Program-made: the position numbers and the translations under genes
IMG/VR virus record: IMGVR_UViG_3300032132_000022
Span: 1 to 36,506 of that record
From: a virus
Direction: 5' to 3' (one strand)
DNA length: 36,506 bases
The notes under the pieces: generated by a model
Seen by the model: the letters and a program-made list of their open reading frames with translations, nothing else
Database searches by the model: none
Told to the model about the DNA's origin: nothing
Part shown: positions 1-36,506 of the stretch, in pieces
Layout of the letters: each line of letters begins with the position of its first letter
Position numbering within the stretch: position 1 is the first letter of the stretch

Positions 1-10
1 GACGAGGAAG

Positions 11-361
11 ATGTACCCTATTGCCGTGATGGAACTGACCCGACCCGACCACACTGTGATTTGCCCACAGGCATACCTGCCAAAGGTCGTCGCCCGATAC
101 AACGTAGACTCTCCGCAGGGACAGCACCTGCACTACGTAGCGGGGGCACTCGAAGTCCCGTTGTGGATCGTGGTGTTCGAGTTGGAAGGAGGTCCACCGA
201 CAAATCAACTCGCCGCAATGGACGTTAGTATCGGCAACAGGTTCTGGATCTACAACGCTACGAGCGGGGGAGGGTGGTATCGGTTGGACCGAGCGACCTA
301 CCGCGAGTGGATGCTGCGCGACTGCCCGATGGAAATAGCGGAGCACAGGCGCGTAGCATGA
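11..361 (+). CDS. Hypothetical protein, possibly 5'-truncated by the window edge
   Basis: 116 residues if translated from the ATG at 11. I do not recognise the family. The sequence is compact and mixed, with aromatic residues and no signal peptide, membrane segment or Cys cluster. The frame stays open to the left edge, and the GAGG at 4-7 is too close to the ATG for a normal ribosome binding site, so the true start may lie outside the window or at the ATG at 29. Its stop overlaps the next start as ATGA (358-361), so it is probably co-translated with the ParB-domain gene just ahead of the packaging genes. Confidence 0.6.
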   Translation: MYPIAVMELTRPDHTVICPQAYLPKVVARYNVDSPQGQHLHYVAGALEVPLWIVVFELEGGPPTNQLAAMDVSIGNRFWIYNATSGGGWYRLDRATYREWMLRDCPMEIAEHRRVA

Positions 362-960
362 CCACCAAAGACGGCATAGATGTCCACTGCGCGCACGACG
401 AGATCGTCCAGACAAACTCGCTCAAGCCGCGACCGAACAACCCGAATATGCACCCGCAGGATCAGATCGAGTTGCTCGCGAAGATCATTAGCGTCACGGG
501 ATGGCGAATGCCGATTGTGGTGTCCACTCGAAGCGGATTGATGACAAAGGGGCACGGTCGTCTTCTCGCGGCGAAGCACATGAAGTGGAGCGAGGTTCCA
601 GTCGATAGGCAAGATTACGCCAGCGACGAACTAGAGTTTGCCGATGTTCTCGCCGACAACCAGATAGCAGAATTGTCATCACTGGACCTGACCCTGGCAA
701 AGGATATGATCGAGTTGGTGGACACGGGCGCGGTCGATCTCCAGCTTACTGGATTCGATACTGAAACCCTCCACGCTCTCATGGCGAGCACCTCTCCACC
801 ACCACCACCAGACCCAGAGGACGAGGAACCCGATGTAAAGGCGTTTCGCATCCTGTGCCGAAACGATGAGCAGATGAACGAGGTGAAGAAGATATTTGGT
901 GCGTCTGGGACGAAGATCGAGTGCGACCTCGCGATTGACACGCTAAGACTGTTGCAGTGA
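358..960 (+). CDS. ParB/sulfiredoxin-fold N-terminal domain protein
   Basis: 200 residues from the ATG at 358, chosen because it overlaps the previous stop as ATGA. Residues about 15-115 follow the ParB N-terminal pattern: an NPN segment near the start, an Ile/Leu-rich helix, PIVV, a GHGRLLAAK motif, a VPV strand and an ADNQIAE segment. In ParB proteins this fold binds and hydrolyses CTP; in phage relatives it is often annotated as a ParB-like nuclease domain and lies near the terminase, sometimes with a DNA methylase. Here a Pro-rich linker (about 142-148) leads to a short acidic tail and a small C-terminal alpha/beta segment I cannot assign. No methylase domain is present. A role in handling or marking DNA for packaging is inferred from position only. 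Confidence 0.8.
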   Translation: MTTKDGIDVHCAHDEIVQTNSLKPRPNNPNMHPQDQIELLAKIISVTGWRMPIVVSTRSGLMTKGHGRLLAAKHMKWSEVPVDRQDYASDELEFADVLADNQIAELSSLDLTLAKDMIELVDTGAVDLQLTGFDTETLHALMASTSPPPPPDPEDEEPDVKAFRILCRNDEQMNEVKKIFGASGTKIECDLAIDTLRLLQ

Positions 961-1011
961 TTTATTAAAAACTAATTCGTCGAACACCCTGCACGTGATA
1001 GATGGCATGGC

Positions 1012-1686
1012 ATGGAAAAAAAAGAAGACCTCGTCGATTCTAGGGCCGTTCTCGACGCTCTTGGGATTAAGACAAAAAGCACCCTATCGCGACATATCAA
1101 GAGGGGACTGCCTGTCGCGGCGCGAAAACCGCACGCGGGGCACCACAAGAACCTGTTTGATCTCGATGCGGTGCGGAAGTGGTACGCCGAGAACGTCCGA
1201 GCGGATTCTGCAAAACTTGCCCATATTGGAAGCAAGAAGGAGAGTGAGGGAAAACCTGATCCCGTTCCCACGAAACCAACCGAGTCGCCCCACACTTGGT
1301 CTATGGCACTCGAAAGGTGTCGCACGGCAGAAAGGTTCGTCCACAACGAATGGGTCAAGGCAGTCAACCAGCAGGATGATGCCCGTGCCGCATCAATGTA
1401 CAGGACGTGGGAGAAGGCAATGGACACCCTGCGCCGAGTCGAGAAAGACTCCGCGCTCATCGAAAAGCAGCGTGGCGAGGTCGTTTCCCTCAAGGAGGCT
1501 GAACGGATCTACATGCTTGCCCACGGTGCCGTTGAGGGGGAACTCCGATCTTTTGCAAAGCGACTTGGGCCTGCCGTGGCATCGAAGCGATCCAAAGCAG
1601 AATGCGTCAAGGTCATCGACATCGAGGTTGACAGGGTGCTGCGACACATTGTCGGCGCATTGCGGACACTGAAGGAGGCAGGGTGA
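1012..1686 (+). CDS. Terminase small subunit (Nu1-like)
   Basis: 224 residues. Residues 1-60 form a MerR/Nu1-type winged helix: an acidic start, a TLSRHIKRGLP recognition-helix segment, and a FDLDAVRKWY segment like those of lambda gpNu1-type DNA-packaging proteins. The rest is charged and helical (about 95-220), as expected for oligomerisation and contact with the large subunit. Small terminases recognise the packaging site and load the motor. The gene lies 227 bases upstream of the large terminase with a zinc-ribbon gene between them. No clear ribosome binding site precedes the ATG at 1012; 961-1011 is a short AT-rich gap. The assignment rests on the winged helix and gene order, since small terminases diverge quickly. 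Confidence 0.8.
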   Translation: MEKKEDLVDSRAVLDALGIKTKSTLSRHIKRGLPVAARKPHAGHHKNLFDLDAVRKWYAENVRADSAKLAHIGSKKESEGKPDPVPTKPTESPHTWSMALERCRTAERFVHNEWVKAVNQQDDARAASMYRTWEKAMDTLRRVEKDSALIEKQRGEVVSLKEAERIYMLAHGAVEGELRSFAKRLGPAVASKRSKAECVKVIDIEVDRVLRHIVGALRTLKEAG

Positions 1687-1916
1687 TGTTGCGTAAACCA
1701 TCTAAGGCTAGACACAAGGGAAGCGACTTGAGCGCGAGCACGGGGCATCTGATTGCGACGGAGGGGGTGGGTCTCGCTGGTGCTCCCGATTGTCCGAGGT
1801 GCAAGAATGGAACACTCATGGGACTGGACAAGCTGAACATGCACTGCATCGACTGCGGTCAGAGGTACACGAAGACGCTGCTGACGAAACTTGGCCTGAT
1901 CAGCGGGGTGCGATGA
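1686..1916 (+). CDS. Small zinc-ribbon protein
   Basis: 76 residues from the ATG at 1686 (TGATG overlap with the previous stop); a GTG one codon earlier at 1683 is also possible. The N-terminal half is basic. The C-terminal half holds two CxxC knuckles (CPRC and CIDC, separated by about 18 residues), typical of a zinc ribbon. Its stop overlaps the large terminase start as ATGA at 1913-1916, so the three packaging genes are translationally linked. A role as a packaging accessory or DNA-binding factor is inferred from position; the fold alone does not give a function. Confidence 0.75.
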   Translation: MLRKPSKARHKGSDLSASTGHLIATEGVGLAGAPDCPRCKNGTLMGLDKLNMHCIDCGQRYTKTLLTKLGLISGVR

Positions 1917-3814
1917 TCAGCATCAACATAGAGACCCCGTACATCCAGCCGCCGAGATTGCCCCTCTGGGAGTGGGTTGAGCAGAACATCGTGCTCTCCC
2001 TGCGGCAACCAGTGGCACGCGGATCATACGGTTACTACCGCACCGACATGGTGCCTTACGCACGCGGCATCTTCGATGCCCTGGAAGACCCGTCACTCAC
2101 ACGGGTGACAGTCGTCAAGGGTGCCCAGCTTGGTCTGACCCTGCTTGGGTACTGCTGGGTGTGCTATTGCATATCCCAAGATCCTGATCCAGTCCTGATC
2201 GTCATGCCGAATGCCGACATAGCACGCTCAAAAAGCCAACAGAACATGATGCCGCTTATCGAGGACTCGCCGACCGTGGCAGCGCAGTTGACAACCGACC
2301 CCGACGACTTCAAGAAAAGCGAGTACATCCTGCGCCGTTGTGCAGTCAACTGGATCGGCGCGAACTCTCCAGCAAACCTTGCGTCGCGAGCATCGCGCTA
2401 TCTACTTCTGGATGAGACCGAAAAGTATCCTGTCAACGTGAAGGATGAAGCGGGTGCCGTCTGGTTGGCCCTGGAGCGAGCGAAGACGTTCGAGGACTTT
2501 ATGAAGGTGCTCGAAACCTCCACCCCCGTTGCGGAGCACGGACATATCTCGCAGAGTTACCTCGAAGGGGACCGTCGCCAGTACAATGTGCCGTGTGCTC
2601 GCTGCGGCAAACCGTTTGTGATCGACTTCAAGCGTGACTTCAAGTTCAACACCAAAGTCAAGAGCAAGCGGGTCGATGAGATCGCTCGCGATGCCTTTAT
2701 CGAGTGCCCGTCGTGCAACAAGAAACTCAACGACGACGACAAGGAAAGAATGGTTGACGACGGCAAGTGGGTTGCCGAGGCAAAGACAATAGACCCGAAA
2801 CACGCGACCTTCAAGCTGCCGTCATGGTATGCCAAGTGGGTGACGATCGCACAGGTCGTGCAGAACTTCTTGCAGTCGAAGGACGATCCGTCCCGACTTC
2901 AAAACTTTGTCAACTCGACTTGCGGGGACTGGTGGCGAGAACCACCGAAGAAAGAGATTTCGCTCGCAGCGATCAGGGACAGACAGACCAAGCACGTCTA
3001 CGCGCAGGGGGTTGTGCCTACTTCCGACGACTGCGTATTGTTGGGCACAACAGATATACAGCAGTCGCATCTGGTCTTCCACGTCTACGCATTGACGCTT
3101 CGGGCGCACTACCTTATCGACAACGGATACCTCGCGGTGATAGACGACATCGACGAGCAACTTATGCAGCGAAGCTACATCGACGACGCTGGTCGCGAAC
3201 TGTTCGTGACGAAAGTGCTGCTTGACACTGGATATGACACGATGAAGGCATACGAGTACGCTCTCAGGCATCCATACATCATGCCGATCAAGGGTGAGAA
3301 GGGCAGTAAGACACGGCAGACGAAACCCGTCGCTCCGTCTCGCATCGAGAGTTTTCCGAACGGGAAACTATTCGGCGGGAAGCGTTCACTGACCCTCTTC
3401 CATATCCACCCGCACTTTTTTAAGGACCAACTCAGTTCTGCGATCAACTCAAGCGGCGAGGTAGGGATATTCTTTCACAAGGGGATCGACAGTGAGTTTA
3501 TGAAGCAGATGACTGGCGAGGTGCTCAAGGAAACGAAACCAGACAAATACGGCAAGACCGAGTTGTACTGGGAGGTCGTGCGCCGACCGCAGGACGACTT
3601 CGACTGTGGGCAGTATTCATTCGCCGCACGACATCTCGCCCAGAACACCCTGATGAAGCTGGACCGGATGACCACGAAACGCCGCGAACTTGATTTGCAG
3701 GAAAAAGCAGGAAACGATACTCCCTCAACCGAGGAAACCCCAGAGGCACAGGCAGCAGGCATCGGCATAATGGACGACCTTTCTGTCGATCCCGAATCTG
3801 TGTCCCTGACATAA
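1913..3814 (+). CDS. Terminase large subunit, GpA family
   Basis: 633 residues from the ATG at 1913, which overlaps the previous stop; a longer reading frame from 1790 would start inside the zinc-ribbon gene. It is the ATPase/nuclease motor that packages DNA into the prohead. The ATPase half has a lambda-gpA-style Walker A, KGAQLGLT (about 69-76), in which the usual late Lys is absent and Lys lies at the start, as in gpA. Walker B is YLLLDE (D167, E168). Residues 228-268 contain two CxxC pairs, a zinc knuckle common in the GpA family. The nuclease half starts near GTTDIQ (D381) with further acidic residues near 437-441 and a DDFD segment near the end. The length is typical of GpA proteins. 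GpA-type terminases are associated with cos-type packaging, but I did not identify a cos site. Confidence 0.95.
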   Translation: MISINIETPYIQPPRLPLWEWVEQNIVLSLRQPVARGSYGYYRTDMVPYARGIFDALEDPSLTRVTVVKGAQLGLTLLGYCWVCYCISQDPDPVLIVMPNADIARSKSQQNMMPLIEDSPTVAAQLTTDPDDFKKSEYILRRCAVNWIGANSPANLASRASRYLLLDETEKYPVNVKDEAGAVWLALERAKTFEDFMKVLETSTPVAEHGHISQSYLEGDRRQYNVPCARCGKPFVIDFKRDFKFNTKVKSKRVDEIARDAFIECPSCNKKLNDDDKERMVDDGKWVAEAKTIDPKHATFKLPSWYAKWVTIAQVVQNFLQSKDDPSRLQNFVNSTCGDWWREPPKKEISLAAIRDRQTKHVYAQGVVPTSDDCVLLGTTDIQQSHLVFHVYALTLRAHYLIDNGYLAVIDDIDEQLMQRSYIDDAGRELFVTKVLLDTGYDTMKAYEYALRHPYIMPIKGEKGSKTRQTKPVAPSRIESFPNGKLFGGKRSLTLFHIHPHFFKDQLSSAINSSGEVGIFFHKGIDSEFMKQMTGEVLKETKPDKYGKTELYWEVVRRPQDDFDCGQYSFAARHLAQNTLMKLDRMTTKRRELDLQEKAGNDTPSTEETPEAQAAGIGIMDDLSVDPESVSLT

Positions 3815-3828
3815 CAAAGGAAAAACTC

Positions 3829-4155
3829 ATGCCACCGAAGAAGGACAAAAAGAAAGCTACGGACGAAAAGAAAGCTACGGGCAAAAAGGAAACACCGACA
3901 ACACCATCCACGGAGCCGCCACCCGCAGCGAAAAAACGTCCCGCGTCGAAGACGCTGAACGGACGGGTGACAAGCGTCGCGAACGTCGGAACGGGTGACC
4001 AGCGGACACGTGTCGCCACGGTGCATAGCATGGACAATCCGTCGCTGGGCGCGCTGAAAATGCCGTTGCCGCAGGCAGTCGTGGGGCAAGCGGTCACGAT
4101 CACATTTGCTGCCGATGGCATCACGGTCAAGGCGAAGACCCCTGCCTCCGCATGA
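3829..4155 (+). CDS. Hypothetical protein with Lys-rich disordered N-terminus
   Basis: 108 residues, preceded by a good AAAGGA ribosome binding site. Residues 1-45 are Lys/Pro/Thr-rich and probably disordered. Two copies of a KKAT motif come from a 15-base direct repeat at 3848-3862 and 3866-3880. Residues about 48-105 look like a small beta barrel (alternating V/T strands, DGITVK near the end). The position between large terminase and portal is typical for small accessory proteins. No function can be assigned. The stop overlaps the next start as ATGA at 4152-4155. Confidence 0.7.
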   Translation: MPPKKDKKKATDEKKATGKKETPTTPSTEPPPAAKKRPASKTLNGRVTSVANVGTGDQRTRVATVHSMDNPSLGALKMPLPQAVVGQAVTITFAADGITVKAKTPASA

Positions 4156-4418
4156 CAACCGACAGGAAGGAAGTGCCCACGAACGGGCAGAAGGCGTATC
4201 CACGATGGCCCACAGTCCTGGACGAGAACAAGAACCCCTGCCCAGACTGCGGCAGCAATCGAGTGAAGGTCTACAAGACCGAGCACTACGACGAGAAGAC
4301 AATCAAGCGTGTGCGCCGCTGCGACAGGTGCGGCATGACGCATGAGCGGCATGAGCGGGTATCGGTCGTTGATCTTCCGCACCACGTGGACTCGATCGCT
4401 GGTCTCGCTAGTCATTAG
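4152..4418 (+). CDS. Small zinc-ribbon protein
   Basis: 88 residues. It has CPDC and CDRC knuckles separated by about 23 residues, with a TEHYDEKTIKRVRRCDRCG segment that matches the usual layout of a transcription-factor-type zinc ribbon (beta hairpin between the two metal knuckles). The start overlaps the preceding stop (ATGA). This is the second zinc ribbon within 2.5 kb, one on each side of the large terminase. Function is unknown; nucleic-acid binding is a reasonable inference. Confidence 0.75.
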   Translation: MTTDRKEVPTNGQKAYPRWPTVLDENKNPCPDCGSNRVKVYKTEHYDEKTIKRVRRCDRCGMTHERHERVSVVDLPHHVDSIAGLASH

Positions 4419-4465
4419 CGGACCCCCGCTTGACGCACGGTTGCCAGATACGGCATCGTCGCAAG

Positions 4466-4684
4466 ATGGCACTCAGCAAGACTGACTGGGAGACGCTCGA
4501 AACGAAGATCGTCACCGACTGGCAGAAGGGTGTAAACATCGGGTCGCACTCGTTGTCTAACATCACTGTTAGCTATCGTTCACTGTCGGAGCAGTTAGAG
4601 GTGCTGAAGTATGTGCGCCAGCAAATTGCCTCGTTGACACCCAACTCGCGTGCATATTCGCTGGTCCGGTTCATAAACGCATGA
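4466..4684 (+). CDS. gpW-like head-tail joining protein (putative)
   Basis: 72 residues from the ATG at 4466; a TTG at 4430 would add 12 basic residues and is less likely. The pattern is a short charged helix, a segment rich in Ser/Thr/Tyr, then SLSEQLEVLKYVRQQIA. This helix-hairpin-helix layout is seen in the lambda gpW family, where a YRSL or TSLSDL segment precedes an amphipathic helix. gpW closes the portal vertex after packaging. The gene lies directly before the portal as gpW does in lambda, and overlaps it by ATGA (4681-4684). The family match is by pattern only. Confidence 0.6.
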   Translation: MALSKTDWETLETKIVTDWQKGVNIGSHSLSNITVSYRSLSEQLEVLKYVRQQIASLTPNSRAYSLVRFINA

Positions 4685-6345
4685 GTGCGACTGAAGAAAC
4701 ATTGCTGTACGGCCCGAACGGGCACCAACTGCACTTCGAGGCAAAGTCACAAAGCGAGCGCAGTGAAGCGTTTGAGTTCATTGAGCGAATGAACCGTGCT
4801 GCCTTCAAGAGCGCGGAAAGCAACCGACTCAACTTCAACTGGAACACATCCCTCGAAGACATCAATGTGATCCTGGTGCGCGAACTACGCAAGTTGCGTG
4901 CGCGTTCACGCTGGTTGGCCGCAAACAATCCCTACGGATCGAGTGCTGTCAATACGCTCGTTAATTTTTGTGTTGGCACAGGGTTTGATTTGCACATGGA
5001 GGCACGACGCTTCGAGCGTCAGGCAGATGGCACTACGGTCGCCAAACCACGCGATGAGTTCAACGACTTCGTGGAAGACTTGTTTCGCGAGTGGAGCGAA
5101 CAGGTGACGCTCACTAGCAGCGACGGGTCGCCCGACGAGTTCTGGGAGATGCAACCCCTCATGTTTCGCCGCTGGGTCGAGGACGGTGAGGTTTTTATCG
5201 TTCACCAAGTCTCGCGTGCGGTCGATGTCGTCCCATTCGCGATGCAGGTTGTCGATGCCGACTTCGTCGATTACAACCGCACGGAGTATAATGGCAACCC
5301 CGTTATCATGGGCATCGAACTTAACGCGACAACGTGGAAACCCGTCGCCTACTGGATGCACACGACCGATGTACTCGACCCGCGCCGACCTTCTCGCGTA
5401 GAGTCGCGGCGCATTCCTGCCGAGAACGTCATCCACCTGTTCAAAAAGCGGTTCCCGTTCCAGGTGCGCGGCATCCCGTTTGTCACACCAGTCGCCGACA
5501 AACTCTATCAGGTCGAGCAGTACAACGATGCCCAGTTGATCCGTAACAAGATCGCGGCATTCTTCTCGGTCATGCTGGAAGGCATGGGCGACGAGGCTGG
5601 AGACGGGTTCGACGGTGGAGCGGCAGATACCCCTACGACCGCAGAGGGGTTTCCCACGGATGCCAATGGCAATCGAATAACAAACCTCGCCACGGGTGCG
5701 ATCCTCAAGGTGCCTGACGGGTTTAAGGCGCACGTCATCGAAAAGACCACACCTGAGTCTGCATACAAAATGTTTCTCGGATCTAACTTGCAGGCTATTG
5801 GATCGGGCTATGAAGGGGGGATGTCGTATATCGGACTGACCCGTGACACAAGCGACACGACCTTTGCTGGCGGCAGACAGCAGGAGAACCATGACTTTCA
5901 AGGGTATCGACCCCTGATGAAGCACTTCGCGAAGAAGGCACTCTCTGCAATTTTCCGCAACTGGTTCGATGCGGGAGTAATGAGTGGGGCAATAACAGTG
6001 AATGTGGTCGATTACGAGGTGAACCCTCGTCGGTGGCGCAGGCACACATGGATGCCTGCCGGATGGGATCGCGGCATCAACCCGTTGCAACAGGTGAACG
6101 CAAGCGAGAAGTCGATGAAAAGCGGCATCACGACGCTTGACGATGAAGCCTCCGCGCTCGGTTACGACGCGAAGATGCAAATCTCGAAACGCGCAAGAAT
6201 TGAAAAGATGAAACAGGACGCTGGTCTGCCGAACGAACTCGACGGAACCGAAGATGCACTTGCTAAACTTGGTGAGTCAGACGATGACCCAGCGGTGGAG
6301 GCAGAGATGCAACCAGCAACGTCAACACAGGGAGATGACACATGA
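4681..6345 (+). CDS. Portal protein, lambda gpB family
   Basis: 554 residues. It matches the lambda-family portal layout: an N-terminal helical region with a RELRKLRARSRWLAANN segment followed by NPYGSSAVNTLVNFCVGTGF, a conserved opening block of this family. Later parts include a WVEDGEVFI segment, DPRRPSRVESRRIPAENVIHLF and RQQENHDFQGYRPLM. The portal forms the dodecameric ring at one capsid vertex through which DNA is packaged and to which the connector attaches. The C-terminal 40 residues are acidic and probably disordered. ATGA overlaps link it to the joining protein upstream and the protease-capsid gene downstream (6342-6345). Confidence 0.95.
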   Translation: MSATEETLLYGPNGHQLHFEAKSQSERSEAFEFIERMNRAAFKSAESNRLNFNWNTSLEDINVILVRELRKLRARSRWLAANNPYGSSAVNTLVNFCVGTGFDLHMEARRFERQADGTTVAKPRDEFNDFVEDLFREWSEQVTLTSSDGSPDEFWEMQPLMFRRWVEDGEVFIVHQVSRAVDVVPFAMQVVDADFVDYNRTEYNGNPVIMGIELNATTWKPVAYWMHTTDVLDPRRPSRVESRRIPAENVIHLFKKRFPFQVRGIPFVTPVADKLYQVEQYNDAQLIRNKIAAFFSVMLEGMGDEAGDGFDGGAADTPTTAEGFPTDANGNRITNLATGAILKVPDGFKAHVIEKTTPESAYKMFLGSNLQAIGSGYEGGMSYIGLTRDTSDTTFAGGRQQENHDFQGYRPLMKHFAKKALSAIFRNWFDAGVMSGAITVNVVDYEVNPRRWRRHTWMPAGWDRGINPLQQVNASEKSMKSGITTLDDEASALGYDAKMQISKRARIEKMKQDAGLPNELDGTEDALAKLGESDDDPAVEAEMQPATSTQGDDT

Positions 6346-8663
6346 GCGAACACAACCCCTTGCAGACCTCATTCGTGCAGCGTGATGGAACCGGATCTCG
6401 CACGGCACAATCGCACGCGCAGCGTGTAGCCGAGGAGTGGCGCGGACGACTGGTGGAGCAGGATACCCGTGAAGACGGCATCCGCGAGTTCGTCGATCCC
6501 AATCCCGACAGGCTGGACGTTCACATCAACGCCGATGCACGTGCTGTCGAGAACGACGGAGACGACTTGGTGGAGATTTCGATCACCAGCGAATACCCAG
6601 TGATAGACGCTTTCGGCGAGCGTGAAATCATCTCCCATGATCCGCGTGACATGCGACTCAATCGACTGATGGAGGTGGGTGCTATTCTCAAGAACCACGA
6701 CCCGCGCCAGATAGTAGCGGTCCCAGAGCGCGTCTGGCTTGACGAAGAGACGAGAAAGACTAAAGCTCTCATCAGATTTGGGACAACACCCGAAGCGCAA
6801 ACAGCAAAGCATGAAGTTCTTGTCGATAAGACCCTGCGAGGAGTATCCGGTGGATTCCTCACCCGACGCTGGTTGTGGCTCGAAGATGAGTCCATTAAAT
6901 TTAACGACCGTATCTCTGGCCCAGCCTGGATTGGACTCGATACGGACATACTCGAAGCATCGCTAACGCCGATACCTGCCGACCCAAGTGTCGGCGTAAA
7001 CAGAACACAACAAAGACGAGGAAATACAACGATGAAGAAGAAACTACGCTTGCTGCTCGATCACCTTATGGGTGTCCGTCAGTACAATGCAGGCGACATC
7101 ATCGAGGTCGATGAGCGCGAAGTCGCAGCACTGACAAGTGGCGACGCTCCGATCGCGGAAATTGTCGCAGACGAACCAGTGACCCGCACGGAAGTCGAAT
7201 CCGTCCCGCGTGCCGCTGCTCCCGCCCCAGAACTCACTGCACAGACGACCGAAACGCCGGAACAGATCGCGTCGCGACTGATTGTCGCCGAGCGGGTTCG
7301 CTGCAGCGAGATCAACGCATTGGGCGCACGGTTCAATACTGACGTTGCCGATTTTGTTAACAGTGAAGCGACGGTCGATCAGGTGCGTGGTCACTTGCTT
7401 GACGTTGCCGAGTCCCGCTTGCAAAGCGTTCCGACGCATGGTTCCGACCGTGTCGAGTTCGGTTCCGACCAGCGCGACAAGTTCGCTCGTCAAGCGAGCA
7501 CGGCCATGCGCCTTCGCGCAGGGCACAAGGACATCAGCGACGAGGATCGGCGCGAGGCGCAGGGTTCCGTTGGTGGTCTCTCGCTCGTCCGTCTCGCCGA
7601 AGAGTGCCTCAAGATTGCTGGTATCCCGTTCCAGCAGGGCAACCGTGAGCAGATCGTATCGCTCGCGCTCCGTGGTGATGCGGTCAGTTCGTGGGATCTG
7701 GGAACACGCGCCGCTGAGTCAATCACGATCGGTACGAGCGACTTCCCGCTGATCCTCGCGGATACGGCGAATAAGGCTATGCTCATGGGTGCTGATCTGG
7801 CGAACCCGACGTACCAGGAGTGGTGCAAGATCGGTAACGCCAACGACTTCAAGAATCAGAAGCGCATCAAGATGTCCGAAGTGGGCAAATTGGTGGAGAT
7901 TCCTGAGTTCGGCACCTACCCGACGACCAAGATCGCGGAAGAGCAAGAGACCCTTGCCGTCGTGACCTATGGTAACGCATTCAACCTGTCTCGGCAGGCG
8001 ATCGTAAACGACGATCTCGATGCGTTCACCACGATCCCGATGAAACTCGGTCATGCCGCTGGTCGGCTACCGAATGACCTCGCGGTCACGGTCCTGCTCT
8101 CGAACCCGACGATGACGAACGGTAATGCGTTGTTCTCGTCAGGCAACTCCAACATCAGTGACGACGAGAGTGCCTACGCCCTGACATCCATCGAAAAGGC
8201 ACGGGCAGGCATTGCCAACCTCGTCACGATTATGATGCAGCAGACCGCGTACCAGCACGGTGATGTGACGGGTGAGCAGATGAACCTGCGCCTGTCTCCC
8301 GTCGTTGGTCTCTTCCCCTCGACAGGGTGGGAGTGGGTCCGCGCCGTACTGGGCGAAACTGGTTACGGTACGGGTGTTGAAGGGGTTAACCCCTTGCAGA
8401 ACATCGTTAAGCCTCATTTCGAGCCTTCCCTCGAAGACTCGAACATCACGGGCAACTCGACCACGGGTTACTACCTGTTCGCGAGCACACTGGTCGCCCC
8501 AGTCATCGAGGTCGCATTCCTCGGCGGCAACCAGACTCCGTTCATGGAAGAGGTCGAGAACAACGGCACCGCTGCTGACGGTCGCGTATGGAAGGTTCGC
8601 CACGACTGTGGTGCTGCCGCCATCGACTTCCGTGGCGCAGTCAAGGAGGTTGCCGTCTCCTAA
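6342..8663 (+). CDS. Prohead protease-major capsid protein fusion
   Basis: 773 residues. Residues about 50-220 are an HK97-type prohead serine protease: the catalytic His is H119 in LKNHDP, the Ser is S169 in GVSGGF, and E205 lies in LEASLTPIPADP, the conserved end of the domain. Residues from about 231 form an acidic, Ala/Glu-rich helical delta or scaffold-like region. From about 395 there is an HK97-fold capsid protein resembling Mu gpT-type subunits (DTANKAML, DFKNQKRIKMSE, SRQAIVNDDLDAF, NDLAVTVLLSNP). In related phages the protease removes the delta region during maturation. An in-frame ATG at 7032 has its own ribosome binding site and could yield a separate capsid precursor. The start overlaps the portal stop. 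Confidence 0.93.
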   Translation: MSEHNPLQTSFVQRDGTGSRTAQSHAQRVAEEWRGRLVEQDTREDGIREFVDPNPDRLDVHINADARAVENDGDDLVEISITSEYPVIDAFGEREIISHDPRDMRLNRLMEVGAILKNHDPRQIVAVPERVWLDEETRKTKALIRFGTTPEAQTAKHEVLVDKTLRGVSGGFLTRRWLWLEDESIKFNDRISGPAWIGLDTDILEASLTPIPADPSVGVNRTQQRRGNTTMKKKLRLLLDHLMGVRQYNAGDIIEVDEREVAALTSGDAPIAEIVADEPVTRTEVESVPRAAAPAPELTAQTTETPEQIASRLIVAERVRCSEINALGARFNTDVADFVNSEATVDQVRGHLLDVAESRLQSVPTHGSDRVEFGSDQRDKFARQASTAMRLRAGHKDISDEDRREAQGSVGGLSLVRLAEECLKIAGIPFQQGNREQIVSLALRGDAVSSWDLGTRAAESITIGTSDFPLILADTANKAMLMGADLANPTYQEWCKIGNANDFKNQKRIKMSEVGKLVEIPEFGTYPTTKIAEEQETLAVVTYGNAFNLSRQAIVNDDLDAFTTIPMKLGHAAGRLPNDLAVTVLLSNPTMTNGNALFSSGNSNISDDESAYALTSIEKARAGIANLVTIMMQQTAYQHGDVTGEQMNLRLSPVVGLFPSTGWEWVRAVLGETGYGTGVEGVNPLQNIVKPHFEPSLEDSNITGNSTTGYYLFASTLVAPVIEVAFLGGNQTPFMEEVENNGTAADGRVWKVRHDCGAAAIDFRGAVKEVAVS
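7018..7034 (+). promoter_or_regulatory. Internal ribosome binding site and in-frame start within the protease-capsid gene
   Basis: GAGGAAA at 7018-7023 lies 8 bases before an in-frame ATG at 7032-7034 (residue 231 of the fusion), exactly after the protease domain ends. The downstream product would begin MKKKLRLLLDHLMG and contain only the scaffold-like segment and capsid domain (543 residues). The spacing and sequence resemble those of other genes in the rightward block, such as 8759 and 11612. That it is used is an inference. Confidence 0.55.
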
Positions 8664-8671
8664 ACGATCTG

Positions 8672-8703
8672 GGCGCGACCTGCCAATCGCGGTAGGTCGC
8701 GCC
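8672..8703 (+). terminator. Strong GC-rich hairpin after the capsid gene
   Basis: A 13-base arm at 8672-8684 pairs with 8691-8703 (ten perfect pairs, one G-U, two more pairs) around a six-base loop. It starts 8 bases after the capsid stop. No T tract follows, so it may be a factor-dependent terminator, an RNA-processing or mRNA-stabilising structure rather than a classical intrinsic terminator. Confidence 0.6.
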
Positions 8704-8758
8704 ACTGATCGGACGACGATCATTCGCACATCGAAACACAAAAAGAGGAACCAAGAAT

Positions 8759-9283
8759 ATGAAACAGATGAAATTGAAAATCGGAGTCGTGCTTCTCGCT
8801 GCTGCTCTGGTGTCGGTGTCTTCGTTCGCTGCGATGAACTTCGTGCGCGGCGCGGGACAGGTTTGGTACAAGTCGGCGACCGCTTATGCGGTTGGTGATG
8901 TCGTCGATCTCGGCGATCGCTACGGAGTCGCGTTGAGTCAAATCGGCGCGAACACGCAGGGAGTGGTGTCGGTGTCTGGCGTTTATGCGCTGCGGCATTT
9001 CACCAACGAGACGACCGTGCTCGGTACGCGCATGTACTGGGATGCAACCTCGACATCGGTGACTGCCACCGCTACTGCGGACAAGTTCATCGGACTTGCC
9101 GTGTCGAGCAATGCGTCTCCAGCTACGACGCAGGGCATCATCGAGATTGATCTGAACGCGAGTCTTCGACCTGACGGTCAGACCACGGTTACGATCACGA
9201 ATCTGGGTCGGACTGTTGCTCAAACGAACATCTCGGTGTTTGTGAATGGATTGCTGAAGTCGAACACCACTACGGGTCCGTAA
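8759..9283 (+). CDS. DUF2190-like capsid decoration protein with N-terminal signal peptide
   Basis: 174 residues from the ATG at 8759, supported by an AGAGGA ribosome binding site. Residues 1-25 are a textbook Sec signal: Lys-rich start, a VVLLAAALVSVSS core and a SFAA cleavage-type end. From residue 26 the protein resembles the DUF2190/capsid-cement family: MNFV, a short Tyr segment, AYAVGDVVDLGDRYGVAL, QGVVSVSGVYALRHF, then a small beta-rich domain. The location right after the capsid gene suits a decoration protein. The C-terminal 40 residues (TVTITNL onward) look like a further small beta domain. An internal ATG at 8834 would give a signal-less protein but has no visible ribosome binding site. 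Hairpins lie on both sides of the gene. Confidence 0.75.
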   Translation: MKQMKLKIGVVLLAAALVSVSSFAAMNFVRGAGQVWYKSATAYAVGDVVDLGDRYGVALSQIGANTQGVVSVSGVYALRHFTNETTVLGTRMYWDATSTSVTATATADKFIGLAVSSNASPATTQGIIEIDLNASLRPDGQTTVTITNLGRTVAQTNISVFVNGLLKSNTTTGP

Positions 9284-9310
9284 CACTCGCGCTTCTCCGC
9301 ACGCACATCT

Positions 9311-9345
9311 GGGCGAGCAGCACGTGTGAGCACGTCTGCTCGCCC
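9311..9345 (+). terminator. Hairpin after the decoration gene, terminator-like
   Basis: Arms 9311-9320 and 9336-9345 are perfectly complementary (10 pairs); the inner ACGTG (9322-9326) and CACGT (9331-9335) extend the stem past a one-base bulge, leaving a TGAG loop. TTCTAATAT follows, a weak T-rich tail. It is a plausible intrinsic or partial terminator that would help set decoration-protein levels apart from the downstream tail genes. Confidence 0.6.
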
Positions 9346-9359
9346 TTCTAATATCAACC

Positions 9360-9683
9360 ATGAGCATCACCGACTTAATGTCAGACGCAATCGACTTCGT
9401 CGAGGATGCCCATGCTGATGATCTGAAGCAGACAATCACCGTCGTCAAGACGGGGGACTCTGTCGTCGGGTTGCTGTCGGGAGTCTCCCTGCGCGATGCG
9501 TCCGAGGACTCATTCGTTTTCGAGGAGTCCGATGGTCTGTTCACCACCAAGACCAGCAGGTTCACGAACGGAGTGCCTGCCGTGCGGGATGCAGTCAAGC
9601 ATGGCACGGTTGTCTACTATGTCACAGAGGTGGACACAACGAGGCACGCAGTCACGATTCTGCGTCTGCAAAGAGAGACATGA
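9360..9683 (+). CDS. Putative head-tail connector protein
   Basis: 107 residues. The first 15-20 residues are acidic and helical and the rest is beta-rich (TITVVKTGD, VYYVTEVDTTRHAVTILRLQ). This suits the small head-tail attachment proteins that follow the capsid genes in lambda-like phages (gpFII position), but no diagnostic motif is visible. It begins a tight series of overlapping genes: its stop overlaps the next start as ATGA at 9680-9683. No ribosome binding site is evident before the ATG at 9360. Confidence 0.55.
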   Translation: MSITDLMSDAIDFVEDAHADDLKQTITVVKTGDSVVGLLSGVSLRDASEDSFVFEESDGLFTTKTSRFTNGVPAVRDAVKHGTVVYYVTEVDTTRHAVTILRLQRET

Positions 9684-10555
9684 TCGCGATCCAGCCAGAC
9701 TTTGATCCTGCCAAGCTGAAGCGCGAAATGGGTCTCGTCGCGAAAGCACTGGGTGTCAACCTCGCATTCATCTGCTACGACCAAATGCGCCTTTATTGTG
9801 CTGACATGGTGCGCCGCAGTCAGCCGCGCAAACAGAGGGCAGACATGTTCAGCGACAAGAATATCAAGTTGGCTGACAAGTCGGGCAAAAAGTTGGGCGA
9901 GCGACGGGTCGTGCTGGACATCAACAAGATTGCGGTTGGGGTAAATGAGTCCGCGTACTCATTCGACGAGGTCCGACCGAGTTCGGGCGGCATCTTGTAC
10001 CGCGTAGAAAATCGTTCGACTGGGAAGGTATACCACATTGAGCCACCCATGTACTCGCCAACAGGTCTCGGCGTTTTGCCCGAACTCCACCAGGATCGGC
10101 GCAGACCGGAAGACGGTCGGGTCAAGGGCATCCCACGTGAGAAAATAGGGGGGCACACGATCGTCAACAAGGTCCATGTGTCGAAGTCTGCGAAGCGCGC
10201 CTATGTAGCCAAAACCATCGAGCGTGTCGGCAGGCTGAAGGCAGGGTTTACGCGAGGGTATCTGGTGTTCTGCAAGCGGTCAGGGGCGCAACCCAGAATA
10301 CCAAAGTGGGTCCGCAAAAACATGCTCGCGTCAACGGGCGACGGGTGGGGACGCATTAACCCGAATGATGGCAGGGGAGCATTGCAGGCTATCAACCGTG
10401 TGCGCTATGCGGCGACAAAACTTCTTATGACCGACCGCGTTGCCGCAGCACGAACACGGCAGCGAGATCTCGACAAGCACGTCAAGAAGCGTGCCCATCA
10501 AATAATCGAGCGCGCAAACAAGCAGCGTCTCAAGAGCGCAAAGGTGATCAAGTAA
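9680..10555 (+). CDS. Putative tail completion/neck protein (gpZ or HK97 gp10-like position)
   Basis: 291 residues, strongly basic. The N-terminus (FDPAKLKREMGLVAKALG) and the long basic C-terminal helix rich in Arg/Lys/Ala resemble minor tail or head-tail completion proteins of the gpZ/gp10 group, but the central part is longer than in HK97 gp10 and I do not recognise it. It sits between the connector candidate and the tail terminator candidate, where this function is normally encoded. The stop overlaps the next ATG as TAATG at 10553-10557. Confidence 0.5.
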   Translation: MIAIQPDFDPAKLKREMGLVAKALGVNLAFICYDQMRLYCADMVRRSQPRKQRADMFSDKNIKLADKSGKKLGERRVVLDINKIAVGVNESAYSFDEVRPSSGGILYRVENRSTGKVYHIEPPMYSPTGLGVLPELHQDRRRPEDGRVKGIPREKIGGHTIVNKVHVSKSAKRAYVAKTIERVGRLKAGFTRGYLVFCKRSGAQPRIPKWVRKNMLASTGDGWGRINPNDGRGALQAINRVRYAATKLLMTDRVAAARTRQRDLDKHVKKRAHQIIERANKQRLKSAKVIK

Positions 10556-11067
10556 TGGCAAGCACTTGGCCCGATCTCGGTACAACGCTAGAGACGATCG
10601 AGCGTCGTCTCTTCGACTACCTGCTGGACAAGATAGGTGGCGAGGAGGGTGTCGATGCGTTCATCGGTCGCTTCAATCGCCGACTCAAGGTCACGGACCA
10701 GCAGGCACCAGACGACTCTGAGGACAGGATGTGGGCATTGCGTATGTCTGGCGACGGGGACCGCACAAGCGTTCATGTGCGCCCGAATCAGGCACCCAAC
10801 AACTGCTGGGCAATGGGTGTTCAGTTCATCGGACTGAGCACGTCGCGCAAGTTCTTGCAGCGCATGGCAGGCATTATCCTGACAGCTACACCTGCCAGCG
10901 CAGACACCGACGACAAACTGATCAACGTCCAGAGTTTCAGATGGATGAGTATGCCGACGTTTGAAGAGATCGAACTGGACAGGGAAACGGGCAGAGAAGG
11001 TGGTGCCATTGAAGCGTGGCGACTTGAGGTTCAAATGGACTGTGTTTTCAATAACGTGGAGCAGTAG
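10555..11067 (+). CDS. Putative tail terminator protein
   Basis: 170 residues. It begins with TWPDLGTTLETIERRLFDYL, an amphipathic helix like the start of lambda gpU-type tail terminators, followed by an alpha/beta body and a final strand (AWRLEVQMDCVF). Tail terminators form the ring capping the tail tube and joining it to the head. Length and position (after the neck gene, before the tube candidate) fit, but the identity is mainly positional. Confidence 0.5.
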   Translation: MASTWPDLGTTLETIERRLFDYLLDKIGGEEGVDAFIGRFNRRLKVTDQQAPDDSEDRMWALRMSGDGDRTSVHVRPNQAPNNCWAMGVQFIGLSTSRKFLQRMAGIILTATPASADTDDKLINVQSFRWMSMPTFEEIELDRETGREGGAIEAWRLEVQMDCVFNNVEQ

Positions 11068-11070
11068 ATT

Positions 11071-11589
11071 ATGGCAGTAACATTGACAGGCGACATCGGG
11101 GCACAAGTTTCAGCGCAACTGACTAACACGCTGGAGTTGAGCACGGGCAGCATCAAGCTATTGGCTGGAGCAAATACAAATTCGTGGACGATCGCAGCGG
11201 GAACAGGAGCAAATCAAGCGGATCTCGCGTTTGTAGACCAGCGCACGCTCGCCGCGAGCACGGGCGAATCGCTCGATCTGAATGGTGGTGGACTGACGGA
11301 CCCTTACGGTCAGACACTTGTGTTTGCGAAGCTGAAGGCAATTTATTTTTCTGCGGCAGCAGCGAATGGCGACACGATGTCGTTCGGTGGTGTCTCGAAT
11401 CACGTTCCTGTCTTCGGCGCGGTGGCAGACTTTATTTACGTCCGAGCGGGAGGCATGTTTCTCTGGACAGCACCAGATGCCACTGGGATTGCGGTCTCGG
11501 CGGGAACAGGCGACCTGATCCGCGTGCTAAACAATAACAGTGGCGCAGCGGCGACCTACGACATCATTCTCATTGGTACAAGTGCATAA
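11071..11589 (+). CDS. Conserved phage structural protein, tail-region family of unknown role
   Basis: 172 residues with a pattern I associate with a widespread phage family usually annotated as hypothetical: a FVDQRTLAASTGESLDL segment, LTDPYGQTLVFAKLKAIYF, a GGMFLWTAPDATGIAVSAGTGDLIRV segment and a final YDIILIGTSA strand. It is small, beta-rich and Gly/Ala-rich, as expected for a tube, decoration or tail component. It directly precedes the tail tube candidate. No signal peptide is present. Three bases separate it from the previous stop. Confidence 0.6.
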   Translation: MAVTLTGDIGAQVSAQLTNTLELSTGSIKLLAGANTNSWTIAAGTGANQADLAFVDQRTLAASTGESLDLNGGGLTDPYGQTLVFAKLKAIYFSAAAANGDTMSFGGVSNHVPVFGAVADFIYVRAGGMFLWTAPDATGIAVSAGTGDLIRVLNNNSGAAATYDIILIGTSA

Positions 11590-11611
11590 CAACTGAACAG
11601 GAGTAGATACA

Positions 11612-12307
11612 ATGGCAGACGCAACAGTAGGATGGGAACCGAGTGATCTTTTCGGGGTAAATGCTGATTTTAATGAGCAGAGTTCGAGCAGCATCACAAC
11701 GCATGAAAGCGCGATGGCACGTGACAAAGATGGCAACGTCGAGTGCGAGGCGAGCGGACTGAACACAACGACGGAGCATCAGGTGTCGTACCATTATTGC
11801 GCCACGTCACCCGACATATTGGCCGCGTTTGGTGCGTTTTTGACCGCGTTTGGGCAAATTGAATCGTCAAAGGTCATCACGCAGATAACGGTGAACTTTT
11901 CCGCTGGGGAATACGCCACGGTCGATATAACGGGTCACAATCACGCAGAGAACGCTCACACGTCACAGGATTCCGCTGACATGACCAGCGGCAGTGGCGA
12001 CTTGATTCCGTCAAGCGCGGGTTTCGGGGTTCCGACGTGGGCAGGCATGACACTGGGGGCAAACAGCACCCCAGTCACGGCTACGCTGACCTGCACGATT
12101 GAGCATCTGGACCGTATCGACGAAGCTGGAAATCACTTTGTCGGGCGTAACCTGACACCGAAAGCGGAACTGACGCTGGAATTCATCGGCACACCTTCCG
12201 TCGCCGCGTTGACGGGGTGGACGATTGACTCCGAAGGACCAAGCGATTCCATCGACGATCCCGACTCTTACGCGATCACGGCACATCGCTACTTCGATCT
12301 GTCATAG
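11612..12307 (+). CDS. Putative major tail tube protein
   Basis: 231 residues, acidic, with a good CAGGAG ribosome binding site. It is beta-rich, Ser/Thr-rich, and of the right size for a siphovirus tube subunit. Alternating strand segments (ITQITVNFSAGEYATVDITGH, ATLTCTIEHLDRIDE, AELTLEFIGT) fit the tube/lambda gpV-type fold. The gene is placed directly before the chaperone-position genes and the tape measure, as in lambda. No tail sheath gene is present, in line with a non-contractile tail. No diagnostic motif is available, so the call is by position and composition. Confidence 0.6.
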   Translation: MADATVGWEPSDLFGVNADFNEQSSSSITTHESAMARDKDGNVECEASGLNTTTEHQVSYHYCATSPDILAAFGAFLTAFGQIESSKVITQITVNFSAGEYATVDITGHNHAENAHTSQDSADMTSGSGDLIPSSAGFGVPTWAGMTLGANSTPVTATLTCTIEHLDRIDEAGNHFVGRNLTPKAELTLEFIGTPSVAALTGWTIDSEGPSDSIDDPDSYAITAHRYFDLS

Positions 12308-12350
12308 GCAGTTCCTTCGTGATAAACCCATCGGCCACAGGAGCAACGAC

Positions 12351-12587
12351 ATGGCAACGAGAATAAAAGAGATTAAAGCCAGAGAAGGGGTAGCGCATAG
12401 TGGAATCCCGAACAGACAAGACGAACGGCGAAAGCAAAGCAGAAAACGAGTCGAAGCAAACTGCGAGCGCGCCCGAAAAAAGTACGAAGAGTACGTCGCC
12501 AAACAGACCAGCAGCAGTGGACGCAAATCAGTTGCACCCGATAGCGCGGCAGATGCTGGAGACGGTTCTGGAGGAGACGGGGCATAG
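12351..12587 (+). CDS. Small basic protein in the tail-chaperone position, overlaps the next gene
   Basis: 78 residues from the ATG at 12351, with ACAGGAG 7 bases upstream. It is very rich in Lys/Arg/Glu in the first 50 residues and Gly/Ala/Asp at the end. It overlaps the next gene by 188 bases in another frame. Near its middle lies the canonical slippery heptamer A AAA AAG (12476-12482) in its own frame. In lambda-like phages the gene between tail tube and tape measure makes two chaperones by frameshift, so this may be the upstream partner, but a -1 shift here does not enter the large downstream frame. Confidence 0.5.
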   Translation: MATRIKEIKAREGVAHSGIPNRQDERRKQSRKRVEANCERARKKYEEYVAKQTSSSGRKSVAPDSAADAGDGSGGDGA

Positions 12588-13272
12588 CCTTTGTCTCGAC
12601 GACTTCGGCGAGTTATTTAACGCGCACGAACTGGCGAAGCTACAGACGGAGTCGCACGTTCGCGACGGGGGTGGGTTGCTTTCGCTGCCCGTCGTCGCGG
12701 GGGACGTAACCCTGTACCCAATAACGATTGGTGTCGGGCAGTGGTACGATGACTACCCGTCCGACTGGTACGGCGAAGATGAGGACTTCATGCGACAGTG
12801 CGCGCTCGCGTTCGCGCTGACCTTTGGCGCGGATCGCCATGAGGAACTTCTCTCGATCAGTGCCCAGACGACGTTCGAGAGCAAGATGCACAAGTGGCGA
12901 CGCAGGCTGAAAATCAGCGCGAACGATCTCATGGATGCCGTCCAGCTTTGTATCCCCGACCCAGAGTGTCAGGCGACGCGAGCATCTGGCGAGTTTGGGG
13001 AGGTCGTCGGTCTCCTGGTCAGGGAATACGGGAACAGTCCCGAATACTGGATGTGGGATGCCGACATCGGGTTGTGTTCAGCGATGATAGATGACTTCGT
13101 CGAGCGACAATTCCAAGCAGCAGACGCACAGATGCAGATGACACGCAACACGGGAAAAAAGGTGATCCATTCGACATCAGCATCCCAGCGCAAAATCGCA
13201 GCGATTAAGCAGATGCGCGACCTCCGCAACCGACTGCTGAAGGACTGGGGACCGACCGAGGAAGAGAAGTAG
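12400..13272 (+). CDS. Putative tail assembly chaperone
   Basis: 290 residues from a GTG at 12400, with GAAGGGG about 9 bases upstream. Residues 1-45 are disordered and charged, and overlap the 78-residue gene. Residues 50-160 are a mixed alpha/beta domain rich in Asp/Tyr (DDYPSDWYGEDEDF). Residues about 165-240 are helical, with an EYGNSPEYWMWDADIGLCSAMIDDF segment that recalls the Trp/Leu-rich helices of gene-T-type tail chaperones. The last 50 residues are basic. Its place between tube candidate and tape measure fits a chaperone that coats the tape measure during tail assembly. Whether it is made from its own start or by frameshift is open. Confidence 0.55.
   Translation: MESRTDKTNGESKAENESKQTASAPEKSTKSTSPNRPAAVDANQLHPIARQMLETVLEETGHSLCLDDFGELFNAHELAKLQTESHVRDGGGLLSLPVVAGDVTLYPITIGVGQWYDDYPSDWYGEDEDFMRQCALAFALTFGADRHEELLSISAQTTFESKMHKWRRRLKISANDLMDAVQLCIPDPECQATRASGEFGEVVGLLVREYGNSPEYWMWDADIGLCSAMIDDFVERQFQAADAQMQMTRNTGKKVIHSTSASQRKIAAIKQMRDLRNRLLKDWGPTEEEK
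12476..12482 (+). promoter_or_regulatory. Slippery heptamer A AAA AAG in the chaperone overlap
   Basis: The heptamer is aligned with the reading frame of the 12351 gene (codons cga aaa aag). A -1 shift would add 20 codons and stop at 12542-12544. Only a +1 or -2 shift would join the 290-residue frame. The sequence itself is certain; its use is not. Confidence 0.35.
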
Positions 13273-13275
13273 GCA

Positions 13276-15189
13276 ATGGCAGGCAGCGTTAAAATCAAAA
13301 TTCAAGCCTTGTCGAAATACAAGAGGGCTTTTGATGCGGTCGGCAAACAGTTTACGCGAATCAAAAAACTCGCGCTGGGGGCAAGCGGAGCGATCAAGGG
13401 CATGTTCAAGCACATGTTCAGCGTCCGCTCCATGCTCGCGGGTGGCGGGATTGTTGCTGGTCTGGTTGCGACCGTAAAGCAGTCGCAGAATTTTGCGCTC
13501 CAGATGGCACGTGTCCACACAATGCTCCAGAAGGGGGACATCGCAGCATTTACGAAGGATGTGCGCGAGTTGAGTGCGGAACTCGGACTGACGAAAGACG
13601 AACTCTCGCGGGGACTGTATCAAGTCCTGTCGGCAGGTGTACCACGGGAGAACGCAATCGAATTCCTGACGGTAGCCTCCCGCGCAGCAGTTGCTGGCGT
13701 AACGGATGTGGAGACTGCGGTGGACGGTTTGACGACCGTCACCAATGCGTATGGACGAGCAAATCTGAGCGTGCAGCGCGCATCTGACATCATGTTTGCG
13801 ACCGTCTATAAGGGCAAGACGACGTTCCCAGAATTATCGCAGTTCATCGGTCAGTTGACGGGTCTCGCGGCGAAGGCAGGTATCGAATTCGAGGAGTTGG
13901 GTGGCGCGATAGCCTCGGTCGCAAAGCAGGGCATCCAGACCGACAAAGCAGTGGTCGGACTGCGGCAGGCGATCGTCAATCTGCTGCGCCCAAGCACCGA
14001 ACTCGCCGCACTCTACAAAAAGATGGAGATCACGGGTGGTGCGCTGTTGGAGCGACATGGAATAGTCGGGGCACTTAACATGATCGAAGAGGCGGCAGGC
14101 GGCAACATTGATGCGATCGTGCAATTCGTCCAGAACATGCGCGCTATTCCAGCGGTGCTTGCATTGACTGGCAAGAGTGCCGACATTACAGCCGATGCTA
14201 TCGGTTTCGTGACAAATTCAGTGGGTGAGGCAGACAAGGCTTTTGGGAAGGTAGATAAAATTAGGGGCTGGAGTAAGTTATTGCAGGCATCACACAACGT
14301 GCTCCTTCGGTTGGGCGATGTCGTGAATGTAGCGGTCATGCCTGCCATTACGCGCATGTCACAGGTTATCGCACGGCTTGCAGAGAGCGCGGGGTTCGAG
14401 CGGCGATTACAGGGATACACGGATCGACTGCGGGACTTTGCAACCGCTGCGGAGAATGTCGTCAGGATTATGCGGTTCGGCGACCAAGACCAGCGAGATG
14501 CAATGATTACCAGCTTCAAGGACGTTTTAAGCGCGTTTATCAGCGATGCCTTTATGACAGCAGCGAAAGCATTCATGGTGGTGGCTCCGAAGATCGGTAG
14601 CTTGATTGGGAAGGGGTTTATGGCCGGAATAGAACTGATTCCCGGTGCCCGACGACGTGAGGCGATAAAATCGCTTGGCATTGAGGGTGGTCCTAACCAC
14701 CCTCGGTATTCGGACGAGGAAAAAAGTATACTAGAAAATATGATTCAGCGACGGATGAAGGCTATTCACAAGAGGAGGACGGACGTTGGGTTTGATCTGG
14801 CGCAAGGGGTTGACAATCAAACATTTGCTGAAGCATGGAAAAGATTCCAGAAGGGTCTCGCGGAACAGAGTTTTTCGCTCAATGCACAAGGTGATCCCAT
14901 GAGTCGCCACGTCCGTGGCGACACAAGTTACTACCGAACTGACAATCTCGGATCGCTTTATCAGGCAGGTCGCACGCGTGGGTTGGCTCAATATGGACTG
15001 ACTGGTGGCGCGACGGGCGCAAGTCAGTTCCAGTCTACGGACTTAGCCGAGATATTTAATCGTGCGTTCGGGGACGTGTTGACGGGCGCAAAGAAGGAAC
15101 CGTCGGGAACCTATTCCGATCCGGTATTTATGAGAATGGTCGATCCAGAGGTGTCGTTCACGCACGGAGCAGGGGAGTTGATAGCATAA
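13276..15189 (+). CDS. Tail tape measure protein, TP901 core
   Basis: 637 residues. The tape measure sets tail length. Residues about 65-330 hold the TP901-type core: a run of helices including ELSAELGLTKDELSRGLYQVLSAGV, VASRAAVAGVTDVETAVDGLTTV, FPELSQFIGQLTGLAAKAGI and GLRQAIVNLLRPS. A Gly/Ala-rich hydrophobic stretch lies near 55-67 and further hydrophobic helices near 420-455. There is no obvious lysozyme or peptidase domain. At the usual 0.15 nm per residue this predicts a tail of about 95 nm. The start is set 3 bases after the chaperone gene; the stop overlaps the next ATG (TAATG). Confidence 0.88.
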   Translation: MAGSVKIKIQALSKYKRAFDAVGKQFTRIKKLALGASGAIKGMFKHMFSVRSMLAGGGIVAGLVATVKQSQNFALQMARVHTMLQKGDIAAFTKDVRELSAELGLTKDELSRGLYQVLSAGVPRENAIEFLTVASRAAVAGVTDVETAVDGLTTVTNAYGRANLSVQRASDIMFATVYKGKTTFPELSQFIGQLTGLAAKAGIEFEELGGAIASVAKQGIQTDKAVVGLRQAIVNLLRPSTELAALYKKMEITGGALLERHGIVGALNMIEEAAGGNIDAIVQFVQNMRAIPAVLALTGKSADITADAIGFVTNSVGEADKAFGKVDKIRGWSKLLQASHNVLLRLGDVVNVAVMPAITRMSQVIARLAESAGFERRLQGYTDRLRDFATAAENVVRIMRFGDQDQRDAMITSFKDVLSAFISDAFMTAAKAFMVVAPKIGSLIGKGFMAGIELIPGARRREAIKSLGIEGGPNHPRYSDEEKSILENMIQRRMKAIHKRRTDVGFDLAQGVDNQTFAEAWKRFQKGLAEQSFSLNAQGDPMSRHVRGDTSYYRTDNLGSLYQAGRTRGLAQYGLTGGATGASQFQSTDLAEIFNRAFGDVLTGAKKEPSGTYSDPVFMRMVDPEVSFTHGAGELIA

Positions 15190-15590
15190 TGGCAGATGAC
15201 GATTATCTAGAGGGTGAATGGGAGTTCGCGGGAGCAACTCCCACGATACGGTTTTTTAAGAGCGATGCCGCTTTAGCGTCAACAGATCGCGCACAGAAAA
15301 CAATCGTGTTTAAGCGGCACCGACTGGTCGCGAACCATCAGTATAGCTTCGAGGGTGTTGCTCTTGGGACAGTCAAAAGCGGTGAGGACATAACCGCGTA
15401 CTCAGGGAAGAAGCAGTTCTGGGCATCGTGGTGGTCAACCGAGGACGACCCGCAGCGACCGTTTGTATGCACGCAGGACGAAATGTCCGTTGACGCGCCG
15501 TATGCCGACCTCTCTCGACAGTCGCAAACGTGGCAGTCGGTACAACCAAGCTACGCATTTGACCCGACCACTGCTGAAGTCAATTCCTGA
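15189..15590 (+). CDS. Hypothetical tail protein
   Basis: 133 residues, acidic, beta-rich, with many Trp/Tyr/Phe (FWASWWSTEDD near 80-90). Not recognised. It directly follows the tape measure, where distal tail or tip proteins are encoded. Stop and next start overlap as TGATG at 15588-15592. No signal peptide. Confidence 0.6.
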   Translation: MADDDYLEGEWEFAGATPTIRFFKSDAALASTDRAQKTIVFKRHRLVANHQYSFEGVALGTVKSGEDITAYSGKKQFWASWWSTEDDPQRPFVCTQDEMSVDAPYADLSRQSQTWQSVQPSYAFDPTTAEVNS

Positions 15591-16111
15591 TGAGCGTACA
15601 CGGCACACCGTATCTGTTGCCGTCACTGAAGGTGGGTGGACCCATCGGGAGGGGACTGAAACCGCTCGTCCAAGTGGTCAACCGCTTGTGTCACATCGTC
15701 AATAACACGCAGTTTGTAGCGGGGGGGCAATCGTGGTTGACGAAGGACGGGTTGCTGATGGAACCAGACGGACTGCCGTGGGGCAAGTTTGTGTTCGGAT
15801 ACACGCGGACACCTCCTGATGTAGTCACGATCAAGAACATCGAGGTCCAGTGGGGTGCAAACGGGTACTTCGACCTCGCCGACCAGAACGTGACCCTACC
15901 CGCTGCTGCCGATGACTACTATATCGGGGTCGAGTTCAATGGCACCGCACTCACGATTCCTGCCGCCGATACCGACCGCGACACGTTCAAAAGTGATTCA
16001 ACGACGTACCGACAGTGGTTGTATCAGTTTACGCGCAGTGCAACAGACGCGATTACGCTCACAAAGGCAAAGCCATTTAACGTGGGGGATCTCAACGCGA
16101 TCCTCGGATAA
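15590..16111 (+). CDS. Hypothetical tail tip or fibre-associated protein
   Basis: 173 residues. The centre is beta-rich (FVFGYTRTPPDVVTIKNIEVQWG, DDYYIGVEFNGTALTIP), the pattern of a small jelly-roll-like or immunoglobulin-like structural domain. Not assigned to a family. It is coupled to its neighbours by TGATG upstream and TAATG at 16109-16113 downstream, so it belongs to the tail tip operon. Confidence 0.6.
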   Translation: MSVHGTPYLLPSLKVGGPIGRGLKPLVQVVNRLCHIVNNTQFVAGGQSWLTKDGLLMEPDGLPWGKFVFGYTRTPPDVVTIKNIEVQWGANGYFDLADQNVTLPAAADDYYIGVEFNGTALTIPAADTDRDTFKSDSTTYRQWLYQFTRSATDAITLTKAKPFNVGDLNAILG

Positions 16112-18282
16112 TGGCAATCAACTGGAAGCAACTGCGATACGGTACGCTCGTCGCCAGTGGCGCGATCATCACGGGCACCACGATCTACGTTTCGACACGC
16201 ATCAACGTGCAGTCGATTGACGTACAGGAGTTGACTGAGGGGTTGCAGGAGCGCGCCCGTGCCATCCAGTATGCGTCAGCAACCACGCTCAACATCTCCA
16301 CCCAGATCGTCAGGCACTTCACCAACATCTCGACGACGTATGCCGTGCCCAACGGAACCAACCCACCGACGATGGTTCCCTTCCTTGAGGATGCTGGCAC
16401 GACCGACCTTGTAGTCACCAACACGGCACTCGCGTTCGTCTACTCGACGACGGAGACGATGAACACGGGGAAGATCATCTGGGCAGGATGGTCGAACCTG
16501 ACCGCATCGGGGTTCTCCGATAGCAGTATAAACAACACCTACGTGCTCGCAGGGTACGAAGACCACACCAATGTTCCTGCCACCACGATCGGTTCCCTGT
16601 TCGGGCACATCGGCTACTACACGAATAGCGCGGTCGCAGCGACCGCAGGGTCAACGAACTGGGTCTTGCTTGACGTTCGGAACAAGGACCGTCCCAGTGG
16701 GCTAACATCTTTCGAGAAAGCTGACACGTGGAGGATACAAAATTTGTTTGTCACCTTCTCGACGCAGGTTCTCGCCAACACCGTCGTCACCAACATCGAC
16801 CCTGTCTGGGAATGGGACTACCCGACCGGAGTAATTGGTCTGCTTTTTAGCGGATTGAAAAGATATTATGCTGATGGTCCGAACACGTTCAAGGGAACTG
16901 GAAACTGGTATAGCGAGCAAATTTTCCCTGCGGCTGACGGAGAGGTAACTGCTGTCGATGCCTCGCTCGATACGAATGAGATCCGAGCGGCGACCGTGTA
17001 CTTCTCAGAGGTGCGGCAGAACGTGCTGCCGATGCAGACCCCAGACACGAACTGGTGGAATGCGTTCGACGTTGCCATCACGTCCCTGGTTCCGAGTTTC
17101 GTCGATTACTGGCACATGACGAACGGACCCGTCTATCACACTGCTACAGGACTGTTCGACAGGCTAGACATCGGCGACGGTACCAACCGATTCACCAGTT
17201 ATGTAACAAGCGGCATCCCCATCTACGGTGGTGTCGGGTTCCGTCTGTATGAGACCAATTTGATCGAGCGGTATAAGATCCTGCACGCACTCACGACTGT
17301 TGTGGGGCAGGCGAGTGCGCTTGAGACGGTCGTGTCCAATGCCGTGTCGAACGTCGTTTATACGACCATCGACCCCTTTTCATTTAACTCATCGCAACCT
17401 TACAACAGCAACGACACGCCCGAACCATTCGTAGATGCGTGGATTACAAATGCGTCGGGTGACTTTATACCCGAAGGGTGGGTTCCACTCAGGAAAGACC
17501 CGTGGATAACGAGTTACACACAACAGATCAAGGGGCACCAGTTCTTCTACACAAACTGGTTTCCGTCGCGCACGTTTGATGGATCGTTCGTCGGTGCCGT
17601 CTCCACAAACGTAGATGCGAGCGTGCCACGCTGGGAGTACGCTTGGCAGTTTCATTTCTCCCTCGATTCGCACCTGCGTTGGGAAACGAACTCCAGCGCA
17701 CAACCGATAGGCAGCAAGGACAACTTCCGCATCTTCGACGGATACCAGAGGTATCATGCCCCGCTCATCCCCTCCATTGATACGTCGCACACGGCTATCG
17801 CACACGGTGATGTGGGTGTCGTGATCAACGCCGACCTGACAGGGGTGGTGGTCAATGCAGATTATTACGGCAAGTGGTACGACCGGACGAACTTCGACTC
17901 CTCGGCGTACACGTGGACAGGCGTGCAGTGGCGCACGCTGGGGTCTAGCACGGGACAGATGGAGTTCGTGTCGCACACAAACTCACTGAGCAACTACTCT
18001 GTGGGCATCCCGTCGATCCTGTCGTCCAACGTATATGGGCATTGGTCAACGAATACGTTGGGGGGAGGAACAAACGCGCAGGGGTATTATGGGCTTGACG
18101 CGACAGATCCTGCCCTCCGTCATCTCGTAGTTGACGCCCTTAGCGCAGGGGCGTTGTTCACAGGACGTGTGCGAACGCATCAATCCCACACGGGAACGTC
18201 GCTGCTGTTTTTCGGGAGGAAGTTGGGTATCGCAACTGGCGTACTGCACTTTACGTTCACCAGATGCAAAGATCCGCTATAG
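16111..18282 (+). CDS. Large putative tail fibre/tip protein with N-terminal membrane anchor
   Basis: 723 residues. Residues about 9-29 (YGTLVASGAIITGTTIYVS) form a hydrophobic segment with a Lys/Arg-containing start, like an uncleaved signal anchor. A coiled-coil-like helix follows (ELTEGLQERARAIQ), then a long Thr/Asn/Ser/Tyr/Trp-rich beta body typical of receptor-binding or fibre proteins (WDYPTG, TNWWNAF, GSFVGAVSTNVDASVP). I cannot assign a known fold. The length and position, after the tape measure and two small tip genes, fit a central tip or fibre component. A membrane-type N-terminus is unusual for such a protein. Confidence 0.6.
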   Translation: MAINWKQLRYGTLVASGAIITGTTIYVSTRINVQSIDVQELTEGLQERARAIQYASATTLNISTQIVRHFTNISTTYAVPNGTNPPTMVPFLEDAGTTDLVVTNTALAFVYSTTETMNTGKIIWAGWSNLTASGFSDSSINNTYVLAGYEDHTNVPATTIGSLFGHIGYYTNSAVAATAGSTNWVLLDVRNKDRPSGLTSFEKADTWRIQNLFVTFSTQVLANTVVTNIDPVWEWDYPTGVIGLLFSGLKRYYADGPNTFKGTGNWYSEQIFPAADGEVTAVDASLDTNEIRAATVYFSEVRQNVLPMQTPDTNWWNAFDVAITSLVPSFVDYWHMTNGPVYHTATGLFDRLDIGDGTNRFTSYVTSGIPIYGGVGFRLYETNLIERYKILHALTTVVGQASALETVVSNAVSNVVYTTIDPFSFNSSQPYNSNDTPEPFVDAWITNASGDFIPEGWVPLRKDPWITSYTQQIKGHQFFYTNWFPSRTFDGSFVGAVSTNVDASVPRWEYAWQFHFSLDSHLRWETNSSAQPIGSKDNFRIFDGYQRYHAPLIPSIDTSHTAIAHGDVGVVINADLTGVVVNADYYGKWYDRTNFDSSAYTWTGVQWRTLGSSTGQMEFVSHTNSLSNYSVGIPSILSSNVYGHWSTNTLGGGTNAQGYYGLDATDPALRHLVVDALSAGALFTGRVRTHQSHTGTSLLFFGRKLGIATGVLHFTFTRCKDPL

Positions 18283-18351
18283 GATAGCGAGGAGAAGGTT
18301 GCAGGATCGACGAAAAAAGAGGACAACAAGAACCGCACTTTGCGCGCTCGT

Positions 18352-21054
18352 ATGAAAATCGGCGTTTACATCTCATTACTATGCACTGCCGTTGCGCTTA
18401 TCTCGCACGCTGCCGTCGCGCCACGGCAAAGGTATACATTTGATGTCAACCAGCAGCAAAAGCCGACGCAACTGAAAGCGGTCCAGCTATCAAGCTGGGA
18501 ATATCTCTTCAAGTTCAACGAGAACCGCGTCGCCAAAGACCTGACCGATGTCGATCGGGTGCTGTTCGACTTTTCAACGACCAACCTGTCGTGGACATCG
18601 ACCGTCACGGGTAGCGTCTTCCTCGCCACCAACGGGCAGATCCTCGTTCCGTTTACGCCAGCGCAGTTGAACACAAACGGGTCTTTCCGGTGGCGAGTTG
18701 AGGCGATCGACGATGGGGCTGGAAAGACCCTCGCGTTCGGGTTTGGGACACTAACAATCGAGAGGGACTGGGGCGCATCGACGACTGCGGCAGCGTTTGT
18801 TACCTCGACAAATATAGATTGGGCAAGCGTCGGCATTTACGCGAACACGTTGTCGAATGGGCCGTATCGCGCAGGGACGAACATCTCATTCGGACTGACG
18901 GGCAACGGCGCGGTCACGATTAACTCTTCTGCCATCAGCGCGGCGTATACCAACTGGGTAGCCGTATCGGGCGGGAACCTGACGCTCGCAGGCACGGGCC
19001 GCAGCGGGTCCAATACGATAGGCTTAACGACGGCAGCGATCCAGGGTGCGGCAGCGTCGATAACCAACGCACTCAACACGTCCATCATCGCGCTCAATGC
19101 AGCGAGTAATACGTTTGAAGCGGACATCAATGCGCTGGTCGCGGTAAGCAATGCGCCGACCTTGCAGTCAGTTGGCGAGACAAGCGCAACGGCAACGGGC
19201 AGCAGGTACACCAATGGCTTGCGACTGGTGGAGTTTGCGAGCGGAGGCGCGGAGGATTACGCGGCCCGATTTGAGAACACGCACACCGCATTAGAACATA
19301 CCGTCGTCAAGATTGGCGCGGGGCAAGCACCCTATAAAGCGGCAATCTGGGCAAGCAATAAAGTGAATGGAGTGGTCGCTAGGATCGCCACGGACTCAGG
19401 CGACGGGTTGATTGTTGAAAGCACACTCGGAAAGGGCGAACTGTTATCGTCTACCGCTCCGCTATACATCGAATCACCGGACGCAGACATGTTCATACGT
19501 GGCGCACATGGGGCGAATAGAATTGCGCTGGACGTTGGGCGACTGGGTAACACCAACCGCGTCAAGCTGGGCAGCTTAAACTATGCGCTCGACACCACGC
19601 AAGGCAACAGTCGGATCAAGCACGTTCTGGAATTGGACAAGGTAACTTTCGTCGGTGTCGCCGCTGAAGCGTTTAGCTTCAAGCCCGAATATCAACCAGC
19701 AGACGGGTCGGTGATGACCTACGATGCCACAAAGCACCATTGGACAAATCAACTTACGATCAATCAGTCGTCCAAGTCGGATGGTGATTCGTTGGTGTAC
19801 CGATCCGCGCAGGGCGAATACACGAACGAGGCAACATTTACCGATGCCACGAACGCAGCGATTATTGCTGCCGCCGCTGCCGTTGCGCTGGGCTACGAAT
19901 CAGGCACGTCCACGAACCACACGCTTTGGACCGAGACGCATTCCGTTTCGGGGTCGATCAAGATGCTTCATGCGTCGGTGATTAAGAGCGGGAGCGACAA
20001 GATCGCATACGACCCGCAGCTTGGTTTTCTGAAGGACCTGGACGGCACCAACTCGATCAGGTTGCATGAACGGCAGCTTACTGACACCGCTGGCGCAATC
20101 GTAGGCGACTGGGCAGGGCCGCGCACGTTCTCGACCGTAAGCGGACTGACGAACAACGTGCCCAATCCCGCAGCGGCATCGAGCAACAACAACGCCGCTA
20201 CGACAAAGTGGGTCAGGGACTTGGTTGGACTGCAAAACCATTCCGGTGGTGGTGGCGGCAGCGCGACCAGCGCACAGTACACGGTCACGTTTCGCCACGC
20301 TAATCTGGCGGCAGGTGTCCTGACCGTTGACCACGATCTCGATAGCGACGGACAACTTGTGCAGGTGTTCCGCACTCAGGCGACGGGCTATGATGAAATC
20401 ATATCGCCGGACGCAGTAAGCATATCAAATGCAAATACCGTTCTCGTTGACCTGACTACGTTCGGATCGTTCGCTTGGACGGGGCGCGTGACCGTGGCGG
20501 GATCGAGTGTGACTGCTGCGCTTGGCAACTATCTGCAATCGGCGCAGACGAATGGGTGGGATGTATCGGGCGGTGGTGGAGACACAACGACCAATATGTA
20601 TGCGAGTTTGTATTTCAAAGACCGTTTGCCATCTTTTCCTGTTTCGACATTTGGCTTAGTGAATCCAGATGGTGAGCGCAGCGACATCCATAATATCTAT
20701 GATCCGGTTGTGGGCGCGATTACTCCACCAGAGACAGGCGTGTGGATCAATGTATGGATCGACGCAAATCTCGATGGTGCTTCTGGCATAGACAATGGTG
20801 GGTGGACTATTACAACAAACGACGGAGGATTTGGAGGAACAAAGTATTTCAAGTTGCAGCAGTATAGCCATTCCGCTGGGTCTGTGCATCTAGCTGCTGC
20901 ATGGTTCCATACGGAGTCGGCGATATCGAACTATCCGATCTACTACTACCATCAGTATGCTAGTCCGTTCAACTTTGTGACTGGACTTGTATCGCAAGCA
21001 GATTCGGATACACCGTTCCGAATGATCGTGAAGATAACGAAGGAGCAACCATGA
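18352..21054 (+). CDS. Large putative tail fibre protein with signal peptide
   Basis: 900 residues from the ATG at 18352; a TTG at 18340 would add four residues. The start is uncertain because the nearest AGAGGA (18317-18322) is far upstream. Residues 1-22 look like a signal peptide (MKIGVYISLL, an Ala/Leu core, then SHAAVAP). Next comes a beta domain (residues about 30-140), a helical repeat-like part (near 220-270, Ala/Asn-rich), and a long Ser/Thr/Asn/Gly-rich fibre body. A Gly-rich hinge (GGGGS type) lies near 630 and another (GGGGDTTTN) near 740, before a C-terminal globular domain rich in Tyr and Asp that could be the receptor-binding head. The stop overlaps the next start (ATGA, 21051-21054). 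Confidence 0.65.
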   Translation: MKIGVYISLLCTAVALISHAAVAPRQRYTFDVNQQQKPTQLKAVQLSSWEYLFKFNENRVAKDLTDVDRVLFDFSTTNLSWTSTVTGSVFLATNGQILVPFTPAQLNTNGSFRWRVEAIDDGAGKTLAFGFGTLTIERDWGASTTAAAFVTSTNIDWASVGIYANTLSNGPYRAGTNISFGLTGNGAVTINSSAISAAYTNWVAVSGGNLTLAGTGRSGSNTIGLTTAAIQGAAASITNALNTSIIALNAASNTFEADINALVAVSNAPTLQSVGETSATATGSRYTNGLRLVEFASGGAEDYAARFENTHTALEHTVVKIGAGQAPYKAAIWASNKVNGVVARIATDSGDGLIVESTLGKGELLSSTAPLYIESPDADMFIRGAHGANRIALDVGRLGNTNRVKLGSLNYALDTTQGNSRIKHVLELDKVTFVGVAAEAFSFKPEYQPADGSVMTYDATKHHWTNQLTINQSSKSDGDSLVYRSAQGEYTNEATFTDATNAAIIAAAAAVALGYESGTSTNHTLWTETHSVSGSIKMLHASVIKSGSDKIAYDPQLGFLKDLDGTNSIRLHERQLTDTAGAIVGDWAGPRTFSTVSGLTNNVPNPAAASSNNNAATTKWVRDLVGLQNHSGGGGGSATSAQYTVTFRHANLAAGVLTVDHDLDSDGQLVQVFRTQATGYDEIISPDAVSISNANTVLVDLTTFGSFAWTGRVTVAGSSVTAALGNYLQSAQTNGWDVSGGGGDTTTNMYASLYFKDRLPSFPVSTFGLVNPDGERSDIHNIYDPVVGAITPPETGVWINVWIDANLDGASGIDNGGWTITTNDGGFGGTKYFKLQQYSHSAGSVHLAAAWFHTESAISNYPIYYYHQYASPFNFVTGLVSQADSDTPFRMIVKITKEQP

Positions 21055-21470
21055 TTCGTTCTACCATTATTTGCCTGCTGTTAATGGCCGCGCCTGCTTT
21101 AGCTGACCACGAAACGAATCACTATTTCATCGTGGATTCTACGACTGCGGAGTTTGAAGGCGCGACTGCGATATGGACAGACGATCCGATTCTGTCGAGC
21201 GGCATTCCCGATGCGTTGAAGCAGCAAGAGGCTGGAGTGGTTTGGATCGAAGTGACCAGCGAGCAGTACGCCGCAGGATTTGAAGCGTATGGTGCTGCCG
21301 CTGCTGAAGCTGCGAGGGCCGCAGCAGTATCCGACATCGAGTCACGCTGGACAGAGGTAGAACGCAAGGCCCATGTGATGCAGTTCTTGATGGACAACCG
21401 TATCCGCATCTTGGAAAGTCGCGGCACGAATACATGGGCGCAGTACAAGTTGGAGGTGGATGCACTATGA
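21051..21470 (+). CDS. Exported protein with Ala-rich helical C-terminus
   Basis: 139 residues. Residues 1-18 are a clear signal peptide (MIRSTIICLLLMAAPALA, AxA site). The mature part starts DHETNHYF, with a beta-rich first half. An Ala/Glu-rich helix (about 85-125) resembles coiled-coil parts of fibre chaperones or attachment proteins. It lies between two fibre-type genes with ATGA overlaps on both sides (21051-21054, 21467-21470). Function unknown; possibly a tail fibre assembly or accessory protein acting in the periplasm. Confidence 0.6.
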   Translation: MIRSTIICLLLMAAPALADHETNHYFIVDSTTAEFEGATAIWTDDPILSSGIPDALKQQEAGVVWIEVTSEQYAAGFEAYGAAAAEAARAAAVSDIESRWTEVERKAHVMQFLMDNRIRILESRGTNTWAQYKLEVDAL

Positions 21471-22093
21471 AGAAGCTGATCGCAACAATCGCATTGCTCT
21501 CCTGCCTGACCGCCTACGCTGCGGAATTTGGCACAATCAACGGCACGGTCGGCACGTTCACCGCTTTGACCAACGATGGGTCGCCTGTTCTCACGGAAGC
21601 TACGGCAACGGGTGGCATCCCGCAATGGCTGACCAACTACCAGTTTGAAGCGACATACAATAGCAATTATTGGATATCGCAAAGTTCGGACGTAACGAAC
21701 GTATTGCAATTTGAAACGGAGACTTATGATCTGGGGAACATCTACAATCCCACGACGTTTACTGCAACGGTGATTAAGGACGGCAGGTATGAAACCCGTG
21801 TCCATTGGGGGATGGGTCATGCTCTTTCTGCTAGCCAACAAATGCACACATTTTTTCAGACAAATGGGTTTGCAGTTGGCGCGTCTTTTTATCTACAGGG
21901 GAGCCAAGGAAACTCACAAGACGTGCGAGATCAAATCTACGAGCGGGTTTTGAAACTCACATCCAACTCAACCGTTCGCGCCTGCAACCTCTTTACAAGT
22001 TCGGGCACCCGACTAGGTGGTGGCGATAGTTCCAGCGCAAATGAACTGCGGCATCACATGTCTGCGTTTTCAATGAATTATTTGGGGCCGTGA
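21467..22093 (+). CDS. Exported C1q-like jelly-roll protein (putative receptor binding)
   Basis: 208 residues from the ATG at 21467, chosen for GGAGG 6-10 bases upstream and the ATGA overlap. Residues 1-19 are a signal peptide (MKKLIATIALLSCLTAYAA). The C-terminal about 130 residues follow a C1q/TNF-like pattern: YDLGNIYNPTTFTATVIKDGRYETRVHW (strands A-B), later hydrophobic strands with a GASFYLQGS segment, and an ending like C1q (SAFSMNYLG). C1q-like heads occur at the ends of phage fibres. The family match is moderate. Its signal peptide is nearly the same as that of the next gene at DNA level. Confidence 0.6.
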   Translation: MKKLIATIALLSCLTAYAAEFGTINGTVGTFTALTNDGSPVLTEATATGGIPQWLTNYQFEATYNSNYWISQSSDVTNVLQFETETYDLGNIYNPTTFTATVIKDGRYETRVHWGMGHALSASQQMHTFFQTNGFAVGASFYLQGSQGNSQDVRDQIYERVLKLTSNSTVRACNLFTSSGTRLGGGDSSSANELRHHMSAFSMNYLGP

Positions 22094-22095
22094 AA

Positions 22096-22647
22096 ATGAA
22101 GAAACTACTCGCAACAATCGCATTGCTCGTCGGCTTGATCGCTTCAGCGCAGGCCGCAGATTTTTGGGTGACTGATCTGAACCTGTCCGACGCAGAAACG
22201 GTCTACCGCTCGTACCTGATGGACAACGTAAGCACCAACGCTGCGCTCGCTGCTACGCCGTCCGTGCAGGATCTTGACGGAGACACCTATGTACTCGACC
22301 TCGATGGCGCAACTCCCGCACAACTCGATACGCGCGCCGCATCCATGAGCGCAGCAGACATCGTAGCCGCTGCAAAGGTCATCGAGTACGCCGAAAACGG
22401 GTGGTCGATTGCTGCACAGAACAGCGCAGCGTCAAGCATCATCGCGATGGCCGCGAAGTACGGCGTAACGAACGTGAATCCGTGGGCCGATGTCTCCGCA
22501 GCAATAGTGGCAGAGGAACAGGCTGCGCTTGCGAGTAGCAATGACTTTCGGTTGCTGATCGCAGTCAGCGACGGAACCAAGATGCTCAGCTATTACGAGT
22601 TCTACACCGCGAACGGTGGCGACACCAAGAACGTCGTCGCGCCATAA
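22096..22647 (+). CDS. Exported hypothetical protein
   Basis: 183 residues from the ATG at 22096; a GTG at 22090 overlaps the previous stop and is an alternative. Residues 1-20 are a signal peptide (MKKLLATIALLVGLIASAQA, AQA site), followed by ADFW. The mature part is Ala-rich and mixed (DLDGDTYVLDLDGATPAQL, then helices rich in Ala and Ser). The final FYTANGGDTKNVVAP tail looks extended. No family recognised. It is the last of the fibre-region genes. Confidence 0.6.
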   Translation: MKKLLATIALLVGLIASAQAADFWVTDLNLSDAETVYRSYLMDNVSTNAALAATPSVQDLDGDTYVLDLDGATPAQLDTRAASMSAADIVAAAKVIEYAENGWSIAAQNSAASSIIAMAAKYGVTNVNPWADVSAAIVAEEQAALASSNDFRLLIAVSDGTKMLSYYEFYTANGGDTKNVVAP

Positions 22648-22668
22648 TACTACAACAAAGGAATACCG

Positions 22669-22782
22669 ATGAATTGGAAACCAGCGTTTGAGTTCGGTGT
22701 GGTGTCAACAAAAGCCACACTCGTCATATACGGAACCGCTATCGTGGCAATATCTATTGTAGTGACTGCGCTGCTGGCGTAG
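22669..22782 (+). CDS. 37-residue single-span membrane peptide
   Basis: A short gene with a very good AAAGGA ribosome binding site 7-8 bases before the ATG. The peptide starts MNWKPAFEF and has one hydrophobic span (about residues 16-37, YGTAIVAISIVVTALLA) running to the stop. It sits at the start of the lysis/envelope region, right after the last fibre gene. A pinholin or small holin-like role is possible, as is a regulator of the next membrane protein, but a single span of this size is not diagnostic. Confidence 0.55.
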   Translation: MNWKPAFEFGVVSTKATLVIYGTAIVAISIVVTALLA

Positions 22783-22819
22783 TCGCGCCATAGGATGCAG
22801 AGATGCAAAGGCCGTATGA

Positions 22820-23257
22820 ATGGACTCGGATGACATGGGACGCAGCAGGAGACAGACCGATCCCACGGGAGAAGACCATTCGCCTTCCCGTGCAGACGGT
22901 GAACCTTATCTTGTCGTGGACAAGAAGATCGCTGTGCCTCTTTACATTGTCGTCCTTCTGTTTGTGTGGTTGGTTCCTGCAACGGTTACAGTCGTCAAGT
23001 TCCTGCACAGATTTGAGCGGATCGAACGCGCACTTCACGCAACAAAAAAGATCGAAAGCGATGTTGCAGACATCACAAGAAGACTTGACGCCGCAGAGCG
23101 CAGGCATGTATCCCGATCAGCAGAGTGGCACCGAGAGCAGGCCAAGCAGCAGTGGGAAAACTACAAAGCAGCACACCCTGACCAGGACGTACCGCGAACC
23201 GAGGATGTTGGATTCGTCAATGAAGACGGGGAGTGGCAATATCCAGATGCTCGATAA
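22820..23257 (+). CDS. Membrane protein with coiled coil, holin/i-spanin-like
   Basis: 145 residues, with AAAGG 8 bases upstream of the ATG. Residues 1-35 are polar and charged; about 37-61 form one strong membrane span (AVPLYIVVLLFVWLVPATVTVV). Residues 62-115 are a charged helical coiled coil (RFERIERALHATKKIESDVADITRRLDAAERRH). This inner-membrane anchor plus coiled coil is the layout of Rz-type i-spanins and of some phage membrane proteins beside holins. Topology and role are inferred. A different frame over the same bases (22803-23294) lacks such features and is taken as a shadow. Confidence 0.65.
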   Translation: MDSDDMGRSRRQTDPTGEDHSPSRADGEPYLVVDKKIAVPLYIVVLLFVWLVPATVTVVKFLHRFERIERALHATKKIESDVADITRRLDAAERRHVSRSAEWHREQAKQQWENYKAAHPDQDVPRTEDVGFVNEDGEWQYPDAR

Positions 23258-23290
23258 GTGCGCGCCGAAAAGCCGCGTAAGGATGATGAA

Positions 23291-23869
23291 ATGATTTCAG
23301 GCAAGGCAAAAGTAATGAAAAAGGTATTCACAACATTTTTTGTGGTATTGGTTGTTGGCATTTCGACATATTCAGATGATTTTTCTAATCCGTCTTCATA
23401 CTCCGCTAATACTTGGTTTTTAGGTCCGCATCTGGACAAGTACCGCAAGTCGGATAATCTGGACCGGATCAAAGCTATAGCTGATTTGCAAGCGTCGGAC
23501 GATGAGTTCGTGGTGCGTATGGGTGTCGATCTTCTCGACTTGAAGAAGGTGCCGTCGTTCCTCAAGATTTATGGTAGGGCATTCAAGGCCGAACCTGTTG
23601 AGACCACAACTCGCACGTTGGTCAATGTGGGTACTGCCGCCATTACTGCGATAGGTGTTGCTGAAGGTACGGATGCTTTGGGATGGACAGATTTTGATAT
23701 TCTTGGTCAGGAGAGTTCTGGAGGGTCTACTACCGCATCGAAATCAGAGCCTGCTTCTCCTTCTACTGCGCCTGCTTCCGGTTCCGGTTCAGTTACTGTT
23801 ATGGTAAATGACAATGAGGGAGAAGTGACTGTAGTAGTAGGTGACGATACGTCTGGCGCAGTACAGTAA
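23291..23869 (+). CDS. Exported protein with low-complexity C-terminus
   Basis: 192 residues from the ATG at 23291 (AAGGA 7 bases upstream); 23315 (MKKVFTTFF) is a possible later start. The hydrophobic stretch after MKK (FTTFFVVLVVGISTYS) is a signal peptide or anchor, followed by DDFSNPSSYS. The middle is alpha-helical (DRIKAIADLQASDDEFVVRMGVDLL); near 115-130 lies a mildly hydrophobic Ala/Thr/Val stretch. The C-terminal 50 residues are Ser/Gly/Thr/Ala-rich, ending in a Val/Asp-rich repeat-like tail. Visibly more AT-rich than its neighbours in the first 150 bases. No family recognised; envelope location inferred. Confidence 0.6.
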   Translation: MISGKAKVMKKVFTTFFVVLVVGISTYSDDFSNPSSYSANTWFLGPHLDKYRKSDNLDRIKAIADLQASDDEFVVRMGVDLLDLKKVPSFLKIYGRAFKAEPVETTTRTLVNVGTAAITAIGVAEGTDALGWTDFDILGQESSGGSTTASKSEPASPSTAPASGSGSVTVMVNDNEGEVTVVVGDDTSGAVQ

Positions 23870-24364
23870 ATGAAACGTAGTATCTCACACGAACGGTCAG
23901 GGGAGTGGATCGGACTATCGGGACTGATACTGATTGTCGTCGCGCTGCTTTCGGGTTGTGCTACATCGCTGCCGCACGAACACGCGGCATTTGACTCTCC
24001 CTCTCCAACGATGCTACGCGCAGAGGCATCGCAGCACAATGCGTCGTCCGTCCGCAGGGCAAAAGCAGATCACATCAAGGAGCATCCTCGCTGTGCGTTC
24101 TGCGGCATCAAAGGGAATATCGTCAACGGAAACCGCAACGACGTTCATCATCTAGTGCCGATTTCATTCCGTCCTGATCTCGGCGATGTTCCCGACAACC
24201 TCCTTACCGCGTGTCGGTTCTGCCACTTTTCGTACTGCCACCTTTCCAACTGGTCTCGCTACAATCCTTACGCGCTGCACATGTCTTTGGAAATGCGGAA
24301 CATAGGCGAAGCGTGGCAAGAGCGCGGCTTAATTGAGTTCCAGCGGCGACATCTGCATGAATGA
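23870..24364 (+). CDS. Lipoprotein with HNH nuclease-like domain
   Basis: 164 residues, starting directly after the previous stop. Residues about 14-30 are a lipoprotein signal (hydrophobic LILIVVALLSGC, lipid-carrying Cys C30). Residues 75-124 look like an HNH/zinc-knuckle endonuclease: CAFC (C75, C78), DVHHLVP (H93, H94), DNLLTAC (N110, C115), CRFCH (C118, H119) and H124. The Cys pairs would hold structural zinc; H94, N110 and H119 are the likely HNH catalytic set. The linker 31-70 is polar. HNH proteins are normally cytoplasmic; a lipobox in front would place the nuclease at the envelope. It is flanked by exported and lipoprotein genes, so the signal fits its neighbourhood. Activity and location are inferred. 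Confidence 0.75.
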   Translation: MKRSISHERSGEWIGLSGLILIVVALLSGCATSLPHEHAAFDSPSPTMLRAEASQHNASSVRRAKADHIKEHPRCAFCGIKGNIVNGNRNDVHHLVPISFRPDLGDVPDNLLTACRFCHFSYCHLSNWSRYNPYALHMSLEMRNIGEAWQERGLIEFQRRHLHE

Positions 24365-24551
24365 AAAAACACGCTACAAGGGCCGATCGGTCACGGGGTC
24401 ATACGATCATGGCCCGACAGCACCAATCGTTGCTCTCAGCGCATCCTGCGTGGTTCTGGTGCTCTTGATTGCATTGGCAGCAGGGTGTTCGACGCTGCAA
24501 AGCGAGCGAGTCGATGATGAGTGGACAGCTTGGGGGTGGGGTGAGCAGTGA
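24357..24551 (+). CDS. Small lipoprotein, o-spanin-like candidate
   Basis: 64 residues from the ATG at 24357, overlapping the HNH gene by 8 bases. A polar start (about 20 residues) is followed by a hydrophobic core (SCVVLVLLIALAAGC) and a lipobox Cys at 44. The mature part is only about 21 residues (CSTLQSERVDDEW... with three Trp at the end). Size and position in the lysis region suggest an outer-membrane spanin subunit, but it lacks the Pro-rich sequence of Rz1. Stop overlaps the next start as GTGA at 24548-24551. Confidence 0.6.
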   Translation: MNEKTRYKGRSVTGSYDHGPTAPIVALSASCVVLVLLIALAAGCSTLQSERVDDEWTAWGWGEQ

Positions 24552-25210
24552 AAGCTGGAGGACTGCGGATAGACGGATCGAATGCGATTCTACAGGCACC
24601 ACGTCTCTGTGCCCCTGACCAGTTTACTGCACCGCGCCGACTGGACAGTCGGGACTACTGCCTCACCGCAAGCGACCAGGGAAGCAATCCCTCATGTACG
24701 GGGTATGCTGTTGCGGGTTACCTGGAAGTCCAAAACTGGTTGACCACACATCTGCCGCTCCAGATTGACGGGCAAGCTATCTACGACAAGATCAAGTCGG
24801 CAGGTCTTGATTCATGGCCGGATGGTGACGGGTCCACACTGGAAGCAGCGTTTGAGGCAGCAGCGCAGATGGGAATGTATTCCCGCGCACTGCGTCTTCG
24901 GAGGGTTGACGCCGCTGACATCCGATTTGCCATCCACACGCATCGCGTCGTGGTCTGTGCGTTTCACATTACGGAGGGGTGGAGCGACTGCAATAAAATA
25001 ACTGGCAGGATCTCTCGCACGGGGAAAGGGATAGGGGGACATGCCGTGCTTGGATGCTGGTACGACGATCTCGCCCGTGACAGTGGGTTCGGGTTTCAGA
25101 ATCAATGGGCAGGCACCGACTGGGGATACAAGGGGTTTGGGCGCATGACATGGGATCAGTTTGACGATCAATTTTTATATGGAGCAGTTCTTGAGCACGA
25201 CGATATGTAA
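24548..25210 (+). CDS. Papain-like (C1-type) cysteine peptidase
   Basis: 220 residues from a GTG that overlaps the previous stop. It carries the papain triad in order: DQGSNPSCTGYA (oxyanion Q44, nucleophile C50), GGHAVLGCWYDD (H165) and FQNQWAGTDWGYKG (N185), the last matching the NSWG motif of C1 peptidases. No propeptide or signal peptide is visible. In the position normally taken by the endolysin it could cleave peptide cross-links in the cell wall, or process virion or host proteins; I see no other obvious endolysin in this window. Family assignment is firm, substrate is not. Confidence 0.85.
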   Translation: MKAGGLRIDGSNAILQAPRLCAPDQFTAPRRLDSRDYCLTASDQGSNPSCTGYAVAGYLEVQNWLTTHLPLQIDGQAIYDKIKSAGLDSWPDGDGSTLEAAFEAAAQMGMYSRALRLRRVDAADIRFAIHTHRVVVCAFHITEGWSDCNKITGRISRTGKGIGGHAVLGCWYDDLARDSGFGFQNQWAGTDWGYKGFGRMTWDQFDDQFLYGAVLEHDDM

Positions 25211-25643
25211 TCCGATCCGAATCCTCGACTGGCGCAAGATCGAGAAGCGCATTCCATCCTGCTTCATTGACGATGGACCTTCCAGTCCGTTCCGTATCTT
25301 GTACGGAGTCATCTACAACGGTAAACAGCAAGCGGTGATCTATCGGGCTGCGCGCATCCACGACTGGTTGTACTGGTACGGGCGGCTGGAAGGTTCTTTC
25401 ACCGAACGATTGACACGCGCCGAGCGTGACGCGATCTACCGTGACGTGATTGCAGCGCACGGATACAAAAAAATTGCCGCCCTCCACCACTGGGCACTCA
25501 CCCGCATGGGTGGTGGCGCATGGCAAAGAGCGGCAAGACGTATGAGCACGAACGGTGATTTTACATACCAGATATATCTCGGTCGCAAGGTCGCAGAAGG
25601 AGAACTGGCAAAGGACGAGAGGGATGAACTTCTCGCGGCGTAA
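25179..25643 (+). CDS. DUF1353-like phage protein
   Basis: 154 residues from the ATG at 25179; a TTG at 25161 is an alternative, and neither has a convincing ribosome binding site. It overlaps the peptidase gene by 32 bases. The core RIPSCFIDDGPSSPFRILYG followed by AVIYRAARIHDWLYWYG, then ERDAIYRDVIAAHG and a final ALTRMGGGAWQ, follows the DUF1353 layout (a GF..D..S.P segment, a conserved HD pair, then a helical end). Family members are common near phage tail or lysis genes and have no established role. The HDWLYW residues suggest a metal or active site. Confidence 0.65.
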   Translation: MEQFLSTTICNPIRILDWRKIEKRIPSCFIDDGPSSPFRILYGVIYNGKQQAVIYRAARIHDWLYWYGRLEGSFTERLTRAERDAIYRDVIAAHGYKKIAALHHWALTRMGGGAWQRAARRMSTNGDFTYQIYLGRKVAEGELAKDERDELLAA

Positions 25644-25658
25644 CACGATCTATCTGAT

Positions 25659-25925
25659 ATGGCTAAACCACTGAATCATCCAAAGGTCGGGGACACTGTT
25701 CGGGTCGAATGGGTTGACATTGTTTCGGGCAGCATGGCACCTACTGATGGACTTGCTTCTGCATGGGCGATAGGTGTGGTGGCTGAGTGGAATAAAAAGG
25801 ATAAGGATGGTGTCAAGCGCACGGTACTCGAAAGTGGTGGGTGGTATGACAAGGAACACGATACGAAGCGCGACAAGACGGTCCTGCCCCATTCCGTTAT
25901 CACCGGATGGAGGATTTTCAAATGA
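25659..25925 (+). CDS. Hypothetical small beta-barrel-like protein
   Basis: 88 residues, soluble. The opening PKVGDTVRVEWVDIVSG, followed by WAIGVVAEWNKKDKD and a final VITGWRIF, resembles a small SH3-like barrel. Not assigned to a family. A strong GGAGG at 25910-25914 near its end serves the next gene, whose ATG overlaps its stop (ATGA, 25922-25925). Confidence 0.6.
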   Translation: MAKPLNHPKVGDTVRVEWVDIVSGSMAPTDGLASAWAIGVVAEWNKKDKDGVKRTVLESGGWYDKEHDTKRDKTVLPHSVITGWRIFK

Positions 25926-26662
25926 GACCTACACCGAAAGGCTGGAAGCGGTTTCTCGTTGTCCCCGATACCCACGGTCAGTTCATACACCAGAAGAATG
26001 CTGCCAAGTGCATTGAGTTCAAGAAGGACTTCAAGCCGCACAAGACAATCCATCTGGGTGACTTCATTGATGCGACCTGTCTCAGGCATGGTGCCAGCGA
26101 AGCGGAGCAGGGGGTTTCCTTCGGCGACGACTGGATCGCGGCGAAGCGGTTTCTGGAGGAACTGCGTCCCAACGTAGTGCTGATGGGCAACCACGAACGG
26201 CGACTGTGGAAACTGATCGACTCCCCCCGCGCACTGGTATCCGAATACGCACAGCATCTGGTTGATGATATTATCAGCTTCATGATCAAGGGACTCAAGG
26301 CCGAGTGGCTACCATATCATGCGCGTGACGGGGTCTACGAAATCACCACGGGCAAGGGTCGGTTGGCAGCTATGCACGGATACCATGCCAATATGCACGC
26401 TTGCCACAAGCACGCGCAGGTATACGGCAACTGTATCATCGGGCACATCCACCGGATCGAAATGTCCACTGCCGCCAGAGACGACGGGGCAATATGTCAT
26501 TCGCCTGGATGGTTGGGGGATATTAAGCACATGGATTACATAGGCGACAAGACGGGGCAATTCCGTTGGGGCAATGGTTGGATCTGGGGGTATTACAACG
26601 AGCGCACGGGTGCCTGGAAAGTGAACCAAGCAGAGGATAAAGACGGGGCATGGATAATCTAG
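25922..26662 (+). CDS. Calcineurin-like metallophosphoesterase
   Basis: 246 residues from the ATG at 25922, chosen for the ATGA overlap. All metal-binding motifs are present: PDTHGQ (D16, H18), LGDFID (G46, D47), GNHERR (N90, H91), MHGYH (H152) and GHIHR (H175, H177). These two-metal enzymes hydrolyse phosphomono- or diesters; substrates in phages include nucleotides, DNA ends and RNA. The GNHE box shows it is probably active. It could clear cyclic or 2'-3' phosphates or host signalling nucleotides; nothing in the context decides. It is followed, with a 13-base overlap, by a winged-helix gene. Confidence 0.9.
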   Translation: MRPTPKGWKRFLVVPDTHGQFIHQKNAAKCIEFKKDFKPHKTIHLGDFIDATCLRHGASEAEQGVSFGDDWIAAKRFLEELRPNVVLMGNHERRLWKLIDSPRALVSEYAQHLVDDIISFMIKGLKAEWLPYHARDGVYEITTGKGRLAAMHGYHANMHACHKHAQVYGNCIIGHIHRIEMSTAARDDGAICHSPGWLGDIKHMDYIGDKTGQFRWGNGWIWGYYNERTGAWKVNQAEDKDGAWII

Positions 26663-26913
26663 GCAGGAACCTCGATAAGAAGACGCTGGATGCGTTCCAG
26701 TCTGCCGTCCAACAGGTTTCCGAAGAGCCGCCAAATGATGCCATGACCACCAGAGAACTTGCGAAACTGTGGGGGATAGCACGCCGAACAGCATTCGACC
26801 GGATCAAGAAGTTGATTGACGACGGGCGCGTCGATACCGTGATGGTCCGCATACGGGGCAAGGCAGATGGACGGCTTTACCCCATCCCCCATTATCGGAT
26901 AAAACAGAAGTAG
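26650..26913 (+). CDS. Winged helix-turn-helix DNA-binding protein
   Basis: 87 residues. After a 30-residue helical lead, MTTRELAKLWGIARRTAFDRIKKLIDDGRV is a typical helix-turn-helix with recognition helix (RRTAFDRIKKL), followed by a wing (VDTVMVRIRGKADGRLYPIPHY). Likely a transcriptional regulator, perhaps of the late or convergent genes at the switch between strands. It overlaps the phosphoesterase stop. Confidence 0.75.
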   Translation: MDNLGRNLDKKTLDAFQSAVQQVSEEPPNDAMTTRELAKLWGIARRTAFDRIKKLIDDGRVDTVMVRIRGKADGRLYPIPHYRIKQK

Positions 26914-26916
26914 GGC

Positions 26917-27042
26917 ATGGGCAATCACACGGGCAATCTACGAGAAGTCAAGGCAGCGAAACGTGCCGAGCGTGCCGCAGCAATAGCGACCAAGAAGAGC
27001 GAACGACGAAAGAAAAAAAGGGCAGCTAGGAATTCCACCTAA
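26917..27042 (+). CDS. 41-residue highly basic peptide
   Basis: Starts at ATG 26917, three bases after the previous stop. About 15 of 41 residues are Lys or Arg, with Ala/Glu helices (VKAAKRAERAAAIA, then KKSERRKKKRAAR). It has no hydrophobic span. Composition suggests nucleic-acid binding. It is the last gene of the rightward block, ending 17 bases before the stop of the leftward replication gene. No terminator hairpin is visible in that 17-base gap. Confidence 0.5.
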   Translation: MGNHTGNLREVKAAKRAERAAAIATKKSERRKKKRAARNST

Positions 27043-27059
27043 CCCCACTTCATCCCCCT

Positions 27060-27944
27060 TCATGTTCCATGCTTCTTCGCCATCTCCGCACGGAACGCAA
27101 CGAGATCCGCGACCTGATCAGCGAACTTCTTGCCATGCTGGTCACGCAACTTGGTGTAAAGTCGCGCACGGTCTGACTTTGTGCGTAATGCGCTGACCTG
27201 ATCCACTGCTTCCTCGATAGCACGCTGCCGCTGTTCGTGTGCGCGCCGCTTTCGCACCTGTTCCTCTTTCGCCTTTTTCGTCGCCTCGCTCCGCGCCTTC
27301 TCGTCGATCTCCTCCATATACTGCGCGGGTGGGGGGTACAGTCCGCGCCATTGCTTGTCAACGGCACACCGTAACCACATCGCAGCTTGTTCGGGCTTGA
27401 GGTGCCGCAGCTTTGATACCTGTCGGTCCACGGCATCCGTTGTTAGCACAAATCGTTTGCGGTCACGGTACTCCAGCCACTCGCCGACCGCGTCTCTCAC
27501 GTCCGCATCGTCTGCGAGAGAGTCGGGCAACTGGGACAAGTAGAACTTGAGGGTGATCGCTTTGGCGCGTGGTGCTTTGCGTCCAGTGACAATGTTCGGG
27601 TTACCTCCGCGTGCGCCACCCTCTTTTGCGCTGGCGGCAATCTCCGCATCCCGCACCATGCGAGCGATGTAGATCGAGCCACTCTCCGTGCGATGAATGC
27701 GCTTGGAGGCAATCAGGCGATCCCGTGCGGCCATCCAGGCATCCTCGTCGATGTTCATCATCCTCGCGATCTGTCCATCGGGCACGGCAGTACCGTTTCC
27801 GAGCGTGACGAACCCCTTCGGCTTGCCATCCTCGGCAATGCACATCAGGTCCAGCAGGTGCGAGCGGTCTTCGGGGAGGCAGGCGCGTAGATCGAGATCG
27901 GTCAACCATGCGCGTGTGTCGAGCATGAGCAGTTGTTTTTTCAT
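27060..27944 (-). CDS. Replication organiser/initiator-like protein
   Basis: 294 residues, with GGAGAC upstream. Residues about 5-100 look like the winged-helix N-terminal domain of phage replisome organisers and DnaD/DnaT-like loaders (LDTRAWLTDLDLRACLP, VPDGQIARMMNIDEDAWMAARDRLIASKRI, then a GSIYIARMVRD strand). Residues 100-200 hold a basic segment and short helices. Residues 205-270 are a long, highly charged helix (ARSEATKKAKEEQVRKRRAHEQRQRAIEE). Such proteins bind the origin and recruit helicase. It is the last gene of the leftward block, after the recombination genes, which supports a replication role. Family match is by pattern. Confidence 0.65.
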   Translation of the reverse strand: MKKQLLMLDTRAWLTDLDLRACLPEDRSHLLDLMCIAEDGKPKGFVTLGNGTAVPDGQIARMMNIDEDAWMAARDRLIASKRIHRTESGSIYIARMVRDAEIAASAKEGGARGGNPNIVTGRKAPRAKAITLKFYLSQLPDSLADDADVRDAVGEWLEYRDRKRFVLTTDAVDRQVSKLRHLKPEQAAMWLRCAVDKQWRGLYPPPAQYMEEIDEKARSEATKKAKEEQVRKRRAHEQRQRAIEEAVDQVSALRTKSDRARLYTKLRDQHGKKFADQVADLVAFRAEMAKKHGT

Positions 27945-27994
27945 TTTGGGTGTCTCCGTTGGTGTCTCTGTGTCGGGCTATTAAATATCAGACC

Positions 27995-28411
27995 TCATTG
28001 CAATGCGTTGGGAACGATGGTGCGGCGCACCGTGAAGCGTCCGCGTGTCGGTTCTGCGATGATCCGCAGGATGGACGGGGCAAAGTGCCGCCACAGGCGA
28101 ATCAGTAGCACCTCGCGCCCCGTGATCGGTCGCGGCTTATAGTCTACATAGACGACGCGCCCCTCCTCGACGAACGATGCGTCTAGCCTCCAGGAGATCG
28201 GGGGGTAGTCCTCGATCAGGAGCACTAGCGGTTGATGGATCAAGTCGGAGATGACCTTGCCGCGCTCCAGCATCTCAAGGTGCGCCCAGTACCTCGCCTC
28301 ACCCTGCGAGTCGTGGCAGCGTTGCCCGTCGATGTCGTACACAGGTTTCGCGCCGAACTTGTTCCTGCGCTTCAGCGGCGACCGCTTGATCGGTTTCTTT
28401 CGGGTCGTCAT
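27995..28411 (-). CDS. DUF1064-type phage nuclease (PD-(D/E)XK fold)
   Basis: 138 residues from the ATG at 28411, preceded by AGGAGAGAC; a longer frame to 28468 lacks a better start. The N-terminus is basic (KKPIKRSPLKRRNKFGAK). Then come DSQGEARYWAHLEML (E38, R40), IHQPLVLLIE, LDASFVEEG (D77) and VVYVDYKPRPI (D90, K92), the order seen in DUF1064 proteins, which are predicted endonucleases with a Glu-Asp-(D/E)xK site. Here the last motif reads DYK. It may resolve or trim branched DNA during recombination or packaging. It lies downstream of a good promoter inside the end of the Cas4-like gene. Confidence 0.75.
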   Translation of the reverse strand: MTTRKKPIKRSPLKRRNKFGAKPVYDIDGQRCHDSQGEARYWAHLEMLERGKVISDLIHQPLVLLIEDYPPISWRLDASFVEEGRVVYVDYKPRPITGREVLLIRLWRHFAPSILRIIAEPTRGRFTVRRTIVPNALQ

Positions 28412-28559
28412 CGTCTCTCCTAAAGTAAAGCGCGCACCCCACCGTAGGGTGAGACTAGAGAGCGACACACGATGCCCTCTTGCCCGTGCTTTCGCAGAGG
28501 CGACCCATAGCAGAATGCGCGCATGAAATTCTTGTTATACACAACCCTGTTATCCGCAG
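28412..28559 (-). other. 148-base leader between the two nuclease genes
   Basis: It holds the promoter described separately, a GGAGA ribosome binding site at the left end, and a weak CACCC/GGGTG hairpin near 28432-28450. A 33-codon reading frame (28420-28524) begins almost at the predicted transcription start but has no ribosome binding site; I do not call it a gene. Confidence 0.4.
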
Positions 28560-28563
28560 TCAA
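28534..28563 (-). promoter_or_regulatory. Sigma-70-like promoter ahead of the DUF1064 nuclease gene
   Basis: Read leftward: TTGACT (28563-28558), an 18-base spacer, and TATAAC (28539-28534), each 5 of 6 to consensus. The -35 overlaps the stop codon of the Cas4-like gene. Transcription would begin near 28527, giving a leader of about 115 bases before the ATG at 28411. Confidence 0.55.
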
Positions 28564-29654
28564 GCGTCCTTGTCTTCTTCGCCGTTTTTCACGATCTTGA
28601 CCAGCGTCCGCTCGGTCGTGCGCTTGTACTTCTCCTTGATCTTGGCAGGGATGTCGTAGGTCGCACCGCTGGATCGCTTGACGGTGATCGAATAATCGTC
28701 GAGCATGATCACGCGCTCGTCCCCGTGATCGACCTCATCGCCTGCTTCTTCGAGAACGCTCTTGCAGTGTCCCTTGATCCTCTTGTCTGCTTCCTCCCAC
28801 GTATCGCGAGACTCCTGCGCCTTCTCCCGCATGATGACCCACGCTTCGAGTTCGACATCCCACATGCGGTGCTCGATGAATCCCTTCTCCAGGAGGTCGG
28901 GCACACAACGGTCCTTGTGGTCGCACCTCCCGCAAATCGCCTGCGTGTACTTGATCCTCTCTGGCAGATCACCCTCGATCGACTCCAGTCCCTTCGTCCG
29001 TGACTCACTGGCGTAGATTCGCTTCTGGAGGGCACCCACAAGAGCCGTGACGCGCTTTGCTTTGGAAAGCAATGCCTTGATGTGCCCCTTGTGTCCCTTG
29101 CGCCTGACGACGATTGTGCGGATCTCAAAACTGCTCTTGTCCACCAACAGCAGCAGACCAACGTCGATGTCCTTCAACTCCAGGTAGGTCAAAAGTTGAT
29201 CGGGCCATTTGCGGGTGTGAACCATCGGAGAGTTCTTGATGTCGTCGAGCGTCTTGAGCCGTGCGAAGACAAACGGGTTGCAGGACTTGATCTCGATGGG
29301 GACACGAACGCGGGTGCCGTCAACGTAGTACGAGATGGAGATGTCAATCCTGCCGCCGATCCCATACGGGTTCGAGGGCATCTCGTCCTCTTGCAGCAGC
29401 ACCTCGACATCGGTGTCCTCGTAAACCTCCATCAGGAGTTTAACGATGTTGCGATGATACAGTTCGCCAGCGTGGAAGATCCGTTGCAGGTAAACGCTCG
29501 GTTTCTTGCCGACGAGCAACTGGTCGTAAACGAGCGACCGCTCGCACGGGTGCCCGATGTTGGATGCGTGGACGCTTCGCGCCGCACGTGTCGAACGCTT
29601 CGCGTCGAAGTGCGCGTCACAGGCAGCGGGTATGTCGGGAAGGTTTTCAGTCAT
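28560..29654 (-). CDS. Cas4/RecB-like PD-(D/E)XK nuclease with Fe-S cysteines
   Basis: 364 residues from the ATG at 29654, with GGAGG 9 bases upstream; an ATG two codons earlier (29660) overlaps the preceding stop as ATGA. Motifs in order: SNIGHPCERSLVY (C37), GRIDISI (D104), VPIEIKSC (E121, K123) and a QLLTYLEL helix (Q153), then C241, C244 and C250 in CGRCDHKDRC. This is the Cas4/AddB arrangement, in which one early and three late Cys hold a 4Fe-4S cluster. Such enzymes are ssDNA exonucleases. The gene lies downstream of a putative annealing protein with a small membrane peptide between, forming a likely recombination pair. The C-terminal 110 residues are charged and helical. Confidence 0.82.
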   Translation of the reverse strand: MTENLPDIPAACDAHFDAKRSTRAARSVHASNIGHPCERSLVYDQLLVGKKPSVYLQRIFHAGELYHRNIVKLLMEVYEDTDVEVLLQEDEMPSNPYGIGGRIDISISYYVDGTRVRVPIEIKSCNPFVFARLKTLDDIKNSPMVHTRKWPDQLLTYLELKDIDVGLLLLVDKSSFEIRTIVVRRKGHKGHIKALLSKAKRVTALVGALQKRIYASESRTKGLESIEGDLPERIKYTQAICGRCDHKDRCVPDLLEKGFIEHRMWDVELEAWVIMREKAQESRDTWEEADKRIKGHCKSVLEEAGDEVDHGDERVIMLDDYSITVKRSSGATYDIPAKIKEKYKRTTERTLVKIVKNGEEDKDA

Positions 29655-29656
29655 TG

Positions 29657-29785
29657 TCATGATCCTCCAGCAATGATCGCGAAAGTTATACCTACCGCAC
29701 ATGATACCAACAACGTCAGTACCCATACCGTCACCATCCGGCGCGCCTGATCTTCGCCTTCCTGATCAATGTTTAGCTTCTTCAT
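29657..29785 (-). CDS. 42-residue membrane peptide between recombination genes
   Basis: Starts at the ATG at 29785 with AGGAGA 5 bases before it. A charged start (MKKLNIDQEGEDQARRM) is followed by one membrane span (VTVWVLTLLVSCAVGITFAIIAG) and a short GGS end. Its stop overlaps an ATG of the next gene. Not recognised; a membrane peptide inside a recombination cluster suggests an anchor, a host-inhibitory peptide or a superinfection factor. Confidence 0.6.
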   Translation of the reverse strand: MKKLNIDQEGEDQARRMVTVWVLTLLVSCAVGITFAIIAGGS

Positions 29786-29801
29786 TCTTCTCCTAATAAA
29801 T

Positions 29802-29830
29802 GTCCCACCTTGCACCACAAGGGGTGGGAC
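29802..29830 (-). terminator. Hairpin with T-rich tail after the annealing-protein gene
   Basis: Arms 29802-29809 and 29823-29830 are perfectly complementary (8 pairs), with 3-5 further pairs around a small bulge (CCTTG/CAAGG). On the leftward transcript the stem is followed by ATTTATT. It lies 43 bases after the stop of the 29873-30742 gene and just ahead of the small membrane peptide, so it may be a terminator or attenuator within the operon. Confidence 0.5.
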
Positions 29831-29872
29831 GCAGATCATATACTCATCTTGCCGTGGTCGCATTGCGCCATA

Positions 29873-30742
29873 TTACACAGGCAGTCCCGACGCATCGTCG
29901 AGGATCTTGGTCAACTGCTCGATGATGCGGTCTAGCTGCGGTCCCAACTTCTGCGGCTTGAAGGAACCCCACCCGTCCCAATTCTTATCGGGATTGGCAG
30001 TGACTGCCTTCAGCACGTCTTCGGGACTTGTCATCTCGGCACCGCTCTCAGGTTTCCACCCTGCGTCCATCAACTGTCGGCAGAGATTGCGGCACGCATC
30101 ACGCTTCGCCTGATCATCGGCATCCGTCGCTGCGCTGCCACCACGGGCACCCCGTGCTGCGTCGAAGTTGTGACCTGTGCTCGATGACCCATCGACTCCG
30201 TACTGCTGGAGTTCCGTCGCATCGACATCCTTGCCGAGGCCCAGTCCCGTGAAGACTGCGTTTTTGATTGCCTCGCTCTTGCCCATCTCACAGATGTCGT
30301 GCTCATCGACAGCACTCAATGCCTTCGGCTTTTCCTCCTCGATGCCGAAGAAGGGTTCGCGGGACGTGATCATGCTGGACCCCTCGATCGTCTCGCCCCA
30401 CGGCAGTTGCCACGTGCATACGTGCGTGTACGCATAGTAACCACCCGCATCGTCGCTGCGCTCCTCACGCAGGTACGGCAACTGGTTGGTCCCGAACCGC
30501 TGCCACAGCAGGTTGCCGCCGACGATCCGGTAGCACTTGCGTGCGAAGTTGATCGTGCGTCGCCATTTGTCCCCGAACTTCTTGATGTCGGTCACGGGGT
30601 TGATGCGCTGCTGGATCAGCAACTGTGCGCGCTCCACGACTTTGATGCGGTGTTCCATTGCCTGGACCGCACTCTCCATTTCCATGCCTTGCGGAACCCG
30701 CACAGGCACGACACTCTTTCCGTTCTCGTTCTCGTTCGTCAT
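29873..30742 (-). CDS. Putative single-strand annealing/recombination protein
   Basis: 289 residues, with AAAGGAGAGAGAC upstream. An N-terminal helical part (MESAVQAMEHRIKVVERAQLLI) is followed by a mixed domain (GDKWRRTINFARKCYRIVGG, THVCTWQLPWGETIEG, EMGKSEAIKNAVFTGLGLG). The last motif recalls the conserved helix and GLGL turn of Sak/Rad52- and Erf-like annealing proteins. A linker rich in Gly/Ser (near 185-205) leads to a C-terminal helical tail (CRNLCRQLMDAGWKPE, GPQLDRIIEQLTKIL). Being directly upstream of a Cas4-like nuclease supports a two-component recombination system. I cannot place it in one named family. The start overlaps the previous stop by ATGA. Confidence 0.5.
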   Translation of the reverse strand: MTNENENGKSVVPVRVPQGMEMESAVQAMEHRIKVVERAQLLIQQRINPVTDIKKFGDKWRRTINFARKCYRIVGGNLLWQRFGTNQLPYLREERSDDAGGYYAYTHVCTWQLPWGETIEGSSMITSREPFFGIEEEKPKALSAVDEHDICEMGKSEAIKNAVFTGLGLGKDVDATELQQYGVDGSSSTGHNFDAARGARGGSAATDADDQAKRDACRNLCRQLMDAGWKPESGAEMTSPEDVLKAVTANPDKNWDGWGSFKPQKLGPQLDRIIEQLTKILDDASGLPV

Positions 30743-31122
30743 TGTCTCTCTCCTTTGTTTGTTTCCTGTTCGCGATTGTGTTTCTGGATGTGAACCATCG
30801 AGTAGACCTCGTTGCTTGCCGTGATCATTTTGTCGGCACGGGCACGCAGGTCACGGGCGCACGCTTCGATCTCGCTGATCTCCGCTGCCCACGCTGCGCG
30901 ATACCCTCGCTGCCCGAAGATGATCCTGCCGTTGCTGTACTGGCGCGCCTGACGGATGTCCCGCTCGCTCCAGCCCAACATACGCAACTCCGCACGGGTA
31001 ACCCATTGTCCGCAACCGTTCGTGGTCAGGTCTCCGAGCAGATCCTCGGCGAGCGCACGACCGCGCACGACCTCTGTATCCTTCGCTGCCTTGAGCAATA
31101 ACTCTTGTTGTGTCTCAACCAT
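30739..31122 (-). CDS. Hypothetical helical protein
   Basis: 127 residues from the ATG at 31122, chosen for AAAGGAGAC 4-12 bases upstream. Mostly helical. A VTRAELRMLGWSERDIRQARQYSNGRIIFGQRGYRAAW segment could be a helix-turn-helix with a short wing; the tail is charged (HKHNREQETNKGERQ-type). Not recognised. The stop overlaps the start of the annealing-protein gene. Confidence 0.55.
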   Translation of the reverse strand: MVETQQELLLKAAKDTEVVRGRALAEDLLGDLTTNGCGQWVTRAELRMLGWSERDIRQARQYSNGRIIFGQRGYRAAWAAEISEIEACARDLRARADKMITASNEVYSMVHIQKHNREQETNKGERQ

Positions 31123-31172
31123 TGTCGTCTCCTTTGTTTCGGGCATTTTCTTGCGGGTTACTTGTGGTTGTT

Positions 31173-31904
31173 TTACGGGTGTCGGAGCATATCCCATGCG
31201 AGCGCACAGACTCGCGGGTCTTGACCATTGCCAATGGCCGCAAGTCGGTCCATTTGATGGGCCACCCCATACGCTGTTCGTTCCAGCACGGGTTGATCTT
31301 CCCGCCAACTTGTGCCGCCAATGTCGGGGTATGCCTTCTGTATTCGCCAGGACACGCTACCTCTTTTGAGTTGTGTCGTGTCGGAGTCTGCAAGGGTTCC
31401 GGCAATAAACATGCGCGCTCTGGTGTGATCTGCGCCGAACCAGCGAGATTCAAGCACTCCCCATCGCGCATTATACCCCAACAGTCCAAGATCCTGGAGG
31501 ATGGTGACAAGTCCGCGAGTGCGTAAGAGAGGTACGTTTTCGGTCCACGTAAACGTAGGCCGAACCTCTCCGATAATGCGGCGATTCTCTCGCCAAAGTC
31601 CACTAGAACGTCCGTCCAGTCCGTCCAAGCGTCCAGAGACATTATTGTTTGAACGTGCTGGGCTAATGTCTGTGCATGGGAACCCTCCGCTGACGACATC
31701 GACCTTTCCTCGCCAGGGGTTACCGTCGAAGGTGCAAACGTCGTCCCAGATAGGGAATCTAGGTAGGATTCCGTCAGCCTGCCGTTGCAATAGAACTCTG
31801 CGTGGGTAATCTTCGATCTCAACAGCGGCAACGGTTCGCCACCCGTGCAACAAACTTCCGAGGAGTCCACCTCCTGCTCCTGCAAATAGTGCCAACTCAT
31901 TCAC
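31173..31904 (-). CDS. DNA (cytosine-5) methyltransferase, compact
   Basis: 243 residues. Motifs: LFAGAGGG (I, residues 6-13), VEIED (II), DVVSGGFPCTDIS (IV, catalytic C77), TENVPLL (VI, E122), SRWFGADHTRARMFI (VIII, R162/R164), and AIGNGQDP near 226 (X). All catalytic motifs are present but the target-recognition region is very short, so the protein is well below the 300-400 residues usual for this family. No restriction endonuclease gene is adjacent; it may protect phage DNA from host enzymes. Start at ATG 31904, with a weak AGGGAAG. The upstream promoter at 32171-32179 probably drives it with the 66-residue gene. Confidence 0.88.
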   Translation of the reverse strand: MNELALFAGAGGGLLGSLLHGWRTVAAVEIEDYPRRVLLQRQADGILPRFPIWDDVCTFDGNPWRGKVDVVSGGFPCTDISPARSNNNVSGRLDGLDGRSSGLWRENRRIIGEVRPTFTWTENVPLLRTRGLVTILQDLGLLGYNARWGVLESRWFGADHTRARMFIAGTLADSDTTQLKRGSVSWRIQKAYPDIGGTSWREDQPVLERTAYGVAHQMDRLAAIGNGQDPRVCALAWDMLRHP

Positions 31905-31926
31905 TTCCCTATGCTCTTGGGTAACT

Positions 31927-32127
31927 TCATTGTCTGTTCCTCTTGCGTGTCTCTTCGATTGCGAGTCTCATGCACTGACCGAGTCCGACGAACGGCGCGT
32001 TCTTTTTGAGCGTGCCCTTCTCGCGGAAACTGATCACACCCCCGCACTCCAGGGCGACGATGACGGTCTTGCCGCATACCTGCACGTCCATCTCCCGCTC
32101 GATCGTTCTGGTCATCTTGGTTGCCAT
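31927..32127 (-). CDS. Hypothetical 66-residue protein
   Basis: From the ATG at 32127, with AAGGAGATAC 6-15 bases before it. Small mixed protein: MATKMTRTIEREMDVQV, then GKTVIVALECGGVISFREKG and a helical end (CMRLAIEETRKRN). Two Cys. No family recognised. It is the first gene behind the extended -10 promoter and lies 22 bases ahead of the methyltransferase. Confidence 0.6.
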   Translation of the reverse strand: MATKMTRTIEREMDVQVCGKTVIVALECGGVISFREKGTLKKNAPFVGLGQCMRLAIEETRKRNRQ

Positions 32128-32338
32128 TGTGTATCTCCTTCGTGGTTGGTTTTGTCTCTTGTGAACCACCATTATACCAAACGGGGTTTTGGGAAATCGC
32201 GGATCGGGCCGATATGGGCACGCACCCGACCCGCGTTGCTAACAAACTCGTTCGGAAAAAAATCGCTTGACTCATGTTTTCACTTTTCGCCGCGCAGGGG
32301 CACGGGCACCGTAGCGATACCCGTGCCACCCATCTTCG
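32128..32338 (-). other. 211-base intergenic region with hairpin and promoter
   Basis: From right to left: an 8-pair inverted repeat (32299-32306 with 32320-32327, GGCACGGG/CCCGTGCC, 13-base loop) 12 bases after the stop of the 32339 gene, without a T tract; an AT-rich stretch with seven A (32254-32260 region); and the extended -10 promoter. It separates two transcription units in the leftward block. The hairpin may end the upstream operon or bind a regulator. Confidence 0.5.
32171..32179 (-). promoter_or_regulatory. Extended -10 promoter (TGGTATAAT)
   Basis: On the leftward strand TGG precedes a perfect TATAAT (32176-32171). The TGn extension makes a -35 box less necessary, and none is clear about 17 bases upstream. 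It lies 44 bases before the ATG at 32127, a normal distance for a leader with a strong ribosome binding site. Confidence 0.65.
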
Positions 32339-32575
32339 TTACGGTCTCCACCAGATGTGTCCACGAACGTACATCATGTGGATTGCGGTGCAGATGTCGT
32401 CGCGCCGATCCCTCTGCTCCCGCGCCAGTCTGGATGCACACAGTACGCGCCGCGCACGCTCGACGGGGCTTGGAATTCCACGACGCTTCTCCCGTGGCAT
32501 CTCACTCAGTGGCCATGTCCCCGCAGTGCGTCCGACCGTGCTGATCCCTCGCGTATTATGTTTCCCTAGCGTCAT
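32339..32575 (-). CDS. Hypothetical 78-residue basic protein
   Basis: Starts at ATG 32575 with GAGGAGAC 6-13 bases before it. Arg-rich, with PREKRRGIPSP and a helical SRLAREQRDRRDD segment and an aromatic end (YVRGHIWWRP). No family. The reading frame is supported mainly by the ribosome binding site and by filling the space between its neighbours. Confidence 0.5.
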   Translation of the reverse strand: MTLGKHNTRGISTVGRTAGTWPLSEMPREKRRGIPSPVERARRVLCASRLAREQRDRRDDICTAIHMMYVRGHIWWRP

Positions 32576-32588
32576 CTGCTGTCTCCTC

Positions 32589-32849
32589 TCAGGGGATGAA
32601 CCCCGTGTTTTTGTCTGCCTCGCGAACCTCTTTTCGCAACTGCTTCAACTCCGTAATTACGTCGAGTCGCTTCTCCTCGTTTGCGTTTATGCGTTCGTCC
32701 AACGTGACGGGGATATGTTGCGCTACGACCTCGACCCCACCGATCACATCGTCTGCGTTTTCAATGGCGACCCGAATGCGCTCCAGCAGTGGTCCCGTGA
32801 TTCGAGCGGTGCGAATTATTCCGATACGTGCGGTGATCAGTTTACGCAT
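32589..32849 (-). CDS. Hypothetical 86-residue helical protein
   Basis: From the ATG at 32849, which overlaps the previous gene by 8 bases; GGGGGA lies about 9 bases upstream. A start three codons earlier (32858) is possible. Sequence: MRKLITARIGIIRTARITGPLLERIRVAIENADD, then VTLDERINANEEKRLDVITELKQLRKEVREA, a clear amphipathic or coiled-coil helix. Not recognised. Confidence 0.55.
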   Translation of the reverse strand: MRKLITARIGIIRTARITGPLLERIRVAIENADDVIGGVEVVAQHIPVTLDERINANEEKRLDVITELKQLRKEVREADKNTGFIP

Positions 32850-33105
32850 GGGGATCATTCCCCCACGGCACGGGACTGGAGTGAATCTCGCAGAAATGTC
32901 GCAGACGCTGGTTCTCTTCGCGCAACTTAGTGATCGTGCGACTCTGGTCCTCGACCAGTTTCTCCAGATCCGCGTTGGTCGCCCTCTCGTCCCAAGCGTT
33001 GAATGCCTCCTGCAACCCTTCCTCTCCTCGCGAGGCATCGTCGAGAACCGCTAACAGCGCAGCAGCGTTTTGCGGCGTCAGACTATCTATGATTATCGTT
33101 ATCAT
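32842..33105 (-). CDS. Small coiled-coil protein with a peptide shared with the DUF3150-like protein
   Basis: 87 residues, with AAAGGAGAGACGG upstream. The start is beta-like (MITIIIDSLTP); residues about 45-70 form a coiled coil (NADLEKLVEDQSRTITKLREENQRL). The C-terminus contains EIHSSPVP, encoded by a 25-base segment (32866-32890) that occurs with one change in the gene at 34861-35748 in the same reading frame. No known family. Confidence 0.6.
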   Translation of the reverse strand: MITIIIDSLTPQNAAALLAVLDDASRGEEGLQEAFNAWDERATNADLEKLVEDQSRTITKLREENQRLRHFCEIHSSPVPWGNDPHA

Positions 33106-33130
33106 CTCTTTCCGTCTCTCCTTTCGGGTC

Positions 33131-33343
33131 TTATCCGTTGTCGTTATGCGCGCCGTACTTGTTCAGCGCGTCGATCATTCCGACCTTCGTGCAAGGGCAG
33201 TCGAACTTGGTCACGTTCGCGGACCTTTCTGGAGTCTTCTCCCAGTCTCGCGCCAACACCCGCGCTTCCTTCCGCGTCGCCGCATAACGGAACCCCTGGT
33301 GTCTGGCGACTACGTCGTCATAACTGACAATCCATATTTCCAT
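33131..33343 (-). CDS. Hypothetical 70-residue protein
   Basis: From the ATG at 33343, with AAGGAGAGACGG upstream almost identical to that of the next gene. Starts MEIWIVSYDD, then YAATRKEARVLARDWEKTPE, typical of small phage proteins of mixed alpha/beta fold. Two Cys (CPC near 50) occur near the end. No function assigned. A longer frame to 33463 would overlap the VWA gene and is not supported. Confidence 0.6.
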   Translation of the reverse strand: MEIWIVSYDDVVARHQGFRYAATRKEARVLARDWEKTPERSANVTKFDCPCTKVGMIDALNKYGAHNDNG

Positions 33344-33396
33344 CTTCCGTCTCTCCTTCCGGCGCGCCACGGTCCCCCGCAGCGCGCCATTTGTAG

Positions 33397-34857
33397 TTAG
33401 TCCACCGTGATCACGGAGTGGTCTCCGTGCGGCGGGATCTGTGTATCGTTCGTGATGAGCCACAGCACCGGAACCTTAGTTGCTTCGGGCCAGGACATAT
33501 ACCCATCCGTGAGGCACACGATGAACTGCGGCTTCAGTTCCATCGCACGGTCGAAGGCGGGGTGCATGTGCGTGCCACCCCTGCCCTGGAGGTTCCAGTC
33601 CTTGATGTCGAACCTGTCGCGACCCTTGAACTCACGCTCATCGGTCACGCGGGTATCGCATTGCAGGACGGTCAGAACACTGCTGCGGAACGACTTGAGG
33701 ACGCTCTTCAGTTCGCCCAGAACCGCATTGCATTCACCCGCCGACATGCTGCCGCTGGTATCCACAATGAACACTCCACGGTCCAACGAGTACGATCCAC
33801 GACTCGGAAGCAGCACCCCGTCACGACGTGACGAGTGCAACCTGTTGGGTCGCGTGTACGACACACCCATCTTCACGAACTTCCGTGCGAACCGACGCAG
33901 CTTTTGCTGCCACGGGATCTGCGCGGGGGTCAGCATCGTATCGACCAACTCTTCCATCCATCCCTCCAGCTTGCCGCACGCTTTCGCCTGCATGACCGCA
34001 GAAGCGATCATCGTTTCCCATTGACGCTCCAGCATCCGATCACTCGCCTCGTCGCCAGTGGATTCGGGATGCGGCGCAACGTCACCCATCGACGACGACG
34101 GTGCGGGTTTGGAATTATCCACGGCATCGGGTTCCCCTTCGGAGTCGCCACCCTCACTGCTGCTGGTGCCGTCCTCCTGCTGTTCACCATCGGACCCTTC
34201 GCCACTGCCGTCACCATCTCCGTCTGAAGACGGATCAGAATCGCTCTCATCGTCGCTCTCGCTGCTCGAATCTCCAGAGTCACCCGCTGGGGAGTCTTCG
34301 TCATTCGAGTCCTCTGAGGGCGACTGGGTCGCGGTCTCGTCGCCTTCCCCGTCCTGGTCACCGTCCTGGTCACCGTCCTGGTCCTCCTCGTCCTGACGCT
34401 CCTTGAGCAGGTGCTGGTATGCCTCCGCAGCGAGGTCACGCGGCAGGGACAACTTATCAGCGGTCGTCGCGTCGGCGGGAAACCCCTTCTTGTCGAGGAG
34501 CAGTTCGTTGACCGCGCAGTCCGTGGCACTCTGCCAGTTGTCCCACATTCGTTGTGCTCCCTGCTCTCCCGCTTCGAGCATAGCGATAGCGCGCAGCGGT
34601 TCCGCACGCAGGTGATGCCCCAGCAGGATGTGGCACGCTTCGTGATCGAGCACACGCTGCAATCCGTCGTCAGTCCTCGTCTCGACGAACTTGGGATTGT
34701 AGCGGCACTCCACTCCATTGATGCACATCGTGCCGACGCTCTCGTCCTCAACGATCGCGTGCCGACACATTATTGCCGCGAACACGATGTCATCGCGCAT
34801 CTGCTTTATGAGCGCACGCGAGACTCGCTCACGCGCAGTATGTGTGTGTCTTGCCAT
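33397..34857 (-). CDS. VWA-domain protein with N-terminal metallopeptidase-like domain (DUF2201 type)
   Basis: 486 residues. The N-terminal domain (about 1-150) has HEACH (72-76, an HExxH zinc motif) followed by LLGHH, as in the putative metallopeptidase part of DUF2201 proteins. Residues 155-275 are an extreme acidic Asp/Glu/Ser/Gly linker, including DQDG repeats from a 12-base repeat at 34349-34384. The C-terminal VWA domain (about 360-486) has a complete MIDAS: DTSGS (D366, S368, S370), GGTH (T429) and LTDG (D451). This pairs with MoxR-type AAA+ ATPases in bacteria and some viruses, where the ATPase and VWA protein remodel or load partners. Upstream lie a DUF3150-like gene and the ATPase. 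The stop of the upstream gene lies in its leader (GGAGACTGACAA). Confidence 0.88.
   Translation of the reverse strand: MARHTHTARERVSRALIKQMRDDIVFAAIMCRHAIVEDESVGTMCINGVECRYNPKFVETRTDDGLQRVLDHEACHILLGHHLRAEPLRAIAMLEAGEQGAQRMWDNWQSATDCAVNELLLDKKGFPADATTADKLSLPRDLAAEAYQHLLKERQDEEDQDGDQDGDQDGEGDETATQSPSEDSNDEDSPAGDSGDSSSESDDESDSDPSSDGDGDGSGEGSDGEQQEDGTSSSEGGDSEGEPDAVDNSKPAPSSSMGDVAPHPESTGDEASDRMLERQWETMIASAVMQAKACGKLEGWMEELVDTMLTPAQIPWQQKLRRFARKFVKMGVSYTRPNRLHSSRRDGVLLPSRGSYSLDRGVFIVDTSGSMSAGECNAVLGELKSVLKSFRSSVLTVLQCDTRVTDEREFKGRDRFDIKDWNLQGRGGTHMHPAFDRAMELKPQFIVCLTDGYMSWPEATKVPVLWLITNDTQIPPHGDHSVITVD
34349..34384. repeat. 12-base tandem repeat in the acidic linker of the VWA gene
   Basis: Three copies of a CCGTCCTGGTCA unit; the last differs at the end. 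It encodes the repeated DQDG and probably changes length by slippage without breaking the frame. Confidence 0.8.
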
Positions 34858-34860
34858 TTG

Positions 34861-35748
34861 TCAGTCTCCGAATATCGCGCACAGATCACCTTCCAGGTCC
34901 GAGCACACTTTCTTCACTTTGCGACGCTCCGCAGCGTCGTCACGAAGCGCAATGGGATCGAACGCGGTCAGCTTCGACCGAGTCTTTTCCAGCATGGCCG
35001 CGAGTCGCTTGTCGTCGGTGATGTTGCAATGTGCGAGCGAGTCGCACACGCTCACGATGGACTTCATCATGCCACCGTAGCGCACACCCTTCTGGTCATC
35101 CTTCGACACGCGCCTGCACACATCTGCGATCAGATCCAACAACTGCTTGTGTATGTCAGACAGTGCTGCGTTCAGCGAGTCTGCGATCTGCTTTCTCACG
35201 CTCTTCTCGACCAGGGACTGCGCGCCAGCACTCAATCCCTCCACGCGCTGATCGGTCAGCGGCACGGGGCTGGAGTGAATCTCGATGCAGAACCTGTCGC
35301 GGATCTCGTTCGCAGTCGGGAACGCACGCTCCTGGTACAACCCGTTCAGCCTCTTCTTCGCATCCGCTTTCATCGCAGGCAGACTGACGCAGATGTCTTC
35401 GTGTAGTTCCTGTAGTTCACGCTTCGCCTCGCTGATGACCTCGAACAGACCGAGGTACTCGTCAGCACGCACGACGCGCAGTCCACCGTCGCCCCACGGT
35501 AGCGTTTTGGAATTCCACAACGACCTGAGTGCGTGTGCCCGTGCGCGCAGCTTCGACAGCACCTCTTTCGGCAGGTGTGCAATCGTCACGCGGGTCGTGC
35601 CCTTCTCCGCGCCATGCCGCTCCTCGGTCTCCTTCGAGACGTTCGGTGCGGCGACGCTGCCGTCCCACTGCGAAAAGGTTAGCTGCACGCAGACCAGACT
35701 GCGTAGCACCTCGTCCTCGGTCAATTCGGGTTTCGTTTTCTTTGCCAT
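34861..35748 (-). CDS. Helical DUF3150-like protein of the ATPase-VWA module
   Basis: 295 residues, with AAGGAGACAT upstream. After a short charged start (KKTKPELTEDEVL) an early beta segment (LVCVQLTFSQWDGSVA) is followed by long helices (LSKLRARAHALRSLWNSKTLPWGDGG, FEVISEAKRELQELHEDICVSLP, then AKKRLNGLY and a FPTANEIRDRF segment). A C-terminal coiled half follows. This resembles DUF3150 proteins, often encoded between a MoxR-type ATPase and a VWA/CobT-like protein. Role unknown; possibly the target or adaptor of the ATPase. It contains the EIHSSPVP segment shared with the 32842 gene. Confidence 0.6.
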   Translation of the reverse strand: MAKKTKPELTEDEVLRSLVCVQLTFSQWDGSVAAPNVSKETEERHGAEKGTTRVTIAHLPKEVLSKLRARAHALRSLWNSKTLPWGDGGLRVVRADEYLGLFEVISEAKRELQELHEDICVSLPAMKADAKKRLNGLYQERAFPTANEIRDRFCIEIHSSPVPLTDQRVEGLSAGAQSLVEKSVRKQIADSLNAALSDIHKQLLDLIADVCRRVSKDDQKGVRYGGMMKSIVSVCDSLAHCNITDDKRLAAMLEKTRSKLTAFDPIALRDDAAERRKVKKVCSDLEGDLCAIFGD

Positions 35749-35775
35749 TTTATGTCTCCTTGTTTACGTCTCGGT

Positions 35776-35949
35776 TTATACGTCAGCGATCAGCAGTCGT
35801 TCGGCCTGGATACGGTCTAAGCGCATGGCGCGAAACACCACCTCGCTATGCCCGTCATCCTGTGCCTGCTTCACGGACTCCCGCAATTCAGCGAAAGCTG
35901 CCTTGTCCATGTCATGCACGGCACCTGTTTCTGGGTTTGTTATCTTCAT
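35776..35949 (-). CDS. 57-residue hypothetical protein with duplicated start region
   Basis: Starts at ATG 35949, with AGGGGA upstream. The peptide begins MKITNPETGAVHDMDK, then a charged helical body (KAAFAELRESVKQAQDDGH, FRAMRLDRIQAERLL) and ends IADV. No family known. Its ribosome binding site and first nine codons are repeated in tandem directly upstream (see the repeat). It lies between the AAA+ ATPase gene and the DUF3150-like gene and is probably part of that module. Confidence 0.7.
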   Translation of the reverse strand: MKITNPETGAVHDMDKAAFAELRESVKQAQDDGHSEVVFRAMRLDRIQAERLLIADV

Positions 35950-36003
35950 CGTCGTATCCCCTCACCTGTTTCTGGGTTTGTTATCTTCATCGTCGTATCC
36001 CCT
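35922..36003 (-). repeat. Perfect 41-base tandem duplication spanning ribosome binding site and start codon
   Basis: Units 35922-35962 and 35963-36003 are identical. Each contains, leftward, AGGGGATACGACG followed by ATG and nine codons. The right copy begins at the ATPase stop codon. It opens a second reading frame (ATG at 35990) of 14 codons (MKITNPETGEGIRR) that stops at 35948-35946, overlapping the ATG of the 57-residue gene as ATGA. Confidence 0.95.
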
Positions 36004-36506
36004 CAGAGCATTATGCCTTTCTGTTCCGGCGCGTTCATCCATGCGAGAACGTGCGGCAATCCGAACACCTCGGCAGAATCCTGCTTGGCGAACGTAAGCC
36101 CGAACACGGTGATCTCCGTGTTGAGCCGCAACAGGTACGTCATCAGCGCACCCTGCTGCTCCCGCACCTTGCACCCGTCCACGATCTGCATGGCGAGACC
36201 ACACTGGATCGACGTTTCGGCAGGCACTGGCGTACCTTCGGGATCGGCGACGATCTCCTCGATCGACGGTGCCTTCTCCTGCAACTCGATCGTGGCGAAC
36301 AGCTTGACCGCTGCCGCCTTCCCGATGCACCCAGCGATTGCTGGCAGCAGGATGTCATCCGTCTGGAACTTCACAGACCGACTCGCCTGCAAGATCCTGT
36401 TCGCCATTGCGAGCGTGCGATCATTGCACACGCTCATTTCCTCGTAGTCCTCATGCCGCTGGATCAGGTCCGACGACAAACGACGGAACGTCCGCACCGC
36501 AGTATC
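36003..36506 (-). CDS. MoxR-type AAA+ ATPase, C-terminal part (cut by the window edge)
   Basis: The frame is open to the right edge, so this is the last 166 residues or so; the nucleotide-binding core lies outside. Residues include a lid-like helical set (SNDRTLAMANRILQASRSVKF-type), ILLPAIAGCIGKAAAVKLFATI, and APSIEEIVADPEGTPVP, a block I associate with the C-terminal region of MoxR/CbbQ-like ATPases encoded beside DUF2201/VWA proteins. A GTG at 36497 could start a shorter product but lacks a ribosome binding site. The next genes leftward (57-residue protein, DUF3150-like, VWA) support the call. Walker motifs cannot be checked here. Confidence 0.7.
   Translation of the reverse strand, partial: DTAVRTFRRLSSDLIQRHEDYEEMSVCNDRTLAMANRILQASRSVKFQTDDILLPAIAGCIGKAAAVKLFATIELQEKAPSIEEIVADPEGTPVPAETSIQCGLAMQIVDGCKVREQQGALMTYLLRLNTEITVFGLTFAKQDSAEVFGLPHVLAWMNAPEQKGIML

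Follow-up and report, generated by a model that had tools for sequence, protein, structure and literature searches.

What does a MoxR-type ATPase do in a tailed phage when its gene stands close to that of a protein joining a metallopeptidase-like domain to a VWA domain, and which of the genes around the two belong with them? The question is raised by a linear IMG/VR contig of 36.5 kb, probably a fragment of a tailed-phage genome, which was analysed as a whole and is here called the window. Its rightward-running genes encode a terminase, a portal, a capsid-fused head protease, a decoration protein and a tape measure. The leftward block opens with four ORFs, for the ATPase, a 57-residue product, a DUF3150-like protein and the metallopeptidase-VWA protein, and continues through small genes, a methyltransferase, an exonuclease and a possible initiator (Table 1). 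All four ORFs given in a preliminary description were confirmed. Successive gaps between them measure 53, 27 and 3 nt, and scans for promoters and terminators gave no signal above chance. Because the window is the entire contig, the ATPase gene is truncated by the contig end.

Table 1. Features of the leftward gene block, in window coordinates.
Feature	Position	Strand	Evidence
ATPase C-terminal part, 167 residues, MoxR/AAA_5-type, cut by contig end	36003-36506	-	phrog_1297 'ATPase', E=2.8e-16
41-bp perfect tandem duplication spanning ATPase stop, ribosome-binding site and start of 57-residue gene	35922-36003	.	repeat search
57-residue ORF, outside the conserved module	35776-35949	-	phmmer; no match in Pfam or PHROG
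DUF3150-like third component, 295 residues, mostly helical	34861-35748	-	homologues near ATPase and VWA genes; AlphaFold2; BFVD match
Metallopeptidase-VWA protein, 486 residues	33397-34857	-	PF13203 DUF2201_N, E=5e-31; PF09967 DUF2201 VWA, E=4e-22; phrog_1314, 2e-73
Zincin domain (M48/minigluzincin-like), residues ~10-162	34372-34830	-	PDB profile matches; PF13203
HEACH (HExxH) motif, residues 72-76	34630-34644	-	conservation across viral loci
Acidic linker, predicted disordered, residues ~163-269, length variable among relatives	34051-34371	-	low pLDDT
VWA domain, complete MIDAS: DTSGS (residues 366-370) at 33748-33762, T429, D451	33421-33774	-	conservation; Foldseek
Remaining leftward gene block	27060-33463	-	PHROG/Pfam matches
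C5 DNA methyltransferase	31173-31904	-	PF00145, 3e-22
Cas4-like exonuclease	28560-29726	-	phrog_1990, 2e-19
Possible replication initiator	27060-27944	-	initiator families, weak, ~2e-3

The four products

A near-identical contig, IMGVR_UViG_3300035199_000242 (L003), runs past the window edge. Its DUF3150 and VWA proteins are 98% and 95% identical to those of the window, and pN/pS between the two contigs is 0.03 for the ATPase part, 0.16 for DUF3150 and 0.23 for VWA; all three genes are under purifying selection. The complete ATPase homologue in L003 (363 residues, positions 3222-4313) carries Walker A, GGPATAKT, at residue 37 and Walker B, MIFLDE, at residue 110, the two motifs that were to be sought beyond the right edge of the window. 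An alanine preceding the Walker A lysine is common in MoxR proteins. Residues K43, N153 and R170 are invariant in the ATPase alignment, with the sensor asparagine and arginines conserved, so that both Walker motifs and the sensor residues are seen by way of L003, the window covering the C-terminal part alone. Among solved structures, the best relatives of the ATPase profile are the AAA domains of Midasin (1e-29); CbbQ/NorQ match as well.

The 57-residue ORF had been put forward as a possible new component of the module. Its DNA is identical in the window and L003, but a phmmer search of 14,108 ORFs from 100 loci recovered no relatives beyond L003; since its relatives occur only in a near-identical contig, it is not a core part, and we dropped it as a candidate component. 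The 41-bp stretch duplicated at its start is a single copy in L003, where the spacing from the ATPase gene is 12 nt, against 53 nt in the window.

The 295-residue protein is related to DUF3150 without formal membership in PF11348. The label 'DUF3150-like' stands by way of a homologous plasmid protein, which matches PF11348 weakly (1e-4 to 2e-5; 21.8-22.1 bits against a cut-off of 24.9), and by way of a fold match, to the phage DUF3150 protein A0A6J7WV52 in a BFVD structure search (E=5e-14, TM 0.77); it does not stand by direct assignment, as a Pfam search with the window protein itself gave no match to PF11348. A DUF3150 protein of Synechococcus phage MinM2 was matched by tblastn at 4e-5, while PHROGs and a PDB sequence search returned matches at chance level only. 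The AlphaFold2 model, built from 41 sequences (pLDDT 90), consists of long helices with a small strand element, and no solved structure in the PDB matched its fold at E<0.001.

In the 486-residue protein an N-terminal metallopeptidase domain is fused to vWA, and its gene family (phrog_1314) adjoins that of the ATPase (phrog_1297); relatives were found in 537 phage records. The zincin family profile matches M48 peptidase 3c37 at 7e-5 and MJ1213 at 2e-3 in the PDB, and Foldseek aligns the VWA domain, which by Pfam stops 7 residues short of the C-terminus, with VWA folds including the MIDAS domain of MDN1/Rea1. The label 'HNH endonuclease' encountered in phage annotation is a mislabel. Both metal sites look intact in the window protein, as had been described, with HEACH and the complete MIDAS present; on conservation alone, D113 or E145 is a candidate third metal ligand. 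Across 76 non-redundant viral loci, MIDAS residues D366, S368, S370, T429 and D451 are invariant (76/76), and H72, E73 and H76 are retained in 71, 70 and 73 loci, respectively. HExxH is missing in L004, L020, L023 and L032, and L020 is the closest relative of the window in the tree. Because MIDAS is always kept and HExxH is lost in several lineages, the VWA function is universal and proteolysis, if it occurs, is optional; the motif marks a putative rather than a proven peptidase. AlphaFold2 gave pLDDT 77 for the whole protein and values mostly below 50 across residues 178-246. The acidic linker, predicted to be disordered, is unusually long in the window, where the stretch used for comparison has 117 residues, against 15-147 across all loci (median 52).

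Recurrence in viruses and on plasmids

When the VWA alignment was used to scan viral contigs, at least 549 relatives came up, of which the best 80, together with loci collected earlier, gave the 76 non-redundant viral loci; the survey is biased towards the VWA protein of the window, because relatives were chosen by VWA similarity. Sixty loci with more than 4.5 kb preceding the VWA gene were treated as informative. All sixty encode the ATPase. DUF3150 is present in 33 and not recognisable in 27, and the commonest order, found 26 times, is ATPase-DUF3150-VWA. A profile of 41 sequences, applied to the loci lacking DUF3150 for hidden distant members, recovered none. In locus L093 the ATPase and DUF3150 are fused into a single protein of 674 residues. 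Presence of DUF3150 is clustered on the ATPase plus VWA tree, requiring 12 changes against 23.7 in shuffles. Pairwise divergences are correlated (Mantel r of 0.85 for ATPase and VWA, 0.68 and 0.76 for the comparisons with DUF3150), which supports co-inheritance, interaction being more than such a correlation by itself can show. Correlated divergence can also arise from shared ancestry alone.

Among cultured phages, tblastn found DUF3150 only rarely, in Synechococcus phage MinM2 and two Planktothrix phages. In MinM2 one small ORF stands between the ATPase and DUF3150, and three stand between DUF3150 and VWA. Homologues of the ATPase, DUF3150 and VWA genes do, then, occur together in other viral loci, and of the four-gene module first proposed, the ATPase, DUF3150 and metallopeptidase-VWA genes are conserved together with their motifs intact, whereas the 57-residue gene was found elsewhere only in L003.

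The trio also occurs outside phages. It is contiguous on Cupriavidus plasmid pRK1-1, Burkholderia plasmid pBVIE02 and a Rhodovastum plasmid, and present but dispersed on a Simplicispira plasmid. A search of genomes with a tighter VWA alignment found it, contiguous there too, in contigs of Burkholderiales, Acidobacteria, Bacteroidota (Paraflavitalea) and Kordiimonas. Plasmid copies are nested among phage copies in the tree. The Burkholderiales plasmids pRK1-1 and pBVIE02 share the order ATPase-DUF3150-VWA with the window, but contiguously, and their operons differ in lying on conjugative plasmids, in a shorter linker and in lacking the 57-residue gene.

The pairing of a phage ATPase with a metallopeptidase-vWA protein is already known. 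Iyer et al. 2021 described it in jumbo phages and proposed a function in virion assembly (PMC7824862); that pair, like ours, sets a MoxR-type ATPase beside a vWA protein whose N-terminal domain is of the metallopeptidase kind, while the window has a medium-sized, siphovirus-type genome and DUF3150 is unmentioned there. The core pair gp24/gp25 of N4 and the Schitoviridae represents both families (phrog_1297 and phrog_1314) in the same order as in the window, and surveys of N4-like phages count both genes as core (PMC4193335, PMC7650795). The Presley copy likewise has DUF2201_N and DUF2201, but its locus lacks DUF3150 and carries another gene in between. The literature we searched, outside which lie most subscription journals and all bioRxiv preprints, gave no demonstrated function for the pair and no mention of DUF3150. 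DUF3150 as a recurrent third partner looks unreported. Within that literature not only this partnership but also the fusion and the link to plasmids appear new.

A possible protein-remodelling machine

Because dozens of uncultured phages, and bacterial plasmids as well, carry the trio, it is probably a remodelling machine. In its fuller form, a three-component, ATP-driven protein-remodelling machine of phages and plasmids, similar to NorQD and Midasin and serving the replicative or takeover phase, we hold this reading with moderate confidence. In NorQ-NorD, a chaperone of nitric oxide reductase, an AAA ring is plugged by a VWA protein whose linker is twisted, and this binding mode has been proposed as general for MoxR/VWA pairs (PMC9976466, PMC13036017). 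NorD resembles the window protein in having an N-terminal part and a linker; the system differs in its respiratory enzyme target, and the abstracts on it mention neither a zincin nor DUF3150. Midasin (Rea1/MDN1), to which the ATPase profile and the MIDAS domain both point, is by contrast a eukaryotic protein made as a single giant chain, and its task is the removal of ribosome assembly factors.

For the window phage, we infer complex formation, mechanism and timing along the same lines. The MoxR/AAA_5-type ATPase would form a hexameric ring, on which the VWA/MIDAS domain of the 486-residue protein would dock, or which it would plug, as NorD does with NorQ. The flexible acidic linker would tether the zincin domain, and DUF3150 would be a helical third subunit working with the ATPase. 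Hydrolysis of ATP would exert a pull or twist on the VWA protein, and any target complex bound to it would thereby be dismantled or activated; where a lineage has retained HExxH, the target may be clipped by the zincin. Such a machine would act early to middle, in replication or takeover, and probably not during particle assembly. Among downstream neighbours in related loci, matches were most frequent to DNA polymerase and exonuclease families, with single matches to a helicase, a ligase and an RNR; upstream neighbours, pooled over loci, include primases and also some terminases. The upstream terminases count against this reading, as do the 27 informative loci without a recognisable DUF3150.

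Two other readings are each unlikely. According to one, the targets are structural proteins, which the ATPase and the zincin-VWA protein would process and remodel as virions assemble or mature, as Iyer et al. proposed for the jumbo-phage pair (PMC7824862) and by analogy with the archaeal virus ATV; the preliminary description had likewise named virion maturation as a possible role. Some structural genes do lie near the gp24/gp25 homologues of roseophage RPP1, and a MoxR-like ATPase co-purified with virions of Staphylococcus jumbo phage DC4, a result likened to ours by name only and for which its authors request confirmation. Few peptides of an AAA ATPase were found in Corndog virion preparations, again likened to the window ATPase by name only. 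However, the trio is also carried by conjugative plasmids, which make no virions, it has replication genes as neighbours, gp24/gp25 of N4 are middle transcripts, the virion proteins listed for RPP1 and RLP1 include no gp24/gp25 homologue (PMC4193335), and the window phage encodes a head protease of its own, fused to the capsid protein. Plasmid carriage, replication neighbours, N4 timing and the separate protease together argue against a virion-only role, and virion maturation is a poor fit.

The other, equally doubtful, is counter-defence or host takeover, in which the machine would dismantle or cleave a host complex, for example one for restriction, immunity or transcription or replication by a polymerase, and so help incoming phages and plasmids alike. 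Phages and conjugative plasmids are exposed to the same host defences and have the trio in common, and the leftward block encodes a DNA methyltransferase, with GP88 in the sister contig; yet the pair is a conserved core of N4-like phages, unlike most accessory anti-defence genes (PMC4193335, PMC7650795).

It is very improbable that the trio instead belongs to the MoxR-vWA ternary conflict systems as their phage and plasmid branch, acting in defence or superinfection exclusion with DUF3150 as third component: the logic of MoxR, vWA and a third partner is that of Kaur et al. 2020 (PMC7159879), but in those systems VMAP, iSTAND or another protein is the third component and the vWA proteins bear C-terminal effectors, whereas here the extra domain is an N-terminal zincin, no C-terminal effector is present, and the pair belongs to the core genes of N4-like phages. 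PADLOC matched none of the components, and membership in a catalogued defence system was rejected.

Returning to the remodelling machine, that DUF3150 accompanies the pair not only in phages but also on plasmids speaks against a role confined to the virion. It may well be, at about even confidence, that tailed phages and conjugative plasmids share a distinct class of MoxR-VWA machines in which DUF3150, with a fold not yet among solved structures, serves as dedicated third subunit, and that the machine acts on the replication or takeover complex of the element that carries it. The ATPase and zincin-VWA protein are a core pair in N4-like phages, and DUF3150, travelling with that pair, gives a defined candidate three-protein complex for purification and mutation.

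Repeats in the window

Comparison of two contigs, the window and its near-identical sister L003 (IMGVR_UViG_3300035199_000242), shows that the 41-bp unit duplicated at the ATPase stop is present in only one copy in the latter. A second, 25-bp repeat is common to the DUF3150 gene and a small gene downstream, and the C-terminus of this small gene is unlike that of the L003 version. Local gene conversion is a possible explanation.

Features of the window and of related loci
Locus	Positions	Feature	Match or remark
Window	6342-8663	major capsid protein fused to a head protease	phrog_4523, 1.9e-107
Window	32866-32890 and 35260-35284	two near-identical copies of a 25-bp repeat	
Window	35922-36003	41-bp unit duplicated perfectly in tandem	spans ATPase stop, ribosome-binding site and 57-aa gene start
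L003	467-1084	GP88-family gene, upstream of ATPase	PF17338, 8e-25
L010	4542-5747	N4 gp25-type protein	labelled 'HNH endonuclease'
L014	5461-6633	N4 gp25-type protein	labelled 'HNH endonuclease'
L093	1122-3146	natural ATPase-DUF3150 fusion	single 674-residue protein

A fold match to the DUF3150-like protein

The DUF3150-like protein has a weak fold match in BFVD (E=3e-3, probability 1.00) to S5YZA3, a 275-aa protein of the cluster O Mycobacterium phage Dylan. Cluster O mycobacteriophages likewise encode an AAA ATPase.

Annotation of N4 gp25-type proteins

The phrog_1314 name, 'HNH endonuclease', is carried by proteins resembling gp25, the VWA-type protein of coliphage N4, at loci L010 and L014 and in phage records H4, H8, H14 and H24. 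Judged by domain content, this name appears to be a propagated mislabel, because both such proteins scanned against Pfam (n=2) contain DUF2201_N and DUF2201, and neither contains an HNH domain.
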